From contig NZ_CP109149.1 of assembly GCF_035920345.1 (NCBI RefSeq), positions 3,596,001 to 3,660,000 of the forward strand: a stretch of 64,000 bases of DNA. Direction: 5' to 3'. Origin of the DNA: Nocardia vinacea. Lineage in GTDB: Bacteria > Actinomycetota > Actinomycetes > Mycobacteriales > Mycobacteriaceae. Positions 1 to 64,000 of this stretch are shown piece after piece (the first letter of the stretch is position 1; every line of letters begins with the position of its first letter). The position numbers and the translations under genes were made by a program. The notes below the pieces were generated by a model, which saw nothing but the letters and a program-made list of their open reading frames with translations, searched no databases and was not told where the DNA came from.

Positions 1-1
1 C

Positions 2-871
2 GATGATCGGGTGCGCGAACCACGTCCCACCCGCAGACACGGCGCGGTGAGTACCGGGCCGTGGGCCGCGCTCATCGCCGCGTTCGCGCGGCGGCTCGCA
101 CAGCAGGAGGTGTTCCTCGAGGGCGCGTGGGCCGTACGCGCGATCGAGGCGCAGCAGCGGTGGTGGAGCCTGCTGGAGGCGAATCGTCGTGGGGTACTGC
201 CGGACCCGGCCGCATCGATGGTCACCTTGGCGCACGTGCTCAACGGACGCCCGATCCGCGGCGACCGCTCGGAGCTGACCGATCTGGTAACCCCCGATGG
301 CGAACTGGTCCAGCAGGTGACGGCTCATCTCGACAGCGCCCACACTCTCGTGCACGAACGCTACGAGACGGCGGTCCGGCGTGGTGATCCCGACGGATAT
401 CACCGGCGCGCACTCGAACTCGTGTTGTGGCAGATCGCCGACACCGACTCCGGTGGGGCGCTCACCGCCCCGGCATGCGCAGAACTGGCCGCGGCACTGC
501 GCGATCGGACCGTGCGCGACTCGCTGTTCGCCCTAGCCGTCGGCGAGCACGCCGCCGCCGCGGAAAACCTGTGGGCCACACTGACGCGAGCATTGCCGGG
601 CAGCGACCGTGCCGATGCCGCAACACTTCTCGCCTACAGCGCCTACCTCCGCGGCGACGGCCCCCTCGCGGGCGTCGCCCTCCAGGCCGCCCTCGACGCC
701 GACCCCACACACTCCATGGCGACCCTGCTGGCGACAGCGCTACACACCGGGATGCGCCCTGACATCCTGCGCCGGTTGGCCTGTCGCGGTCTGGGGATCG
801 CCGCCGACCTCGGCATCGACCTCGGCACCGATCCGATGAGCTGTGCGGCTCCAGACCACACCGCACTGTAG
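2..871 (+). CDS. DUF4192-like protein, 5' end cut by the window
   Basis: The frame is open to the left edge; the first possible internal start is the GTG at 11, so the gene probably begins outside the window. About 286 residues are visible. The C-terminal half has the pattern I associate with DUF4192: a run of helices, a 'LLAYSAYLRGDGPLAGVALQ' stretch near residue 210, then an 'ADPTHS' motif. DUF4192 proteins are common on actinobacterial chromosomes and conjugative elements; no biochemical role is established. The stop TAG overlaps the GTG of the next small gene by one base, suggesting translational coupling. The family name is from memory of the pattern, not a search. Confidence 0.7.
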   Translation, partial: DDRVREPRPTRRHGAVSTGPWAALIAAFARRLAQQEVFLEGAWAVRAIEAQQRWWSLLEANRRGVLPDPAASMVTLAHVLNGRPIRGDRSELTDLVTPDGELVQQVTAHLDSAHTLVHERYETAVRRGDPDGYHRRALELVLWQIADTDSGGALTAPACAELAAALRDRTVRDSLFALAVGEHAAAAENLWATLTRALPGSDRADAATLLAYSAYLRGDGPLAGVALQAALDADPTHSMATLLATALHTGMRPDILRRLACRGLGIAADLGIDLGTDPMSCAAPDHTAL

Positions 872-1080
872 TGATCGGTAGCGCCGCCGAGCTCGTGGCG
901 TGGATCCGCGCGAACCTGCCCGCGCTGGATGAGGACCGGTTCGAACCCTGGCACACCGGATCCCCGGCACCCGGCGCGCTCACAGCGCGTATCGAGGTGC
1001 GCATTCACACACCCGCAGCCCGTGACCGCGTCACCAGCATCACCCTCACCGCCACACCCGTCGGCGACCTTCCCTCCTGA
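871..1080 (+). CDS. small hypothetical protein (69 aa)
   Basis: GTG start at 871 overlaps the TAG of the preceding DUF4192-like gene by one base. The product has an N-terminal amphipathic helix (AAELVAWIRANLPALDED) followed by a likely beta-rich C-terminus with alternating hydrophobic residues. I recognise no family. Position between the DUF4192-like gene and ssb suggests co-expression with the plasmid-maintenance genes. It ends about 100 bases before ssb, which has its own AAGGAG ribosome binding site. Confidence 0.55.
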   Translation: MIGSAAELVAWIRANLPALDEDRFEPWHTGSPAPGALTARIEVRIHTPAARDRVTSITLTATPVGDLPS

Positions 1081-1181
1081 TCACCGCCGTCGACGCCACG
1101 ACCCGCACACATCCCTGACCCCCACACCGTGCGCCGTGGTCGCACACCACATCCCCCGCGAATAGTGAAGGAGCACCCCCC

Positions 1182-1737
1182 ATGGCCGGAGACACCGTCA
1201 TCACCGTGATAGGCAACTTGACCGCCGCCCCGGAACTTCGTTTCACCCCGAATGGTGTTGCGGTCGCCGATTTCACCGTCGCCTCCACACCACGCTACCC
1301 CGACCGCAACACCGGGGAGTGGAAAGACGGGGAGGCGTTGTTCCTGCGCTGCAACCTCTGGCGCGAGGCCGCGGAGAATGCCGCGGAGACGTTGATTAAG
1401 CTTGACCAGGGGCTCGCGTGTCATTGTGACTGGCCGTCTGAAGCAGCGCCGCTGGCAGACCCCCGACGGCCAGAACCGCACCGTCGTTGAGCTCGAAGTC
1501 GACGAGCTCGGCCCGTCATTGCGCTATGCCACGGCGAAAGTCAACCGAGTCAAACGTGGCACAGGCGGCGACAACGGCTTCGGACGCTCGGACGCTCGCC
1601 CGAATTCCGATGACCGGTCCGGCGAACTGGTCGGCGCAGCAGCCACCAGTCGCACCGGCGGGACCGACGATCCGTGGGCGGTGAACGGCGCGGGCTCCTT
1701 CGGCGGCGGCACCGGCAACGACGACCCCCAGTTCTGA
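1182..1737 (+). pseudogene. ssb: single-stranded DNA-binding protein gene with a frameshift
   Basis: The ATG at 1182 has AAGGAG upstream. Frame 1 encodes a normal SSB OB-fold start ([17 protein letters not shown], then [11 protein letters not shown] and [17 protein letters not shown]) but turns to nonsense after base 1394. The other half, [20 protein letters not shown] through the acidic 'NDDPQF' tail, continues in another frame from about 1405 to 1737. Removing ten bases (1395-1404) rejoins ETL to TRGSRVIV and restores a typical SSB of about 180 residues with a Gly/Asn/Asp-rich linker and conserved tip. SSB normally coats single-stranded DNA and recruits partners through the tail. As written the OB fold is split, so the gene is broken unless this is an assembly or sequencing error. 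A TTG at 1402 could reinitiate the second half. Confidence 0.85.
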
Positions 1738-1758
1738 ATCTACCTCCTCAACACACGA

Positions 1759-1781
1759 TGCCCGGCGGTAGCCGCCGGGCA
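1759..1781 (+). terminator. strong hairpin behind ssb
   Basis: A perfect 10-bp stem, TGCCCGGCGG and CCGCCGGGCA, with a TAG loop, lies 21 bases after the ssb stop. There is no T run, as is usual for actinobacterial terminators. It separates ssb from the next gene, which begins with GTG at 1844. Confidence 0.65.
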
Positions 1782-1843
1782 CCGTGTCGCCCGCCGAAAC
1801 GAATCCCGCTCTATCCATTCCACTTTCGTGATCAGGAGCCGAT

Positions 1844-2431
1844 GTGACTACCTCCTCTGCCTCCCGCACCGCGATCGCGGTGACCCCGTTGCTATCCGAT
1901 ATCGCTGCCCTCGCCGAGCTGATCGACACCGAACCGTATCGGGCGCGCCTGGAGTTCCGCCAAGCGCTCAACGACGTCACTGCCGAAGACTGGGCGTTTC
2001 TCGGACTCATCCACCGAGCCTTCGCCCACAGCCCGAAAACAGCGCTGGCACGGGTGGTCTCGATCGCACGCGCCCGCATCGGCGCGCCCGAGGTCGAAAC
2101 CGGTGAGATCACCGACGGTGATACCGGCCTGTACGCGACCGCTGACGCCGTCGAGGTACCGATGGAAGTCGAACTCGCTCGGTGGACGCGGACCTCGGTC
2201 CGTGATCTCGCCGACGACCTTCGCCTGCACGCGATCCCGACCACAGCGACCGATGCGGCACGGACCGCGCCCGAGGCGATAGCGCGCCGCCGCGCCCGCC
2301 ACACGCCCCGACCTATCGGGACCGTGATGCTGCGCCACCGCGCCCGCGACGAACGCAGCGCCGCACGCCGCCGCCGCGGCGAAGCAGACGCCGATGCCTA
2401 CTTCGCGGACCGTCCGCTGTTGGTGGCCTGA
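1844..2431 (+). CDS. hypothetical protein with a helical domain shared with the relaxase tail
   Basis: GTG start at 1844; 195 residues. Residues 20-80 form a helical domain (ALAELIDTEP...VTAEDWAFLGLIHRAF...) that I can align by eye with residues 5-85 of the protein at 2801-4375 and with about residues 1468-1545 of the relaxase. The C-terminal third is Arg/Ala-rich and basic (RRRARH...RAARRRRGEADA), suitable for nucleic-acid contact. No family name comes to mind. Its place between ssb and the relaxase region, and the shared domain, suggest an accessory DNA-processing role; that is inference. Confidence 0.65.
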   Translation: MTTSSASRTAIAVTPLLSDIAALAELIDTEPYRARLEFRQALNDVTAEDWAFLGLIHRAFAHSPKTALARVVSIARARIGAPEVETGEITDGDTGLYATADAVEVPMEVELARWTRTSVRDLADDLRLHAIPTTATDAARTAPEAIARRRARHTPRPIGTVMLRHRARDERSAARRRRGEADADAYFADRPLLVA

Positions 2432-2800
2432 CCCCGGTCTCACGAAGGAAGAACACAAGAGGGTCAGGTGGGGTGTCCGGGGTGTTCGTCTGGTCGAGCG
2501 CCCCGCCTGACTGAAGGGCTACCAGGGTGGCGTCCGCCGCGCCTGCGTGCCCGCGCCCGTGCGTGCACGAATTTCCCTCCGGCGCGACGCCCAGCGGTTC
2601 GGGTGTGGGTTGGGTTGTGTGCGCGGGAAATTCGCGCCCACCCAATTTTGGCGCGTTCCCTCCGCCGCGTCGCACGCCACGCTGGTCGATCGCCCTTCAG
2701 GCGGGTCACCCGACCAGCCGCCCACCCCTCGTGTTGCGAAAAAGCGCACGCGATCTCCCGGGGTGGGTTTCCTTTTTCCTCGCGAGACAGGACATTCGTC
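2432..2800. other. 369-bp non-coding stretch with a 10-bp inverted repeat
   Basis: No convincing gene lies here. It contains a perfect inverted repeat, CGAATTTCCC at 2568-2577 and GGGAAATTCG at 2625-2634, separated by 47 bases of very GC-rich sequence. It ends with the leader of the gene at 2801. The repeat could be a regulator site or part of an RNA fold; nothing decides between these. Confidence 0.4.
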
Positions 2801-4375
2801 ATGCCCAGTGCTTTCCTCGATGCTCTGTTCCACCTGGACCGGCTCTTCCACGTCGACAGCCCGCGCCTCGCGCGCGAGATGTTCCCCGACGTGCTCGCTC
2901 TCGCCACCGCCGAGGAACGTGCGTTCCTCGACGAGCTCACCGACACCTTCACCCGCTACCCGTTCCAGACCGCGCACAAACGGCTCGACGCGATGTGGAA
3001 GACAGCCGACGCCGAACGCCGGGAGCTGATCAACCTCTGCGCCCCCGACACCGACCCCGGCCTGCACACCCGGCAGCTGCCCGAGATCGTCGAGGTCTCC
3101 TACACCGCCGCCGAACTCCCACCGATGCCGGTGCGTGAGCGCTACCGGCCGCTGATCACCCACCGCGTCCCAGCGCGAGCCACCGACTCCGCCCGCCTCG
3201 CCCCCGACAAGGTCGCCGCGCGCACGCAGGCCCGCCCGGTTCCGACGCTGAGTATTCCTGGGGATCACCGTGCCCACCTGCTGCCGTATGCGATCGCGAC
3301 CGAGGCGATGATCACCGGGTACGTGACCGGCAGCATGTTCACCGACGGCACCACCATCCCCGACCCCGACGCCGCGCCCGAACCGCCGCAGCGCCCGATC
3401 GAGGTTCCGGTACCCGATCCCGACTCCGAAGAGGAACGCGCGAAGCGCCAGCGCCGTCGCCATGCCCGCGACCACGCCGAAGCCACCGAACTCTGGGACC
3501 GCGTCTACCTCAACTACGTTGCGGGCCAGTACGACACCGAGCACCGCGCCGCCTGGAAGGACCGCCGCGACGGCGAGCACACCGACCAGACGTTGGACGA
3601 ACGCACCAGCGACTACTTCGACAGCCACGACGACACCGCGCCGCGGGGTCCGCGTTCGCGCCGACGCGGTCACGGCGGTGCGCCCCGGCGGGGCGGTCGG
3701 ATCACCGAGGACGAGGCGAAGGCGTTCGCCGATGCCCGCACCGGGTTGCGGGTGCGTGACGACGCACGACCGGAGATCCCGATCCAGGGCAACGGCCTGG
3801 ACTACGACGACGCCGCGATGGTCCCGGTCATGGGATGGCGGTGCGTGTCCTGCTTCATCGAACGCCCCATGACCGACCAGCGCCCCATCCACATCCGCGA
3901 CGGACAGCTGGTCTCCGATGACGGGCTCTGCGATTCCTGCCGCGCCGACGGACATCCTGGGGTCCCGCCGCTGCCCAAGGAGTTCACCACCGCGGACTTC
4001 GTGATCTCTCGTTGTGAATTCCTCGCCGCCACCTACCCTGCCGCCGCGCACGCCCTGATCGTCGAAGTCTGGCACCGGGCGGCACCGCACCCGATCTGCC
4101 GCCACATCACCCGCTTCCTCGCCACCCATCCCGAGCTGACCCCGAACCCGGCCAAGCCGCTCCAGCTCGCCAGCGAGGTTGCCGCCACCGATGCAGCACC
4201 GCGTCCCCGCGCCACCGGGCGGAAGGGGCGGGTGAGGTTGGGCGCCGATCAGCGTCACGGCCGCTGCGATGGCTGCACCCGCCACGCCGTCATCCACGCC
4301 GACAACTACTGCCTCACCTGCCGCATCGACCTCGGCCTCACCCCCGCCCGCCCCCGTCAGTCGCAGGCGGCCTGA
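2801..4375 (+). CDS. zinc-ribbon protein homologous to the relaxase C-terminal region
   Basis: I place the start at ATG 2801 because the frame upstream has no coding character; 524 residues. Residues 5-85 hold the helical domain also seen at 1844-2431 and in the relaxase tail. The middle is polar and charged, with an Arg-rich stretch near residues 285-300. Near residue 350 a paired-cysteine motif appears (WRCVSCFIERPM, then CDSCRADGHPG), with another cysteine set near the C-terminus (DGCTRHAV, CLTCRIDLG), probably zinc ribbons. The relaxase tail carries an equivalent pair (GCVACGLERT, CGECRDRNQHG) in the same order after the same helical domain. This looks like a separately encoded relative of the relaxase C-terminus. 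The function is unknown; a DNA- or relaxase-binding accessory is my inference. Confidence 0.75.
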   Translation: MPSAFLDALFHLDRLFHVDSPRLAREMFPDVLALATAEERAFLDELTDTFTRYPFQTAHKRLDAMWKTADAERRELINLCAPDTDPGLHTRQLPEIVEVSYTAAELPPMPVRERYRPLITHRVPARATDSARLAPDKVAARTQARPVPTLSIPGDHRAHLLPYAIATEAMITGYVTGSMFTDGTTIPDPDAAPEPPQRPIEVPVPDPDSEEERAKRQRRRHARDHAEATELWDRVYLNYVAGQYDTEHRAAWKDRRDGEHTDQTLDERTSDYFDSHDDTAPRGPRSRRRGHGGAPRRGGRITEDEAKAFADARTGLRVRDDARPEIPIQGNGLDYDDAAMVPVMGWRCVSCFIERPMTDQRPIHIRDGQLVSDDGLCDSCRADGHPGVPPLPKEFTTADFVISRCEFLAATYPAAAHALIVEVWHRAAPHPICRHITRFLATHPELTPNPAKPLQLASEVAATDAAPRPRATGRKGRVRLGADQRHGRCDGCTRHAVIHADNYCLTCRIDLGLTPARPRQSQAA

Positions 4376-4475
4376 CCCGACATCCAGCTGCCTCCCCTTG
4401 ATCGCCGGTCCGCCGTGGCTGCCTCGCGCCCACGGCGGACCGGTCCACCACCCCAACATCTCAGGAGCCCACCTG

Positions 4476-4862
4476 ATGCACCGATACCCGACCGGGCTAC
4501 GCCGCCTCACCCGAATGCTGCACCGCGCGGTCACACCACACCGGCGCACCGTCACCGTGCGCGTGTTCCTCAACCACGCCCCGCACTCCCTGCTGCACGG
4601 CTACACCCCCTCCGCGCCGCTGGCCCTCGCCTACGAGTACGCCATCTCGACCGAAGGTCCCGCGGCCGACGCGGTGATCCTCGAGCGCGCCTTCGCCGCG
4701 TTCAACGGCCACCCCGAGCACCCCGACGACCACGCCCACGCCGACGCGTGGACCGACAAACGACTGCGGTCGCTGTCGGTCGGCGACGTCGTCGCCATCG
4801 ACGACCGCCACTACGCCTGCGAGTCCGCCGGGCGGACGCGCATCACCGCACCACTCACCTGA
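4476..4862 (+). CDS. hypothetical protein (128 aa)
   Basis: ATG at 4476 is preceded by CAGGAG at a good distance. The product has a basic N-terminus (LRRLTRMLHRAV), then a mixed alpha/beta core (TVTVRVFLNH, YEYAIS, ILERAFAAFNG) and ends with a small beta unit (LSVGDVVAIDDRHYACES). This arrangement resembles small plasmid-borne proteins seen near actinobacterial relaxase genes, but I cannot name a family. It is the last gene before the C-rich tract and relaxase leader. Confidence 0.65.
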   Translation: MHRYPTGLRRLTRMLHRAVTPHRRTVTVRVFLNHAPHSLLHGYTPSAPLALAYEYAISTEGPAADAVILERAFAAFNGHPEHPDDHAHADAWTDKRLRSLSVGDVVAIDDRHYACESAGRTRITAPLT

Positions 4863-4977
4863 GCGCTCGCACCGCCGACGGCCAAGGGCCGGGACCACGC
4901 ACATGGATCCGGCCCCACTCACCAGCCCCCTCGCGACCACCATGTCTCCTCACTCTTCACCCCACCGCTTCTCCACG

Positions 4978-5090
4978 CATCACTCTCATCCACCCACCCG
5001 CATACCTCACTCACCTCCTATACACTTCTTCTTCTACTACTCACCTACTCCTCCCTCTTTATCTCTTTCTCACAAGCAAACCTCTTTCAT
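4978..5090 (+). promoter_or_regulatory. G-depleted C-rich tract, possible Rho-utilisation site
   Basis: From about 4981 to 5090 the plus strand is roughly 45% C with only two G residues, in a window that is otherwise strongly GC-rich with balanced G. The RNA would be unstructured and C-rich, which is the textbook character of a rut site, placed just after the gene ending at 4862 and before the relaxase. It could instead be an AT-rich entry region of oriT. It contains no gene. Confidence 0.45.
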
Positions 5091-5094
5091 CCAG

Positions 5095-5152
5095 GGTAAC
5101 GATTTGGTAACGACCTGGGGATTTGCTTAATTTGACTAAAAAATAGTCAAAT
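5095..5152 (+). promoter_or_regulatory. candidate oriT or operator in front of the relaxase gene
   Basis: Two copies of GGTAACGA (5095-5102 and 5106-5113) are spaced 11 bp apart, about one helical turn, and sit between CCAGG and CCTGG. They are followed by a perfect 9-bp inverted repeat, ATTTGACTA (5130-5138) and TAGTCAAAT (5144-5152), with an AAAAA loop. MobF relaxases usually act on an oriT next to their own gene that contains inverted repeats near nic. The same block could serve as the relaxase gene's operator. No nic consensus can be assigned by eye. Confidence 0.5.
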
Positions 5153-5195
5153 CCAACCCATTGCGGTAATCGCCTGATTCGTGCCTGATGGATAT

Positions 5196-8100
5196 ATGAC
5201 CGCGACAATTCATAAAGTCGTGGCAGGCAATGGCTATCAGTATTACCTGCGTAATGTCGCCGCGAACGATGATCCCGCTCGCGGCCGGTCCAGCCTGGCC
5301 GACTACTACTCCGCTCACGGGGAGGCACCAGGGCGCTGGCACGGCACCGGCCTGGGGTCTCTGGGCATCACCACAGGCGATGAAGTCACCGAGGAGCAGA
5401 TGAAATCGCTGTTCGGTTTGGGTCGTCATCCCAACGCCGACGTGATCGAAACCTCGGTCTATGACGAACAGATCCGCCTCGGCGCGAAACACAAAGATGC
5501 TGCCCGCGCCGCCGATAAAGCCTCTCGTCTGGGTAACCCGTTTCGTGTTTATGCCGAGGTTTCCGAGTTCCGGAAACGGTGCGCGCAGGCATTCGAGCAA
5601 CACAATATTGTGCGCGGTTCAGACCCGCACGACGCCATTCCCGACACTGAACGGGCGCGGATTCGCACCACTGTCGCGACACAAATGTTCACCGAAACAT
5701 ACGACCGTGCGCCATTGAATGAGCGTGAATTGTCGGGGTGGGTGGCACAGAACTCTCGCCCGAACACGACCGCGGTCGCCGGTTTCGACATCACGTTCTC
5801 GCCGGTGAAGTCGGTGTCGGTGCTGTGGGCTCTGGCGCCGCGCGCGGTCGCGGAGAAGATCGAGGCCGCACACCAGGCCGCGATCGGTGACGCACTCGCT
5901 TGGCTCGAGCAGCATGCGGTGTTCACCCGGTTGGGGCGCAACGGGATCCGGCAGGTCGATGTCGAGGGCATCGTCGCGGCTGCATTCACCCACCGCGACA
6001 GCCGCGCCGGGGACCCGGACCTGCACACCCACGTCCTGATCGCCAACCGGGTCCGCGCCCTGGACGGGCGTTGGCGCACCCTCTACGGTGGCGCGATCTA
6101 CCAGGCGGTGGTCACCGTGTCCGAGATCTACAACACCCGCCTGGAGCACCACCTCGAAGATCTCGTCGGTGTGGAGTTCACCGAACGCGCCGGAACCGAT
6201 CCCACCAAACGGCCGATCCGCGAAATCGTCGGCATCCCACCCCGGTTGATCGAGGCGTGGTCACGGCGCGAAGCCGCGATCAAAGTGCGTTTGGGCGAGC
6301 TCACCGCCGACTTCCAACACCAGTTCGGCCGCGAACCCGTCCCCGGCGAAATCTATGACCTCGCCCAGCGCGCCACCCTGGAAACCCGCCCCGCCAAACA
6401 CCACCTACGCTCACTGGCCGAACAACGCACCAGCTGGCGGGCCGAAGCCGTCGCGCTGCTCGGCGGCCGGGAAACGCTGTCGCGGATAGTCGTGGCGGCG
6501 TTGAATCCGATTCGTGCGCCGCGTGTTCCGGTGTCGGCGCAGTGGATCGCGCACACCGCCGAGCGCGTGCTGGAGGTGGTGGCGGAGCATCGAGCGACCT
6601 GGCGGCCCAACAATGTGCGCGCCGAAGTCGAGCGGCAGATCCGCGGCCGCATCCGAGGCCAGGATTGGCAACAGGCCACCGAAGCCGTCTTGACCGAGGC
6701 ACTCTCACCGGCACAGTCGATCGGACGCGGCGACCCCGATATCGCGGACGTACCCGAATTGCGTACGGTGCCTGAGCTGTTGCGTCGTCGCGACGGCTCC
6801 AGCGTCTATACGGCCGCAGGCTCGCAGCTGTATACCTCGGCGCACACGTTGTCGGTGGAAAAGCAGCTGATCGAGCTGTCGGTGCAGTCCGGCGCCCGCC
6901 AACTCACCCCCGATACCGTGGCTGCGGCGGTGCGCGACTACAACACGCTGCACCCGGATAGGCCGTTGAATGCCGGGCAGGTCAGTGTGATCGAAGGATT
7001 CGCGACCTCGGGATTACGAGTGCATACCGCCAACGCCCCCGCCGGATCGGGCAAGACGACCGCGATGGCTGTGCTCACCGACGCCTGGCACACCAGCGGC
7101 GGGCAAGTCCTCGGTCTGGCACCCACCGCGTCAGCCGCCGCGGTGCTCGGGGAATCGATCGGCGCCCGGGTCGAGACCGTCGACAAGGTCCTCGACGTGT
7201 TATCGCGTCACACACCGCGCCCGGACAACCCGGCTTTGGACCGCGATGTCCCGCCGCCGCTGCCGCAATGGGTGCTGCAAATCGACTCCGACACGTTGGT
7301 CATCGTCGACGAGCACGTCAAACTCGGCAACCTCAAACGGCTTCGGCTGCTGCGGTTTCTGGCTTCTCGTGGTGCGACGGTCCGCTGTATCGGCGACGAT
7401 CAGCAACTGCCCGCGATCGAGGCCGGCGGCGCGGACGCGGACATGAACGCTGCCGCTCCCGAGCACACCCTGACCCTGACCCACGTCGTGCGGTTCGCCT
7501 CGACGGCCGAGGCGACGGCCAGTTTGCAGTTGCGCGAAGGCGATCCGGCCGCTCTGGGCTGGTATCTCGACAATGCTCGCGTGCACGCGGGCCACCTGGG
7601 TGCGACCCAGGATGACACCTACACCGCCTGGGCTGCTGACCATCTCGCGGGCCGCGAGGCGATCATGCTGGCCGCAAACCACGAGGTGGTCAAAGCGCTC
7701 AACGCTCGCGCCCGCACCGATCGCATCACCCGCAGCGGCGGCACCGTAGGCGCGGAATGTGTGCTCGCCGACGGCTTGGTTGCGTCGGTCGGTGACACGA
7801 TCCGCACCCGCCGCAACAATCCACGCCTACGTTTGGGCGCACACGACTGGGTGCGCAACGGTTACACCTGGACCGTCACCGCCGTTCACGACGACGGCAG
7901 CCTGACCGCAACGCATCTACGTTCCGGGGAAAAACGCGGTGCGAGTGTGCGGCTTCCCGCCGACTATGTGACCGCGCATGTGCGCCTCGGGTACGCCACA
8001 ACGATCGATTCCGCGCAGGGAATCACCGCCGATACCTGTCACATCGCGCTCACCGGAGGTGAATCCCGGCAGCAGCTTTACGTCGCACTCACTCGCGGTG

Positions 8101-11100
8101 TGTACGCGAACCACGCCTACATTCCGACCGCGTTGGACGGCAGTGAGGGCTCGTTCTGGAGTGAACCGGCGGTGTTTCCGCGCACCGCCGTCGAAGTTTT
8201 GCTGCGCATCCTGGGCCGCGACGGCGCACAAAAATCGGCACACACCCAACTACGCGACGCGCTCGACCCGCGGATCCGGATCGGGCGCGCCCTCGATATC
8301 TACCTCGACGCGCTCGGTGTCGCCGCCGAAAATGCCCTCGGCACTGAGCGTCTAGATCGTCTGGACGCCGCCGCGGAAGCTCTGCGCCCGCACCTCACCG
8401 ACAGCCCCGCCTACCCTGTTTTGCGTCAGCATCTGGCGATGATCGCGCTGTCCGGGCACGACCCGATCGAGGCCCTGCACACCGCCGCACGTCTGCGGGA
8501 ACTCGACACCGCCGATGATGTTGCCGCGGTGTTGGATTGGCGTCTGGACCCCTCCGGCGCGCATTCCACCGGCGCCGGACCGCTGCCGTGGGCACAAGGA
8601 ATCCCGCGCGGTCTGCGCGAGGATCTCGACTCCACACAAGTCACCCCGCGTGCCCGCATCGTCGGCGACCTCGCGTCCCAGATCCGCCGCGACAGCCATC
8701 AGTGGACTCCGGTCACAGCGCCGCACTGGGCCCGACCGCTCGTCGGCACCGATCCGGAGCTGCTCGGCGACCTCGCGGTCTGGCGCGCCAGCCTGCACAT
8801 CGACGACCGCGACATGCGCCCCACCGGAGCACCCCGCTACGGCGCGCTCGAACGTGAACACCAACAACTCCTCGACGCCCGCGTCACTGACGCGCTCGGC
8901 GATATCGGTCTGCCGGTGAACAAGTGGGCCGCCACCGTGCAGCGGTTGGAGGCCCGCGTCGTGACCGACCCGTATTGGCCCGTTCTCGCGGACAAGATCG
9001 AAGTCGCCTCCCGCGCGGGAATCGACATCGAAACCCGGCTCACCGACGCCTCGGCGCTGCGGCCGCTGCCCGATCAGATGCCCGCCGCCGCGCTGTGGTC
9101 GCGCCTGGAGTTGGAACCCTCCGCACTCGACACCGGCCGCGGACACCGCAACCTGCGCCCGGACTGGATCACCGATCTGCGCGCTGTTCTCGGTGACGAG
9201 GCCGCCGACCGGGTCACCGCCGACCCGGCATGGCCGCGTGTGGTCGCTGCGATCGACCGCGCGACCGGCACCGACTGGACGCCCCAGCAACTACTCGCCA
9301 CCGCGCACGAACTGCTCCTCGCCGCCCAACCCGACGACACCCCCGGCTTACGCCCCGACCAACTCGCCAGCGCGCTGGCCTGGCGCATCGACGCACTCCT
9401 GCACCACACACCCACCCCACACACCAACGCTCCCACCGCCGACGCGCCTGGTCGCGCGGATTCGCCCGAGTCCACCACGCCCCCTGTTGCACCACCGCAA
9501 CCCGAATACAACCAGGAAGGCCGCCAGACAATGCCCCCCGAACCCGTGTCACTACCGGCCTCCGAGGTAGACATCGGAACTGAAACCGACGCCGCTGAGT
9601 TCCCCGAACGTATTCGCGAGGTGGCCGAACTGTTCCGCACCGGCCAGATCGCTGTCGGCGTCGATGCGTTCGGCGAGCTCGCCGATATCGCTACCGATGA
9701 ACAACACACCGTCCTCGCTGACATCGCAGAAACTCTGTACCGCAATGCCTTTCCCGTCGCTCGCGCACGGTTGCGGTGGGCTGCCGAGCGTCTCCCTGAG
9801 CATCGGGCACTCATCGAGGCATGCACACCGACCAGCGACCCGCACGTCTACCAAACCCCCACCCGCCCAGCCGAACCCGGCTACCAGCGCGACCGACACC
9901 GCGAAGTCGCCCGCGACCACCCTGACCACATCAACCCCAATGCACGCCGCGAACAACTCACCGACGCACAGATCGCTGCCCGCCAAGCCGACCAGGGCTA
10001 CCACGACACCCGCGCCGACATCGACGACCAGCCCCACGACAACGTAGTTCCGGATGGAGTTCTGCATCACTACTACCGCGAGGTGTTACCCGATGCGCGC
10101 CCGAAGCACCGCCCACTCGATTACGACCGCGCCGCCCTTCCCGACACGCGCGGATTGGGCTGTGTCGCCTGTGGTCTGGAACGCACCCGCACCGACGCCT
10201 CCCCGGTGCCGCCGCGCCGTGCCGACGACGGGCTATGCGGCGAATGCCGCGACCGCAATCAGCACGGCATCCCCGACCACGATCCCGCCGACCACATCGC
10301 CGCACGCTGCGCCCACATCGCCGCCACCAAACCCCCCGCCGCCGCGCGCGCGATGCTGCGCCGCGACTGGCGTGCCAGCCCCAACCCAGCCCACCGGGCC
10401 GCGATCGAAGCCTGGCTCCACGACCACCCACTCCCGAACACCACCCAGCCATCGCGACGCACCGACCCAGCCACCGCCGACCCAGTGCTGGACAATCCGC
10501 TCTACCTGCTCACCGACACTCAACTCGACGAGCACATCGCCCAACTACACCAACGCCTCGCCCTCGCCGACACCGACACCATCCTGTTCAACCCACCCCA
10601 GCACCCACCCGATAATCAGCCAGACCCAGACGATCTCGCCCGCCGCCACACCGCAGCACAACAGGCGATCCGCGACGCCCACACCGCCGACCAGCAACTC
10701 CACACCGCCGCCAAAGCGTTCCACGCCGTCGCGACCGAACTCCACCAAGCCCGCACCGATCTCGACGCCACACCCACCTACCGACGCGGCCAACGCCGCA
10801 CACTCCCGGCCCTCATCGACACCCTGATCGCCGAACAAACTACACGCAGCCGCGAACACAGCACCGCACGAGCCGCCGCACGCCAGGCAAAACGTGACGC
10901 CATCCTGCTCGCCGGCACCCCCGACGGCTGGGACAAACTCCTGAACACCGCCCCTGAACACACACCAGACACCGACCAACACCACACCGAAGCAGGAACC
11001 GACACCGGCGAGGAAGTCCGGACCCGCATCGCCGACATCAACCAACAACTCGAGGAATACCGCGCCGAACAACACCGCCGCCGCAACCTCACAGAGACCC

Positions 11101-11222
11101 AGCTAGCGCACGAACAACACCATCGACAGCACGCCGAACCGGCAGACGAATTCGGCTATGAGATCAGCACCGACCACGCCGAGGCTGTCAATTACCTTCC
11201 ATACGATGACCTCGGACTGTAG
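5196..11222 (+). CDS. traA: MobF-family conjugative relaxase-helicase (TraA/TrwC type)
   Basis: 2008 residues from ATG 5196; a GTG at 5181 is an alternative. The N-terminal TrwC-type relaxase domain shows an early double Tyr (ADYYSAHG, Tyr37-Tyr38) and the metal motif HRDSRAGDPDLHTH near residue 266. A superfamily I helicase follows, with Walker A AGSGKTT near 616, a DEH Walker B, GDDQQLPA near 733 and YVALTRG near 962. It should nick oriT, stay covalently attached through tyrosine and unwind the transferred strand, pairing with the TraG-like coupling protein at 27981-29858. The last 550 residues are unusual: a helical domain near 1468-1545 and a zinc-ribbon-like CVACG...CGEC pair near 1655-1682, both shared with the protein at 2801-4375, then a long Gln/His/Arg-rich coiled-coil-like tail. 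The frame is intact throughout. Confidence 0.93.
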   Translation: MTATIHKVVAGNGYQYYLRNVAANDDPARGRSSLADYYSAHGEAPGRWHGTGLGSLGITTGDEVTEEQMKSLFGLGRHPNADVIETSVYDEQIRLGAKHKDAARAADKASRLGNPFRVYAEVSEFRKRCAQAFEQHNIVRGSDPHDAIPDTERARIRTTVATQMFTETYDRAPLNERELSGWVAQNSRPNTTAVAGFDITFSPVKSVSVLWALAPRAVAEKIEAAHQAAIGDALAWLEQHAVFTRLGRNGIRQVDVEGIVAAAFTHRDSRAGDPDLHTHVLIANRVRALDGRWRTLYGGAIYQAVVTVSEIYNTRLEHHLEDLVGVEFTERAGTDPTKRPIREIVGIPPRLIEAWSRREAAIKVRLGELTADFQHQFGREPVPGEIYDLAQRATLETRPAKHHLRSLAEQRTSWRAEAVALLGGRETLSRIVVAALNPIRAPRVPVSAQWIAHTAERVLEVVAEHRATWRPNNVRAEVERQIRGRIRGQDWQQATEAVLTEALSPAQSIGRGDPDIADVPELRTVPELLRRRDGSSVYTAAGSQLYTSAHTLSVEKQLIELSVQSGARQLTPDTVAAAVRDYNTLHPDRPLNAGQVSVIEGFATSGLRVHTANAPAGSGKTTAMAVLTDAWHTSGGQVLGLAPTASAAAVLGESIGARVETVDKVLDVLSRHTPRPDNPALDRDVPPPLPQWVLQIDSDTLVIVDEHVKLGNLKRLRLLRFLASRGATVRCIGDDQQLPAIEAGGADADMNAAAPEHTLTLTHVVRFASTAEATASLQLREGDPAALGWYLDNARVHAGHLGATQDDTYTAWAADHLAGREAIMLAANHEVVKALNARARTDRITRSGGTVGAECVLADGLVASVGDTIRTRRNNPRLRLGAHDWVRNGYTWTVTAVHDDGSLTATHLRSGEKRGASVRLPADYVTAHVRLGYATTIDSAQGITADTCHIALTGGESRQQLYVALTRGVYANHAYIPTALDGSEGSFWSEPAVFPRTAVEVLLRILGRDGAQKSAHTQLRDALDPRIRIGRALDIYLDALGVAAENALGTERLDRLDAAAEALRPHLTDSPAYPVLRQHLAMIALSGHDPIEALHTAARLRELDTADDVAAVLDWRLDPSGAHSTGAGPLPWAQGIPRGLREDLDSTQVTPRARIVGDLASQIRRDSHQWTPVTAPHWARPLVGTDPELLGDLAVWRASLHIDDRDMRPTGAPRYGALEREHQQLLDARVTDALGDIGLPVNKWAATVQRLEARVVTDPYWPVLADKIEVASRAGIDIETRLTDASALRPLPDQMPAAALWSRLELEPSALDTGRGHRNLRPDWITDLRAVLGDEAADRVTADPAWPRVVAAIDRATGTDWTPQQLLATAHELLLAAQPDDTPGLRPDQLASALAWRIDALLHHTPTPHTNAPTADAPGRADSPESTTPPVAPPQPEYNQEGRQTMPPEPVSLPASEVDIGTETDAAEFPERIREVAELFRTGQIAVGVDAFGELADIATDEQHTVLADIAETLYRNAFPVARARLRWAAERLPEHRALIEACTPTSDPHVYQTPTRPAEPGYQRDRHREVARDHPDHINPNARREQLTDAQIAARQADQGYHDTRADIDDQPHDNVVPDGVLHHYYREVLPDARPKHRPLDYDRAALPDTRGLGCVACGLERTRTDASPVPPRRADDGLCGECRDRNQHGIPDHDPADHIAARCAHIAATKPPAAARAMLRRDWRASPNPAHRAAIEAWLHDHPLPNTTQPSRRTDPATADPVLDNPLYLLTDTQLDEHIAQLHQRLALADTDTILFNPPQHPPDNQPDPDDLARRHTAAQQAIRDAHTADQQLHTAAKAFHAVATELHQARTDLDATPTYRRGQRRTLPALIDTLIAEQTTRSREHSTARAAARQAKRDAILLAGTPDGWDKLLNTAPEHTPDTDQHHTEAGTDTGEEVRTRIADINQQLEEYRAEQHRRRNLTETQLAHEQHHRQHAEPADEFGYEISTDHAEAVNYLPYDDLGL

Positions 11223-11270
11223 GCAGATTCTGTTGATGCAGTGAAAGGTGACGCAGAATGCCAGGATTTG

Positions 11271-11388
11271 TGTCAGCAATGTCAGCATCTCGCGGCGCTG
11301 CTGTCGGCATCTATGACACTAAACCTTTTGGTAATCCGTTGACCTGACACCATTTTCGCGCAGACCATGACATCTATGGATGTCAGCA
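11271..11388 (+). promoter_or_regulatory. TGTCAGCA repeats at the head of the radical SAM cassette
   Basis: TGTCAGCA occurs at 11271-11278, 11280-11287 and 11381-11388; the first two are 9 bp apart and the third overlaps codons just after the first start codon of the radical SAM gene. TTGACC near 11339 could be a -35 element. The spacing suggests a regulator site, possibly for the WYL protein encoded in the same cassette. No -10 element is clear. Confidence 0.45.
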
Positions 11389-12422
11389 ATAGCCGCCCCA
11401 AGGCGCTTCGTCTGCCGCAGTTCCGCGTCACGCTGAACGCGCGGTGCGGCCGGGCCTGCTTCTTCTGTCGCCCGTCCGGTGAGGCCGTCGCCACCGCCGC
11501 GGGCAGTGAACTGCCCGTCGATCACCTCATTGCCGTTGCCAAAGTGATTCGCTCGGCCGGGATCACCAGCATCAAGCTGACTGGCGGTGATCCAGCCCTA
11601 TACGACCCCCTTGAACTCGCGGTGCGGCGTCTACGAGGCGAGGCCGGTTTCGAGGAGATCGAGATCATCTCGCGGCATCCTCGTATCGGTGAGCGAGCCG
11701 AACACCTTGCCGCCCTAGGGGTGACACAGTTCAACATGAGCATCGATACCTTGGATCCGCAGTTGCATCACGAACTGTGCGGCGTCGACGATCTACCCCA
11801 GGTGATCGGTGCACTGCAGCGCTGCGTCCAGACCGGCGTGCCGGTCAAGGTCAATACGGTGGTCATGGGCGGCATCAACGACGACGAGATAGAGCAGCTC
11901 GCCGATTTCTGCGCGCACAACGGCATCCGGACCCTCAAGTTGCTCGACGTCATCAAGGATCTGGACGAGGGCGCAGAGAGTTTTGCCCGGCGCTTGGCGA
12001 TCAAGCGGCGCAAGACCCTTCGCGATCTGTACACGCCGCTGGAGGTGTTCTCCGAGCGTTTCGCGGCCCAGGCGGTGAAGCGTGAAGTGATCAGCCAGGG
12101 CGGCCTCGGGCATCCGATGACGGCGACCACGCTGCCGACCGGATTGAAGCTGATGCTGAAGGACAGCAAGGCGGGTGCGTGGTACGGCTCGGTGTGTGAT
12201 GGCTGCCCGTTCTACCCGTGTCACGACGCGCTGATGGCGCTTCGCCTCACTGCGGATCTGCGGTTGCAGTATTGCCTTCTGCGCCAGGACAATACGCTCG
12301 ATCTACAAGGGGTGATCGGTGACGAAGAGCGCCTACGGGCCGCTGTTCTCCCGGCGTTGGCACCGTATACGCAGGCGACATTCCGGACGCCGGTGCGGCT
12401 GAAGCTGGAGGTGGGGGCATGA
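11367..12422 (+). CDS. MoaA-like radical SAM enzyme with a C-terminal auxiliary cluster motif
   Basis: 351 residues. Cys27, Cys31 and Cys34 form the CxxxCxxC site for the SAM-binding [4Fe-4S] cluster, followed by TGGDP, the usual SAM-contacting motif. Near the C-terminus Cys277, Cys280, Cys285 and Cys303 with 'ALRLTADLRLQYCL' resemble the second-cluster region of MoaA, though the spacing differs from classical MoaA. It is unlikely to be a molybdopterin enzyme because no other moa gene is nearby. It heads a tightly spaced cassette and its stop overlaps the next start (ATGA). ATG 11376 is an alternative start. The substrate is unknown; a peptide, nucleotide or amino-acid derivative is possible. 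Confidence 0.85.
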   Translation: MTSMDVSNSRPKALRLPQFRVTLNARCGRACFFCRPSGEAVATAAGSELPVDHLIAVAKVIRSAGITSIKLTGGDPALYDPLELAVRRLRGEAGFEEIEIISRHPRIGERAEHLAALGVTQFNMSIDTLDPQLHHELCGVDDLPQVIGALQRCVQTGVPVKVNTVVMGGINDDEIEQLADFCAHNGIRTLKLLDVIKDLDEGAESFARRLAIKRRKTLRDLYTPLEVFSERFAAQAVKREVISQGGLGHPMTATTLPTGLKLMLKDSKAGAWYGSVCDGCPFYPCHDALMALRLTADLRLQYCLLRQDNTLDLQGVIGDEERLRAAVLPALAPYTQATFRTPVRLKLEVGA

Positions 12423-13789
12423 CGAGCTTTCTTGGGCTACCGGGCAAGCGTCCGCTGGTGATTTTGTTGTACCCCAAGGTCGATCATGAGAAGGACTACG
12501 TCTACTTCTGGATGCCATTCTCATTGCTGACATTGGCCAAACCACTGATGGACGATGACTTGGCCGATGTGGTGTTGTTCGACGGCAACCAGCACAGCGC
12601 GGCCGACTGGGAGCGCCTGCTGAATGAACACCTAGACCGGACGCTCTGCATCGGGGTCAGCATCATGACCGGCGGTGGGCAGATTGGGCACGCGCTGGAG
12701 CTGGTAAAGATAGCCAAAGAACGAAGCAACTGTCCGCCAGTGGTTTTCGGCGGACCTCACGTTAACGTTCTGCCTGATCAGACGGCCCGCCATGAGCTGG
12801 TTGATGCCGTTCTGGTTGGGCCGGGACAGAATTCGATGCCTGCGTTCGTCACCGCGCTTCGAGACAAAGCGAATTGGGAGGATGTGCCCGGCCTGATCAC
12901 CCGTCGTGGTACGGAGTTGGTCCGCGGGCCGGTCAATCCGCCCCGTACCGGCTTGATGGGCCATTACCCCTGGCATCTGCTCGATGTTGAGAAGTACGTG
13001 CGTGATGACCCGACCGTGGCGCCGCGGACGCTGAATTACATCAGCTCCCAAGGCTGCGTCTACAAGTGCCAGTTCTGCTACGAGCTGACCTACCAACGCA
13101 AATACAGTGCGATGGCGGCCGATGGGCTGGTGGCGGACATTGACGACTTGCGGCGGCGGTATGGCCTCAATGGCATCAAGTTCTACGATGCCGACTGGTT
13201 CGTCAATCTGCGCCGTGCTGCAGCGTTCTGCGAGGGTGTGATCGAGGGCGAGCTGGACATCCGGTGGGCGGCCTCAATCAATCCGAATGACATCCTGAAA
13301 GCGCGGCGGGCCGGTATTCCTCTGCTGGAGCTGGTAGCGAAGAGTGGCGGCTCGCGCCTGCTTATGGGGATCGAGTCGGGGAATGAGCGGGTGCTGCGCG
13401 ACGTGGTGCGAAAGGAGGTCACGCGCGACCAAATCCGTGAGGTGACAGCGGATATTGCGGGGCATGGCCTACTTGGGTCATACACCTTTATCGTCGGCTT
13501 TCCGGGCGAACAGGACGACGAGGTGGACGACACCTACAGCCTGATCGAAGAGCTGCGCCAACTGGAGCCCACACCGGAGACACGGGTGCATCTGTTCGCG
13601 CCCTACCCGGGCACGCCGCTGTACGAAGATGCGGTGCGGGCCGGCTTCGAACCACCCTCGACGCTCGAAAATTGGTCGCATTTCGACTACTACGACTCCC
13701 AGACACCGTGGACCTCGGCCGCTACGGTGGCACGGGCACGGGCCGCCACCCAGATGCGGCTGCGGCCAAAAGCAGTCCTACAGGGTTGA
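12419..13789 (+). CDS. B12-binding-domain radical SAM enzyme
   Basis: 456 residues, starting inside the stop of the previous gene (ATGA). The N-terminal 190 residues look like a cobalamin-binding Rossmann-type domain with 'VVFGGPHVNVLPD' near residue 108. The radical SAM core begins with Cys213, Cys217 and Cys220 in 'SSQGCVYKCQFCYE'. 'MGIESGNERVLR' and 'TFIVGFPGE' are typical of the B12-dependent class that methylates or rearranges unactivated carbons. With the preceding MoaA-like enzyme it gives the cassette two radical steps. The classical DxHxxG cobalamin motif is not obvious, so base-off binding may apply, or cobalamin may not be used. Confidence 0.85.
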   Translation: MTSFLGLPGKRPLVILLYPKVDHEKDYVYFWMPFSLLTLAKPLMDDDLADVVLFDGNQHSAADWERLLNEHLDRTLCIGVSIMTGGGQIGHALELVKIAKERSNCPPVVFGGPHVNVLPDQTARHELVDAVLVGPGQNSMPAFVTALRDKANWEDVPGLITRRGTELVRGPVNPPRTGLMGHYPWHLLDVEKYVRDDPTVAPRTLNYISSQGCVYKCQFCYELTYQRKYSAMAADGLVADIDDLRRRYGLNGIKFYDADWFVNLRRAAAFCEGVIEGELDIRWAASINPNDILKARRAGIPLLELVAKSGGSRLLMGIESGNERVLRDVVRKEVTRDQIREVTADIAGHGLLGSYTFIVGFPGEQDDEVDDTYSLIEELRQLEPTPETRVHLFAPYPGTPLYEDAVRAGFEPPSTLENWSHFDYYDSQTPWTSAATVARARAATQMRLRPKAVLQG

Positions 13790-13849
13790 ACTCGTTCTCA
13801 CGATTCGCCCGTCTGTCCACAACAATTTGGAATCTTGGAGGCAACTTCT

Positions 13850-14788
13850 ATGGCCGAAGCCATCCTTCCTCGCGCGCTCAAGTCCGGTGACCGCGTCGGC
13901 ATCGTCACTTCGTCGGCACCGGAGCCATTCACTGATCCTGAATGGTTCGAGCGCGGCCTGACTGCGCTCAAGGCTGCGGGCTTTGACGTTGCGGTGGCAC
14001 CCACCGCGACCCAAGGGTTCGGCTATCGGGCCGCGCCGGAACAACAGGTGTTGGCCGATCTTGATGCCTTCGTGCGTGATCCTGCGACCAAGGGCATCAT
14101 CTTCGCCGGTGGCGGCAAGAACTCCAACCGCCTGCTCGGCGGACTCGACCTCGGCGCACTGGCCCAGCACCCGAAAGTCATTGTCGGGGTGAGCGATCCG
14201 ACCGTGCTGCTCAATGCCATCACCGCCCAGACAGGTCTCATTACCTTTCACGGTCCCTCGGTGGTCTGGGATTGGGGCACTGAGCAGTTGAACGAGTTGA
14301 CCGCGTCGCACTTCGTACAGACTGTTGGTGGCCAGAAAGAGGCGGGCCGCTTCGACGGCTCCTCGCTGCGGGTCCTGCGGCGAGGCCACGCCGAAGGGCA
14401 TCTCGTCGCCGGATGCTTGTCCGCGGTACGCAACCTGCTCGGCACGCCGTTCGAGCCGAACTGGGACGGCGCGATCCTGGCATGGGAAGACGTAAGCAAG
14501 CCGATTGAGCTGCTTGATGCCACGCTGACGCATTTTCGGGATCTGGAAGTGCTGGACAAGATTTCGGGCATGGTCGTTGGCGAACTGGTCAACTGCGAAG
14601 ATTCGCGCGGCTGGGGTGTCGAGGCCATGCTGCACGACCTGACTGACGACTACGACTTCCCGATCCTGACCGGACTGCCCTTCGGGCACACCAGCACCAA
14701 GTACACCCTGCCCATTGGCGCGCAGGTGCGGATCGACACCGGCGATGCGTCACCGCTGCAAGTCGTCGGTCCGTGGGTCAGCAAATAA
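13850..14788 (+). CDS. S66-family peptidase (LD-carboxypeptidase / MccF type)
   Basis: ATG 13850 follows TTGGAGG at good spacing; 312 residues. The catalytic Ser is Ser115 in 'GVSDPTVLLNA', Glu213 is in 'AWEDV' and His280 in 'GLPFGHTSTKYTLPIG', the order of the S66 Ser-Glu-His triad. There is no signal peptide, so it acts in the cytoplasm. S66 enzymes either trim peptidoglycan tetrapeptides or, as MccF, cleave aminoacyl- or peptidyl-nucleotide antibiotics and give immunity. Beside an aminoacyl-tRNA-synthetase paralogue and two radical SAM enzymes, an immunity or processing role is more attractive than wall recycling, but this is inference. Confidence 0.88.
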   Translation: MAEAILPRALKSGDRVGIVTSSAPEPFTDPEWFERGLTALKAAGFDVAVAPTATQGFGYRAAPEQQVLADLDAFVRDPATKGIIFAGGGKNSNRLLGGLDLGALAQHPKVIVGVSDPTVLLNAITAQTGLITFHGPSVVWDWGTEQLNELTASHFVQTVGGQKEAGRFDGSSLRVLRRGHAEGHLVAGCLSAVRNLLGTPFEPNWDGAILAWEDVSKPIELLDATLTHFRDLEVLDKISGMVVGELVNCEDSRGWGVEAMLHDLTDDYDFPILTGLPFGHTSTKYTLPIGAQVRIDTGDASPLQVVGPWVSK

Positions 14789-14819
14789 CCAAGTAGCACA
14801 GGAAAAGTGGGGGTATCCC

Positions 14820-15827
14820 ATGACCGTTCTCACCAGCAGCGACCGGCAGCAGTACGGCCGGTTCCTGCATCACCACAAGCAGGAGCGCGAACTGGCCACT
14901 CGCCGCCTGCACTTCATTCAGGCCGTCCGGGACTATCTGCGATCCAAGGGATACCAGGAGACCCCGGTGCCGGTGCTGACCCACTATCCGGAAAGCGCAC
15001 CGATCGGACAATTCGAAACGCGCGACCCGATCAGCGGTGAAGGCTACTACCTGCGGCACTCAGCCGAGGAGTTCCTGCGTCGGCTGGTGGTGGCCATCGA
15101 GCGCGTCTTTGATCTCGGCCCGGTTATGCGGGCCGAAACTCCGGATGCCATGCGAGCGGTGGAGTTCGTCATGTTGCAGTCGGCCGCCCGCAGCATCAGC
15201 GTGGGTGAGGGCATCGAGCTGGTTGTCGGGTTGGTGCAGAGCGCCATTCAATCCGCCTTCGGTACCCAGCAGGGTGAATACGTCGATCTGAGCAAGATCA
15301 CCATCAAGCGGTTCGACGAGGCGGTCGCCGAGCAGCTCGGTTTGGACATCGAGCTGCCGGACATCGAGCTGCTTCCCACTGCCCGCAAGTGGCTTGCCGA
15401 TCACCAGCTCGCGGCCGATGGCACCGACTGGGAAGTGGCCGAGGCATTCATGAAGCACGCCATCGAGCTGCGGCAGCAACAGCCCACCGTGCTGACCGAC
15501 TTCCCAGCTATTCTCAAGCACAACAGTCAGGTCGACCCGGCATCCGGTCGTGCCCAACGCTTCTCGCTCATCGTTGATGGCATCGAGTGTGCTGATGGTG
15601 GATTGAAGCTGCGCACCAGTGACGACTATCGCTCCATGGTCGACGCCAATGCCGCACTGCGCACCCAACTGTTCGGTACGCCGATCGACGACGGCCCCAC
15701 CGATTTCTACGCCGACGTCGACACCGACCCGTGTGACGTTGTCACGTTCGGCCTTGGGATCGACCGGGTGCTGGCCGTCTTCACCGGCCGATCGATTCAC
15801 GATCTGCAACTCTTCCCCTACCACTAG
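14820..15827 (+). CDS. stand-alone class II aminoacyl-tRNA-synthetase-like ligase
   Basis: 335 residues from ATG 14820. It has a class IIb (Lys/Asp/Asn) catalytic core: 'GYQETPVPVLTHYPESAPIGQFET' region near residues 44-67, motif 2 'GPVMRAETPDAMRAVEF' near 100-116 with its Arg and Glu, and motif 3 'FGLGIDRVLAVF' near 310-321. No N-terminal anticodon-binding domain is present, as in EpmA (PoxA/GenX), which attaches lysine to elongation factor P. It should activate an amino acid as an adenylate and pass it to a protein, small molecule or carrier rather than charge tRNA. The neighbouring 136-residue protein is a possible acceptor. Amino-acid choice cannot be read by eye. Confidence 0.82.
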   Translation: MTVLTSSDRQQYGRFLHHHKQERELATRRLHFIQAVRDYLRSKGYQETPVPVLTHYPESAPIGQFETRDPISGEGYYLRHSAEEFLRRLVVAIERVFDLGPVMRAETPDAMRAVEFVMLQSAARSISVGEGIELVVGLVQSAIQSAFGTQQGEYVDLSKITIKRFDEAVAEQLGLDIELPDIELLPTARKWLADHQLAADGTDWEVAEAFMKHAIELRQQQPTVLTDFPAILKHNSQVDPASGRAQRFSLIVDGIECADGGLKLRTSDDYRSMVDANAALRTQLFGTPIDDGPTDFYADVDTDPCDVVTFGLGIDRVLAVFTGRSIHDLQLFPYH

Positions 15828-15838
15828 GAGCTGCGTAC

Positions 15839-16249
15839 ATGGACGCGTTGCCCGAGTTCCGCGCGGTCGTCATTCGCGAGAGCCTGATCGGCGGTGACCT
15901 GCCGGCCGATCTTCGCGAAGCCGCAGCACGCGAGTATCCGCACCTGTTGGATGAGGTCACGCCGATCAGCATCATCGAGTTCCCGGTTGCTGCCGACGTC
16001 GCGCTACAGGTCACTATGCAGCTGGCCGAGGTCCTGCTGCCGGAAAAGTACTACGCCCACCTGGTCTCCGAGGGAGAGATGCTGATCGCTTTCCCAAATA
16101 CCGCCTACCGCCTGAGCCGTAACGACGAACGCGGCGAACAGCAGGCCCAGGCCATCGGTCGCGTCTTCGGCATCCCGGACGAGCAGATGCGCTTCCTGGA
16201 GATGTTCGAAGTCGATCATCCCGACGCCCCCGCGCTCGCGGCGGAATGA
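15839..16249 (+). CDS. small acidic protein of unknown function in the radical SAM cassette
   Basis: 136 residues; ATG 15839 follows TAGGAG. The sequence is acidic, with 'IIEFPVAADVALQVTMQLAE' in the middle, 'KYYAHLVSEGEMLIAFPNTA' after it, and a C-terminal 'IPDEQMRFLEMFEVDHPD'. I recognise no family. Lying between the synthetase-like ligase and the SDR gene, with which it overlaps (ATGA), it could be a binding protein, a substrate carrier or an enzyme of a new family. It contains few lysines, so a lysine-based acceptor role would depend on the single site near residue 62. Confidence 0.75.
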   Translation: MDALPEFRAVVIRESLIGGDLPADLREAAAREYPHLLDEVTPISIIEFPVAADVALQVTMQLAEVLLPEKYYAHLVSEGEMLIAFPNTAYRLSRNDERGEQQAQAIGRVFGIPDEQMRFLEMFEVDHPDAPALAAE

Positions 16250-16968
16250 CCGCAGCACGCCTCGCTGTGGTCGCGGGCGCCAGCGGCGCGATCGGCTCGG
16301 CAGTCACTAGCCAGCTTGCCGAGGCCGGCTGGTCGGTGATCGCCACCTATCGAAAGCAGCAGCCCGATCCGATCCACGGCGTCACCTGGGTGCGCTTCGA
16401 CGGCACCCGCGATGACGAAACCGAACAACTCCGCACGGCGATCCAGGCCGCCCTGCGGCCGGTCTCCGCAATCATCTGCTGCATCGGTGCGCCGTCTTCC
16501 AAACGGCGCATCGCTGATACGCCCGGAGCCGAATTCGACGCGGTGTTCGCGTCCAATGTCACTGCCGTGGTGCGCTTCTGGCAGATAGTTGGTCATTCGG
16601 CTCGGGTGGGGAAAGCCGGTGTCGTGGTGCTGGGATCCAGCGCCACCGAGACCCTGCGGCCAGGCAACGGCGCATACAGCGCGGCTAAGGCCGGACTGGA
16701 GGCCCTGGTTGCCACGCTGGCCGTCGAAGAGGCGGAGCACGGCGTCCGGGTCAATCTCGTCGCACCGTCACTGGTGGACTCACCGCTGGCCGAATCCATC
16801 TTGGCTCTGAAAGGTGTGACCGACCCGGTTGCGTACTACCAGGCTCTGCCGTGGGGCCGAGCATTGACGACAGACGAGGTGGCCTCGGTTGCCATCGATA
16901 TCGCGACCACGCCACACTGGCGCTATGCCAGTGGTCAGGTGGTGCGGCTCGCGGTGCGTGGTGAATGA
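16246..16968 (+). CDS. short-chain dehydrogenase/reductase
   Basis: 240 residues, ATGA overlap with the gene before. Cofactor motif GASGAIG at 11-17, catalytic Ser near 131, Tyr144 and Lys148 in YSAAK, and the 'GVRVNLVAPSLVDSPLA' segment are all present, so it is a complete classical SDR. It should oxidise an alcohol or reduce a carbonyl with NAD(P)(H), as a tailoring step within the cassette. Its stop overlaps the start of the WYL regulator, so all three are translated together. Confidence 0.88.
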   Translation: MTAARLAVVAGASGAIGSAVTSQLAEAGWSVIATYRKQQPDPIHGVTWVRFDGTRDDETEQLRTAIQAALRPVSAIICCIGAPSSKRRIADTPGAEFDAVFASNVTAVVRFWQIVGHSARVGKAGVVVLGSSATETLRPGNGAYSAAKAGLEALVATLAVEEAEHGVRVNLVAPSLVDSPLAESILALKGVTDPVAYYQALPWGRALTTDEVASVAIDIATTPHWRYASGQVVRLAVRGE

Positions 16969-18020
16969 CCACGACTAAACGCCACGCCCGCCAGGTGGGC
17001 ATCGTCCATTTGCTGCGCTCCCGCGAGTGGGTCTCGGCTGCATCCTTGGCACAACGATTCGAGGTTGCCCCGCGCACCATCTACCGGGATATCGAGGAAC
17101 TGTGCGCGGCCGGCGTCCCGATCGAATCCGTGCCCGGGCCAGAGGGCGGATATCGGTTGGCGTCTGATCAGCCACTGTCACCCCTGACGCTGGAAGCGGA
17201 TGAAGCGCTCAAGCTCTACGTGATCAGTCTGCTCGACCGATCAGACGATGCCGCCACCACGACCGGCATCGAGGGTTTCACCAACGCCTACTCCCGGGAG
17301 GCATTGCGCCGGTTGAGCCAGCGCATCTATTTCGACACCGCCGACTGGTACTGGAAGGACGAAGGCTCCGGTCACCTGCCGGTGGTTCGCCAGGCGCTGC
17401 TCACCGGCACCGCAGTCAAGATGAGCACCCGCGTCAAAGGCACCAATGAGCCCGCTACCTCGATCGTCAAGCCGTACGGCATCATTTGGAAGTCCGGTGA
17501 GTGGTTCCTTGTCGCCGCTCCGATCGATGAGCAGCCGGAACGCTACCGGCTCAACCTGGTCGACCAGCTCAGCCCGACCGACTTGCGCTTTTCCTATCCC
17601 GAACAGTTCCAGCTGCGCGAGTGGTGGGCCGACGAAATGGAGGCGTACGGCAAGGGCGAGGTGCTCGTTCAGCTCCGCGTCGCACCCACCGCCCGCGACG
17701 AAATGGCAAGGCTGACACTAAAATCCAACTCCAAGCTCATCAGTACCCCAGACGGGGGATTGACCATCAAGCTGTACGTCGATCGTTGGGAGTGGCTGAT
17801 TCCGCTCGTCACCAGCTACGGCGCCGACGTGCTAATCGAAGAGCCCGAAGCATTGCGCCACGCAGTCATCGCGCACCTAGCGCGGGCGCTTGACGCGTAT
17901 GACCAGGCAGTTTTCAATAAGGACAGCGGCCCGGAGAGTGAGCGGAGCAGCTACCGCAACGACGATTCCCGACTTCGCTCCACCCGCGGACGCGCATCCA
18001 TCGGAGACCTCCATGCCTGA
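16965..18020 (+). CDS. WYL-domain transcriptional regulator with N-terminal HTH
   Basis: 351 residues; ATG 16965 overlaps the preceding stop. The N-terminal winged HTH ('WVSAASLAQRFEVAPRTIYRDIEEL', residues about 22-46) is of the HTH_11/DeoR type. A WYL ligand-binding domain follows, around 'VKPYGIIWKSGEWFLVAAP' near residue 165, with a C-terminal WCX-like region. WYL regulators sense nucleotides, nucleic acids or small metabolites. Being encoded inside the cassette, it probably controls it, and the TGTCAGCA repeats at 11271-11388 are a candidate target. The tail after residue 320 is polar and low in complexity. Confidence 0.88.
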   Translation: MTTTKRHARQVGIVHLLRSREWVSAASLAQRFEVAPRTIYRDIEELCAAGVPIESVPGPEGGYRLASDQPLSPLTLEADEALKLYVISLLDRSDDAATTTGIEGFTNAYSREALRRLSQRIYFDTADWYWKDEGSGHLPVVRQALLTGTAVKMSTRVKGTNEPATSIVKPYGIIWKSGEWFLVAAPIDEQPERYRLNLVDQLSPTDLRFSYPEQFQLREWWADEMEAYGKGEVLVQLRVAPTARDEMARLTLKSNSKLISTPDGGLTIKLYVDRWEWLIPLVTSYGADVLIEEPEALRHAVIAHLARALDAYDQAVFNKDSGPESERSSYRNDDSRLRSTRGRASIGDLHA

Positions 18021-18987
18021 GCCCACCACCCTGAACCACACCGACACTCTGCTGCTTGCGGTCAAGCAGCCCTTTCACTTTCGTTACACACTGTGGAAGC
18101 CGTCCCACTTCGCCACCGATCTAGAACAACACAGCCGGGACACCAGCTGGCGCACCTTCCGCGTCGGCGAACGGATCTGCGGTGTGGTCATGACCATGGA
18201 CAGCGACGACATCCTCCGCGCTGAAGTATTCAGCGATTCCGGCTGGACCGACGCTGACCGGGATCGCCTGAGCACCCGCCTGATTCACTCCTACGGCCTC
18301 AGTGAGGACATCTCCGCTTTCGTCGCCGAGGCCGAACGTGTGCCACAGATGGCCGCACCGCTGTCAGAATTGGCCGGGATGCGGCAAAGCTGCCCCGAGA
18401 ACCTGTTTGAGATCGCCATCATTTCGCTGCTGCTCCAAAACGCCACCATAGCGCGCACCACGCAGATGATGACCAACCTGCTCGACCACTACGGCCACCT
18501 CGCCACCTTCGACGGCGTCACACTCAAGGCGTTCTTCACCCCGGCAGATATCGCCGGGATCGATGAAGCCGTCTTCCGGGAGCGCGACCGACTTGGATAC
18601 CGCGCCAAGTACATTGGCCGCTTCGCCGAGTTCTTCACCAACCATGACCCGGACGAAGTCGATCACGCTTCTAAGGCCGAGCTGATGACGAAATTCCAAA
18701 CGATCAAGGGGGTCGGACCGTACACGGCGGCGATCATCGCCGGGTCCGCCGTCCGCGACCCCTCAGCCCTCGGTCTGGACGTCTGGAACCGCAAGATTCT
18801 CGCCCAGCGTTTCCTCGACCTAGATGACGCCGAAGTCCCTATCGTCCAAGCCAAGATGAGCGAACTGTTTCCTGGATACGAAGGGCTCGCCGGCCTGTAC
18901 GTGATCGAGGACGTCTATCGGCAGCAGGCGGTGGTGGCGTTGGTGGGTGAGATCGAGTCAGCCCCAGACCGGTGGACCAGGAAGTAA
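18013..18987 (+). CDS. HhH-GPD superfamily DNA glycosylase
   Basis: 324 residues from ATG 18013, preceded by CGGAG and overlapping the WYL gene's end. The helix-hairpin-helix 'TIKGVGPYTAAIIAG' spans about 230-244 and the conserved catalytic Asp is Asp256 in 'GLDVWNR'. The region 128-150 matches the AlkA/OGG1 fold core. It should excise a damaged or modified base. Producers of DNA-alkylating natural products carry dedicated glycosylases for self-protection, so a resistance role within this cassette is worth testing; ordinary repair is the alternative. The Cys pattern of a FeS cluster (as in MutY/EndoIII) is absent. Confidence 0.83.
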   Translation: MPEPTTLNHTDTLLLAVKQPFHFRYTLWKPSHFATDLEQHSRDTSWRTFRVGERICGVVMTMDSDDILRAEVFSDSGWTDADRDRLSTRLIHSYGLSEDISAFVAEAERVPQMAAPLSELAGMRQSCPENLFEIAIISLLLQNATIARTTQMMTNLLDHYGHLATFDGVTLKAFFTPADIAGIDEAVFRERDRLGYRAKYIGRFAEFFTNHDPDEVDHASKAELMTKFQTIKGVGPYTAAIIAGSAVRDPSALGLDVWNRKILAQRFLDLDDAEVPIVQAKMSELFPGYEGLAGLYVIEDVYRQQAVVALVGEIESAPDRWTRK

Positions 18988-19053
18988 TCCGGCTTCGGCG
19001 AGTCCAACTCGTCGCTCTAGCGTGTTCGAACTCCTAGTCGGATCATCCCTGGT

Positions 19054-19734
19054 ATGGAGTTGAGCGAGGCATGGCTGACGTACTTCGAAGTTGTTGCGCT
19101 CGTTGCTGGAGCCATATTGGCGCTGCTGTTCGTCGGTCTGCAGGTGGGGTTTGAACGATGGAACAACACGGCGCTCCGCATCTATGTCGCGGCAACCACC
19201 CTGTTAGAGCTCGCATCTCCTCTGACGATCAGCATGTTCGCTCTGCTACCCGGCAATCGGTGGTGGCTTGCCTGCTTCATCGTGGCGGCGATCGGCTTGT
19301 CCTCGGTCGTCGGGCACGGGGTGGTTTATGGCATGGATTGGTACGGCAGGAAACAGATCAAGTTTCTTGATCACTTTCAAATGTGGGCAAGCGTTGCTAT
19401 CTCTACGACCGTATACACACTGGTGCTCTTGTCCGGACTCTGGAGGGACGATCCGACGTGGTTGGTTGTCGCCGGATATGCATGCATCTGGCTGATCATC
19501 TCGGGAATGTTTGAGTCGTGGTTGTTGGTGACGCTACCGACGGACGGCGTTGCGCCTGGGCATGTCGCTGCCGACGTGAAGCCCGGCGTAGCCCAGCCAG
19601 TTGAAATAAGACTAAAGGAAAGCCCACCGTCGCTCTCTCCGATGCTCGCGGCGGTTGGCGGCGCAACCGCCGTGGTCCTTGCGCTGGGAGCTGTTCGAAT
19701 GCGGCTGGGCAGCAAGCAAGTTCACGATCGTTAG
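19054..19734 (+). CDS. polytopic membrane protein of unknown function
   Basis: 226 residues from ATG 19054. Hydrophobic segments lie near residues 10-30, 42-65, 70-92, 108-128, 135-158 and 192-212, with a soluble loop at 160-190. No family is recognised. The start has only a weak ribosome binding site and the gene stands alone, 66 bases after the glycosylase gene. It may be a transporter-like or sensing component of the upstream cassette, or an unrelated passenger. Confidence 0.6.
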   Translation: MELSEAWLTYFEVVALVAGAILALLFVGLQVGFERWNNTALRIYVAATTLLELASPLTISMFALLPGNRWWLACFIVAAIGLSSVVGHGVVYGMDWYGRKQIKFLDHFQMWASVAISTTVYTLVLLSGLWRDDPTWLVVAGYACIWLIISGMFESWLLVTLPTDGVAPGHVAADVKPGVAQPVEIRLKESPPSLSPMLAAVGGATAVVLALGAVRMRLGSKQVHDR

Positions 19735-19749
19735 GCACTGCATAGTCGC

Positions 19750-20091
19750 CTAAGGTCGCCGCATCCCCGGATCTTTGGGCGGCAGTGTCCGCCGCCGCTC
19801 GGCCTTCACTACGGGCAACACATCTGTGTCATCGTCTCTCCCGGGTTCGTCGTCATACCACGACCACCGCGTCCGCCGCTCCGGCCTTCGGATTGGGGGC
19901 GCGGGTGCGTCATCCACACGCTCGTCAGGCGGTTCCTCATCGATGTCCCAGACGTCGTGTCTCGGTATATTCCCCACCGCGTGCCGCCCTTGCCGCTCCG
20001 TTGTCTTCCACCAGTACCCCAGCCGAAAGCCCAGCACGCCAGCAAATATCAACGATGCGAGCCACGGAATGATGACGAGGGGTGTGGGCAT
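19750..20091 (-). CDS. single-pass membrane protein with an acidic/basic tail
   Basis: 113 residues. One membrane segment at about 5-25 (LVIIPWLASLIFAGVLGFRL), then a charged cytoplasmic tail with 'DIDEEPPDERVDD' and 'RRPERRTRW'. Last gene of a six-gene minus-strand block that starts at 22162. No family is recognised. Confidence 0.6.
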   Translation of the reverse strand: MPTPLVIIPWLASLIFAGVLGFRLGYWWKTTERQGRHAVGNIPRHDVWDIDEEPPDERVDDAPAPPIRRPERRTRWSWYDDEPGRDDDTDVLPVVKAERRRTLPPKDPGMRRP

Positions 20092-20094
20092 CGG

Positions 20095-20337
20095 TCAGTC
20101 CGACGTCCCGGCGGTGTCTTGGCCGGTATCCCAGCCGTCAGCCTCCGCTTCCAGCACAAACACCGCCACCTGAAGATGGACCAGGCAATCGTCGGGTCGG
20201 TGATGACGGTGGATGAAGCGCAGTTCGACAGCGCGCCGGACAGTCAGATCCATCAGATGGGCGTGACACCAGCGTTCAGCCAATTTGCCGTCAGCTTCGA
20301 CAAAGACCTTTTGCTCCAACGGCTCTGGCATCGTCAT
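20095..20337 (-). CDS. small hypothetical protein (80 aa)
   Basis: ATG 20337 overlaps the stop of the upstream gene (ATGA), showing translational coupling. The product has a short beta-like start (QKVFVEADGKLAERW) and a His/Arg-rich middle (ELRFIHRHHRPDD). No family is recognised. Confidence 0.6.
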   Translation of the reverse strand: MTMPEPLEQKVFVEADGKLAERWCHAHLMDLTVRRAVELRFIHRHHRPDDCLVHLQVAVFVLEAEADGWDTGQDTAGTSD

Positions 20338-20972
20338 TGCCCTGCGTGGTCGGCGATGGCGTCGCTGCCGCTATCCCCATCTGAGGTCTTGACCAGCCTG
20401 CGGACATCGCCAGAGCTGACATTCGGTCGCACTGTACGAGGCGGCAAATCATCCGTCGCTTTCTCCGGCAGCCGCACCGTTCCTGCACGTACGTCCTCGA
20501 CCAACTGGTCGAATGCCTTGCACTGCTTGAGCAATGCTGCAGCATCACGTTCGCCGTGGGCGGGGTCGTGCTGCCGCAGGGCGTAGAGCAAATACTTCCA
20601 AGCCAGCCAATAGACCATCTCGCCGTATGACGACGGATTCATCGGGGCGCTGTCCTCGACGGTGATCTCCCGGACGTGTTCACCGGCCTCTTGGTCGATG
20701 AGGAAGGTCAATACCGACAGTTGCTCGTGGAAAATATGGGGAACATTGCGGCGCTGGTGGTAGATCAGGCGCAGGATGCCGATGTACTGCTGAGCGCAGC
20801 GCAGCATGACTGTTGTTGGTTCTTCTGCACCACTGAAGACCCGCAGGAAGCGTCCAGCATCTGGCAGCGGCTGGTCGGGCTGGGCCTCGACGGGTGGGAG
20901 CGAGAAGACGAGCGGCTTCTCCGGGGGATAGCCCATCACGAAGTGACTCGGCGACTGAGCATCTGGCGGCAC
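20334..20972 (-). CDS. hypothetical protein (212 aa)
   Basis: GTG start at 20972, with an internal ATG at 20936 as an alternative. The central part is helical ('AQQYIGILRLIYHQRRNVPHI' region, then 'MVYWLAWKYLLYALRQHDP'), with a C-terminal helix 'AAALLKQCKAFDQLVEDV'. It overlaps the next gene by four bases. Neighbouring small genes and the divergent XRE regulator suggest a regulated accessory cassette of unknown role. Confidence 0.6.
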   Translation of the reverse strand: MPPDAQSPSHFVMGYPPEKPLVFSLPPVEAQPDQPLPDAGRFLRVFSGAEEPTTVMLRCAQQYIGILRLIYHQRRNVPHIFHEQLSVLTFLIDQEAGEHVREITVEDSAPMNPSSYGEMVYWLAWKYLLYALRQHDPAHGERDAAALLKQCKAFDQLVEDVRAGTVRLPEKATDDLPPRTVRPNVSSGDVRRLVKTSDGDSGSDAIADHAGQ

Positions 20973-21040
20973 AGGTGAGGTGTCCCTTCAGGTTTCGAGC
21001 GTGGATGGTCTGCGCGGCTGCGGCGCAGGATGGAAAAATG

Positions 21041-21262
21041 TCAGTCCCAAAGCTGGGCGCACGGCAGCGGAAGAAGATCCACTGTGACTTCGTCATCGAC
21101 CGTCACGGTGAACTCCGGAAAGCCCTGGGCCAGTTCGTCGGCGACGTTGGCGGCTTGCTCGGCCGAAGCAGAAAAGTCCAGCTTCAGAGCGCCGGACTCG
21201 ATGTGGATGTGCCGGATACGGCGCGGTGGACGGCGTGCCCGGACAGGCAGAAGCGGTGCCAT
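21041..21262 (-). CDS. small hypothetical protein (73 aa)
   Basis: ATG 21262, seven bases after the upstream gene's stop. Sequence has alternating hydrophobics (HIHIESGALKLDFSASAEQA) and an acidic 'FPEFTVTVDDEVTVDLLP' end, like a small alpha/beta fold. No family is recognised. Confidence 0.55.
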   Translation of the reverse strand: MAPLLPVRARRPPRRIRHIHIESGALKLDFSASAEQAANVADELAQGFPEFTVTVDDEVTVDLLPLPCAQLWD

Positions 21263-21268
21263 CGCTGG

Positions 21269-21871
21269 TCACCGCCCGACTACGAACTGCTGACCAAATT
21301 CGATCGCGGCCACGAGGCAGTCGTAGCCCTGGCAGAGCTGCGCCAATTGAGTTGCCTCGGGTGGCTCCTCATCCGTCGCCACGGCGTCTAGCACCTGTAC
21401 CCAGAGGTCGGCCATCCGGGCGACCAGTGCCCCAATACTTTCCGTTTGCACGACCATGACCGGGGTGTTCTCGGGGACGTCGTCGATCGGGACCGGTGGT
21501 GGCGTCGCCGGTGCCACGAGCGCCTGCTGCTGGTCGACGGCATCGTCAATGACGGCGGTCAGGATGTCGCAATTGGCACGGGCTGAAACCAGCTCTGAGG
21601 CAGCCTGTTGCAGTTCGTAATGCCCGATCTGCTCGTCCGCCAGGGCGAGTAGCGCGTGCCGGTGCTGCCGCTGGCAAACCACCAAGTCGACCGCCGTATC
21701 CACGATGTCACTGCCGTGAAGTTGCCATACCCTAGCGAAGGCCGCCAACAGCAGCTCGCTCGACGGCAAGGCCATATCTGGCGCCCATTCCGGGATCGTC
21801 TCGATTGGAGCATCGCCCGTGGTGCTCGACGGACGACCTTCCGGAGTGCCGCTATCAGGCACGCTGGTCAT
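21269..21871 (-). CDS. hypothetical helical protein (200 aa)
   Basis: ATG 21871. After a polar N-terminus of about 35 residues the sequence is mostly helical and Ala/Leu/Gln-rich ('LVVCQRQHRHALLALADEQI', 'ASELVSARANCDILTAVIDD'), with a short Pro-rich linker and a second helical part. No catalytic motif is seen. It belongs to the coupled minus-strand block. Confidence 0.6.
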   Translation of the reverse strand: MTSVPDSGTPEGRPSSTTGDAPIETIPEWAPDMALPSSELLLAAFARVWQLHGSDIVDTAVDLVVCQRQHRHALLALADEQIGHYELQQAASELVSARANCDILTAVIDDAVDQQQALVAPATPPPVPIDDVPENTPVMVVQTESIGALVARMADLWVQVLDAVATDEEPPEATQLAQLCQGYDCLVAAIEFGQQFVVGR

Positions 21872-21877
21872 GGACGA

Positions 21878-22162
21878 TCACCGCGGCTTACTCGTGCTGA
21901 GCACCATCCGGCCGGCCTCGACCAGGACGTCCTGAGCTGCTGCCTTGCGCGGGCAAATCTTTGCCCGGCAGGCAATATGGATCTGCAAAATGTCGTGCGC
22001 TTGTGCCGGGGTGAATGGAAGCATCGGCGCAGCGTGAGCAGCGGAATCGCACAGCGCGATGAGTTGATACATGGCAAGGGAATTCGTGGTGGCCACCGGG
22101 ATCTCCGTTTCGGGTACAGCGGGAGGGATAGGGCGGTGCCCGGCACCGGGGGCTTTCGCCAC
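21878..22162 (-). CDS. small hypothetical protein (94 aa)
   Basis: GTG start at 22162; first gene of the minus-strand block and closest to the shared control region. The middle part, 'SLAMYQLIALCDSAAHAAPM' and 'TPAQAHDILQIHIACRAKIC', is helical with three cysteines. No family is recognised. The N-terminus is uncertain because other starts in the frame are possible. Confidence 0.5.
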   Translation of the reverse strand: MAKAPGAGHRPIPPAVPETEIPVATTNSLAMYQLIALCDSAAHAAPMLPFTPAQAHDILQIHIACRAKICPRKAAAQDVLVEAGRMVLSTSKPR

Positions 22163-22290
22163 CGGCCTGCCACTGTGGCGGGCTAGTGCGCCGGACGAGG
22201 GGTAACGGCGTCGGCCCGGTGCCGGGTACCGTGGTTGACCGTAAGCCCCGCAAAAAGCCAGCTAGGCAGCTAAATTACGGGTTCCGTTTG

Positions 22291-22314
22291 GAATATACGA
22301 AAAGGCGTATATTC
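22291..22314. promoter_or_regulatory. perfect 9-bp inverted repeat, likely operator of the XRE regulator
   Basis: GAATATACG (22291-22299) and CGTATATTC (22306-22314) flank AAAAGG. The AT-rich palindrome sits between the divergent minus-strand block (start 22162) and the XRE gene (start 22371), the expected place for an autoregulatory operator that could control both directions. Confidence 0.65.
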
Positions 22315-22370
22315 TTCGGTGCGAACGCATTTCGGGTAGACAGCCAGGGGAAATCAGCCGACAATCGGGG

Positions 22371-23621
22371 ATGCTGGAAATGCATATGACGACCGGCGAA
22401 GTTATCCGACGGATACGCAAATCCATCGGCATGACCCAGAACGAGCTGGGAGAGCTGATCAACTTCTCTCAGCCCGCAATTTCGGGCTTGGAGCGTGGTG
22501 GCCCCGCCGCATACGACATTCGCGTCTTACGGCACGTGGCGCGTGCGCTTCAGGTTCCGCTGGCCATACTGGTAGTGGAGTCGGACGAGGAGGCAGACGT
22601 GGACCGTCGCAACTTCTTCAGAGCAGGGGCACTCGGCAGCGCTGGAGCCGCCATGATTGCGGCGACCGGATCCATTCATGCGGGATCGGCATCAGCGGTG
22701 AAAGTCGGTGCCAGCGACGTGGCCGGGATCAGCGATAGCATCAACGAGATTCACGAGCTTGACCTGCTGGTAGGCGGCGACCGACTCTGTGTCCTTGCGG
22801 CTGGGCAGGTGCGATACGTCAAGCAACTGCTGGACGCGGGCACCTTTACCGAAAACGTTGGCCGACAACTCGCCACGGCGACCGCCGAAATGATGACCGC
22901 TGCTGGTTGGGTGCACTACGACGCCGATCGCCGGGACGACGCACGTGGCTTCTACGCCGACGCAGTCCATACGGCGAATGAAGCTGGTGATGGCATCGCA
23001 GCTGCCCATGCCCTAATGAATGCCAGCATCATTGACCTCGACACGGCTGGCTTAGTGCAGGGAGCCGCCAGCGGGCATCAGCCACGCCCGCAGAAGGCGG
23101 CACATTTAGCACAGGCAGCCCAGAATGCCGCCCGCCGTAACGGTGGCCCGAAAGTACGTGCGTTAGGGGCGCTCCGCGAAGCCCAGGCGCAGGGCGTTAT
23201 CGACAAGACAGCGATGCACAAGGCCATCGCCCGCGCACACCGGGCGTACGAATCCGGCCGGGGATACGACCCTGACTGGGTCTACTTGCCAGAAGCAGAG
23301 ATGAACGGGCTCAGTGGCATCGCCTACATGTTCGCGGGCCAATACCCTCAGGCTGAGGAAGCCTTGCAGGCTGCCATCGACGCGTCTGCTGAGTGGCCTC
23401 GCGAGCGGACCGGCTGGCAGCTGTATCTGGCGCACACCTTCATCGAGGCCGGTGACCCCGCGAAGGCGTGTTCACTGCTCACAGATAACTTCAGCACAAT
23501 CGGTACCGTGGCCTCCACCCGCCTGCAGCGAAAGCTAGACACAATTGCGGCCGCAGTTCAGCCGCATGCTGCTGTACCCGAAGTGAAGACGTTTTTGGGA
23601 ATGCGGGCATCCCGGGTCTGA
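22371..23621 (+). CDS. XRE-family regulator with a TPR-like C-terminus
   Basis: 416 residues; ATG 22371, with ATG 22386 preceded by GGAA as an alternative. Residues 8-62 are a Cro/C1-type HTH ('GMTQNELGELINFSQPAISG'). After 'DVDRRNFFRAGALG', a linker seen in NsdA-like Streptomyces regulators and resembling a Tat motif, comes a long helical region with TPR-like repeats ('YADAVHTANEAGDGIAAAHA', 'GQYPQAEEALQAAIDAS', 'LAHTFIEAGDPAKACSLL'). Such proteins usually bind a peptide or small molecule through the repeats and repress neighbouring genes. The palindrome at 22291-22314 is a likely binding site. Confidence 0.85.
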   Translation: MLEMHMTTGEVIRRIRKSIGMTQNELGELINFSQPAISGLERGGPAAYDIRVLRHVARALQVPLAILVVESDEEADVDRRNFFRAGALGSAGAAMIAATGSIHAGSASAVKVGASDVAGISDSINEIHELDLLVGGDRLCVLAAGQVRYVKQLLDAGTFTENVGRQLATATAEMMTAAGWVHYDADRRDDARGFYADAVHTANEAGDGIAAAHALMNASIIDLDTAGLVQGAASGHQPRPQKAAHLAQAAQNAARRNGGPKVRALGALREAQAQGVIDKTAMHKAIARAHRAYESGRGYDPDWVYLPEAEMNGLSGIAYMFAGQYPQAEEALQAAIDASAEWPRERTGWQLYLAHTFIEAGDPAKACSLLTDNFSTIGTVASTRLQRKLDTIAAAVQPHAAVPEVKTFLGMRASRV

Positions 23622-23805
23622 GGAGTAGTGGCGCCGTTGTCATTCTGGCGTCGGAGTGTGTGAGTTCGACACCCCACCCAGTCTGCGAACTAGCGTACGA
23701 ACTCCTGAATACGTTGTCGGTAACAGCGATTTCGGAGGTGTTGACGCAGACTGAGCGCTCGTCGTCGTCGACGACGAGCCCTCGGCTTCCAGCAGCTATG
23801 GTCAT
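23491..23805 (-). CDS. possible small protein convergent with the XRE gene
   Basis: ATG 23805 has a good ribosome binding site (AAGGACCAGGAG) directly upstream, and the first 60 residues look plausible. The last third overlaps the end of the XRE gene antisense by 131 bases, which argues against the full frame being real. No family is recognised. It may be a truncated gene. Confidence 0.3.
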   Translation of the reverse strand: MTIAAGSRGLVVDDDERSVCVNTSEIAVTDNVFRSSYASSQTGWGVELTHSDARMTTAPLLLRPGMPAFPKTSSLRVQQHAAELRPQLCLAFAAGGWRPRYRLC

Positions 23806-24142
23806 CTCCTGGTCCTTAACTCACGCCAGGCTAGGCGGCCGCCCTTGAGCGTGCTCTACATCGGCGTGCCGCGGACAAGCGTGAAGCGGAGTTAGTACGA
23901 GGCGAGCAACTCGTAAAGCTCGCGGCCTCGCTCCGGCAACTGTCCCAGCGGCTGGCCAGCTTCGTATGGGACTGGACTGGGCCATCCTTTGCCGCATACC
24001 GCGCTGTCCGAATCTGCCAAGCTGCGTTGCGCAAGGAGCAGACCTGTTGCGGCCCATGGTATCTGGCGCTCCGCGAATATGGCATGTTCGGTCAGCGTCT
24101 GCGGAGGCCGGGACGAGTTCGACACCTTCTGACATTTTCGGC
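23806..24142. other. stretch without a confident gene
   Basis: A minus-strand frame ending at 23892 closes with a protein-like stretch, 'PLGQLPERGRELYELLASY', but lacks a convincing start and overlaps the metallo-hydrolase gene if extended. It could be a remnant. Nothing else is evident. Confidence 0.35.
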
Positions 24143-25012
24143 CTACCAGCATTCGGATTGCCACACCCGTTCGCCGCTGGCGCCGACGGTGACGCGGCCG
24201 AGTTGCACGTCGGCGAAGTGAATTCCGAAACCGAGAGTGTCAGGTTGCGTGAGTTGGTCGATCAGTCGACAAGCTGTGGCCGTGGATTCGGCGGGGTCGT
24301 CATCGGCGGCGGCGTTCAGTTCAGGGTGGGTGATCTGGAGTGGGGTTTGCATGGCGTCGCCGAAGACGATCAGCCTGTGGCTGGGCGAGGTGATCTCGTA
24401 GGCGAGGTGGCCGAGGCTGTGTCCGGGGGTAGCGAGTGCGCGCACTCCCGGGAAGATCTCTTCGCCGTCAGCGATGGTGTTGACGTGGGCGGTGAAGACG
24501 TTGAGCATTTCCGGGTTGATCCCGTCGGTGACCGTGAGATCGCGGTGGGCCCATTCGGTGTCTCCGACCAGGACCGGGATATCGGCGAACGGACTGACGG
24601 TGGTCGCGGGCACGGATTGCCATAGCCAGCCGATGTGATCCAGATGCAGGTGGCTGACGGCGATCAGTTCGGCATCGGCCGGGGTTTTGCCTGCGGTGGC
24701 GAGGCTGGTGAGTAGCTGCCCGCCGCGCATCAGCCCGTAGGGCGTGGGAATGGCGAGTGGTCCGAAGCCGGTGTCGATGAGCATGGTCCGGTTGCGGTGC
24801 TCGATCAGCAGCGCGCCGATACTGGCGACCAGGTATCCGTCTGGGTTGATCAGATGCGCGTGCTCGGCCAGGATCTGGTCGTCGGAGTCGGGCAGCCACA
24901 GGCGGGGGTCGAGCAGAGCGATCCCGTCGGGTAGGTAGGTGATGCGGTGATCACCCAACTGGTGGCGGTGGGTTGTCGCGGGGCGGGTGAAGTGGTCCAG
25001 GCTCACGGTCAC
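24143..25012 (-). CDS. metallo-beta-lactamase-fold hydrolase, lactonase-like
   Basis: I place the start at GTG 25012 because ACAGGAG lies eight bases upstream and the longer frame before it is low-complexity; 289 residues. The zinc motif is H121-L-H-L-D-H126, with further ligands in 'GHSLGH' and 'FGDAM' towards the C-terminus. The layout fits the family of N-acyl-homoserine-lactone lactonases and related hydrolases, which open lactones or cleave phospho- or thioesters. It is the last gene after the transfer operon, 247 bases beyond the preceding stop, so it may be a cargo gene with its own promoter. The substrate is unknown. Confidence 0.82.
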   Translation of the reverse strand: MTVSLDHFTRPATTHRHQLGDHRITYLPDGIALLDPRLWLPDSDDQILAEHAHLINPDGYLVASIGALLIEHRNRTMLIDTGFGPLAIPTPYGLMRGGQLLTSLATAGKTPADAELIAVSHLHLDHIGWLWQSVPATTVSPFADIPVLVGDTEWAHRDLTVTDGINPEMLNVFTAHVNTIADGEEIFPGVRALATPGHSLGHLAYEITSPSHRLIVFGDAMQTPLQITHPELNAAADDDPAESTATACRLIDQLTQPDTLGFGIHFADVQLGRVTVGASGERVWQSECW

Positions 25013-25259
25013 GGTGGAGACTCCTGTCGTATGGGTGTGGGACGGACGTGGGAGGCGGGGCGCGGCATCGGGGCGACCGTGACGTTTGTGGGCTCTGGGA
25101 CGGCGCTGGTCACGACGGCCTGGTGGCTGTGTCATGGCGTGAACGGGCAGGCTGTCGTGGTCGCCGACTGCTCGGCAGCGACGACGCTGGTGGTGCCGAC
25201 GTTCGATGAATGCATGTTGCCTCGCTTGAAAGTTGTTGGTGGACAACGGCTACCGTCCG

Positions 25260-26189
25260 CTACAGGTCGGGTCCGGCGTTCGGGTACGCGTCGACGACGG
25301 CGCAATCACCGCTGTCGAGCTCGGCTGAGGCGTCCCATCCGTACGCGGTGCCCGGTATCGCGACGGTGATCACTGACTCGATCTCGGTTCCGGTGTCGGT
25401 GTCGTTCGTGGCTGCCGCGTCGAGGCTGTGGCGAGCGCGGTCGATCAGCGCCTGTGGCGTTGGGGGTTGTTCGGTGTCGCCTGCTGGGGTGTCGGTGCCG
25501 CGATCTGTACTGCGCAGGCTCTTCAGTGAGCGCCGCACGCTGGCGGCGATGGCAGGGGCGGTGTAGGTGCGCCAGGCAGCGTTGAGGTCATCGAGGCTGT
25601 AGTGCCGGTAGGTCTGGACCCTTCGATCGAGGTACCTGCTGGCGGTGTTGAATACGCGGGCGCGCTCTTTGCCGTCCATGCCGAGCGAGGTGGCGGTGGC
25701 CGCAGCGCGTGTCCACAGTGCGTCCATATTGCGTCGTAGCTGTTCACCGGCAGCAGGTTCCGGGCCAGTGCTGATGCCATTGGATGCGAGTCGATGCTGG
25801 CGAGCGACGGTGATAGCGGCCATGTCGGCGAGCTGTCGGGTGTCCTGGACAACCCGCTTGGCGCTTCGGCGTCGTGTCGGCGATCGTGTTGGGGGCAGCA
25901 GTAGTTCGTCGGTCCATGCACGCCCGGATCGCCCGGCCGCGCGGGCTTGGTCGACCCAGCCCGCGGGCATACCGTCTGCGCGGGCGCGGATCTCGGTCAG
26001 GTCCCGATCGCGATCGACTTCAGCGATATGGTCGAGCAACTGGCGGCCCTCCGCGGAGCGCGGCGTGATGTCCGGTAGGGCTTGGCGCAGCCGCTCGCCG
26101 AGGGCGGCGAGGTGATGGATCTGGCGTAGGAGCGCGGCCTGCTCGGTCGGGATATCGCGGATCCGCAGCGGCGAGGTCGGGCCTGTCAC
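25260..26189 (-). CDS. transfer-region paralogue family, member 1
   Basis: GTG 26189 overlaps the previous stop (GTGA), so it is translationally coupled; 309 residues. One of five proteins in this operon sharing a common order of motifs: an N-terminal helix with 'LRQIHHLAALGERL', then 'MPAGWVDQARAAGRSG', a central 'QLADMAAITVARQHRL', 'RRNMDALWTRA', 'SLGMDGKERARVF' and 'LNAAWRTY'. No signal peptide or catalytic motif is seen. The family is not one I can name. Tight packing with coupling-protein genes suggests a cytoplasmic scaffold or regulator of the T4SS; this is inference. Confidence 0.75.
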   Translation of the reverse strand: MTGPTSPLRIRDIPTEQAALLRQIHHLAALGERLRQALPDITPRSAEGRQLLDHIAEVDRDRDLTEIRARADGMPAGWVDQARAAGRSGRAWTDELLLPPTRSPTRRRSAKRVVQDTRQLADMAAITVARQHRLASNGISTGPEPAAGEQLRRNMDALWTRAAATATSLGMDGKERARVFNTASRYLDRRVQTYRHYSLDDLNAAWRTYTAPAIAASVRRSLKSLRSTDRGTDTPAGDTEQPPTPQALIDRARHSLDAAATNDTDTGTEIESVITVAIPGTAYGWDASAELDSGDCAVVDAYPNAGPDL

Positions 26190-27109
26190 GGCTCGGCCTC
26201 TTGCCACATAGGTGCCGCCGCAGCTACGTCAATCTGTGCGGCGCTCCAGGGTTCGGTGCCCGTTGAGTCGCTGAATATCGGTGCGTCCATGACTGTTTCG
26301 GCATCGGCGCTATAGATGGGGCTCGCGGCATCGACTGCGGCGTCGATGGCCGCACCCGCTGTGGCCGCCGACAGGAACAGCGGTGTCGGGGGCGTGAGCG
26401 CGGCACTGATCGCGGACTTGAGCGCCTCGTGGGAGGGCAGCGCTACTGCGGCGTCGATCGCGATCCCGGCCTCGGCCAGCGCGCGGGCTTGCAGTGCGTC
26501 GGTACGGGTGTCGGTGCGTGCCACTTGATGCCAGCGCTGCGCAAGACCCTCGACCGGGACACCGTCGAGCATCGCCACCCCTGCGGCCACCCAGTCGCCT
26601 TCGGCGCCCCACAACTGGTGGGCCTGTTCAGTATTGACCCCGAGCAGGTTCGCCACACCTGCGGTCCTGGCCCGCAATACCTGCAGGTTGTGATCGAATC
26701 GTGCGCTCGACCCGTCCTCGGTTCTGGCTGCGATCGGGCTGTAGGCGGCGGACAGGGCGGTCCATTCGCGCAGGCGCTGCACCTGAGTGTCGAGGCCACC
26801 GAGGATCTCGTCCCAGTTCAATGGCTCCGGTGTGCGCAGGTAGAGGTCGGGGTTCCACCGCATTGCTCGGTCACCGCGCTCGCGGACGTGATCGACCCAC
26901 GCGCGCGGCACCCCACCAGCGAGTGCGACATCGGACAATGCTTCCCGCAGCGTCGCGCGGTTGTGGAAGACCTCGAACCAGGACGGCGGTGGACGTTGCC
27001 CGCTGTGTTGCTCGTACTGGGCCGCCTCGGCCAGCATCGTGGTGACTATCACCGACTGGATCTGCAGGGACCGCAGCACCTGCACCTGCGGGCGCGTCGG
27101 CGTGATCAC
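26186..27109 (-). CDS. transfer-region paralogue family, member 2
   Basis: GTG 27109 overlaps the stop of the double DUF4913 gene (GTGA); 307 residues. It shares the family order: N-terminal helix, 'AGGVPRAWVDHVRERGDRAM' near residues 65-84, 'QRLREWTALSAAYSPIA', 'RFDHNLQVLRARTAGVANLL', 'QAHQLWGAEGDW' and 'LAQRWHQVA'. The Ala-rich C-terminal 100 residues are more divergent than in the other four members. No enzymatic motif is seen. Confidence 0.75.
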   Translation of the reverse strand: MITPTRPQVQVLRSLQIQSVIVTTMLAEAAQYEQHSGQRPPPSWFEVFHNRATLREALSDVALAGGVPRAWVDHVRERGDRAMRWNPDLYLRTPEPLNWDEILGGLDTQVQRLREWTALSAAYSPIAARTEDGSSARFDHNLQVLRARTAGVANLLGVNTEQAHQLWGAEGDWVAAGVAMLDGVPVEGLAQRWHQVARTDTRTDALQARALAEAGIAIDAAVALPSHEALKSAISAALTPPTPLFLSAATAGAAIDAAVDAASPIYSADAETVMDAPIFSDSTGTEPWSAAQIDVAAAAPMWQEAEP

Positions 27110-27984
27110 AACCCCGGGCCTCCCGCCGCACCATTGACTGCGAAGGCTCGGAAGTCGGGGCCGAATCCCAGGTGCTCGATTGCGGTTTTCGCACCGGGGG
27201 CACCGAACCACGCGGCGGGGATGGGTTCGGTACGCAGTCCGGGTATATCGAGGTGCTGGTCGGGAGTACAGCGGTGAAGCGGGCCATTGGCGGCGTCGAG
27301 GATGTAGCGCATGTGGGAGTCGATATGGCGCACGAACAGCCCACTCATCGCGGACTTGTCCTCCGCCAGGCGCGCTGCCTCGAAGACCGCGTGCAGGCCG
27401 CCGAAGCGGACCGCGACCCCTTGGTGGCGCCACCACTGCCTACACCAGCTGTACTGGCCTTCACGATTCGAGCCCGCGATCCGCACCGCGGTAACCGGCA
27501 GCAACCAGTCCTGCACGAACTCGCTGTAATGAGCGAACCGCGGCGGTGGCTTCTTCGGCTCCTGCTCCTCGCCCTCGGGTGCGGCCTCGGGTGGGCGGTT
27601 CGCGGAGGTGAACCACCCCACTGGGACGGGGTCGAATGGCAACGAGGGTGTGGGCAGGTGGGTGGTGCGGGTGCAGCGGTGCAGCGGACCGTTGGCGGCG
27701 TCGAGGATGACTTTGAAGTGGGCGTCGAGGTGTGAGAGCAGGAACGTGCTGAGGCTGGTGGCGGTCTGTGCGCGTCGTTGGGCCTCGAATGCGGTGTGCA
27801 GGTGCGCGAACCGCACGGCGACGCCGCGGTGGGCCCACCACTTGCTGCACCAGGTGTAGGTGTTCTCCCGGTTCGCTTCGGCCAACCGGACGTTGATCGT
27901 GGGCAGCAGCCACTTTTCGGTGAACACGGTGAAATGCCGGTATGCCGGTGGCATCGGCTTCTTCTTGCCCGCCGCCGCGCTCAT
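27106..27984 (-). CDS. protein with two tandem DUF4913 domains
   Basis: 292 residues; ATG 27984 overlaps the coupling-protein gene's stop. The same unit appears twice, around residues 14-110 and 150-250: 'FTEKWLLPTINVRLAEANR...TWCSKWWAHRGVAVRF' and 'FVQDWLLPVTAVRIAGSNR...SWCRQWWRHQGVAVRF', each followed by 'HxDxHxxxILDAANGPLHRC'. This is the DUF4913 signature of actinobacterial mobile elements; single-domain proteins are usual, so the tandem form is notable. The function is unknown. Position next to the TraG-like protein suggests a partner of the coupling complex. Confidence 0.82.
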   Translation of the reverse strand: MSAAAGKKKPMPPAYRHFTVFTEKWLLPTINVRLAEANRENTYTWCSKWWAHRGVAVRFAHLHTAFEAQRRAQTATSLSTFLLSHLDAHFKVILDAANGPLHRCTRTTHLPTPSLPFDPVPVGWFTSANRPPEAAPEGEEQEPKKPPPRFAHYSEFVQDWLLPVTAVRIAGSNREGQYSWCRQWWRHQGVAVRFGGLHAVFEAARLAEDKSAMSGLFVRHIDSHMRYILDAANGPLHRCTPDQHLDIPGLRTEPIPAAWFGAPGAKTAIEHLGFGPDFRAFAVNGAAGGPGL

Positions 27985-29858
27985 GACCGCTGACCACCGT
28001 CTGCCGGATCGTCGTCCACAGGCTCAGCAGCCCCAGTGATCTGGTAGGCGGTTTTCTCGAAGCGCTCCAGTGATGTGCGGATCAGGGGTGCGTATTCGGT
28101 GTTGGACCACCAGATCTTGTGCACGACTACCGGTCCGTGGTTCGGGAGTCGTACCAGGGCACGGTCTTTGGGCAGTGCTGCCAGCAGGGCGACGTCGAGG
28201 ATGGGTTCGGGGCGCCAGGTCAGGGTGCGGTTGACTCCCCCGGCGCCGTGGCTGCGGGACCGGTCGGCCACATCGTGGGGGCCGGTCATCGCCGACCAGT
28301 GTTCGAGGTAGTCGACCGCGGCGATCCCGCCGCCGTAGACCTCGATGGATTGGGCGCGCATCGTTTTGAGACCGTTTGCGCCCCACAGGTCTTCGCCTTG
28401 TTCGAGGACTTGCAAGATGGTGATGAGGATGATGCCGCAGCCACCGGCATAGGTGTAATAGGACGGCAGCTCCGAGATGCGGGCGCAGTTGGCGGCCTCG
28501 TCGAGCACCCCCAGCAGCGGCACCGCCAGCCGCCCATCCGGGCGTGCCCGCGCCGCCTCGAGCCCAGCCTCGAGGATCTGGCCGACCAGCGCCGCGGTCA
28601 ACGGTGTGGCTCCGTCGGGACCGGCCATCGACAGCGCATATAGCGTGTCCGTGGAGGTGACGAATTCGGCGGGTTTGAACTCCGGCAGGCTGTGGGTCGG
28701 GTCCTGTTCGGTCTTGTCGATGACGACGCGGGTTTTGCGGGTCTTCTTGTCGGTTTCCTCCCGTACCGCCAGGAGCTGGCGTCGTGGTGGGGTGACCAGC
28801 CGCGCGTAGCCTTCGTCGGACAGGACGTTCAAATACCGCCTGGCCATGTCGAATAGGCCGTCGCGTTGGCGGGCGTAGAGGGCTTGGGATTCGATGATGC
28901 GTTCGGCTGGCCGATGGTGACCGTAGTGACGCAGGATCAACGCCGGGGTTTGATCTTGATCTCTGCCCAGCCATTCCGCCACATGCAGCAAATCCCCGCC
29001 CGCGCACGCCGCGGCAAACATGTACAGGCTCAGAAGTTCTTGAGCGCCACCGTCGAAATAGGAATCCACTCGGGCGTTGGCGGCCTGCGACACCGACCCG
29101 GAGGCGGCCGAGACGAAGAACCCCGCCAGCTTTCGGGCCGCGGGTAAGTTCGTGACCTGGGTGAGCAGGTTGACCCAGAACCCGCACTCGATCGTGCCGG
29201 TGACCGCTTGCAGATCACACAGCCAGATCCGGCCTCGCTGTTCGCGCCCATAGACGGTGTGCCGGTACAGGTCCGGTCGGATCGAGGTGGCCAGGCACGG
29301 CCCCCAGGCGGCCAGAACCGCAGGCACCGCCCAGACCATCGTCTTGCCGGTGCGGGCGCCGGCTGCCAGTGTCACGCACATTTCGGCCGGTACGAATAGC
29401 TCGACGCCGCCGATCACTGTCTTTCCTAGTGGCGGGCCCTTGAGGGCTTGGATCGCTGGGTCGGCGTCACGGAGAAGTCGCTGGTTGGCGAGCGCGTTAT
29501 CACTCGCGCGGGCCAACCGAATCGCCGCGGGTCGTTGCATCGTGCGCGCGGCCGCGTCGATCTCGTTACGGGCGCTCAATGCCCGCCAGCCCGCGATAAC
29601 CAACGCTGCTCCCGCGGCGGTGAAGACGACAGCCAGCACGCTGGCTTGCCACGGCCAACGGTGTTGGCCCGCAACGACTTCCAGCAGCGCGGTCACCGGA
29701 TGGCCGGTGACCGGCAGTCCGGCCCACCAGCTGCCCAGGCTCAACGCCGCCCACAACTCCAGCGCGAAGGCCACCAACAGCAGAAACATCAGCAGCAGCG
29801 TGGTTTCCTCGCCCAGGCCGCGTTTGGTGCGGCGACGGGTCTCTCGTGTCGAGATCAT
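27981..29858 (-). CDS. TraG/VirD4-like type IV coupling protein
   Basis: ATG 29858 has GGAGG nine bases upstream; 625 residues. Two membrane segments lie near residues 20-40 and 70-95. Walker A is GARTGKT near 167-173 and Walker B 'LLGVLDEAAN' near 446-456, with 'GGCGIILITILQ' and 'GGGIAAVDYLEHW' after it, typical of the TraG/VirD4 ATPase core. The protein should bring the TraA-DNA complex to the secretion channel at the inner membrane. It overlaps the DUF4913 gene by four bases and is expected to be transcribed with the whole transfer operon. Confidence 0.9.
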   Translation of the reverse strand: MISTRETRRRTKRGLGEETTLLLMFLLLVAFALELWAALSLGSWWAGLPVTGHPVTALLEVVAGQHRWPWQASVLAVVFTAAGAALVIAGWRALSARNEIDAAARTMQRPAAIRLARASDNALANQRLLRDADPAIQALKGPPLGKTVIGGVELFVPAEMCVTLAAGARTGKTMVWAVPAVLAAWGPCLATSIRPDLYRHTVYGREQRGRIWLCDLQAVTGTIECGFWVNLLTQVTNLPAARKLAGFFVSAASGSVSQAANARVDSYFDGGAQELLSLYMFAAACAGGDLLHVAEWLGRDQDQTPALILRHYGHHRPAERIIESQALYARQRDGLFDMARRYLNVLSDEGYARLVTPPRRQLLAVREETDKKTRKTRVVIDKTEQDPTHSLPEFKPAEFVTSTDTLYALSMAGPDGATPLTAALVGQILEAGLEAARARPDGRLAVPLLGVLDEAANCARISELPSYYTYAGGCGIILITILQVLEQGEDLWGANGLKTMRAQSIEVYGGGIAAVDYLEHWSAMTGPHDVADRSRSHGAGGVNRTLTWRPEPILDVALLAALPKDRALVRLPNHGPVVVHKIWWSNTEYAPLIRTSLERFEKTAYQITGAAEPVDDDPADGGQRS

Positions 29859-29905
29859 GATCAAGGTCCTCCAAGTGGGTGTAAAGGATTGGGGTGAAAC
29901 GGTTT

Positions 29906-30898
29906 TCACAGCGCAACGTCGGCGTCCACGCTGTGGGTGCGGTGGGTGGTCGCAAGGTCTTCCTCGACGCCGTCGGCGGTGCCCCATTCGGCGAACTCCG
30001 CGCCGGGCAGAGCGGCCGCAGTGGCGTCGTCGATGGCCGCGCCACCGCCTCGATCGGTGTTAGCGAGCCCGTGATAGGTGTTGTCGAACCCGTCGGCCAC
30101 GGCTTCGGAGACAGCTGGGTCACGTTCCGGCTGTGGGTTGGACTCCAGCTGCGGGTCGCCGGTGTGTTCGTGCTGGTAGGTGCCGTCGCGTCCTGCCCGG
30201 ATGGCGGCTTCGATATCGGCGGACGCGACACCGGCGTCTGCGGCGTCGACGCGGGCGGTGCGGGCCGCCGCGAGTAGCGATTCCAGGCGTGCGATGTGGG
30301 CTTGGTCCTGTTCGGGTGAGCCATCCCAATGTTCGGACTGCCAGGTGTGTTCGGCGGTGAGATCCTGGAGTCGGCGTAATGCGGCGCGCTGGCGTGCGGC
30401 GCGTTCGTCGGCGCCGGTGTCGAGGTCGCCGAGTTCTTCCTCGGCCGCGAGCAGCTCATCGGTTTCGGCGATGATCGCGTCGACCTCGGCCAATGTGCGC
30501 AGTTCCGGGCCGCGGCCGCCGAGGGCTCGGTCGAGCAGGCTGGTGCGCTCGGCGTCGCGTTCGGCGGAGTGCTCGGGGGGCTGCCAGCGCACGCGGTCTT
30601 GATCGGAGCCGGTGATGGTGGTTTCGATGTGGCCGGTGACTTCGGCGGCTTGGCGAAGGTTGCGCCACACCAGAGCGTCGACACCGAGTTCGCCGGCGGC
30701 TTTGGCTTGGTCGATGCGGGTGTAGGCGGCGCGGGTGGCTTCGGGTCGAAGCTCCCACCCTGAGACCGCGGCTTGTAGTTGTTCCCACTGTCTGCGGTGC
30801 TCGATGGATTCGTGGCGGCCCCACTGGGCGGCCAGCTCATCGGCCTGGGTGGTGAATTCTTGCTTCTGTTCGGGTGTTTCGGCGAACGGCGCGAACAT
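29906..30898 (-). CDS. coiled-coil protein, 5' part split off by an apparent one-base deletion
   Basis: The uninterrupted frame from ATG 30898 gives 330 residues, mostly helical and rich in Glu, Ala and Arg, with coiled-coil character ('AEVDAIIAETDELLAAEEEL', 'ARQRAALRRLQDLTAEH') and an acidic C-terminal tail. Upstream the coding signal continues in the same frame ('AQIRADFTRYYQLRMFAPF') without any start codon, whereas a plausible N-terminus (MSWPEPRHAATDPAYYHD from ATG 31011) is in another frame. Adding one C at 30943-30945 joins the two into about 368 residues. No catalytic motif is seen; the protein precedes the coupling protein by 47 bases. Confidence 0.7.
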   Translation of the reverse strand: MFAPFAETPEQKQEFTTQADELAAQWGRHESIEHRRQWEQLQAAVSGWELRPEATRAAYTRIDQAKAAGELGVDALVWRNLRQAAEVTGHIETTITGSDQDRVRWQPPEHSAERDAERTSLLDRALGGRGPELRTLAEVDAIIAETDELLAAEEELGDLDTGADERAARQRAALRRLQDLTAEHTWQSEHWDGSPEQDQAHIARLESLLAAARTARVDAADAGVASADIEAAIRAGRDGTYQHEHTGDPQLESNPQPERDPAVSEAVADGFDNTYHGLANTDRGGGAAIDDATAAALPGAEFAEWGTADGVEEDLATTHRTHSVDADVAL

Positions 30899-31040
30899 GC
30901 GCAGTTGGTAGTAGCGGGTGAAATCGGCCCGGATCTGGGCCTGGTGGAATCGGCTGCGTCGTGGTAGTAGGCCGGATCGGTGGCTGCGTGCCGTGGTTCT
31001 GGCCAGCTCATCGCGCGGCCCATTCGGATGTGGTGGACAT
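30899..31040 (-). other. displaced 5' end and leader of the coiled-coil gene
   Basis: ATG 31011 starts 'MSWPEPRHAATDPAYYHDAA' in a frame that leaves the coiled-coil gene at about 30944. Before it an SD-like AGAGGAAG precedes ATG 31040 of a ten-codon ORF (MSTTSEWAAR) whose TGA overlaps ATG 31011, so a short leader could couple translation. The reading is uncertain because of the nearby indel. Confidence 0.45.
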
Positions 31041-31235
31041 CGACTTCCTCTGGTGAGGGAAGGGCGTGTACCGCAAACCGGTTATCGACGGTGCGGCGGT
31101 GTTCGGATGTCCCCTGGCAGTGCGGTTTCGGCGCCTCCGGTCAGTACCCGTGACCGGTGCGTCGACGAAAAACGATTGCTGCGAATACCTTCTGGTGGAT
31201 CAGTGATCGGCGCAGGGTTGGATTGGTGAGTTCGG

Positions 31236-32216
31236 CTAGTAAGGTTCGGTGCCCAGGTCGATCTGGTGGTGCGGGTTGGTGGTCTGGTCGCCGTGGTCGG
31301 GTTCGCTGTCCCAGCTGTGGGCGCCTTCGGGGAGGGCGGCGTCGATGGCGTCGGTGATGGCGGTGGGCTCGGCGTTGTGATCGGATTCGCTGGCGGCGTT
31401 GTTGATGGCCGCGTCGACGAATTCCGCGCGCAGCGACGCGGTGGCGGCGGCGATCATGTGTTGCGGTGTCGGTGGGATAACCTGCGCGCCAGCGATGGGG
31501 GTGCCGGTATCGGGGTCGGTAGGAACATAGGGCGGAATCGCTAGGTCGGTGCGCACAGTTGCGTAGGAGTTCCATTCGTTGACCAGCGTCAATTCGTCAT
31601 AGGTTGCGAGATTGACCGCGAGCTGTCGCCGGACGCCTTCGGCGACCGGCCCCCACAGTTCGCCCGCCTCGGTGGCGGTGATCTGCGCGGCGTGCGCCAG
31701 AGCGGTCACTCGTTCGTGGTAGAGCTGCATGTTCTGTGCGAACTGCGCCGCCGCGATGGGATTGGTCGCGAAACTCCACCGTCCAGTAGCGATGCGGTCC
31801 GCGCGGGCCGCGGACAGCCCAGCCATCCGTTCCAGATGCCACAGATCCAGCGACAGCATGTCGACGTAGAAGTCCTGGGCAGCGTTGTCGCGTAACGGGT
31901 TTTGTCGCACCCCGGCATCCACGCGCGGGCGAGTGCTCTGGATGCCGAGTTCGCGCGCGTCCTCGATCCAGGCCGGTTCGATCCCGGCGGTGAGCGCGGT
32001 CTGTTCGGCCTGCTCCCGCTGGGCTTCCAACCCATCCAGATGCGTTTGCCACGCCGTGCGCGGATTGTCATCGACGGTGAGGGCTTCGAAGTTCTCCCAC
32101 CCGCCATCCAGGATGCGGGTGTGTTCAGCGGCCAGCAGCCGGATCCGCAGCAGCAACTGCGCCTGCCATTCGACCACCGACTGCGGCGGCAAAAACTCTG
32201 GTTCGGGAGTCGTCAT
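31236..32216 (-). CDS. transfer-region paralogue family, member 3
   Basis: ATG 32216 follows TGAGG and lies 12 bases after the upstream stop; 326 residues. Family motifs: 'WQAQLLLRIRLLAAEHTRIL' at the N-terminus, 'AGIEPAWIEDARELG' near residue 80, 'WHLERMAGLSAARADRIATG' near 125, 'FAQNMQLYHERVTALAHAA' near 160, 'GELWGPVAEG' and 'LVNEWNSYA'. The C-terminal 70 residues are acidic and His-rich. It is cytoplasmic by sequence. The three members at 31236-34140 are adjacent, pointing to tandem duplication. Confidence 0.78.
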   Translation of the reverse strand: MTTPEPEFLPPQSVVEWQAQLLLRIRLLAAEHTRILDGGWENFEALTVDDNPRTAWQTHLDGLEAQREQAEQTALTAGIEPAWIEDARELGIQSTRPRVDAGVRQNPLRDNAAQDFYVDMLSLDLWHLERMAGLSAARADRIATGRWSFATNPIAAAQFAQNMQLYHERVTALAHAAQITATEAGELWGPVAEGVRRQLAVNLATYDELTLVNEWNSYATVRTDLAIPPYVPTDPDTGTPIAGAQVIPPTPQHMIAAATASLRAEFVDAAINNAASESDHNAEPTAITDAIDAALPEGAHSWDSEPDHGDQTTNPHHQIDLGTEPY

Positions 32217-32228
32217 CGTCGTCGCGCC

Positions 32229-33161
32229 TCACCGCTCGAACCCGACCGACGCCCCGGGTTCGGGAGGACGAATATCGGGTTCCGACGCTGGTTCGCTATC
32301 CCATTCCGCTGCTACATCGAGCGGCAACGCGGCGTCGACGGCAGCGCCGATACTCGGGTCGGTACTCGCTTCACTCGGTATTCCGGTGAGGGCTTGGGTG
32401 GCTCGTTCGATGAGTTCGGGCGGCGTCGGGGGCGGCGCCACATTGGGGTCCTGTATCCGGTCGGCGGCGAGGTTGTCGACGCTGCGCCAGGCTTCGTGTT
32501 CTATCCCACGCCAGGTATAGGCACGCCATCGTTCGTGCAGAGCGGCGTCACCATAGCGGTGCACAGTCGCTGCCACCAACTGCGTCCACCCCGCCTGGCC
32601 GCGGCCCCACAACTCGGCCCCCTCGTCACTGGTCAAACCGATGACATGGCCGGTGTCGTACGCGCGGGACCACAGGGCGACCATGTTCCGGTCGAACTGT
32701 TCGTGTGCCTGCGGGTCAGGCGGGAATCGTCCGTCCGCGCCGCGGAGTCGGTGGGCGACATTGATCGCGGCCATGTGCTCGAGCTGCCATACGTCGTTGG
32801 CGATTCCTTCGACCATATGGGCGCGTACGGGGTCCTCGCCGTGGCGCATGGTGGGTGGGGAATTCACGCTGTCGCCCCATCGCAGTCCCCGCTCTCCCAT
32901 CTCCCGCGCCTCAGCGATCGCCGCGGGCGGAACACCAACGGCGCTGGCATGGATCTCTATCTCGTGACGATCGGCGGCCAGCGCTCGCAGGTGGGTACGC
33001 CAGGTCTGCAGCGGGATTTCGCCGCCGCCATAATGGGGTTCGTAGCTCGGGTGCCCCCGTAACAGGAGCTGCATGTGGTCGGCGGAGGCGTTCTGGATGC
33101 GTTCGAGCAGCCGCAACTTCCAGCTGGGCTGGCCCTCCATCCCGGGTATCGGTTCACTCAT
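32229..33161 (-). CDS. transfer-region paralogue family, member 4
   Basis: ATG 33161 follows AGGAAAGGGA; 310 residues. Motifs in the shared order: 'WKLRLLERIQNASADHMQLL', 'AVGVPPAAIAEAREMGERGL', 'WQLEHMAAINVAHRLRGADG', 'FDRNMVALWSRAYDTGHVI', 'SDEGAELWGRGQAGW' and 'LHERWRAYTW'. It resembles members 1 and 5 in 'QLEHMAAINVAHR' and 'RNM..LW.RA', which makes it the clearest guide to the family pattern. No known domain is identified. Confidence 0.78.
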   Translation of the reverse strand: MSEPIPGMEGQPSWKLRLLERIQNASADHMQLLLRGHPSYEPHYGGGEIPLQTWRTHLRALAADRHEIEIHASAVGVPPAAIAEAREMGERGLRWGDSVNSPPTMRHGEDPVRAHMVEGIANDVWQLEHMAAINVAHRLRGADGRFPPDPQAHEQFDRNMVALWSRAYDTGHVIGLTSDEGAELWGRGQAGWTQLVAATVHRYGDAALHERWRAYTWRGIEHEAWRSVDNLAADRIQDPNVAPPPTPPELIERATQALTGIPSEASTDPSIGAAVDAALPLDVAAEWDSEPASEPDIRPPEPGASVGFER

Positions 33162-33231
33162 GCTTGTCCCTTTCCTGAAAGAGATTGGTATTCGGTCGTT
33201 TCCGGCTTCCAGAGGCTGCCGAGATCGACGG

Positions 33232-34140
33232 TCATGGTTCGTGTCCGTGGTCGACCTCGGCCACCGCCGACGCGGGCGTCGGATCGGTCGTGGTGTCGGC
33301 CGGTTCGAGTGCTGCGGGCGGGTCGCCGGTCAGACCAGCGGCCTCGATCGCGGCGTTGATTCCCGCGGCATCGGGGTCCCGGTCGGGGTCGGTGACCGTC
33401 AGCTGCGCTGAACGTCGGTCGAGTGTGGTGAGGGCGTCGGCGGCGAGTGAGACCATGTGGTCCGGGGAGATCGGCATCTGGGTGGTGATGTCGTCGTGGG
33501 TGATTCCGGCGGTTTGCAGCACGATCACCGGCATCGTGATGGCGGTGAAGTCGGTGCCTGCCACCTGGTTCCAGCGCGCCGCGAGCTGCTGGTCGCTGTG
33601 TGTGGCGAACTTTGCGGCGACCGCGGTCGACCAGTGCTGGGCGCCGCGCTGCCAGATCTGGTGGCGTTCTTCTTCGCTCAAGGTCAAGGCGTACGAGACC
33701 GCGCCGAGGCGCTGCCAGGTCATCCCCATCACCCGCCGAAACCGTGCCACTGCATCGCGGTTCAGCTCGCCGCGGCGGGTGTAGGCGGCGGCCACGCCCG
33801 CCATATCCTGCAAGCCGCGTACCTCGATGCCCAACGCGTCGGTCAGTGCGGTCCGGTCGACCTGTCCCGACCCGAGCAGCGCTTGCCCCGGCTGCCACTG
33901 CCCGCCACGCTCGCCCGCGGCGCGGACGTAGTCGACCCATGGCTTCGGCACCCCGACCGCCAACGCCACATCCTCGAGCTGTTCGCGCGAACCCTCGCCG
34001 ATACGCAACTGCTGCAACACTTCTGGCGGTGGGCTTGCGTGTCCGGCGTGACGAGCGTGCGCGAGGCGCTGCTGGTTGTCGTAGGCCAGGTTCTGCACGG
34101 CTTTGAGCAGATGCGCCTGCAGCGGAGTCGGGGTGTCCAT
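33232..34140 (-). CDS. transfer-region paralogue family, member 5
   Basis: ATG 34140, preceded by GGTGAG; 302 residues. Family motifs: 'LQAHLLKAVQNLAYDNQQRL', 'ALAVGVPKPWVDYVRAAGER', 'GLQDMAGVAAAYTRRGELNR', 'FRRVMGMTWQRLGAVSYAL', 'SEEERHQIWQRG' and 'LAARWNQVA'. The C-terminal region is Asp/Ala/Thr-rich and variable, as in the other members. It follows the acidic coiled-coil gene by 54 bases. Confidence 0.78.
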   Translation of the reverse strand: MDTPTPLQAHLLKAVQNLAYDNQQRLAHARHAGHASPPPEVLQQLRIGEGSREQLEDVALAVGVPKPWVDYVRAAGERGGQWQPGQALLGSGQVDRTALTDALGIEVRGLQDMAGVAAAYTRRGELNRDAVARFRRVMGMTWQRLGAVSYALTLSEEERHQIWQRGAQHWSTAVAAKFATHSDQQLAARWNQVAGTDFTAITMPVIVLQTAGITHDDITTQMPISPDHMVSLAADALTTLDRRSAQLTVTDPDRDPDAAGINAAIEAAGLTGDPPAALEPADTTTDPTPASAVAEVDHGHEP

Positions 34141-34194
34141 CTCACCGGCCCCCGCCGCCGGGTAGCCGCACCGCTGGCCTCCTGGTTTCGCTGG

Positions 34195-35211
34195 TCATGG
34201 CTCGGTCGCCAGCATCGGTGCCAGTACCACCGGACCCGAGAGCGGTTCGGCATCCAGATCGACATCCATGGCCTCGGTGAGGCCCTCGCTGGTGGCTCCG
34301 GTGGCGTCGATCGCCTCCCCGATCACCGCTCCCTGCTCGGGCTCGCTGTCCGCATCGCCGGACAGATCAGCGAAGTCGTGGGCGAGGTGGGTGGCGAAAC
34401 TGAGTTCCTCGGTGAGACCGACAATGTCCTCGATTCCCACCGACGACCTGGCCTGCTCCCCAACCCCCACGTCGAAGTCATCGAAGTCGCCGAAGTCTTC
34501 GACGATGGTGGCGTCGATGATTTCGGCGTCGGTGCCGGTGTCCGCAACGAGCGTCGCGTCGACGACCTCGGTGTAGTCGGTGCCGGTGTCTTCGGCGAAT
34601 CGCTCGTCGTAGGCATCAGCATCGCGTTCATGTTGGTCGGACAACCCTTCCGCGGCTTTGGCGGCGGCGAACGCGGCTGCCGACGCCTTCGCTTCGCCGG
34701 ATTCCCCCTGCGCGGTCAGGGTGTCACTGAAACCCGCTGCACGGCGGCGGATCTTGATCATCAGTTTCTTGAGTTTGACGTCGAGGTCGTGCAGCTCGAC
34801 CGCACGCTCCTCCCGGTTGGTCAGGTGTTTGCGTTCAAGCTTTCCTGCCTTGTTTCGGCGCGACAGATCAGCATCGGCACGCTGGATTTGGCGCCACTTC
34901 TGCCACTGCTCCATCTGGTGTGCTTGCCCACCGCGCTCGATGCGGGCGCGCACCTCATCGACCCTGGCGGAGTTGAAATCGCTCTTGTGGCCCGCTTCTT
35001 CCACGGCATCGATCACCCGGAGCCGGTGTTCGATGAACGAGCGCCACTCTTTGGCGTTCGCGTGGCGAACCCGCTGCTCGGACTCCGTCTTCGACCGCGC
35101 TTCCCCACCTCGCCCACGCATCAGCGCGGCGGTGGTGTGCGCGGTTTGCAACGCTTGAACGAAACCCTGGCGCATCGCCTGACTGGATTCTTCGACGGGA
35201 TCTCCACTCAT
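34195..35211 (-). CDS. coiled-coil, strongly acidic-tailed transfer protein
   Basis: ATG 35211 overlaps the preceding stop (ATGA); 338 residues. Residues 1-180 are highly charged and helical ('VRARIERGGQAHQMEQWQKW', 'NKAGKLERKHLTNREERAVE', 'LKKLMIKIRRRA'), suggesting a long coiled coil. Residues 190-338 are almost free of basic residues ('DDFDVGVGEQ', 'GDADSEPEQGAVIGEAIDAT'). This charge-split layout suits a scaffold or cytoplasmic adaptor. No family is recognised. Confidence 0.7.
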   Translation of the reverse strand: MSGDPVEESSQAMRQGFVQALQTAHTTAALMRGRGGEARSKTESEQRVRHANAKEWRSFIEHRLRVIDAVEEAGHKSDFNSARVDEVRARIERGGQAHQMEQWQKWRQIQRADADLSRRNKAGKLERKHLTNREERAVELHDLDVKLKKLMIKIRRRAAGFSDTLTAQGESGEAKASAAAFAAAKAAEGLSDQHERDADAYDERFAEDTGTDYTEVVDATLVADTGTDAEIIDATIVEDFGDFDDFDVGVGEQARSSVGIEDIVGLTEELSFATHLAHDFADLSGDADSEPEQGAVIGEAIDATGATSEGLTEAMDVDLDAEPLSGPVVLAPMLATEP

Positions 35212-35747
35212 GGCAGAACCCCCAATTCGGATAACACCCACGCCGATCCCGCCGTGGTGCGGGTGGCGTGGGCGTACACCGCCCACCTGATCGGCGGCTG
35301 GTCACCCGGTTGCAGGTCCACACCCAGCACGCGGCTGGCCGTGGTCGCGGTGTCGGTGGGATGGTCGTCGCTGGTGATGCGAGCCGACGTGGTGATCACG
35401 GTGGCAGCGGTACGCCACTGCTGCCATTGCGTCGGGCTCACTGGCGCCCACACCAGGGAAGCGGATTCGGCGCGGTCGGCGAATCCGGGATCCATCAACA
35501 CCCGCGCGGTACGAAACGCCACCCGCGCATCGGTTTGCTCGCTGGGCCGATAACCGAACACGGTGCTCACGGTCGCGGTCAGTACAGCTTCGGCCGAACA
35601 CGGGTCCACCGTGTCAAAGGGTGGGGCGAAACTCGCTGTCCTGCACCGTGTTGCGTCGTTGGCGGCGGGGTGGGGTGGGTTCGCGGCGCAGGCTGCGGTT
35701 ACGGCAGCGAGGGAGACAGCTGCGGTCAGGACTTTTGTTGGGGTCAT
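35208..35747 (-). CDS. secreted or lipidated T4SS component, VirB8/TcpC-like shape
   Basis: ATG 35747 overlaps the preceding stop; 179 residues. A signal peptide ends at 'AAVTAACAAN', a weak lipobox, so it is probably exported and perhaps lipid-anchored. The mature part has 'AEAVLTATVSTVFGYRP...' with helices followed by strands, a size and pattern compatible with the NTF2-like periplasmic domain of VirB8/TcpC proteins. That assignment is tentative. In the operon it sits between the 222-residue protein and the coiled-coil protein. Confidence 0.65.
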   Translation of the reverse strand: MTPTKVLTAAVSLAAVTAACAANPPHPAANDATRCRTASFAPPFDTVDPCSAEAVLTATVSTVFGYRPSEQTDARVAFRTARVLMDPGFADRAESASLVWAPVSPTQWQQWRTAATVITTSARITSDDHPTDTATTASRVLGVDLQPGDQPPIRWAVYAHATRTTAGSAWVLSELGVLP

Positions 35748-36412
35748 GCCGACTCCCGGGATGGGTGTAGGAGGCCGCCGAGGTCGGTGGTGGACCAGTC
35801 GATGGCCTCGTGGCGGTCGCATTGTTCGGCGGCCGGGTTGTGCACTGGTTCGCTCACCACGTCCAGCACCAGCGCGGCGGTGCGGGCGGCGTGGTGCAGG
35901 TTCTCGACGTCGATGCCGCGGGTGCGGGCCAGGATCAGATGCAGGGTGGCCGCCTGGGCACCCCATTGGGTGCGGGCTTGCCCGGCCAGCCAGATCGCTT
36001 GTCGCGCTGAGGCTTCCGCAGCCGCGGCACCGGTGGCGATGACGGTGTCGCTGGCAAACCGGTCGTGCCAGATGACGCGCCCGTCACCGCGGCACACGGT
36101 GAAGGCGTCCATGGTAGCGGCCGACCACAGCATCAGCCGCGGCCCCCGCACCGCCATCGCCACCAGCCGCTGATCGGCGCTGCGGCGAGCGGCTTCGATC
36201 TGACGCAATCCTTCGTAGTCGATCCCGGCCTCGACCATCAATGCGGTCAGAAATCGCTCGAAGGCGCGGCCGTCGGTGAACTTGTGCTCGACCGCGACCC
36301 GATCGAATTGGCGGGTACTGGTGAACCCGTGCAGCTCGGCCGCACGCACACGCACGACCATCTCCGGTGTGACACCAGAGTGCGGGGCCGCTACTGTCGG
36401 TGTGGTTTTCAT
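35744..36412 (-). CDS. hypothetical transfer-operon protein (222 aa)
   Basis: ATG 36412 overlaps the NlpC/P60 gene's stop (ATGA). The N-terminal region 'EMVVRVRAAELHGFTSTRQF' is followed by helical segments and a strand-rich 'LMLWSAATMDAFTVCRGDGR' around residue 105, then Ala-rich helices to the end. No signal peptide or membrane segment is seen, so the protein is cytoplasmic. No family is recognised; position between the peptidase and VirB8-like genes implies a T4SS-specific role. Confidence 0.65.
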   Translation of the reverse strand: MKTTPTVAAPHSGVTPEMVVRVRAAELHGFTSTRQFDRVAVEHKFTDGRAFERFLTALMVEAGIDYEGLRQIEAARRSADQRLVAMAVRGPRLMLWSAATMDAFTVCRGDGRVIWHDRFASDTVIATGAAAAEASARQAIWLAGQARTQWGAQAATLHLILARTRGIDVENLHHAARTAALVLDVVSEPVHNPAAEQCDRHEAIDWSTTDLGGLLHPSRESA

Positions 36413-37548
36413 TCTCGTCCTCCCGGGGTGGTGTCGAGGGGTGAAGGGGCGGGTTTGCTGTAGCGGCGCACGGCCATCCGTTCTCCGTCGAACACCGATA
36501 ACGCAGTGAGAGTGACGTTTTGGCCGCTTTGCGGGCTGTGTAACAGCAGGTCGCGGCCTTGAGCGTCGCGGCCGTAGTAGATGCCGACGTGATGGGAATC
36601 CGTATCGCCTGGCGCGGTGAAAAAGATCAGATCCCCCGGTGCGCGCTCGGCATAGGGCACCGGTTGGGCGCTGGGGTGGTCCTGTTGGGCTTGGGTGTAG
36701 TGCGGCAACCGGATTCGCCCGCCCGAGGCCTGATAGATCGCATATAGGGTCAGACCCGAGCAGTCGAACCCGCCGCTGGTCGGACCATTGGTGTCGCCGC
36801 CGCCCCATACATACGGGGTGCCGATCCATTTCATCGCCGCCTCGATGACCGCGCGACCGAAGGCACTGGCGTGCGCGGGTAGTGGCGTCCCGGATCCGTT
36901 CGGCCCGCACCCGGCGGGTGAGGACCCGCCGGGGGTGGAGGGCATCGAGGCGGTATCGATGTCGGCGAACATCAGATAGAGCCGTTGCGCTAAATCCAGT
37001 TGCGCTCCATAGGCATTGGGTGCGGATTGTTCGATCGCTTGCGCCAGGTCGGCCGGTGACATGTGGGCGGCGGCGGGCCCGAGTTGCGCGGCGTGGTCGT
37101 AGAACCAGTTGATTTGGTAGATCGGGTTCATCAAGGTGGCGATACCGACCGATCCCCAGACACTGGCCCGCATCTGGTGCGGACCGACCGAGTCGTGGTC
37201 GTAGCCCAGGCCGTCGTTGCTGTAGTTCAGCGATTCCGGCACCGCGGGGTTGGCCAGGTTGCGGAAGGTGGATTCAGTGGCGGCGGCGGCCAGTTCGGCG
37301 ATGATCATGTTCTGTGTCATGCCGCGTTGTTTGCCGATCGCGACACCGTTGCGGGCCAGCTGTAACTGGCGCTCCGACAGCCCCGCCACCGATTGTCCGG
37401 TGGCACCCCTGACTCCGGCGGCACTGTTGGCCAGTGGGGCTGCACACGAACGGGCCGAGTCGACGCCGACAACGATCAGCAGTAGTATGATGAACGCGAT
37501 CGGTAGCGAGATCGCCGTCGCGATCACGGTTTTCGAGGTATCCATCAC
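36409..37548 (-). CDS. membrane-anchored lytic protein with NlpC/P60 peptidase domain
   Basis: 379 residues; GTG 37548 (or ATG 37545) overlaps the VirB4-like gene's stop. One membrane anchor lies at about 8-28. The middle, residues 55-190, resembles a lysozyme/transglycosylase-like helical domain ('MIIAELAAAATESTFRNLAN', 'SVGPHQMRASVWG'), and the C-terminus is an NlpC/P60 domain with Cys near 262 in GGFDCSG, His in 'SHHVGIYYG' and His in 'LLHSP'. This VirB1-like pairing opens the peptidoglycan locally so that the secretion channel can assemble, and is standard in Gram-positive T4SS operons. Confidence 0.88.
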   Translation of the reverse strand: MMDTSKTVIATAISLPIAFIILLLIVVGVDSARSCAAPLANSAAGVRGATGQSVAGLSERQLQLARNGVAIGKQRGMTQNMIIAELAAAATESTFRNLANPAVPESLNYSNDGLGYDHDSVGPHQMRASVWGSVGIATLMNPIYQINWFYDHAAQLGPAAAHMSPADLAQAIEQSAPNAYGAQLDLAQRLYLMFADIDTASMPSTPGGSSPAGCGPNGSGTPLPAHASAFGRAVIEAAMKWIGTPYVWGGGDTNGPTSGGFDCSGLTLYAIYQASGGRIRLPHYTQAQQDHPSAQPVPYAERAPGDLIFFTAPGDTDSHHVGIYYGRDAQGRDLLLHSPQSGQNVTLTALSVFDGERMAVRRYSKPAPSPLDTTPGGRE

Positions 37549-39254
37549 CTACTCGCTTCCCCTGCTGCGGGCAGATTGTCGAAGCGGCGGTTGGTGTTGT
37601 GGATGTCGGCGGCGCGCTCGGTGGGGGTGAATACCAGCCGGAACGGGATGCCGGGTTCGTTGGCTTCACCGGTTTTGAGCAGGAAACAGCCTGTGCCCGG
37701 TGGGGTTTCGCGGCGTGAGGGGTCCAGGTCGTCATCGGAGGGTGGCCGAGGAGCCGCCCACGAGGTGACCAGGCGTTTCTCGGTATCAGTGATACCGACC
37801 GCAGCACGGATGCGATCGATCTCCTCTGGCCCCACCGGACCGATCAGCTTCGCCCGAGCTCGCTCGAAGAACCCGAGGGCTTTGGCTTGCGCGGCAGGCG
37901 AATCGAAGCTCGACAGGTCCTTGATCGTGTGGCTGCACATGATCAACCCAGTGCCCAGGACACGGTTGAGTCGGGTGAGGGCATCGACGCGATCGACCAT
38001 GAATTCGCCCACGCCGAGCACACGCCAGATCTCGTCCATGACGACTTCGAACGTGCGTGGCGGGGCGAGTCCGGCATCAGCGAGTGCGTGGGCGGCGGCG
38101 ACCGCGCCGAAACCCTCGCTCCAGCAGACCATCAGCACTGCCGCCAAGAGCTTGGTGTCGCCTTCAGGTATGCGGCTGACGTCCACACACACTGCGGGGC
38201 TGGCCAGATCTAGGCGGGTGGTGGTCGGCCCGTTGAAGATCGCGCCGAACGGTCCTTCGACCAGCGCGCGCAGGGACCGGCGCAGGGTTTTGGTGCTGGC
38301 GCGGTAGGCGGGTTCGTCGTCTTCTTCGGCGAACTGGCGCAGTTGGTCGCCACCGCCGGAAATGACCTCGAGCAAGTTCGACAGAATCGGCGGGTGTTCG
38401 TAGCTGAAACCCCCTGCGGGGCTGTAGAGTTCGCGCAGCCCGGCGGCGAGCAGTACTTCTTCGTAGTCAGCGACGCGGGATCCGCGCACGAGCTCGATGA
38501 GCCCGGCAACGATGTTGACCTGCCCGGCCTCCACGCGCGCGGTGACCTGGCGCCGCTGGTCGGGGTCGGCGAGTCGCGCCACCACAGCACCGAGCGCGCC
38601 GACATCCAGGGGGTTGATGGTGCCGTGCCCATAACCGACGTCGACGACCTGCCCGCCGAGTTCCACGACAAGGTCGCGGTAGTCGGGTTTGGTGTCACCC
38701 ATGCACAGCACGGTTTCCCCGGCCACGACCGCGCCGGTCACCATGCGCCGGATCAGACTGGATTTGCCGAAACCATTGAGCGCCAGCACGAACGCGATCG
38801 GGGCGGTGATGAAGCCGCGCAGAAACCAGCTCATCGGGTCGAAATGCACGGGCGCGCCGGTGATGTAGTGCGCACCGACCGGGGTGCCAACGGTGGGGGC
38901 GCTGGCACCGACGGTGAAGGGCCACAGCCCGCCCACTTGCACGGTCGTCGCGCGCCATTCCGGCATGCCGGGCACGACCGCGGCGCGGCCACCGCCGAGC
39001 CCGCGATAGCCGCGATCGGTCAGCGCCAGCAGCGATCGGTCGAAGCCCTCGCGGCCGGTTTCCTCCCCGCGACCGGCCGCGGTCGCCCGGCGATGATCAT
39101 CGCTGGATATCGCCAGCCGTGCCCGCCAACCACGCAGGCCAGACTTGGCGGCAGACGCCTCGATCGCGGCGCGCGCCTGCGGTGTGAGAACGCGGACACC
39201 GGCGATTGTTTCGGTGCGGGTGGGGCGAGATCTCTTGGGGCGCTGGGTGTTCAT
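37545..39254 (-). CDS. VirB4-like T4SS ATPase
   Basis: 569 residues; ATG 39254 overlaps the stop of the 44-residue ORF (ATGA). Walker A is NGFGKSSL near 160-167 and Walker B 'VVMDEIWRVLG' near 402-412, with 'MCSHTIKDLSSF' after it, typical of the VirB4/TraC/HerA family in actinobacterial systems. It should power channel assembly and substrate passage at the inner membrane. The recombinase element inserted just upstream separates it from the SCO6880-like gene, its usual operon partner. Confidence 0.88.
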   Translation of the reverse strand: MNTQRPKRSRPTRTETIAGVRVLTPQARAAIEASAAKSGLRGWRARLAISSDDHRRATAAGRGEETGREGFDRSLLALTDRGYRGLGGGRAAVVPGMPEWRATTVQVGGLWPFTVGASAPTVGTPVGAHYITGAPVHFDPMSWFLRGFITAPIAFVLALNGFGKSSLIRRMVTGAVVAGETVLCMGDTKPDYRDLVVELGGQVVDVGYGHGTINPLDVGALGAVVARLADPDQRRQVTARVEAGQVNIVAGLIELVRGSRVADYEEVLLAAGLRELYSPAGGFSYEHPPILSNLLEVISGGGDQLRQFAEEDDEPAYRASTKTLRRSLRALVEGPFGAIFNGPTTTRLDLASPAVCVDVSRIPEGDTKLLAAVLMVCWSEGFGAVAAAHALADAGLAPPRTFEVVMDEIWRVLGVGEFMVDRVDALTRLNRVLGTGLIMCSHTIKDLSSFDSPAAQAKALGFFERARAKLIGPVGPEEIDRIRAAVGITDTEKRLVTSWAAPRPPSDDDLDPSRRETPPGTGCFLLKTGEANEPGIPFRLVFTPTERAADIHNTNRRFDNLPAAGEASR

Positions 39255-39385
39255 GCCAGTTCCCCATCACTCAGGTTCGACTGGTGGCGAGCAGTGGCGG
39301 TGAGCCGCAGACCAGGGGCCTTAACCGTGATACGTGCTGCGATCGGCGTGTTGAGGTTGTCTCGGCTTTTCTGAAGTGGTCTCAT
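39251..39385 (-). CDS. 44-residue ORF starting at the recombinase element boundary
   Basis: ATG 39385 is preceded by GGAAGGAGATCGAGAAAC, a very good ribosome binding site, and its TGA overlaps the VirB4-like start. The peptide is basic ('PIAARITVKAPGLRLTATAR'). The start codon and RBS lie inside or at the edge of the inserted element while the rest belongs to the operon. It may be the tail of a small gene cut by the insertion and given a new start. Confidence 0.5.
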   Translation of the reverse strand: MRPLQKSRDNLNTPIAARITVKAPGLRLTATARHQSNLSDGELA

Positions 39386-39390
39386 GTTTC
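39371..39390 (+). repeat. left attachment-like repeat of the recombinase element
   Basis: CTGAAG-TGG-TCTCAT followed by GTTTC. It matches the right end in CTGAAG and in the TCA...GTTTC block but is only half palindromic. The 44-residue minus-strand ORF begins within it. Confidence 0.5.
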
Positions 39391-39421
39391 TCGATCTCCT
39401 TCCACGTCGGGTGAAGGCGAG

Positions 39422-40504
39422 GTGTGTCAGTTGGGCATCGCGGCGGTCCGGGATCTGCGGTCGGCTCGGCCAGCTGCCTCGGCCGAGGAGTTGGAACGGT
39501 TCGAGACCGATGTGCTGGCCGAGTTCGTGCTCGCGCGCTCGGCAGCGGGGCTGGCCGATGCAACGATCCGGGGTGACCTGAGCAATCTCGAACAGATGCG
39601 GACCTGGTTCGGTCGCCCGTTGTGGGAGATGGAGCCACCAGACGCGGACACCTACTTCGGGCGGGTGCTGCGCGGGTCGCCGAGCGGCACGAGGTTGGCC
39701 CGTTGTGCGGCGTTGTCGGTGTACTTCGAGTTCCTCGAGCTTCGGCACAAGGTCGAGTTGCATGCGATGACCGGCCGGGTGGTGGAATGCCCGATCGATG
39801 AGATGAACCGCCCTCGTGGCCACAAGGACACCAGGGTGCGGATCCCGCCGCTGCGCGAGGAAGTCCAAACCTTGTTCGCGGGGTGGGCGCAGGAGCTGGC
39901 GACGTGCAGGAAGTTCGCTCCGGCCGCCCGGAACTACACCGCGTCGCGCCTGATGGCCGATGTCGGGTTGCGGATCAACGAGGCCCGCCATCTCGATCTC
40001 GACGACATTCGTTGGGAGCTGGGGTATTTCGGCAAGCTCCATGTCCGCGTCGGCAAAGGCGCGCGAGGGTCGGGACCGCGGCAACGGATGGTGCCCTTGC
40101 TCAACGGCGCCGACCGCACCCTGCGCTGGTATGTCGAGGACGTGTGGGGACAGTTCAGCGACGATCACACCCGCCCAGGCGCACCGCTGCTGCCCTCCGA
40201 ACGCATCAACGCGGACGGAACGCGAAATCGCGTCGGCTACAACGCCTTGCGTCGCAGTTTGGCCGAGGCGACGCGGGCGCATCTGCCAACGTGGATAGGG
40301 CGGATGTCGCCGCACGTGCTGCGCCACTACTGCGCCTCGCAACTGTACTTGGACGGCGTGGACCTGATCTCGATCCAGGAGATGTATGGCCATGCCTGGG
40401 TGACCACCACGATGAAATACGTTCACGTGCACCGAAGCCGGATCGAGGACGCCTGGATCGCCGGTCAACAACGCGTCGGCACGCGCTTGAAGGGACTGAT
40501 GTGA
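39422..40504 (+). CDS. tyrosine recombinase/integrase
   Basis: I place the start at GTG 39422 (GAAGGCGAG upstream) because the longer frame runs antisense through the VirB4-like start; 360 residues. A SAM-like core-binding domain spans about 15-110 and the catalytic domain shows Arg in 'VGLRINEARHLDL', the 'HVLRHYCASQLYLDG' box, 'GHAWVTTTMKYVH' with His and the nucleophilic Tyr. All key residues are present, so it should be active. Its stop abuts the next start. Confidence 0.88.
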   Translation: MCQLGIAAVRDLRSARPAASAEELERFETDVLAEFVLARSAAGLADATIRGDLSNLEQMRTWFGRPLWEMEPPDADTYFGRVLRGSPSGTRLARCAALSVYFEFLELRHKVELHAMTGRVVECPIDEMNRPRGHKDTRVRIPPLREEVQTLFAGWAQELATCRKFAPAARNYTASRLMADVGLRINEARHLDLDDIRWELGYFGKLHVRVGKGARGSGPRQRMVPLLNGADRTLRWYVEDVWGQFSDDHTRPGAPLLPSERINADGTRNRVGYNALRRSLAEATRAHLPTWIGRMSPHVLRHYCASQLYLDGVDLISIQEMYGHAWVTTTMKYVHVHRSRIEDAWIAGQQRVGTRLKGLM

Positions 40505-40834
40505 ATGCGCTGGAATCTGCGCCTGGCCGCGGCCAACCGCGGTATCTGGCAAGCCTCGCAGATGCAACGCCTGCTGGCCGAGCACGGCCTGGTCATCTCC
40601 GCCGGCAAGATGTCGCACCTGTGGTCGGGCCAGCCCGCCTCGATCAAGCTCGCCGATCTGGACGTGGTCTGCGTCGTGCTGGGTTGTGACATCGGCGAAC
40701 TGCTGATCCCGGAACCGGACTCGGTGTCGCGTCCCGACTCCGGCAGCGACAACGACGTGCAGGCTGCGGCACAACAATCTCGCCCCAGGGTGGTGCCCCG
40801 CCGCCGGGACGGGCGTTCGATGCCGCCGACCTGA
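40505..40834 (+). CDS. small Cro/C1-type HTH protein
   Basis: 109 residues; the ATG directly follows the integrase stop. Residues 5-75 form a Cro/C1-like HTH ('SQMQRLLAEHGLVISAGKMS', 'LADLDVVCVVLGCDIGELL'), then a polar Arg-rich tail. In such recombinase elements this gene sits between the two recombinase genes and probably regulates them or assists the recombination complex. Confidence 0.82.
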   Translation: MRWNLRLAAANRGIWQASQMQRLLAEHGLVISAGKMSHLWSGQPASIKLADLDVVCVVLGCDIGELLIPEPDSVSRPDSGSDNDVQAAAQQSRPRVVPRRRDGRSMPPT

Positions 40835-40837
40835 GCG

Positions 40838-42640
40838 ATGGCCGCCCGAGATGGTGCCCGGCCGCCGATCGCGCGCTCGGTGACCAGTTGCTCCGAATGC
40901 CTGGCATGGGGCCCGACCTACGCTCAGGGCGTGTGCCTGGCCTGCTACAACTTCGCTGTCGGCTATCGCCGACCCGTGGGCAACTGTTCGGCTTGCCACC
41001 GCTGGGTCGCCCTCAGGAATGGCTACTGCCGCCTGTGCTGGTGCCAGGCCAGGCTCGACCGGGCCGCCACCGCCGAAAACGCTCGCGACAGAGCCATTCT
41101 CGCTCCCTATGCAGCGAAAGTCCGCTACCACCAGCTGTTTCTGGCCGACCTCTATCAGCCCCACGCGCCACCGCCGACAACGCCGCGACAACGCGGGGCC
41201 AAGGGGCGTCGGCCAAGACAAGCACCGCCGGCAGCATCCCGCCCTAGTCTCGACTCCGCGCAGCTGCTGTTGTTGACAGACCTGCCCCGCACCTATCGGC
41301 GTGGCCGTGTCGACCTGAGAAAGGGGCGTCGGCCAAGACAAGCACCGCCGGCAGCATCCCGCCCTAGTCTCGACTCCGCGCAGCTGCTGTTGTTGACAGA
41401 CCTGCCCCGCACCTATCGGCGTGGCCGTGTCGACCTGAGATCGGATGCCGCGCCGGACAATCCGTGGCTGGCCTGGGCCCTGCACCTGTCCTGGACAATG
41501 GCCGAGGCACACGGCTTCCCCCATGAACAGCGCCGAGCACTCGATCGGAACCTGGTCATGCTGTTGGCCACGCACGCCGACGGCGACCTCGTGCGGGTCT
41601 CGCAGTTCCACCGGCTGATCTGCCGTCAGGGTGGCGGCGCGCTCGTCCACGTCATCGACATCTTGTCGATGATGGGGATCCTCCTCGACGACCGACCCAC
41701 GGTGTTCGATAGCTGGCTCGACGCCAAACTCGACGGCCTCGCCCCGGCGATCGCCCACCAGGCCGAACGCTGGGTTCGCACCCTGCACGAAGGCGGGCCC
41801 CGCCAGCACCGCCGCACACCCGCGACCGCGATGGCCTACTTCAACGGGGTCCGACCCGCGCTGCAAGCTTGGTCGGCCAGCCACGATCACCTGCGCGAGA
41901 TCACCCGTGACGAGGTCCTCGCCTATCTCGCCGATCTGCACGGCGAGCCGAGGATGCTCGCGTTGGGAGGGTTGCGGTCGCTGTTCATCTGGGCCAAACG
42001 CAACGGCGTGGTCTTCCAGAACCCCTGCGCCCGCATCCGGCACACACCACGAGTCCGACGGATCTGGCAACCACTGTCCGACGACGAGATGACTGCCGCG
42101 CTGCGCGCCGCCGACACCCCACCCTCGCGTCTGTGTGTCGCCCTGGCCGCCATCTACGGCGCCCGGCCCGGACAGATCCGGGCCCTGCTGCTCGACGATG
42201 TGGACTTGGGCAACCGGCGCATCACCATCGGCGGCCGCAACCTCCCGATCGACGAGATCACCGCCACGGTACTGCGCCAATGGCTCGACCACCGGCGCAG
42301 CCGCTGGCCACGCACCGCGAACCCGCACCTGCTCATCAGCAAGGAAACCGGACTGCGCACCGGACCGGTCAGCACCGCGTTCCTGCCGAACCTGCGCGGC
42401 CTGACAGCGACCCTGGAACGACTGCGCATCGACCGCAAACTCGAGGAAGCCATCAACTGCGGCGCGGACCCACTGCATCTGTCGGTGATGTTCGCGATCT
42501 CCGACACCAACGCGATCCGGTGGGCCACCAACGCCAGGCAACTGCTGACCGACCCTCACACCGCCGGCCCGCCAGGTTCCACACCAACCCGAGCACCCAC
42601 CCTCCCGGATGCCGGTGGAGCGCACTCGGGTTCCCTCTGA
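40838..42640 (+). CDS. zinc-finger recombinase-like protein with an internal 40-residue duplication
   Basis: 600 residues. Residues 15-75 hold a Cys-rich zinc-binding region ('CSECLAWG', 'CLACYNF', 'CSACHRW', 'CRLCW'). The C-terminal half has a tyrosine-recombinase fold outline ('IYGARPGQIRALLLDDVDL', then 'LHLSVMFAISDTNAIRWA') but the HxxR box and nucleophilic Tyr are not recognisable, so it is probably a non-catalytic partner of the integrase at 39422. Residues about 122-201 contain a 40-residue unit twice in tandem, from an exact 120-bp repeat. The stop lies inside the right-end palindrome of the element. Confidence 0.8.
   Translation: MAARDGARPPIARSVTSCSECLAWGPTYAQGVCLACYNFAVGYRRPVGNCSACHRWVALRNGYCRLCWCQARLDRAATAENARDRAILAPYAAKVRYHQLFLADLYQPHAPPPTTPRQRGAKGRRPRQAPPAASRPSLDSAQLLLLTDLPRTYRRGRVDLRKGRRPRQAPPAASRPSLDSAQLLLLTDLPRTYRRGRVDLRSDAAPDNPWLAWALHLSWTMAEAHGFPHEQRRALDRNLVMLLATHADGDLVRVSQFHRLICRQGGGALVHVIDILSMMGILLDDRPTVFDSWLDAKLDGLAPAIAHQAERWVRTLHEGGPRQHRRTPATAMAYFNGVRPALQAWSASHDHLREITRDEVLAYLADLHGEPRMLALGGLRSLFIWAKRNGVVFQNPCARIRHTPRVRRIWQPLSDDEMTAALRAADTPPSRLCVALAAIYGARPGQIRALLLDDVDLGNRRITIGGRNLPIDEITATVLRQWLDHRRSRWPRTANPHLLISKETGLRTGPVSTAFLPNLRGLTATLERLRIDRKLEEAINCGADPLHLSVMFAISDTNAIRWATNARQLLTDPHTAGPPGSTPTRAPTLPDAGGAHSGSL
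41201..41440 (+). repeat. exact 120-bp tandem duplication inside the recombinase-like gene
   Basis: Bases 41201-41320 are repeated without a mismatch at 41321-41440. The unit is 40 codons, so the frame is kept. The lack of divergence means a very recent event or an assembly artefact. Confidence 0.95.
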
Positions 42641-42656
42641 AGACGCTTCAGTTTCC
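42637..42656 (+). repeat. right attachment-like palindrome of the recombinase element
   Basis: CTGAAG-ACG-CTTCAG is a perfect 6-bp palindrome (42637-42651) followed by TTTCC. It overlaps the stop codon of the recombinase-like gene and lies 15 bases beyond the SCO6880-like stop, a fitting layout for a recombinase core site. Confidence 0.6.
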
Positions 42657-42666
42657 GTGAACCCGT

Positions 42667-44139
42667 TCAATTCGACACCCGGTTGGAGATGGAGGTGTGC
42701 TCCGGCAAGATCAACCCGATCCCGAGGCTCGCGGCGAATGCGGCGGCTTGTGTGCCGTAGCAGCGGCGCACCCCTAACCGGGAGGCAGCGGCCATCGCTT
42801 TCACCGACGCCTCGATCCCAGGTAAGTCCCCATCGAGGTGATCGGTGACCGTCACCAGCACCCCGAACCGCGTCAACCCCGCCCCACGCGCCTGCTCCTC
42901 TCGGGCGGCTTGGGTATTGCCGACCCGGATCCGCGCCGAAGCCGAGGCGATTCCGCGTTCGGTCTGCTCGGCCGCGACCGCGTCACGAAAGTCGGAGTCG
43001 ACCAACGTGGTTGCCTCGGCGGCCGAATGCAACCGGTACACGATCGCCACCCGCTTGCGCGGCACGTCGGCGCGCGGGCGCAGTAACTCCTCGAGCACAG
43101 TTTCCATGACCGCCCCGCGTGGGGCGGCGTCCATTTCCCAGGTGATCGAGCAGGCGCCGTCGTGTAGGTAGTGATCCCAGCGGTCCCTATGCGCCAGTGG
43201 CCCGACCGAATCCCACGACTGTGTACGGATAATCTCGACACCGGCGGCTTCGACATCACGTTGGGAGGCAAGGTCGTAGCGGGTGCGCACCAACCCGAGG
43301 ACCTCCCACGCCTGCAACGGTGTCGCCGGAAGCCCCGCACGGGCCAGCTGGGACAGGACTCCTTGCAGGCGTTGCCCGATCTCGCGGGCCTGCTCGGCCT
43401 CATCACGACGGATACGGCCCTTACCGATCGCGCGGTAGGTGATCGCGATCCGCGCCTCGATCCGCACCCCGACCCCACCGACATCGGCGGCGGCTTCCCG
43501 CATCACCGCCTTCGCATAAGCCGGGGCATCCGGGCGCACCAGGCGGGCGACCTCCCATGCCTGCCTGAGCCGGGTCTCGACCACGTTGTCCAACACCGCG
43601 GTCACCGCGACAACTTCCCCACCGCGACTCTGCGTCGCCAGGAACTGGCCATATCCTTCGACCCAGGCGTCGATCTGAGTTTGGTCGACCAACTCTTTGC
43701 CACGTGGGATCACCCGCAGCACGACAGCGTAGTGATCGCTGCGGCGGATATGGATCATCGCGAAGCGTTTCCCACCCGCCGTCTCGTACTCCGAGAGCCG
43801 CGAATCCGCCAGCAACCCAGGAAGTTTCGCGACTCCCGGGATTTTGGAGAACCGGCCGGCCTGGTAGACGTGCTCACCGCGGGCCGCGGCAGCGGCGAAC
43901 TGGATACGCAGCACGGCGATCTCCCAGCCGGTGCGGCCGTTACGGGTGATCGCCAGCGGCGTGAACACCAGTGCCGAGGCCACGACCAAGCTCGCCGCCA
44001 TCGACAGCGACCGGGTGATCATGAACCCGACCATCACCATGATGATCAAGCCCAGCCCGAGCATGGACACACCCCAGGTCAACCCGAAGAACCCGGCCGA
44101 GCGAGGGCGTTCCCAACGGCCATACATGCGTGTGGTCAT
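42667..44139 (-). CDS. SCO6880-like T4SS inner-membrane protein
   Basis: 490 residues; ATG 44139 overlaps the VirB6-like stop (ATGA). Two adjacent membrane segments near residues 15-65 ('GFFGLTWGVSMLGLGLIIMV'), then a large soluble domain rich in Arg and Ala. This layout is that of the SCO6880 family, which in actinobacterial conjugation loci precedes VirB4 and may fuse a PrgI-like anchor to a cytoplasmic domain. It ends 'LPEHTSISNRVSN' right at the recombinase insertion, so its C-terminus may be altered or the stop may be native; a homologue comparison is needed to tell. Confidence 0.82.
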   Translation of the reverse strand: MTTRMYGRWERPRSAGFFGLTWGVSMLGLGLIIMVMVGFMITRSLSMAASLVVASALVFTPLAITRNGRTGWEIAVLRIQFAAAAARGEHVYQAGRFSKIPGVAKLPGLLADSRLSEYETAGGKRFAMIHIRRSDHYAVVLRVIPRGKELVDQTQIDAWVEGYGQFLATQSRGGEVVAVTAVLDNVVETRLRQAWEVARLVRPDAPAYAKAVMREAAADVGGVGVRIEARIAITYRAIGKGRIRRDEAEQAREIGQRLQGVLSQLARAGLPATPLQAWEVLGLVRTRYDLASQRDVEAAGVEIIRTQSWDSVGPLAHRDRWDHYLHDGACSITWEMDAAPRGAVMETVLEELLRPRADVPRKRVAIVYRLHSAAEATTLVDSDFRDAVAAEQTERGIASASARIRVGNTQAAREEQARGAGLTRFGVLVTVTDHLDGDLPGIEASVKAMAAASRLGVRRCYGTQAAAFAASLGIGLILPEHTSISNRVSN

Positions 44140-45581
44140 CGCCGAACCTCCCCCGGCCCCAACGCATCCGGATCCAGACCGCCCTCCGTGGCGTCTCGCG
44201 TCTGGCTCTTGAGGGCCGACGCCCCCTGCTGCCCCAGTTGCGCACCCAACGCGACCGCACCGGCCACGCCGCCAGCAGCACCGGCCGCCTCCCCGCCGCT
44301 GCCCGCACCCGCCGCGTTCGACGACTTCGATGCCGCGGCTTCTGGTGGCGGTGCACCGCCACCATTCGAACCCCCGCCCGAGCCACCGGGGGCGACCCCT
44401 GATGAGGTGTCCGCCCCCGAGGCGGAGGAACCATTGCCGCCAGTACCACCGCTGCCGTCGGGCATCGGTCGACCCCCTCCGCCACCACCGCCTCCTGGAG
44501 ATGGGTCCTTGGGTGGTGATGCGCCGCCAGGGTCGTTCTCGCCTTCGCTGACCTTGCGGCCTCCCGAACGGTCGCCCAGCGATGCCATCGCTATACCTGC
44601 GCCGCCGCCTGCCAGCACTGCCGCCGCGCCGCCCCCGCCGCCGAGTGTCGCCACCGCGGGTGCGACCAGCCGGATCAGCGCGGGCAAAACAATCACCGTC
44701 ATGACCAGCAAGATCAAACCTAGGAGCACCAGCTGTGGATCCTGCTGATCACGCCCGGCCACGGTGAACGCCATCGCATAGATCAACGCCCCGACCGGCT
44801 TCCACAACACGAACGCCAGCGACCAACTCAACAGACGCTTGTATGCCTGGAAACCCGGCCCTGTCCCAGAAGCAGCCGCCGCGATCGGGATAACAGCGAC
44901 GACCAGGATCAGCAAGGCTTGCCGCAGCACCAGCATCACCAGCTGTATGAGCATGCTGATGATCCCGAGGAGGAACAGCACGAACAAAACACCAGTTCCC
45001 AATCCGGAGTTGTTCGTCCTGAGATCGAACTTGGTCAGCTCAGCGACGATGTTGTGGGCGTCGCCTCGGGACGAGTCGAAGATCACCCACTCGGCAAAGG
45101 CGTCACCAGCACGAGTTCCGGCGGTGATGACCGCAGCGAAGGCCATCGAGGCGAACACCGCCCGGCCCAACATCAGCACGCTTTCCTGTGCCTCACCAGC
45201 GACCCCACCGCGCTTGGCCAGCGCGAGCCGTGCCGCCGCGAACATGATTCCGCAGGTGAGCAGCAGCACCTGCAGGCCGCTGGTGTATTCCCGGATGCCC
45301 GACAGCGTCGGTCCGAGTCCTCCTTGGTTATCGGTCAGTTGCGGTGAGGGCAGCGCGGTCCACCAGGTCATGACGAACCGCAGGATGTTGCTGAAGCTCT
45401 CCGCGAATTGCGCGACTATGTCGTCGAGGGCCGAGCCCGCCGCGTCGGAGGCGGCCTGTCCGAGTTGTTCGCATGCTTGTTGCGGCCCCAGCGGCATCTC
45501 GCAGACATCGGGGATGGGCAGCTGGGTTCGCCATGTCGTGATCGCAATGACCGGAGTACCGGCGATGGCAATATCGGTCAC
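44136..45581 (-). CDS. VirB6/TrbL-like polytopic T4SS protein with a Gly-rich tail
   Basis: I place the start at GTG 45581, overlapping the upstream stop (GTGA); 481 residues. At least six hydrophobic segments lie between about residues 95 and 330 ('LLLTCGIMFAAARLALAK', 'VLFVLFLLGIISMLIQLVML', 'LLGLILLVMTVIVLPALI'), followed by a 140-residue low-complexity tail of Gly, Ser, Pro and Ala. This is the expected shape of the VirB6/TrbL channel protein in Gram-positive T4SS. Confidence 0.85.
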   Translation of the reverse strand: MTDIAIAGTPVIAITTWRTQLPIPDVCEMPLGPQQACEQLGQAASDAAGSALDDIVAQFAESFSNILRFVMTWWTALPSPQLTDNQGGLGPTLSGIREYTSGLQVLLLTCGIMFAAARLALAKRGGVAGEAQESVLMLGRAVFASMAFAAVITAGTRAGDAFAEWVIFDSSRGDAHNIVAELTKFDLRTNNSGLGTGVLFVLFLLGIISMLIQLVMLVLRQALLILVVAVIPIAAAASGTGPGFQAYKRLLSWSLAFVLWKPVGALIYAMAFTVAGRDQQDPQLVLLGLILLVMTVIVLPALIRLVAPAVATLGGGGGAAAVLAGGGAGIAMASLGDRSGGRKVSEGENDPGGASPPKDPSPGGGGGGGGRPMPDGSGGTGGNGSSASGADTSSGVAPGGSGGGSNGGGAPPPEAAASKSSNAAGAGSGGEAAGAAGGVAGAVALGAQLGQQGASALKSQTRDATEGGLDPDALGPGEVRR

Positions 45582-46381
45582 GACAGGCCCTTCCAGTATC
45601 CGAATCCGGTCAGAGAAGAGGCGGAAGTGCCTGGGCCCCAGAGTGTTTCGATATCGTCTGGTACTCGTACATGCCAGTCGCCGTCGATCCATGCCATCGG
45701 CCAGGTCGAGATCGTGTAACCGATGTCGTTGTGCGTGGCGAACTGCACCAGCGCGAGGTCGTCGCGGTAGCCAGGCTGGATCCGGACGCCGTCGGGGACC
45801 ACGACGTAGCGGGCAGCGTCACGAGTGCGCTCGCGGGAGCGGGCGAACCGGTCGAGTAGCGCTTGGCCGCCGCCGTAGTAGCGTTCCCGCACTACGTGCT
45901 GCCATACACCCTCGGGCGCAGCTAGAGCGCGGGCGAGCGCATCGGCGGCGGCCAGTGCCGCGCCTTGCGGGGTGTGGGCGAATCCTGTTGCGATGCCGTC
46001 GGATATGCGGGCGGGTCCGTCGCTGCCCGATGCCGGCAGTGCCGCGCCGCCCCAGCCGCGCTGCCACTGCATCCGGGCGGGTGGGGTGGTCAGGTAGGCC
46101 GGGCTGGCAGGGTCGGTGCGGGTGCTCGGATCTTGCGCAAGCGCGACACCGGATTCGTCGTGGGGCACTTCCAGGCGGTTGCCGAACAGGTCGGTGGTCG
46201 GCGGCAGCGGAATTGTGGTCGGCGGCAGGTCGGGAAACGTTCGCTCTGTTGGCGCTGGGGCGCTGCCGGGGTCGGCGGGGATGTCGCCAGGGCTGGTGTT
46301 GGTGATGGTGAGTACGAACACCGCGATCACCACGGCGGTGATACCGGCGAGCAGGATGATCAGCAGGCGATAGGATCTCAT
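45578..46381 (-). CDS. membrane-anchored T4SS accessory protein
   Basis: ATG 46381 has GAGGAG upstream; 267 residues. One N-terminal membrane anchor (residues 5-27), a Pro/Thr-rich linker, then an extracytoplasmic domain with 'MQWQRGWGGAALPAS', 'DGPARISDGIATGFAHTPQG' and 'WPMAWIDGDWHV'. The block 'GPxRISDGIATGFAHTPQGA' parallels 'GPERIEGPVASGFDRSPVGA' in the next gene upstream, so the two are relatives. The fold size fits a VirB8-like role, but this is inference. Confidence 0.75.
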   Translation of the reverse strand: MRSYRLLIILLAGITAVVIAVFVLTITNTSPGDIPADPGSAPAPTERTFPDLPPTTIPLPPTTDLFGNRLEVPHDESGVALAQDPSTRTDPASPAYLTTPPARMQWQRGWGGAALPASGSDGPARISDGIATGFAHTPQGAALAAADALARALAAPEGVWQHVVRERYYGGGQALLDRFARSRERTRDAARYVVVPDGVRIQPGYRDDLALVQFATHNDIGYTISTWPMAWIDGDWHVRVPDDIETLWGPGTSASSLTGFGYWKGLS

Positions 46382-46393
46382 GAGTTGGGCTCC

Positions 46394-47032
46394 TCAGCGC
46401 GGGGTGAACGAGACGATGTCGGCGGGGAGCACCGCGGCGGTGGTGACCAGGGGCAATGTCGCGTTGCCGGGTAGGTGCAGCCGCCAGTCCCCGCCTTGCC
46501 ACAGGACGTGGGCGTTGTTGCGGGTGATGGAGTTGTCGGGGTGGATGGTGTAGATGTCGACGTCGGTGGCGTCGAGGGTGTAGTGGGCGATCACGTAGCC
46601 CGCGACTTTCGGTGCGCCGCTGGTGATCGGTGCGGTGATCGAAATCTGGGCGCGGGCAGTTGCCCAGGTGTCGCGCCCAGGGCCCTCGGCGAGCATGCGC
46701 TGGCCGACCGTGGGCCACTGACTGTCGGTGCCGATCGACATCCGCACCGTCGAGTGGATCGCCGCCAGCGCCGCACCTACCGGTGAGCGGTCGAATCCGC
46801 TGGCTACCGGTCCTTCGATGCGCTCAGGGCCTTGGTCAGCGACTGGTAGATCCACGCCTTGGAAGCTCTGCCAGCGCAATCCGGTTGGCGCGGTGACGGT
46901 TACGGTGGCGCTCGGCTGTGCGGATCCGTTGGCGTCCTGGCCACTGCAGGCGAGCAGGCCCGCGACGGCGAGCGCTCCGGTGAACGCGAGCAGTGCCACG
47001 ACGCCGATCCGGTGTGCGCGCAAGGGGTTCAC
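46394..47032 (-). CDS. lipoprotein related to the membrane-anchored protein next door
   Basis: 212 residues. The signal peptide ends in a good lipobox, LLAC, near residue 29, so it should be lipid-anchored. The mature part shares with the 45578-46381 product the order 'RWQSFQGVDLP', 'GPERIEGPVASGF', 'SPVGAALAAIHS', then a strand-rich end 'WQGGDWRLHLPG'. Two related outward-facing proteins, one membrane-anchored and one lipidated, suggest a surface or periplasm-like part of the channel. Confidence 0.78.
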   Translation of the reverse strand: MNPLRAHRIGVVALLAFTGALAVAGLLACSGQDANGSAQPSATVTVTAPTGLRWQSFQGVDLPVADQGPERIEGPVASGFDRSPVGAALAAIHSTVRMSIGTDSQWPTVGQRMLAEGPGRDTWATARAQISITAPITSGAPKVAGYVIAHYTLDATDVDIYTIHPDNSITRNNAHVLWQGGDWRLHLPGNATLPLVTTAAVLPADIVSFTPR

Positions 47033-47054
47033 GGGGTCGGTCTCCTTCGTCCGG

Positions 47055-47285
47055 TCAGGTGGGCAGGACGGTGATGGCGATGGAGCTGGCCGACCCGAGC
47101 AGAGCCGCGCCCAGCAGTGCGCCGAGGAGTCCTTCGACGCTTTCTTCGCGGTACATGCGGATCGCGAGCAGCCCGCCGACCCACACCGCGCGGGCGATGC
47201 ACAGCAGCAGCACGAACCACATCAGATAGCCCAGCAGTTGAGTCAGCGGCGAAAGCACCTGCACGGGAAGAGGTTTAGCGATCAC
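47055..47285 (-). CDS. small two-pass membrane protein
   Basis: 76 residues; GTG 47285 overlaps the alpha/beta hydrolase stop (GTGA). Two hydrophobic helices, about 12-38 and 52-73 ('LLGYLMWFVLLLCIARAVW', 'GLLGALLGAALLGSASSIAI'), are separated by a charged turn 'RMYREESVE'. The size suits a VirB3-like or pilin-assembly component. No family is assigned. Confidence 0.7.
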   Translation of the reverse strand: MIAKPLPVQVLSPLTQLLGYLMWFVLLLCIARAVWVGGLLAIRMYREESVEGLLGALLGAALLGSASSIAITVLPT

Positions 47286-48271
47286 AGCGCGCCGCCGTGC
47301 TGTTGTTGGGTGCGGTAGGCGACCTCGAGCGCGGCCAGGATCGGCTCGCAGGCTTTGCCCGGCTCGACGTAGGGCAGGGAATGTCCGGCGTCGGGGACGC
47401 TGTCGTAGTCGCCCCAGATCCGTTCGGCCAGATGCTGGGATCTGCTCGGGGCGACGACCGGGTCGAGCTGCCCGGTCAGTACCCAGGACGGGACAGCCCG
47501 CAAAACGCTGGCTGCCTCACCCGTCAGAGTCGCGCCGCCGTAGACGGCGAGGTCGGCGAGCATCGCGTCGAGGTTCTCGAGGCGCGTCGCGCCACCGATG
47601 GCGTCGAACGGGCTGCGGCGCGGCGCCCGGTAGCGCAGCGGCGGCTCGAACAGATAGGTGGTCAGTTCCCCGAGCAGCTGACGCGCTGCGCGTCGGGAGC
47701 GTCTTCCCTCGACGTGGATGTCATCCGTTGGGCGCCAAGGGAACTCGGGGCAGCCGTTGAAAAACACGATGCCCGCCAAGGCACGGGCACGGTGCGGGTA
47801 CTGCTCGGCCCATGCCTGCACCAGCAGCGATGCCACCGAGTGCGCGACCAGCACGACCGCTCCGTGAGCGTGGGCGAGGACCGTGTCGAGGTCATCGACC
47901 AGCGTCGGCAATATGGCTCGGGCCCCGGGGGCCGAATGCTCGGATGTGCCGTGTGCGCGCTGGTCGTAGACGATCTGGGCGATCCCGCCGTCGAGCCGTT
48001 GGTGCAGGCACTCGGTCAGCGGCGTCCAGTAGGTGGAGTCGGTGAGCAGGGCGTGGACGTAGACCACACTCGCCGGAGGATGCGCCGGGCCGAGGCGTGC
48101 GGCCGAGAGCCGCAGCCCGTCGGGGGCCGCGATGGTGACCGGACTCGCGTCGCGATGATGGGCCGAGCGATGTTCGCGTGTGGTGTGCGCCGCGGGTGGG
48201 AACCGGGTGTCGGCTCTCCAGGCACCGGGTGTGGCTGGCGACGGTTGGGGATGAATCGGGAAGTGGCGCAT
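47282..48271 (-). CDS. alpha/beta hydrolase within the transfer operon
   Basis: 329 residues. Nucleophile elbow 'LVAHSVASLL' with Ser145; the usual flanking glycines (GxSxG) are alanines. Asp in 'GQLDPVV' and His in 'DAGHSLPY' complete a triad, and 'YVHALLTDSTYW' near the start is the oxyanion region. It lacks a signal peptide, so it is cytoplasmic. Being packed between VirB2-like and small membrane-protein genes by stop/start overlaps, it is part of the transfer operon rather than cargo. A lipid- or ester-processing role at the mycolate envelope is possible. Confidence 0.82.
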   Translation of the reverse strand: MRHFPIHPQPSPATPGAWRADTRFPPAAHTTREHRSAHHRDASPVTIAAPDGLRLSAARLGPAHPPASVVYVHALLTDSTYWTPLTECLHQRLDGGIAQIVYDQRAHGTSEHSAPGARAILPTLVDDLDTVLAHAHGAVVLVAHSVASLLVQAWAEQYPHRARALAGIVFFNGCPEFPWRPTDDIHVEGRRSRRAARQLLGELTTYLFEPPLRYRAPRRSPFDAIGGATRLENLDAMLADLAVYGGATLTGEAASVLRAVPSWVLTGQLDPVVAPSRSQHLAERIWGDYDSVPDAGHSLPYVEPGKACEPILAALEVAYRTQQQHGGAL

Positions 48272-48274
48272 GGG

Positions 48275-48571
48275 TTATGCGCCTCCGGTGACGACGGCGT
48301 TCATGATCGTTCCGGCGCTGGTGGCGATGATGCCGCCGACCAGAGCGCCGAGGATGATCTTGGGGGATTCGACCGCGCCGCCGTGGAATCGTTCCCACCC
48401 GAATTTCCCGCCGGCGTAGATCAGCGACGCGATTCCGGCGAGCATGACGATCCAGGACAGATAGTTGACGAGGTTGATCAACTTGTCCGCGCCAGGCGGC
48501 GCTATAGGGGTGGGTTTGATTTCTTGGGCGAGCACGGTGATCGCCTCGCCGACCGCGTAGGCGGTGGTCAT
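48275..48571 (-). CDS. VirB2-like small membrane protein
   Basis: 98 residues; ATG 48571 overlaps the preceding stop (ATGA). Two hydrophobic helices, about 33-53 ('LVNYLSWIVMLAGIASLIYA') and 72-92 ('ILGALVGGIIATSAGTIMNA'), with a short charged loop between, match the size and layout of VirB2/TrbC-type or DUF6112-type proteins. It probably lines the channel. Confidence 0.75.
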   Translation of the reverse strand: MTTAYAVGEAITVLAQEIKPTPIAPPGADKLINLVNYLSWIVMLAGIASLIYAGGKFGWERFHGGAVESPKIILGALVGGIIATSAGTIMNAVVTGGA

Positions 48572-49218
48572 GGCGTTTTCTCCGAATCGGGTTGTGCAGC
48601 AATCGAACGAGTGGCTGCGAGATGGGTGATGATCTGGGTTCCGGCGCGGTGCACGTCGGCGGGGACCGCATCGCGCAGCCCTGATCGGCGCGGTGGCGGT
48701 GGGTCGAATGGCACATACTCGGCGAGTTCGGTCAGTTCACAGACGACGAGTTCGTCGTGCCAGCCGATCTCGTAGACGTCGGCGACCAACTCGGCGACCA
48801 CAGCGCGATACCGGCGCACCACAGCGGGTACCTTTCCCGGGCGAGCCGCGGTGAGGACCAGCCCGATCACCTCCACCCCGTCGGGTGTCAGACAGGCGTG
48901 CCATTCGCGGAGGCGTTCGGCGGCTGCGGTGAGTCCGGGCATGCACAGGCGGGCTGCGATGATGACGTGCTGGGTGGTGCGCGGTGATCCGGGCCAGGCC
49001 AGCCCGGTGTCGGCCGCCGGTGCCCACCACCGCGCCAGCGTCGAGGTTGCGGCACCGCCATGCGCACCGAGCACCGCGAACAGCGGTGGATGGGCACCTG
49101 TGGTCGGCAACGGTGTCTCCCGCACCGAAGCCAACTGTTCCGGTGCGGTGATGGTGCCCGGATCGAGACGCTGCCCTCGGTCGCGGTGGTCTCGGTGTAG
49201 GTGCAGCGGTGTGGCCAT
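48568..49218 (-). CDS. P-loop-like DUF6668-type protein
   Basis: 216 residues. 'LFAVLGAHGGAATSTLARWW' near residue 47 recalls the degenerate P-loop of DUF6668 proteins found in actinobacterial T4SS loci; the canonical Lys is absent, so nucleotide binding is doubtful. The following 'QHVIIAARLCMPGLTAAAER' and 'VEVIGLVLTAARPG' fit a Rossmann-like core. It has no membrane segment. Likely a cytoplasmic accessory of the transfer system. Confidence 0.72.
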   Translation of the reverse strand: MATPLHLHRDHRDRGQRLDPGTITAPEQLASVRETPLPTTGAHPPLFAVLGAHGGAATSTLARWWAPAADTGLAWPGSPRTTQHVIIAARLCMPGLTAAAERLREWHACLTPDGVEVIGLVLTAARPGKVPAVVRRYRAVVAELVADVYEIGWHDELVVCELTELAEYVPFDPPPPRRSGLRDAVPADVHRAGTQIITHLAATRSIAAQPDSEKTP

Positions 49219-49221
49219 CGC

Positions 49222-49920
49222 TCAGCCCCGCTTCTGAATGTTGGTGATGACCACGTCGTCCGAGGTGTGCCCGACGTTGATCAACTGCAGGTAGTCGATG
49301 CGCTGTCCATCGGGATGCTGTGCGACCAGATGTACTTCCGCGGTGCCCTCGGCGATCGGGGTGATCGCCACACAGTGGCTGGTTCCGGTCGGGGTCGAGG
49401 CGATGCCCGCTGCCAGCCCCTCGAGGGTGAGACCAGCCTCGGGGGCGACCAGCCCCAAGGCGGTTTCGGCGCTGCGCTGTCGGTAGTAGGCATGCTCGAA
49501 AGCCGCGATAACCCCTTGCAGGCTGTGGGTGTCACCAGCGGTGTCGGTGACGGTCTGCCCCGACAGCCCGGTGCATGCCCCACCGGTTGGTGGGGTCATT
49601 GTCGGGGGGCTCGCGGTCGCCGTGGGGATCACCGCGGTCGTGTCCGGATGGTCAGCGATCGAGCTGATTCCCACAGCGATCAGCGCGGCGGCTATACCGA
49701 GTGCGCCGGTAAGCCCGATCCATACCCGCCGTGGTATGCCCGAGTGTGTTCCGCCGCTGGCGGGTTGTGGGGTGTGCTGTCTGATCCACTGCCATTCGGT
49801 GCCGCGCTCAGGGTTCGCGTCGCCGGTGGCGGGCGAGATGGTTTGCAGGGCAACGGGTTCGCCGCGATGCAGCCAGCCGCCACCATGCCCAATGTCGATA
49901 TCAGTTTGGGTGTTGGGCAT
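49222..49920 (-). CDS. single-pass membrane protein with an extracytoplasmic domain
   Basis: ATG 49920 has AAGGAGG eleven bases upstream; 232 residues. A cytoplasmic N-terminus of about 65 residues, one membrane helix near 66-90 ('VWIGLTGALGIAAALIAVGI'), a Thr/Pro-rich linker, then a domain with two cysteines ('GGACTGLSG', 'TSHCVAITP') that could form a disulphide outside the cell. It starts the core T4SS segment downstream of the cutinase-like genes. No family is assigned. Confidence 0.72.
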   Translation of the reverse strand: MPNTQTDIDIGHGGGWLHRGEPVALQTISPATGDANPERGTEWQWIRQHTPQPASGGTHSGIPRRVWIGLTGALGIAAALIAVGISSIADHPDTTAVIPTATASPPTMTPPTGGACTGLSGQTVTDTAGDTHSLQGVIAAFEHAYYRQRSAETALGLVAPEAGLTLEGLAAGIASTPTGTSHCVAITPIAEGTAEVHLVAQHPDGQRIDYLQLINVGHTSDDVVITNIQKRG

Positions 49921-50046
49921 TTCGGTTCTCACCTCCTTGATGTGGTTGGCGGGCGGAGTGGGGGCCCTTCGGGCGGGCGGCCAGGGGAGAATCAGCCGAC
50001 AAGGTTGTGGGTACGTCGGGCGGATTCGGGCTCCGCCCGAAGGGGT

Positions 50047-51543
50047 CTAGGGGCCAGTACTCGACGTCGGGCCCGCTGGTGTCACGGCACTGGTGCTGGG
50101 GGTGGGTGGTGTGATCGTCGAGCGGGTGGCGGATTGTGCTGGGGCTGAAGCGATCCCGGTGGCGGCGAGGTCGCCGGCCAGGGCGGTGAACCAGTCGGCG
50201 GTGGCGCGCAGCGCTGAGTGCCCGGTTTGTGTGGCGGCCACGGTTTGGTAGGAGCCGTGGCGGCCGGTGGTGTCGCTGTATTTGGCGGAGCTGGCCAGGG
50301 TGTAGAGCTCGCTGTGGTCGCTGATGGTGCTGGTGATCGCGTCGAAGGCTTGATTGATCCAGCGACTGGCGCTCTGTGGCGGTATCAACTCCACGACCGC
50401 CGCGGCGAGCTTGGTGCCCAACGCCGCGATCGCCGCCCACGGATTGGACATACCGACAGTCGCCAGCTCGGCAACCGTCGCTGGTGTGAATACCTTCTGC
50501 GCCACCGAGACGACCGCCCCGAGCCCGATTGTGCCGAGCTTCATCAGTGCTGAGAGGGCGTCGGCAGGTGCTGGTTGTGTGGCGGTCGGACTGGACGCTT
50601 CGGCTAGGCGTTGGCCGAGAGATTTGCTGGGTTCGTAGGACAGCTGATCGAGGCTGGTGCCGCGCAGGTCCTCGTTGACCACATTCACTGCCGTCGTGTA
50701 GACCGTCGCCGACAACGCCTGCGCGACAGTCGAAATCGCGGCAATAGGATCTCGCAGATCCGACCGTGCAGCGATGTTGGCCACCGTGGTGACCAGCGGG
50801 CTTCCAGCCGGTGCGTCGCAGGTAGCGTCACCTGCTACACACAGATCCGCGATTCGCCCGACCAACGTTCCGTACCCGCTCGACCCCGCCGGGGCGGCAA
50901 TCCCTATACCGGTCAGCGCTGGATTGCTCAGCGTGATCGAGGCGACCTTCTCCCCCGTCGTACCAGGCGCCGCCGCGGGAGTAGTCGCCTGGGGCAGACT
51001 GGGCAATACAGAGGTATTCGCCACGCGAGTCGGGTTGGCCAGCAACGCAATTCCAGCGACTCGGTCTGCACCGACCTGAGCGCTGCCGGCTCCGACTCGT
51101 TGGGCGAAGGTCGAGACTGCGGCCGCGCCCTGTGCGTAGCCGACTGCGGCGATCTTGGTATGGGGACAGCGCGTCAGGACCTCGGCGGCCATCTGTTCCA
51201 GGCGCTCCGAGGCGGCGGTGATCGCGGCGTCGTAGGGCAGGGCCTTCCCATCGGCTGTCTGGCCGTAGGGGACGTAGGCGCGCTGCACGAGGTCCCCCGC
51301 GGCAGCGGCCAGCGGACCGAAGACCTGGCCCAACGCCCCGGAGTCGCTGACGATCCCGGCCTCCGGGGCTCCCTCCTCACTGCCCTGCACCCCCAGCACA
51401 TACAGGCTGGGGCACTTCGCTCCGAGAGGGACACCGTCATCGGCGTTCACTGTGCTGACACCGGCCACAGACACGATGATCGACATCAGTGCCATCGCGG
51501 CGGCGCACCGCAACGTCCGAGTCCTGACAATGCGGGGATGCAT
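50047..51543 (-). CDS. secreted cutinase-like protein with Ala in place of the catalytic Ser
   Basis: 498 residues with a signal peptide ending near residue 34 (VSTVNADD). A cutinase fold follows: 'CPSLYVLGVQGSEEG' with the first cysteine, then 'KIAAVGYAQGAAAV' where cutinases have GYSQG, so position 137 is Ala. A second half of about 250 residues, unlike classical cutinases (200-250 in all), is helical and shared with the paralogue at 52763-54010. Loss of the nucleophile argues for a structural or binding role at the mycolate envelope rather than hydrolysis. Confidence 0.8.
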   Translation of the reverse strand: MHPRIVRTRTLRCAAAMALMSIIVSVAGVSTVNADDGVPLGAKCPSLYVLGVQGSEEGAPEAGIVSDSGALGQVFGPLAAAAGDLVQRAYVPYGQTADGKALPYDAAITAASERLEQMAAEVLTRCPHTKIAAVGYAQGAAAVSTFAQRVGAGSAQVGADRVAGIALLANPTRVANTSVLPSLPQATTPAAAPGTTGEKVASITLSNPALTGIGIAAPAGSSGYGTLVGRIADLCVAGDATCDAPAGSPLVTTVANIAARSDLRDPIAAISTVAQALSATVYTTAVNVVNEDLRGTSLDQLSYEPSKSLGQRLAEASSPTATQPAPADALSALMKLGTIGLGAVVSVAQKVFTPATVAELATVGMSNPWAAIAALGTKLAAAVVELIPPQSASRWINQAFDAITSTISDHSELYTLASSAKYSDTTGRHGSYQTVAATQTGHSALRATADWFTALAGDLAATGIASAPAQSATRSTITPPTPSTSAVTPAGPTSSTGP

Positions 51544-51620
51544 GAGATTTCACCTCGATCTCTGCTGATTTGGGGCCTGCCCGCACCCCGGCGAGGGGTT
51601 CGCAGGTGCGGGCAGGCGAT

Positions 51621-52763
51621 TCAGGTGGTCTGCGGGCTCGGTGGTGCCGGGCGCGTGGTGTGGTCGGGTCGGCGGGCCAAGTAGTGGGCCAGCTGCGCGA
51701 TGGCTTCGGGAGCGCCGTCAGTGGCGGTGCCGCTGTGGCTGTTCGGGTATTCCCGCCAGTTCAAATCGACTCCGAGAGAGCGGTATTCGGCGAACAGGTT
51801 GCGTCCCATCGCTACCGGTACTATGGCGTCCTCGGTGCCGTGGTAGAGGTGCACGGGTACCTCCGGGGTCGCGTAGCCGCTGGTCTCGTTGGCCAGCACG
51901 TATCGCCAGATGGGGTCGTTCCAGGGGTCGGCGCGTTCGCACCAGTGTCCAAGCGGCTGGTTGCGATAGGTGACCAGCAGCGCCGCCGCGTCGAGTTCTC
52001 GAGCGTGCTCGACAGCGCGGTGTCCCTCGTCGGTGAGTAGATGGTCTACCGGCAGATGGGTATACGCGCGCGCCAGCCCGATCAGCCCGGCCAACGCCAG
52101 CCCCGACCACGGCCCGCCATCGATCTCACTGATCAGCGCCCCGGGATCGGCCACGACAGCACCGGCAGCGACCCCCCGCAGATCCAGGTCCGATGCATAC
52201 CGGGGATGCTGCTCGGCAGCCCAAATCGCCGCGCGCCCACCATCGGCGTACCCCCACACCGCGCACGGCGCGCTCGAAGAGTCCAGGTCCGGCAGCGTGC
52301 CCACCGCGCGGGCGAGGTCAAGCACAGCGTGCGCGGCGGCACGACCGGCCAGGAACATGTGCGGCCCCAACCCGGTGATGCCCAAGCACTGCCCGTCGGG
52401 CACCGCGACCGTCCAGCCGCGCTCGAGTGCGCTGGCTATGAACCCGGATTCCGGTTCGGTCCCCTCCCCCGCCAGCAGCTGCGACGGCGCACACCGCCCA
52501 CCGAGACCGTGGAATTCCGTGCAGTACACCAGGATCGGGCTGGGGCCAGCGGTGTCTGGCCGGTCCGGTGTGATCACAATCCCCGACGCCGGGATGGGGC
52601 CGTTGGACGCGGTGCGGGTGGCATAGACGAGCTGCCACGCACGCTTCGCGCCGGGCAGCCCCGGGGTGGCTACGCTGCGGCACCGCTGGATCTCCCCCGG
52701 CTGGGGGGTGAAGTCGATTTCGGGGATGCTGTAGAAATCATCGATGGTGGTGGGGTCGGTCAT
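51621..52763 (-). CDS. LIP-family (secretory lipase-like) protein lacking the nucleophilic Ser
   Basis: 380 residues; ATG 52763 overlaps the cutinase-like gene's TAA by one base. The pattern is that of the LIP family: 'ASGIVITPDRPDTAG', 'VYCTEFHGLGGRCAPS', 'VWGYADGGRAAIWAAEQHPR', 'LYHGTEDAIVPV' and 'YPNSHSG'. The elbow reads GYADGG where active members have GYSxGG, so Ser is replaced by Ala173, while the Asp and His sites remain. No signal peptide is visible. It is probably catalytically dead or of changed function. Confidence 0.8.
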   Translation of the reverse strand: MTDPTTIDDFYSIPEIDFTPQPGEIQRCRSVATPGLPGAKRAWQLVYATRTASNGPIPASGIVITPDRPDTAGPSPILVYCTEFHGLGGRCAPSQLLAGEGTEPESGFIASALERGWTVAVPDGQCLGITGLGPHMFLAGRAAAHAVLDLARAVGTLPDLDSSSAPCAVWGYADGGRAAIWAAEQHPRYASDLDLRGVAAGAVVADPGALISEIDGGPWSGLALAGLIGLARAYTHLPVDHLLTDEGHRAVEHARELDAAALLVTYRNQPLGHWCERADPWNDPIWRYVLANETSGYATPEVPVHLYHGTEDAIVPVAMGRNLFAEYRSLGVDLNWREYPNSHSGTATDGAPEAIAQLAHYLARRPDHTTRPAPPSPQTT

Positions 52764-54010
52764 TATCGGCTCCCGGCGATGTCGTGGGCGAGGGCGACCA
52801 TCCAGGCGATACCCGAGTTGAGTTGGCCGTTGATGGCGTAGTTGTTGTGTCGGGCGACGGTGTCGGCGTAGCGGACCCAGATCGCAGGATTGAGCAGGTC
52901 GGCGTTGTCGGCGACGAGCCCACCCCACGCCATGCCGAGTTGGTCGACGAGCTTGGGAACCAACCCGATCGGGTTCGCCGCGACGGTGGCGGTGATCTCG
53001 CTCCACCGCGCGCCCGCCGCGCCGATCTGCTCCGGGTTCGGGCCGGGTTTACGGGGATCGGCAGCCTCGATCAACCGGGCAGCCAAACCCAACTGCGGGG
53101 CATAGTCGACATCGCCCGCGCGGACCTGAAAGTCATTGAGCACCACAGTCGTCCAGGCATCACCGATTGCAGCGGTGAGCAAGGTATTCAGTGATCCGAT
53201 GGCGGCAACAGGGTCACGCAGGTCGGCTTGGGCGGCGATCTCGGCACCCACGCGCAGCAGCGCCGCCCGATCCGGTGCCGAACAAGCCAGGTCACCGTCG
53301 GTGCAGATGTCGGCAACACGACCTGTCAGTGCGCCGTAGCTGGTCGCGCCGTCGGCGATGCCGCCGCCACCGGCGGGCGGGTTGGAGATCTGCACCGCCG
53401 ACACCGCCGCCCCGCTGGTGCCAGGCGCGGGGTCGGGTCCTGTCTGGCCCGGGCGGCCGGGGAAGATCGGCGCGTCCGGTGCGCGGTCGGGATGGGCATA
53501 CAGTGCGATGCCAGCGATACGATCCGGCGCGACCGGCCCGACGCCCGCGCCGACATCCCGAGCAAACAACGACATCGCCTGCGCACCTTGGGAATAGCCG
53601 ATCCCGGCGATCATCGTGCTGGGGCAGGTCTCGGCGATCTGGGAGGCAGCAGCGTCGAGGTGGGTACGGGCATCGGTCACCGACACCACATACGGGTCAG
53701 GCCCACCACCGGGGACCGCGCCACCGAACCCAGCGCCGTAGGGAATGTAGCTGCGCTGCACCAGACCGGGAGCGGCCGAAAGTACCGGCGCGATGAGCGC
53801 GCCAACGACTCCGGTGTCAGCGAGCAGGTCTGCGGTTGGCGAGGATTGCCCGGTGCCCTGGACGCCGAGCAAATACAGCGCGGGGCACCCGGATAGCGGC
53901 ACGGCCTCAGCTGATCCGGGGGCAGTAGTGACCCCGGCCAAGCCCAGCATGGCAGCGGCGGCTACCGCCGCGGCAAGGACACGTGCGCGGTTGTTCTCCT
54001 CTGCGGTCAT
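52763..54010 (-). CDS. secreted cutinase-like serine hydrolase
   Basis: ATG 54010 overlaps the glycine-zipper gene's stop; 415 residues with a signal peptide to about residue 36. Cutinase motifs are intact: 'CPALYLLGVQGTGQSS', nucleophile elbow 'AGIGYSQGAQAM' with Ser140, and later 'CTDGDLACSAPD' for the Asp/cysteine region. The C-terminal 200 residues are shared with the degenerate paralogue at 50047-51543. Unlike that copy this one should be active on esters, perhaps cell-envelope lipids at the mating contact. Confidence 0.85.
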   Translation of the reverse strand: MTAEENNRARVLAAAVAAAAMLGLAGVTTAPGSAEAVPLSGCPALYLLGVQGTGQSSPTADLLADTGVVGALIAPVLSAAPGLVQRSYIPYGAGFGGAVPGGGPDPYVVSVTDARTHLDAAASQIAETCPSTMIAGIGYSQGAQAMSLFARDVGAGVGPVAPDRIAGIALYAHPDRAPDAPIFPGRPGQTGPDPAPGTSGAAVSAVQISNPPAGGGGIADGATSYGALTGRVADICTDGDLACSAPDRAALLRVGAEIAAQADLRDPVAAIGSLNTLLTAAIGDAWTTVVLNDFQVRAGDVDYAPQLGLAARLIEAADPRKPGPNPEQIGAAGARWSEITATVAANPIGLVPKLVDQLGMAWGGLVADNADLLNPAIWVRYADTVARHNNYAINGQLNSGIAWMVALAHDIAGSR

Positions 54011-54936
54011 GGCTGCCCGACTCCGACTCCAGCGCCGAACCCGGCACCAACCGTGCCCGCAGCGACCGCACCGACGACAGCGGCAGGGATACCGGCCGCG
54101 GCGGCACCCACGAACGCACCGGCCGCGGCGCCAAGCGCTGTTCCGGCCACGCCGGATGTCACCGTGCCGATGATCGGCACCGCCACAACCGTGCCGAGCG
54201 CGGCTCCGGCGATTCCGCCGATGGTGCCGCCGATCAGGCCACCGACCACCGCTCCAGCAGCAGCTACCGGCGCTCCCACGATCGCGGCGCCTGCGGCGCC
54301 ACCGATTCCGGCACCAGCCAGGGTGGCGCCGCTGACACGGTCCGACCGTCCAGCTGGGATGCCGATCGAGTCCAACGCGGTCGCGACCTGAGCTTCGGCA
54401 CCAGCGGCAGTGTCGTTGATGACATCCGCGCATTCCGCAGGCAGCCAGTCCGGGCGCGGGGTCTGCCACTGCCCGATACGAATCGTGTTCTCCGGCGGCT
54501 CAATCGGTGCTACTGGGGCTACGGGCGCGGGCAGATGCAATTCGTCGATCCGTATCGGCTCCACCGGCTCCTCCGGCGGTGGAGCTGGACGCGGGGTCGC
54601 CTCATTCCGGATCTCTGGCGGCTGCGAGTAGTACACCGGCGGCGCTGGCTGCGGCGGCGCTGGTTCAGGCTCCGGCGAAGGCGGCGGCAGGGTGGTTGTG
54701 CCGGGCTGCGCGGGGCTGGTGACACCGGGCTGGTCGGCGATTGCGAAGAGACCCTCGACGGCACTGGCTGTCCCCGCACAGGTGGCCAGCACTATAGCCG
54801 CGGGTATCGCACCCGCGAGGAGGACACGGCTGCCTCGCCCGATGCTGCTGCACAAATGATTTCGCCCTTGCACAGCACCTGCTTCAATTCGGTGATCAGG
54901 TATGCGGTGGCAGGGAATTCTGGTGGATTCGAGCAT
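54007..54936 (-). CDS. secreted Pro-rich, glycine-zipper protein
   Basis: 309 residues; ATG 54936. A signal peptide-like segment near residues 35-60 is followed by a 70-residue Pro/Glu-rich linker, then 'WLPAECADVINDTAAGAEAQ' and a long C-terminal run of Gly, Ala and Val repeats (residues 205-309), the glycine-zipper type that databases label 'insoluble domain protein' in mycolata. Such repeats insert in or pack against membranes. Together with the cutinase-like proteins it may form the outer, mycolate-side part of the transfer apparatus; this is inference. Confidence 0.75.
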   Translation of the reverse strand: MLESTRIPCHRIPDHRIEAGAVQGRNHLCSSIGRGSRVLLAGAIPAAIVLATCAGTASAVEGLFAIADQPGVTSPAQPGTTTLPPPSPEPEPAPPQPAPPVYYSQPPEIRNEATPRPAPPPEEPVEPIRIDELHLPAPVAPVAPIEPPENTIRIGQWQTPRPDWLPAECADVINDTAAGAEAQVATALDSIGIPAGRSDRVSGATLAGAGIGGAAGAAIVGAPVAAAGAVVGGLIGGTIGGIAGAALGTVVAVPIIGTVTSGVAGTALGAAAGAFVGAAAAGIPAAVVGAVAAGTVGAGFGAGVGVGQP

Positions 54937-55066
54937 GCCAAATAACCCTTCGTCGTGAAGGCGGGGAATAGTGATTTACGACCCCGAATGCGCGGGGCGG
55001 ACGCTGTTCGAGGTGCCTCCCAGCAGCGAATACGCTTCTGGGAGGCGGCTTCTCAACTCTTGCGTG

Positions 55067-55174
55067 TCAGATGAAGGGGGCGATGAGCGCCAGCGCCTGT
55101 GCTGCTACGGACAGGCCACTCGACAGTAGCGACAGAGCGTAATTCGCCCATCCGAGTATCACGTAGGGATCCAT
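55067..55174 (-). CDS. 35-residue hydrophobic peptide at the head of the transfer operon
   Basis: ATG 55174 has AAAGGAAAGAG immediately upstream, and TGA is at 55067-55069. The peptide begins MDPYVILGWANYALSLL and ends 'AQALALIAPFI': one hydrophobic helix with almost no charge. It lies 131 bases upstream of the glycine-zipper gene. It could be a small membrane component, a holin- or porin-like peptide or a leader. No family is recognised. Confidence 0.6.
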   Translation of the reverse strand: MDPYVILGWANYALSLLSSGLSVAAQALALIAPFI

Positions 55175-55756
55175 CTCTTTCCTTTCGAACGGCGTGGACT
55201 TGCATGTCCATCAAAAGCCTTGAAAGACAGAGAAATCCAGAGCTCGAACGCACCTAGATTGCGTTAACGCGCGCTGCGTAAAACTGCAAAGGGCTTCTAA
55301 GCGCAGCGTTTGCCAAAGGTTTTACGCAGCAAGCGTCAACACAATTTTCGAGACGGTTGGGGCGCCGAGTCCTCTAGCCTTCCTCCGTGACGTCATCTTC
55401 GTTGTGCCCCGAGCGAACCTCCTGGCGATGCGGCGGCTGCACACCGGCATGCACTGGCTGGCACTACGTGAGATTGAGCACATGTCGTCGCGCTACCCAT
55501 GGCGAGCGAGACCGATGCGGTCGATGACTCGGAGTCTGAGTTCGAAATGCTGTTCTGAAGGCCGCACCTGCGGACACCAGCGTCGTCGCCAGTAGCGACT
55601 CCAGCACGGCGACGGTGCCGACGTACCCGCCAGACCGAATTATGTTTCAGCACTGGCACTTTGGTGTACTTTTGGATGACTTCCATATGTCGCTAGGGGG
55701 CAACGGGGCCGCGTCTAGGTGGCTGGTTGGTCGGCAACATGGATCGGAGCAGTGTT
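55175..55756. other. non-coding region with the operon's likely control sequences
   Basis: 582 bases without a credible gene. The part from 55261 to 55342 holds the long inverted repeat listed separately. The rest is less GC-rich than its surroundings, and must contain the promoters for the leftward transfer operon and the rightward metallo-hydrolase gene; no consensus promoter can be picked with confidence. Confidence 0.45.
55261..55342. repeat. 24-bp imperfect inverted repeat upstream of the transfer operon
   Basis: GCTGCGTAAAAC (55273-55284) and GTTTTACGCAGC (55319-55330) are perfect 12-bp arms 34 bases apart; the similarity extends outward to 24 bp (55261-55284 and 55319-55342) with five mismatches. 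Candidates are a regulator operator for the operon, an oriT arm or a recombination site. About 90 bases separate it from the 35-residue gene. Confidence 0.6.
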
Positions 55757-56578
55757 ATGCATGTCCATCATCTGGACGCTGGAGGTACCAGGCCTTTCGG
55801 TGGGCGGTTGATCGATGGTCGTCCGGGCGTTCTGCGGAGGGCCGTGGGGGCGTGCCACTGCCTGCTGATCGAGCATGCGACGGGATTGGCGTTGGTGGAC
55901 ACCGGCTACGGGGAGCAGGCCATGGTTCGACCTGATGTTTGGGTGGGCCAGAAGCTTGTCCGCCGGACCAACCCACTGCTCGACAACCCAATTGCCAAAC
56001 AGGTAGAGGCACTGGGGTTCGCGCGCACCGATGTTCGCGACATCATCGTGACGCATTTGGACTTGGATCATGCGGGGGGTCTTGCGGACTTTCCGGCAGC
56101 GATCGTCCACGTCCACCAAGCCGAGCTCGATGCTGCGACAGGGAGCCGGCAGATGCGGTACCGGCCCATACAGTTCGAGCACGGACCCAAGTGGAACACC
56201 TACGCCGACTCCGACAGTAGCGACGAGAATTGGCTCGGATTCAGGGCGGTGCGCGAGTTGACAGGGCTGCCGCAAGGAATCCTGATGATCCCGTTGGCAG
56301 GACATACACGCGGGCATGTCGGGGTTGCGGTCGACACCGGAAAGGGGTGGTTTCTCCACGCTGGAGACGCCTACTCCTATCACGGCCAGATGGCGAACAA
56401 TCCGTCCATGCCACTGGGGGCCCGCATATTTCAGTGGTCTGTTGACACTCAACGCCAGCAACGGGTCGACAATCAGAAGCGACTCCGGGAACTGGTACGC
56501 GATCATCGAGACGAGGTAACCGTCTTCTCGTCGCACTGCGCGTCCGAGTTCCAGCGATTGAGTACCGCAACCCGTTGA
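55757..56578 (+). CDS. metallo-beta-lactamase-fold hydrolase, second copy
   Basis: ATG 55757 follows CGGAG; 273 residues. Metal motif HLDLDH near residues 100-105 (H-x-D-x-D-H variant seen in many lactonase-type members), with 'GHTRGHVGV' and 'LHAGDAYSYHG' supplying further ligands. No signal peptide. It differs clearly from the copy at 24143-25012, so the two were acquired separately. The family opens lactones or cleaves related esters. The divergent XRE/MmyB regulators next to it may control it. Confidence 0.82.
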   Translation: MHVHHLDAGGTRPFGGRLIDGRPGVLRRAVGACHCLLIEHATGLALVDTGYGEQAMVRPDVWVGQKLVRRTNPLLDNPIAKQVEALGFARTDVRDIIVTHLDLDHAGGLADFPAAIVHVHQAELDAATGSRQMRYRPIQFEHGPKWNTYADSDSSDENWLGFRAVRELTGLPQGILMIPLAGHTRGHVGVAVDTGKGWFLHAGDAYSYHGQMANNPSMPLGARIFQWSVDTQRQQRVDNQKRLRELVRDHRDEVTVFSSHCASEFQRLSTATR

Positions 56579-56802
56579 TATAGCTGAAGGTACCGACGAA
56601 AGTTCACCGTTGCGCTCCCCATGCACGAGCAGCATCCTGCACTGCGCGCTAAGAAATTAACGATCCCTGGCCATTCCCCCAGACCCCGGTGCGCGGTTGC
56701 GGCAACTTGATCGGACCGCCGGTGCGGCGGCCAACACGAACACAAACCTCGGATGTTCGCTTCTCGCACAAGGACTGCTGGACATCTGCGCTACAGATAG
56801 CG

Positions 56803-57555
56803 CTACACCGCCATGGCTAGTGGACCGTCGACTGAGGTCAGGTGGTAGACCCACCACGGTCTAAATGGCAGCTCACTGGCATCGATAGACACCCACATCT
56901 GGTACTCCTCACCGGTATCGGCGTCCCTGATGACTGAGTACTCGAGAGACCGGGCCGGTGTCGCCAAGCTTTTCGGTAGTTCGGAATTCCAGAAGTCATC
57001 CCACTCCGGCACGTGGCGACAAGCATCGACGACGGCGTCGACTTCATGTTGTGGCACGATCCCCCGCGACATGAGCTTGAGTCCTTGTGTCATCAAGTGC
57101 GTCTCGAACCTCCAATTCACCAGCACCCGGCGAGCAATCGGCTCGTTCACCATCCACTCGATGATGTTGCGGCCCGGCGTCAATCCAGGAAATGCCTTGA
57201 GGTACTTACTATTTGCGGCCTTCACCCTGAACAGAGGCACCTCCTGAAGGCATGCCGGCCCCGGGTACGCCTCCAGAATCCGCAAATCCCGGGGCAGCAA
57301 TGGGGCATCCACACCAAGGTGCGACGGTATGAGGTTGGTACGCGTGAGAGCCAGAATCGTTCGGCCCCACCAAACCGGTAGAGCCAAAGCTCCAACAATG
57401 GCTTCGAACGACTCGATGCTCAACGAACGCGTGCCGTTCTCGACCTTCTTGATCTGATCACCACTCAGGCCGACAAGACTGCCAAGGTCTTCGGGTCGAT
57501 CCAGCCCGATCTCTATCCGGCGCGCTCTCAACCATTGCCCGACGGCCTTAGACAT
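56803..57555 (-). CDS. XRE regulator with MmyB-like ligand-binding domain
   Basis: I place the start at ATG 57555 (TTGGAAGAG upstream); 250 residues. Residues 5-60 are a Cro/C1 HTH ('GQWLRARRIEIGLDRPEDLG', 'VENGTRSLSIESFEAI'). The rest has the MmyB-like order 'PLFRVKAANSKYLKAFPGLT', 'GRNIIEWMVNEPIARRVLVN' and ends with 'WWVYHLTSVDG'. MmyB-type regulators bind small acyl molecules and often control oxidoreductase or secondary-metabolite genes. It diverges from its relative at 57653. Confidence 0.82.
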   Translation of the reverse strand: MSKAVGQWLRARRIEIGLDRPEDLGSLVGLSGDQIKKVENGTRSLSIESFEAIVGALALPVWWGRTILALTRTNLIPSHLGVDAPLLPRDLRILEAYPGPACLQEVPLFRVKAANSKYLKAFPGLTPGRNIIEWMVNEPIARRVLVNWRFETHLMTQGLKLMSRGIVPQHEVDAVVDACRHVPEWDDFWNSELPKSLATPARSLEYSVIRDADTGEEYQMWVSIDASELPFRPWWVYHLTSVDGPLAMAV

Positions 57556-57615
57556 CTCTTCCAAAGTTCTTCTCCCCCTCGCGGATAGCCCCAGGACACG
57601 TTGTCCCCGTAGTGA

Positions 57616-57644
57616 TCTTGACGGTCACCGCCCGGATGTCAAGA
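57616..57644. promoter_or_regulatory. inverted repeat between the divergent XRE/MmyB genes
   Basis: TCTTGAC (57616-57622) and GTCAAGA (57638-57644) flank 15 bases. Just upstream GGACA-CGT-TGTCC (57594-57606) is a second small palindrome. Lying in the 97-base divergent intergenic region, they are likely operators for one or both regulators. Confidence 0.55.
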
Positions 57645-57652
57645 CTCGGTCC

Positions 57653-58549
57653 ATGGACCTCAAAACGAACCGCTCAGCCTACCTGAGTCCTCCCCACGAC
57701 GGAAGGCAGCCGACAGACGAGGAGCTACCCCTGACTCGACACTCCCGTCACCACGGGCCCAACAAGCCCAGATACACACCGCAACAACATCTCCCGACCC
57801 TACCCACCACATTGCGCCTAATCCGAGATCACCTGCGACTATCCCGCGTCACCGCCCACGCACGACACGGGATCAGCCCCTCCTACCTCAGCCAAATCGA
57901 GCGTGGCGAACGCACCCCATCCATCGAGACACTCGAAATGATCATCGCCGGTTACAAACTCACACCGGTTCTGGCGCGTCACCTATGGGACCTACGGACT
58001 CCCGCACAGGATCTCCCGGCAGTGGAGAACCTTCGTCAGTGCGTCAGCGAGAATGTCGGACTCATGGCCTACCTCCATGACCTCGAAGTACGGGGAGTAC
58101 TCGCGGCCTACGTGGATCCAATGTGGAATGTACTGGCCTGCAACGGATTATTCTGGTCACTCGCACCTGACCTCAATGAAACCAAGTGCATCCCGGCATG
58201 GCTGTTCAGCCCGATCGCCCGGACCGTCCTCCTCCAATGGCGTAGCGAGGCCGCCTACTCCGTCGCCACCATCAAAGGCGCTCTCGCACGGTACCGCGGC
58301 AGCGAACAAGCACATGCCCTCATACGACGGCTTCACTCCGACAAGGACTTTCAAGAATTGTGGTCCGGCACCATCGACGTCGCCTACGGCCGTGACACCA
58401 ACCACCTCCTGCACGCGCGTAACCCCGCGACCGAGGAACTGGGCAGCTACCGCCTCTGCGTGGCGGACGTGACACAAAATCAGCACGTTCAGCTGATCAC
58501 CGCGATCCGGACTCGCTACTCCGGCCCCAAGTTCTCCCAACCACACTGA
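57653..58549 (+). CDS. XRE regulator with MmyB-like ligand-binding domain, divergent partner
   Basis: 298 residues from ATG 57653. A polar N-terminal extension of about 50 residues precedes the HTH ('ARHGISPSYLSQIERGERTP', residues about 72-92). The C-terminal part matches the MmyB-like pattern: 'DPMWNVLACNGLFWSLAPDL', 'WLFSPIARTVLLQWRSEA', 'LIRRLHSDKDFQELW'. It is related to the neighbour at 56803-57555 but the sequences have diverged widely. Confidence 0.8.
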   Translation: MDLKTNRSAYLSPPHDGRQPTDEELPLTRHSRHHGPNKPRYTPQQHLPTLPTTLRLIRDHLRLSRVTAHARHGISPSYLSQIERGERTPSIETLEMIIAGYKLTPVLARHLWDLRTPAQDLPAVENLRQCVSENVGLMAYLHDLEVRGVLAAYVDPMWNVLACNGLFWSLAPDLNETKCIPAWLFSPIARTVLLQWRSEAAYSVATIKGALARYRGSEQAHALIRRLHSDKDFQELWSGTIDVAYGRDTNHLLHARNPATEELGSYRLCVADVTQNQHVQLITAIRTRYSGPKFSQPH

Positions 58550-59209
58550 AGGAGCCGGCGGCGAGCTCGCTGACCGGGCTCACCCGTCGACGGAACGTAT
58601 TCAAGGGACTGTTGTGACGCTCCTGCGCGGGGCGGGAATCCTGCCTGCCTGCTGGGCCATCTCGGGAGAGGCTGTGCACGAAAGTTGACAGTCGAGACCA
58701 TGGTCGGTCCCATGTGCTGCGTCCCGCGGGATCAGTCGTTGCGTTCCAGGCATCGTGGGTGTAGACCGGCATATCCGGAGTCCGGCAATTGCTGCAGGCC
58801 GGAGTCGACGACGTCGTCGGCACCCTCATGGACGAGAACATCAGGCCGCCGGCGCCGCCCACGGCCGGCGACTCGATGAAGCCGAACCGGCGACGACGGT
58901 CGGCGAACTCGGCAGGCAGCTGACCCGGCGCACCACACTCTACGACGTCCTCCTCGACCCACCCACGCTTTGCGGCCCACGCTGCTCGCCCGGCAACCGA
59001 GATGGCATTCGGCATGAAAACAGCAGGAAGACGGCCTCGTCGGCATCAGTCCCGGCGGCACCCCGGGCTCGGCTTCATCGGCATGGCTTTTCTCTGGACA
59101 GTCGTTCGCGTTTCGCCCGCTCCGAGGACGCGTACAGAGTGGCCGGATCACCCGGTCGGCGTGGAACGATCTCGCCGATCGTTCAAAGGGATGACCCAGT
59201 CCGACACCT
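58550..59209. other. 660-bp stretch with degraded coding fragments only
   Basis: No intact gene is visible. On the plus strand short runs look protein-like ('GVDDVVGTLMDENIRPP' near 58800 and 'LGFIGMAF' near 59070, the latter recalling the N-terminus of Gfo/Idh/MocA oxidoreductases), but each breaks off. It looks like chromosomal or catabolic-gene debris left by rearrangement. Confidence 0.45.
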
Positions 59210-62200
59210 TCAACCGTGTGCGGGTCGGCTCCGCTCGGCGACCCAGGCGGCGATCTGGGCGCGGGAGCTGAATCCGAGTTTGGTCAGGATGTGTTCGACG
59301 TGTCCCTCAGCGGTGCGCAGCGAGATGACCAGGCGGGTGGCGATGGCCCTGTTGGTCAGGCCGTCGGCGACGAGGTCGGCAACCTCCTGCTCCCGTCTGG
59401 TCAGCTTCGCCGGATCAGCAGCCGCGGCCCTTGGTTGCTCTCCTAGGGCGTAGTCGGTCGCGGCGTCGAGATCGAGTGCGGCGCCTTCGCGGTAGGCGGC
59501 CTCGAAGGATCGCTGGCTGAGCGTGCGACGGACGGCTCGCTCGCAGTCCTCATGGTGGACCGCCAGGCCCGCAAACAGTATGGAAGAGCCGCCAATCGCC
59601 TGAGATAGTGCCTGCGCGGCGCCCAGCAACACCGAGGCGCGTCGCGCGCTGCCCTCGGCGCCGACAACCCAAGCCAGACCTTCCAGGGCTATCGCGGCCA
59701 TGAGCAGGTCTTTCTGTTGTCTGGCCAGCTGCAGCTCCTGCCGCAGCAGCTGCAGCGCACGGTCGCGATCACCCTGGCGCCACGCGGCAATCGCCGCCCC
59801 CCACAAGGCATATGACCGATGTGCGGATTCGCCGTGGGATTCGATGATCGCGAGGGCCTTCTCGAAGTACGAGAGAGCTGCTGCGCTGTCCTCCCGGAAT
59901 GTGTGCACCCATCCGAGCCCGAGCAGGGCCCAGACCTGCCCGTAGACCTCACCTTGTGCAGTGAACGTCTCGAGGGCCGCCTCCGTGGGAGCGCGGGCGC
60001 GCGCAGAGTCAGCGATGCGGACCGCGTGCAGACCTTGGGTGAGGTTCACGAACGCGTGCACGATCGGATGCTCGGTCTGTTCGGCGAGCGCCTGCGCCTG
60101 CCTGAGCAGTGCGGATGCTGCGGGGAGATCGTCCTGGGATTCGGTCACCAGGCTGGCGCGCCACAGTGCCTTGGCGCGTGCGGGCGTGGCAGTGGCGGGT
60201 GCGCCGGCGAGGGCGCGGTCGAGCCAGTGCCGAGCCTCACTGAGCTGGCTTCGGGAGAACCAGAACAGTTGCAGGGCTGCCGCGAACGACAACGCGGCGT
60301 CGGATCCTGCTCGGGTGTCGGTCAGGCAGAAGTCCAATGCCTCGCGCAGGTTCGGTTGTTCGCGGTCGAGGCGGGCGATCCAGTCGAGTTGTCGAGGGCT
60401 GATCCAATCGGCCTCGGCGTCCTCGGCGAGCTGCCGATACCAGTCCAGGTGCCGGCGCCGCAATTCCAGGTATTCGCCGGCTTCGTCGAGTTTGTCGCGG
60501 CCGTAGTCACGGACCGTCTCGAGCAGCCGGAACCGCACCACCGACTCCGACTCCTCGCGATTCAAGATGGACTTTTCGACCAGGGCGGTGAGCACATCGA
60601 GCAGATCCTGTGCTCCGAGGTCGTCTCGACACACCTGTTCGGCGGCGTCGAGTTCGAAACTGCCGGCGAATACCGACAGCTGGGCCCACACCTGCTGTTC
60701 GGCCGGGGTGCACAGCGAGTGACTCCAGTCGATGCACCACTGCAGGGTCTGCTGGCGGCTCGGCGCGCTGCGGCTGCCGCGGGTGAGCAGCGCGTACCGG
60801 TCGGTGAGCCGTTGCAGGATCTGTTCGGGTGACAGTGCTGGCAGCCGGGCTGCCGCCAACTCGATGGCCAGCGGCAGCCCGTCGAGGTGGCGGCAGATCT
60901 CGGCTACCGCGGCGAGGTTGTCCTTGGTGAGCGCAAAGCCGGGCACCGCGGCGGCGGCTCGTTCGACGAACAGGCTGACCGCGTCGTAGCGGGGCGCACC
61001 CCGCAGCGACGGTTCCCGATCTGGATCGGGAACCGTCAGCGGCCGCACCCGCAGTACGGATTCCCCGCCGATGCCCAGCGGCTCGCGGCTGGTGGCGAGG
61101 ATCCGCAGCCCCGGGCACGCCCGCAGCAGAGTCTCGGCAACCTTCGCTGCCGCATCCACGATTTGTTCGCAATTGTCGAGCACCAGCAGCAACTGCTTTG
61201 GCGCCAGATATTCGATCAGCACATCGAGCACCGACTGTCCCCGCGGACGCAACCCCACAGCGGCAGCGATCACCCCCGGCAGCAGGCCACCATCGTGCAG
61301 CTCGCTGAGCTCGACCAACCACACCCCGTCAGTGAAGTCGCGTCGCGCACCGGTCGCGACCCGCAACGCCAGCCGGGTCTTGCCCACCCCACCGATCCCG
61401 GTCAACGTCACCAGCCGCGAGCTCGCCAGCAGGCTCTTGGCCTCGGTCAATTCGGCGCGGCGGCCGACGAAGCTCGTCAGCTCCAGAGGAAGAGACGCCT
61501 GTGCGCTGACCCACGAACCAGACGGTGCGGGCCCCCGAACCGGCGAGCGGCCGGTGGCAAGTGGAATCAATGGAATCGGGGTTCTGTCTGGCTGCTCGGC
61601 ACCCGTTGTGATCCGCACCGCCATCTCATCGACCGGCCACCCGCGCTCGACCTGCAGTTGCTGCAACTGCTCGCCGAAGGCCGCCGCGGCGGGCCGCTGC
61701 TCGGGAGCGCGGGCCATGGCATGTTCGATTGCGGTCGAGATCTCTTCGTCGATGCTGTGCTCGCGCAGATTCGGCGTCGGCTGCGTGGTGATCCGCAGAA
61801 ACTGGGCCACCATCTGCTCCCCGCTGCGTCGCTCGAACGCCGCATGCCCGGTCAACGCGGCGAACAAGGTAGCGCCCAGACCATAGACATCGGCCGCCGC
61901 GGTCGGCTGTTCTCCCGCCAGCACCTCCGGTGCGGTGAACGCCGGCGAACCCGTTATCGTGCCCGTGGCGGTACGAAATCCGTCGGCGATACGCGCGATC
62001 CCGAAATCGGTCAGTGCCGGCTCACCGTAATCGGTGATCAGGATGTTGGCGGGCTTAACATCCCGATGCACGATGCCGAGCCGGTGCGCGGTCTCCAGCG
62101 CCCCGGCAACCTTCACCCCCACTTGCAACGACTCCTGCACCGACAGCGGACCGTAACGACGGATTCGGGCGTCGAGGGAATCCTGCGGATAGTAGGGCAT

Positions 62201-62506
62201 CACCAGATAGGGCAGACCGGATGCGGTGGTGCCGACCTGCAGTACTGCCACGATGTTCGGGTGCCCGGTCAGCCGGCCCATCGCCCGCTGCTCCCGAACA
62301 AACCGCTCCCGGTTGCCCTCCGCGAGGTCGGCGGTCAGAATCTTGACCGCCACAGTCCGATCCAAGGCCGTCTGGGAGCACCGATACACCACGCCGAAGC
62401 CGCCGCGACCGATCTCCTCGGCGTCGGCGAATCCAGCTTCCGCCAGCTCCACCGGGACCGTGGAGATCACCTCGCGCTGAGTTTTGAACGAGTCGATTTC
62501 ACCCAT
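59210..62506 (-). CDS. PknK-like Ser/Thr kinase - STAND ATPase - LuxR regulator
   Basis: ATG 62506 follows AGGA at good spacing; 1098 residues. Kinase domain 27-290: glycine loop GRGGFG at 33-38, Lys55, HRDVKPAN at 147-154, DFG at 167-169 and APE at 192-194, all intact. STAND/NB-ARC-like ATPase from about 345: Walker A 'GIGGVGKTRLA' near 370, Walker B 'LLLVLDNCEQ' near 439. TPR-like helices fill 700-1000, and a LuxR HTH ends the protein ('LTRREQEVADLVADGLTNRA'). Mycobacterial PknK has a comparable kinase-ATPase layout. It should link phosphorylation to transcription; the targets are unknown. Confidence 0.9.
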   Translation of the reverse strand: MGEIDSFKTQREVISTVPVELAEAGFADAEEIGRGGFGVVYRCSQTALDRTVAVKILTADLAEGNRERFVREQRAMGRLTGHPNIVAVLQVGTTASGLPYLVMPYYPQDSLDARIRRYGPLSVQESLQVGVKVAGALETAHRLGIVHRDVKPANILITDYGEPALTDFGIARIADGFRTATGTITGSPAFTAPEVLAGEQPTAAADVYGLGATLFAALTGHAAFERRSGEQMVAQFLRITTQPTPNLREHSIDEEISTAIEHAMARAPEQRPAAAAFGEQLQQLQVERGWPVDEMAVRITTGAEQPDRTPIPLIPLATGRSPVRGPAPSGSWVSAQASLPLELTSFVGRRAELTEAKSLLASSRLVTLTGIGGVGKTRLALRVATGARRDFTDGVWLVELSELHDGGLLPGVIAAAVGLRPRGQSVLDVLIEYLAPKQLLLVLDNCEQIVDAAAKVAETLLRACPGLRILATSREPLGIGGESVLRVRPLTVPDPDREPSLRGAPRYDAVSLFVERAAAAVPGFALTKDNLAAVAEICRHLDGLPLAIELAAARLPALSPEQILQRLTDRYALLTRGSRSAPSRQQTLQWCIDWSHSLCTPAEQQVWAQLSVFAGSFELDAAEQVCRDDLGAQDLLDVLTALVEKSILNREESESVVRFRLLETVRDYGRDKLDEAGEYLELRRRHLDWYRQLAEDAEADWISPRQLDWIARLDREQPNLREALDFCLTDTRAGSDAALSFAAALQLFWFSRSQLSEARHWLDRALAGAPATATPARAKALWRASLVTESQDDLPAASALLRQAQALAEQTEHPIVHAFVNLTQGLHAVRIADSARARAPTEAALETFTAQGEVYGQVWALLGLGWVHTFREDSAAALSYFEKALAIIESHGESAHRSYALWGAAIAAWRQGDRDRALQLLRQELQLARQQKDLLMAAIALEGLAWVVGAEGSARRASVLLGAAQALSQAIGGSSILFAGLAVHHEDCERAVRRTLSQRSFEAAYREGAALDLDAATDYALGEQPRAAAADPAKLTRREQEVADLVADGLTNRAIATRLVISLRTAEGHVEHILTKLGFSSRAQIAAWVAERSRPAHG

Positions 62507-62792
62507 ATACAGGTCCTGCTCGATGGTGTACCTCAGCATATAGCGCCAGACCAGTGCAGTGGCGTCGCCCTTGGCCCCCGTATCTGCAGCCAACTGAGGG
62601 TCTGTCCTGACCTGCAATATTTTGGGGCACGCGTGTCGGCAAGAGTGCTAGCTGGTGGGGTCGATTCCCGCGGTCGGGCGGGTGCTTGGCGGGTAGTGGC
62701 CGATGATCCCGCTGTTGGCTTTTCCGCAGGCGCCGTTGGCGAAGTTGATCCATGGTCCGGCACCGGCCGACCCGCTCGTTCGGGTGCCCGAC

Positions 62793-63338
62793 CGCGATCT
62801 CGTCTATGTGGAATCCGTCGACGAGGCAGTCGCCGGAATCGACGACGGCGCAACGGTTCTCGTCCCCTGGACGATGGTCGACGCGGCGGCCGTGGCCATG
62901 ACGGGGCCGAAATTCCGGGCGGTCTTGCGGTAGACCAGGTTGCCCAGGGTGTCGGCGCGATGGGCGCTGATCAGTGCGACATCACCCTTGATCGGGTATT
63001 CGAGAACGTATGTGCGCCCGTCGATTTCGCGGATCTCCTTGCCCTCGGCCAGCGGTGTGCCGACCCCGGTCGGGCAGAAGAACGCACCGATGCCCGCACC
63101 CGCCGGCGCGCATTCGCTCGGCGAGATTGCCCTGTGGGACGACCTCGAGTTCGACCTCGCCCGCGCGGTACAGCGTGTCGAAGACATACGAGTCGGTCTG
63201 TCGTGGGAAGGAGCAGATCACTTTCCGGACCCGACCGGCCTGCAACAGGGCGGCCAGCCCGACCTCACCGTTGCCCGCGTTGTTCGAGACGATGGTCAGA
63301 TCCTTCGCGCCCTGGCGGATGAGCCCGTCGATGTTGAT
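62793..63338 (-). pseudogene. fragmented, partly inverted CoA-transferase subunit A
   Basis: On the plus strand 62793-62864 encodes an N-terminal signature of CoA-transferase subunit A ('VYVESVDEAVAGIDDGATVL'). From about 62866 to 63338 the later part of the same kind of protein is encoded on the minus strand ('GLIRQGAKDLTIVSNNAG' down to 'RKTARNFGPVMATAAAST'), with a frameshift near 63100. The two pieces face opposite ways, so an inversion broke the gene, and the IS481-type element then cut its 5' side. It is non-functional. Confidence 0.75.
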
Positions 63339-64000
63339 TGTTCAGCAGCAGACTCGGTGATCGCCGTGGGTGCAGTGTTGGTAGCAGCCGGCGTCGCATC
63401 CTTTCGTGTGCGGAACAGCGTCACCGGGGAGGCCATGCCCAGGGACTGATGTGGGCGTTGGGTGTTGTAGCTGTGCACCCATTCATCGAGGGCGGGCTGC
63501 GCGGCTTCGATTGTGGCAAATGGCCCCACTTCGTCGAGCAGTTCGCGTCGCAGCGTTCGGTGGAACCGCTCGATCTTGCCGGTGGTCGTCGGTGATCGCC
63601 GTTTCGTCAGGCGGGCGCTGATGCCGTGCTCGCGGCAGGTGCGCTCGAAGAGCACCTCGACGGGTAGCGGGCGGGTGAACCTGCCGGTGAACTGCTTACC
63701 GCTGTCGGTGAGGACTTCGAAGGGAACGCCCCATCGCCCCATCGCGGCGACGAACGCTGCGCACACGGCCACACCGGAAGGCTTCTCGAGCACGGTGGCG
63801 ACGACGATGAATCGTGAGTGGTCGTCGATCCCGGTCAAGATCTTGCATTCGCGACCTCCTACCAGAAAGATCCCTCCGACCAGGTCGAGCTGCCACAGGT
63901 GCATCGGAGCTTCGCGTTCCCACCGCTTGTAGATTCGTTTGTGTTGCTGTTCTTGAGGATTGATCAGTTCGTTCCTGGTAAGGGCTCGGTGGACAGGGCA
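63296..64000 (-). CDS. IS481-type DDE transposase, 5' end outside the window
   Basis: The frame is open to the right edge, with 'RNELINPQEQQHKRIYKRW' leading into the catalytic domain. Catalytic Asp in 'WQLDLVGG', Asp in 'LTDSGKQF' and Glu in 'GKIERFHRTLRREL' are present. The last residues probably run through the IS end into the CoA-transferase remnant, so the native stop may be nearer 63340. It should move the element by a copy/cut-and-paste DDE reaction. Confidence 0.85.
   Translation of the reverse strand, partial: CPVHRALTRNELINPQEQQHKRIYKRWEREAPMHLWQLDLVGGIFLVGGRECKILTGIDDHSRFIVVATVLEKPSGVAVCAAFVAAMGRWGVPFEVLTDSGKQFTGRFTRPLPVEVLFERTCREHGISARLTKRRSPTTTGKIERFHRTLRRELLDEVGPFATIEAAQPALDEWVHSYNTQRPHQSLGMASPVTLFRTRKDATPAATNTAPTAITESAAEQSTSTGSSARARRI
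63339..64000. mobile_element. IS481-family insertion sequence, partial
   Basis: The inner end appears at about 63339, where TGTTCAGCAGCAGACTC begins and the CoA-transferase reading frame stops. TGT ends are usual for this family. The other end lies beyond the window, so the terminal repeat cannot be matched. Confidence 0.65.

Follow-up and report, generated by a model that had tools for sequence, protein, structure and literature searches.

The window analysed here, a 64,000-nucleotide stretch of Nocardia vinacea DNA, carries at positions 11367-18987 a compact cassette of eight plus-strand genes in the order rSAM1, B12-rSAM, S66, LIG, U136, SDR, WYL and HhH-GPD. This layout had been proposed in an earlier note from the sequence alone, and it is borne out in all eight open reading frames, their families and their overlaps. 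Pfam and NCBIfam assign Radical_SAM to rSAM1, B12-binding plus Radical_SAM to the second gene, Peptidase_S66/S66C to S66, tRNA-synt_2 (D, K, N) to LIG, adh_short to SDR, HTH_11+WYL+WCX to WYL and HhH-GPD to the last gene; no family of either collection matched U136. Neighboring frames overlap at rSAM1/B12-rSAM (12419-12422), U136/SDR (16246-16249), SDR/WYL (16965-16968) and WYL/HhH-GPD. By comparison with relatives, the start of LIG was moved from the first TTG of the frame at 14715 to 14820 and that of HhH-GPD was reset to about 18013; S66 (13835-14788) probably starts at 13850 rather than 13835. About 100 bp 5' of rSAM1 is kept in patches in an alignment of four Nocardia loci. Beyond this stretch no conservation was seen by eye in the four loci, and the sequence downstream of the HhH-GPD stop is not conserved by eye in the three loci compared. 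Since the flanking sequence is conserved on neither side, the cassette is a unit with definite edges, which we place at about 11263-18987.

Nocardia, Streptomyces, and Streptacidiphilus together supply nine more loci with all eight genes in this order; the ten loci, including the window, show 46-91% protein identity to the window. The dN/dS values for all eight genes are 0.06-0.30 (window versus loci L010 and L011), and these values, together with the order kept at nine other loci, show that the gene set is not a chance assembly. Nocardia plasmids carry variants, as does a plasmid of a cyanobacterium; in all, plasmid carriage spans three genera and two phyla. U136 (15839-16249), a protein of 136 aa, can serve as the marker of the cassette family: it matches nine plasmid records, and all seven of those inspected are cassettes or variants. 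The plasmid matches of HhH-GPD (five records) and of LIG at 49-52% identity (four records) all fall within these nine, the other listed LIG matches being at 28% or less. Two diverged forms were also seen. In type D every one of the eight genes has a counterpart, at 24-35% identity in those measured. Type C has four of the eight families, i.e., rSAM1, B12-rSAM, U136 as a fusion, and HhH-GPD, the last of which lies ~15 kb from rSAM1, so that it is less tightly linked in type C than elsewhere. The type C stretches inspected showed neither LIG nor S66, and no LIG was found in type B, whereas both types retain U136; amino-acid ligation is therefore not universal. The conserved order, the plasmid variants, and the diverged types C and D together indicate that the eight genes are a mobile biosynthetic cassette rather than scattered housekeeping genes. 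The single functional biosynthetic-type cassette of the earlier note is thereby upheld, and the scattered homologues or housekeeping orthologues that it had weighed against this do not agree with the conserved order and the low identity of the genome's own LIG-like genes (see below).

rSAM1 (11367-12422; Pfam Radical_SAM, 4.7e-26) is a MoaA-like radical SAM enzyme. Its best NCBIfam matches are MoaA models at 125-127 bits, which do not reach the cut-offs of 231-325. In an alignment of 11 sequences, the N-terminal CxxxCxxC motif (C27, C31, C34) and a C-terminal three-Cys second-cluster motif, CxxC...C (C277, C280, C303), are invariant. The radical SAM core and second Cys cluster are thus common to rSAM1 and MoaA (GTP 3',8-cyclase), but rSAM1 lacks the C-terminal GG and scores below cut-off. 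It keeps the residues aligned with MoaA R17, S126, and K163, while MoaA K69 and R71 are replaced by Ser and Lys, respectively, and the R192 position is variable among the 11 sequences. Since GTP residues of MoaA are missing from rSAM1, a nucleotide as its substrate is a guess. Pfam finds a B12 domain only in the second radical SAM enzyme (12419-13789), for which the best NCBIfam model is ApyD (115 bits versus 750 needed); the B12-type label given earlier to both enzymes holds for this one and not for rSAM1. A weak PADLOC pVip match to rSAM1 (35 bits), together with the WYL regulator and the mobile-element carriage, would fit an anti-phage defense island in which the MoaA-like enzyme acts like a prokaryotic viperin. 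We consider this very improbable: rSAM1 reaches 127 bits with MoaA models but only 27 of 180 bits with the viperin NCBIfam model, and one variant of the cassette lies among NRPS genes. We rejected this reading because the only PADLOC matches among 10 proteins are pVip (rSAM1) and WYL/Cas3c models (WYL), and because the 37 stretches of viral contigs matched by a U136 alignment encode no relative.

LIG (14820-15827) is a class II LysRS/EpmA-like protein, predicted to be an amino-acid-activating ligase. The sole Pfam domain found is tRNA-synt_2, and neither Pfam nor alignment shows an anticodon-binding domain; it matches LysRS chains across the catalytic domain and retains adenylation motifs 2 and 3 (alignment, by eye), which supports the amino-acid-linked chemistry suggested earlier. 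At the position of the LysRS Glu that binds the lysine amine, all six type A and D ligases in the alignment have Lys, and LIG is probably a LysRS-derived ligase with altered specificity. Two other LIG-like genes in the same genome, judged by length to be LysRS/LysX, are only 27-29% identical to LIG and located elsewhere, on which grounds a housekeeping reading was rejected. The nearest PDB chains of S66 are MccF (E 1.3e-37), and the alignment matches the catalytic triad of Ser, Glu, and His. The AlphaFold 2 model of U136 has a pLDDT of 90.4, and its dN/dS is 0.30 and 0.20 versus two relatives. SDR (16246-16968) is an oxidoreductase with YmfI as its best NCBIfam model (92 bits, under the cut-off of 238).

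EF-P modification (beta-lysylation by EpmA/EpmB; YmfI) likewise involves a LysRS-like ligase that stands alone and has no anticodon domain, together with a radical SAM enzyme and an SDR, for which YmfI is the nearest model here, and LIG does resemble EpmA (76 of 287 bits, below the cut-off of the curated EpmA/GenX model). The cassette could then be a protein-modification system with either U136 or a translation factor as its target, and U136 does diverge alongside LIG in the one exchange observed (see below). We find this reading distinctly unlikely, however: there is no EF-P-like gene among the eight (Pfam) or in the flanks as judged by eye, rSAM1 is MoaA-like with only 23.5 bits for a lysine-2,3-aminomutase-like model, and the lysine-binding Glu is Lys in the six ligases aligned. 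Moreover, the ligase is replaceable, and types B and C keep U136 where a ligase was not found.

The last gene (18013-18987) encodes an HhH-GPD protein with the full AlkA/OGG two-domain fold and its helix-hairpin-helix in a predicted model. The catalytic Asp is present in the window and in the aligned type A and B proteins, but the type C and D proteins, although the gene persists there, have Ser instead; the Ogg lysine position is Tyr in the window protein. WYL (16965-18020) is an HTH-WYL-WCX transcriptional regulator, and WYL regulators of the DNA-damage response exist. The product might thus be a DNA-damaging compound, the AlkA-fold protein repairing self-inflicted base damage and WYL sensing it, all the more so as the two genes are neighbors in type A and types B and D also have the two of them. 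This is unlikely in our opinion, since types C and D have lost the Asp, the 18 kb inspected around the Calothrix cassette showed neither gene, and LIG, S66, and HIT would be left unexplained. A protective role of the glycosylase, as the earlier note had it, is thereby weakened and is doubtful for types C and D; apart from this and the single B12 domain, that note was mostly right, including its view of WYL as the likely switch. By description only, the HhH-GPD protein may also be likened to Qng1 (formerly DUF2419), a nucleotide N-glycosylase with queuosine-5'-monophosphate as its reported substrate and a reported resemblance to 8-oxoguanine glycosylases (PMC11592518).

Upstream of rSAM1, the region 11263-11366 on the plus strand is a candidate promoter/operator on which the WYL protein may act. 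It contains direct repeats (TGTCAGCAAT at 11271 and TGTCAGCATC at 11280), of which a further copy at 11381 falls within the coding part of rSAM1. An inverted repeat of 13 nt (11263-11275/11314-11326) is also present and is 85% complementary. With two or fewer mismatches allowed, the window has a single occurrence of the 15-mer TGTCAGCAATGTCAG, against 0.15 expected. These conserved sites may be where WYL binds and controls the operon.

The operon of Nocardia asteroides (L006) is 70-84% identical to that of the window in five genes (rSAM1 74%, B12-rSAM 84%, SDR 70%, WYL 71%, and HhH-GPD 77%), but the ligase-S66-U136 block is at 25% (LIG), 44% (S66), and 47% (U136), as if one specificity unit had been exchanged. 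When L006 is compared with the window, dN/dS in the block is 0.47-0.92, with synonymous change near saturation. Please note that this argument comes from one genome. Over eight complete loci (L006 left out, L009 and L016 not in the calculation), the identities between pairs of loci rise and fall together across the eight genes, with r of 0.80-0.96. Once L006 is removed, the correlation is about as good for every gene, a pattern that simple shared inheritance of one operon would produce as well. The ligases of N. asteroides and Calothrix score 166 bits with each other in tblastn, versus 87 bits or less between L006 and type A. However, global identity is much the same in the two comparisons, at 32% for L006-L008 and 25-33% for L006 versus type A, and we do not press a separate clade of these two ligases.

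Taken as a whole, we think it rather likely that the cassette is a horizontally moving one that makes a bioactive small molecule, probably amino-acid-tagged, in a stepwise scheme. The MoaA-like and B12 radical SAM enzymes, with the SDR, would turn a metabolite, possibly a nucleotide, into a common core; LIG, having its adenylation motifs, would adenylate an amino acid other than lysine and pass it to the core without tRNA. S66, given its family and triad, may cleave an amide or adenylate-like bond in self-immunity or maturation, U136 may be a partner of these two enzymes, for instance one that binds the conjugate, as their joint divergence in one genome suggests, and the AlkA-fold protein would either excise a damaged DNA base or hydrolyze a nucleotide intermediate. 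More tentatively, these may be undescribed, plasmid-spread natural products in which the radical SAM pair makes a nucleotide-derived core, a swappable ligase-peptidase-U136 block arms it with interchangeable amino acids, and the AlkA-fold protein was recruited from DNA repair to the chemistry of small nucleotide molecules; this extended version is possible, although we lean against it. No description of this gene set, and nothing on plasmid pFRL6, was found in the titles and abstract openings of the literature searched, which excluded most subscription papers and all bioRxiv preprints. The scheme outlines a family of pathways open to testing, whose amino-acid tailoring may shift when a block of three genes is exchanged, on plasmids crossing genera and one phylum boundary, and U136 gains likely partners as an uncharacterized protein family.

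Among the systems nearest to it are the microcin C (mcc) peptide-nucleotide clusters, with which the cassette shares the MccF-type S66, HIT beside some relatives, compactness, and plasmid carriage. It differs in having a LysRS-like ligase and radical SAM enzymes, with no ThiF-type MccB domain among the eight proteins; a short MccA-type precursor peptide gene was not seen in the upstream region viewed, where a 7-aa peptide could escape view. The aminoacyl transferase AcmF of ascamycin likewise places a class II synthetase-like protein in natural-product biosynthesis but is described as alanyl, while LIG is of the Asp/Lys/Asn family; the two are compared by description only (PMC12945691). In some variants, LIG is replaced by an FkbH-FGE fusion (FkbH part by eye) plus a glycosyltransferase, and this replacement and the NRPS neighborhood fit natural-product clusters, as expected.

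HIT hydrolases confer self-immunity to microcin-C-like compounds (PMC7157772). HIT genes adjoin some Streptomyces cassettes only. One cassette has a divergently oriented W/Y-type synthetase gene, which we read as TrpRS, and another has a gene encoding ProRS-like domains ~2.5 kb away; neither HIT nor extra synthetase genes were recognized by eye in the window. The cassette may possibly yield antibiotics against aminoacyl-tRNA synthetases, with resistance genes alongside. Synthetase self-resistance as a general rule was rejected: all 12 genomes searched with PF00579 (W/Y synthetases) have at least two matches and seven have more than two, but the extra copy adjoins the cassette in only one (G104). 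A nucleoside hydrolase gene is located upstream of type B in L018 and L129; these represent one close lineage, since the FkbH-FGE genes of L018 and L007 share 96% identity and L007 and L129 are one record, and the link was not counted as independent.

The eight genes of the cassette occupy 11367-18987 on the plus strand of the window (3,596,001-3,660,000 within a single contig of 10.36 Mb), after the end of a gene for a 2013-aa protein (5181-11222) that is relaxase-like by eye. Pfam and NCBIfam place a B12-binding domain in the second radical SAM protein (B12-rSAM) and assign the third gene product to Peptidase S66, the ligase (LIG) to the class II tRNA-synt_2 (D,K,N) family, the WYL protein to the HTH-WYL-WCX regulators and the eighth product to HhH-GPD. 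In NCBIfam, the first radical SAM protein (rSAM1) is MoaA-like with 125-127 bits against cut-offs of 231-325, and the best model for the SDR is YmfI (92/238 bits); the 136-aa protein U136 matched no family in Pfam or NCBIfam. We consider the cassette probably biosynthetic.

That the cassette is conserved and mobile is firmly concluded. The U136 alignment matched nine plasmid records, of which seven (all but H23 and H28) were fetched, and its search of GTDB genomes gave ten loci, i.e., 10 of the 25 pattern stretches, one being the Calothrix plasmid again. In the tblastn synteny table, ten loci (window, L004, L005, L009, L010, L011, L012, L013, L016, and L017) from Nocardia, Streptomyces, and Streptacidiphilus share all eight genes and their order. 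The S. olivaceoviridis copy (L015) is decayed: its ligase and WYL genes are broken, and the 2 kb from S66 to the contig end yielded no radical SAM gene. Two plasmids carry a variant (type A'): N. asteroides L006 has the eight genes with the ligase preceding S66, and Calothrix L008/L019 has six, WYL and glycosylase not being found within the fetched stretch. The window itself looks like an integrated conjugative element because of its tyrosine-recombinase-like ORF (39206-40504), conjugation-like genes, and SSB-like ORF near 1.4 kb, all read by eye.

The dN/dS values of the eight genes are 0.06-0.30 against L011 and L010; against L006 they are 0.11-0.28 for five genes and 0.47, 0.92, and 0.54 for S66, LIG, and U136, respectively. 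About 100 bp 5' of rSAM1, containing direct and inverted repeats, are patchily conserved in four Nocardia loci and the sequence beyond differs; 3' of the HhH-GPD gene no conservation was seen by eye in the three loci compared. Across eight complete loci (a set without L006, L009, and L016), the pairwise identities of each of the eight genes track those of the others at r 0.80-0.96, which is what joint descent of an operon gives. L006 resembles the window in rSAM1 (74%), B12-rSAM (84%), SDR (70%), WYL (71%), and HhH-GPD (77%), and is low in S66 (44%), LIG (25%), and U136 (47%). With L006 included (nine loci), LIG-S66 and U136-S66 stand at r 0.95 and 0.93, and LIG-HhH and LIG-B12 drop to 0.44 and 0.36. 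Because of this joint exchange, one event in one genome, LIG and S66 are likely to be the partners of U136. There is moderate support for amino-acid ligation in which the specificity block can be swapped.

Three further types are distinguished. Type B (L014, L018, and the N. farcinica plasmid L128) comprises rSAM1, B12-rSAM, U136, SDR, an FkbH-FGE fusion (FGE by Pfam, the FkbH-like part by eye), S66, HhH-GPD, a glycosyltransferase, and WYL. On the N. cyriacigeorgica plasmid (NZ_CP026745.1, L007/L129), an insertion has divided a type B cassette in two, with the break inside the gene for the B12 radical SAM enzyme; the parts are ~40 kb apart by the shorter way round the circle, one beside a Tn3-family transposase and the other beside an integrase. 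The HhH-GPD of L007 aligns at 27% over 163 residues and belongs to the Pfam family too. A second, divergent U136-like gene lies just 5' of rSAM1 in type B (L014:7034-7477, L018:7046-7483, also L031 and L032), and a DUF4254 gene is repeatedly seen upstream of cassettes of types A' and B (L006:2906-3843, L018:6415-6930, L129:4641-5156). Type C (L060/L089, genome G328 of the window's class) has rSAM1 at 68%, B12-rSAM at 38%, and HhH-GPD at 29% identity, a PHP-U136 fusion and a methyltransferase read as HemK-like, and lies beside NRPS condensation, adenylation, and carrier domains and a CmlA-type hydroxylase; these stretches gave no match to S66, LIG, SDR, or WYL. Type D (L088/L066, genome G104 of the window's genus) has B12-rSAM (28%), rSAM (24%), S66 (26%), LIG (35%), WYL (31%), and a homologue of U136 (25% along part of its length), together with an RmlD-like reductase, HhH-GPD, and a HemK-like methyltransferase.

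By eye, class II motifs 2 and 3 are retained in LIG. The lysine-contacting Glu of the LysRS SEL motif is replaced by Lys in all six aligned ligases of types A and D, and by Gln or Asn in the two of type A'. In rSAM1, among the functional positions of MoaA, R17, S126, and K163 are kept, R71 is Lys and K69 is Ser; the position of R192 is Arg in the window and variable among relatives. The HhH-GPD predicted model has an AlkA fold, with Tyr or Ala at the Ogg lysine position; the catalytic Asp is present in the aligned sequences of types A and B and replaced by Ser in those of C and D. The U136 model is ferredoxin/PII-like, and its fold comparison gave no significant match.

The closest solved relatives of S66 are MccF. 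L004, L009, and L015 carry an ABC transporter-HIT-phosphotransferase block 3' of the cassette, as does L005 with an incomplete phosphotransferase, a homologue of its HIT gene lies ~8 kb past the HhH-GPD gene on the L013 contig (L094), and another HIT gene, divergent, occurs in L005 and L017. HIT hydrolases of mcc clusters confer self-immunity through cleavage of a phosphoramidate (PMC7157772). About 2.5 kb upstream of the Streptomyces plasmid cassette, L005:323-1993 encodes a ProRS-like protein that combines a class II core with editing and anticodon domains. Near the type D cassette and divergent from it is a TrpRS-like gene, a W/Y-type synthetase; with the gene after it, PhyH-like by eye, it forms a candidate self-resistance pair (L088:12294-14308). 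The whole resistance-like set is present in no single locus, and by eye no HIT, extra aaRS, or other such neighbor gene was recognized in the window. The HIT, ProRS-like, and TrpRS-like neighbors and the MccF-type S66 point to an aminoacyl-nucleotide-like product attacking aaRSs; the nucleotide core and aaRS target are speculative. Well away from the cassette, the window's genome also contains a third W/Y-type synthetase gene, which scores lower (G000:C1:6571844-6572671).

Genome searches, in which not all first-look candidates were scored (no more than 5 to 27 per genome) and copies may have been missed, found U136 (E≤0.001) in 11/150 genomes of the genus, six strong (≥184 bits) and five weak (≤36 bits, one being type D), in 17/394 of the class, strong in the window only and at 25-49 bits in the other 16, and in 1/244 genomes sampled from the cyanobacterial phylum, that one being the seed. 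In searches scored in the same way, rSAM1 at 1e-60 gave 3/345 of the Streptomyces-family sample, all three seeds, and HhH-GPD at 1e-15 gave 49/394, with >400 bits in the window and G328 only and ≤83 in the remainder. The cassette is therefore rare and patchy across the sampled genomes. Known plasmid copies are from Streptomyces, Nocardia, and Calothrix. Two stand-alone U136-like proteins had no match in Pfam; such proteins (~25-49 bits) occur here and there in further actinobacterial genomes, in most cases with no cassette close by (L036-L071, e.g., L055:7428-7832 and L062:7490-7855).
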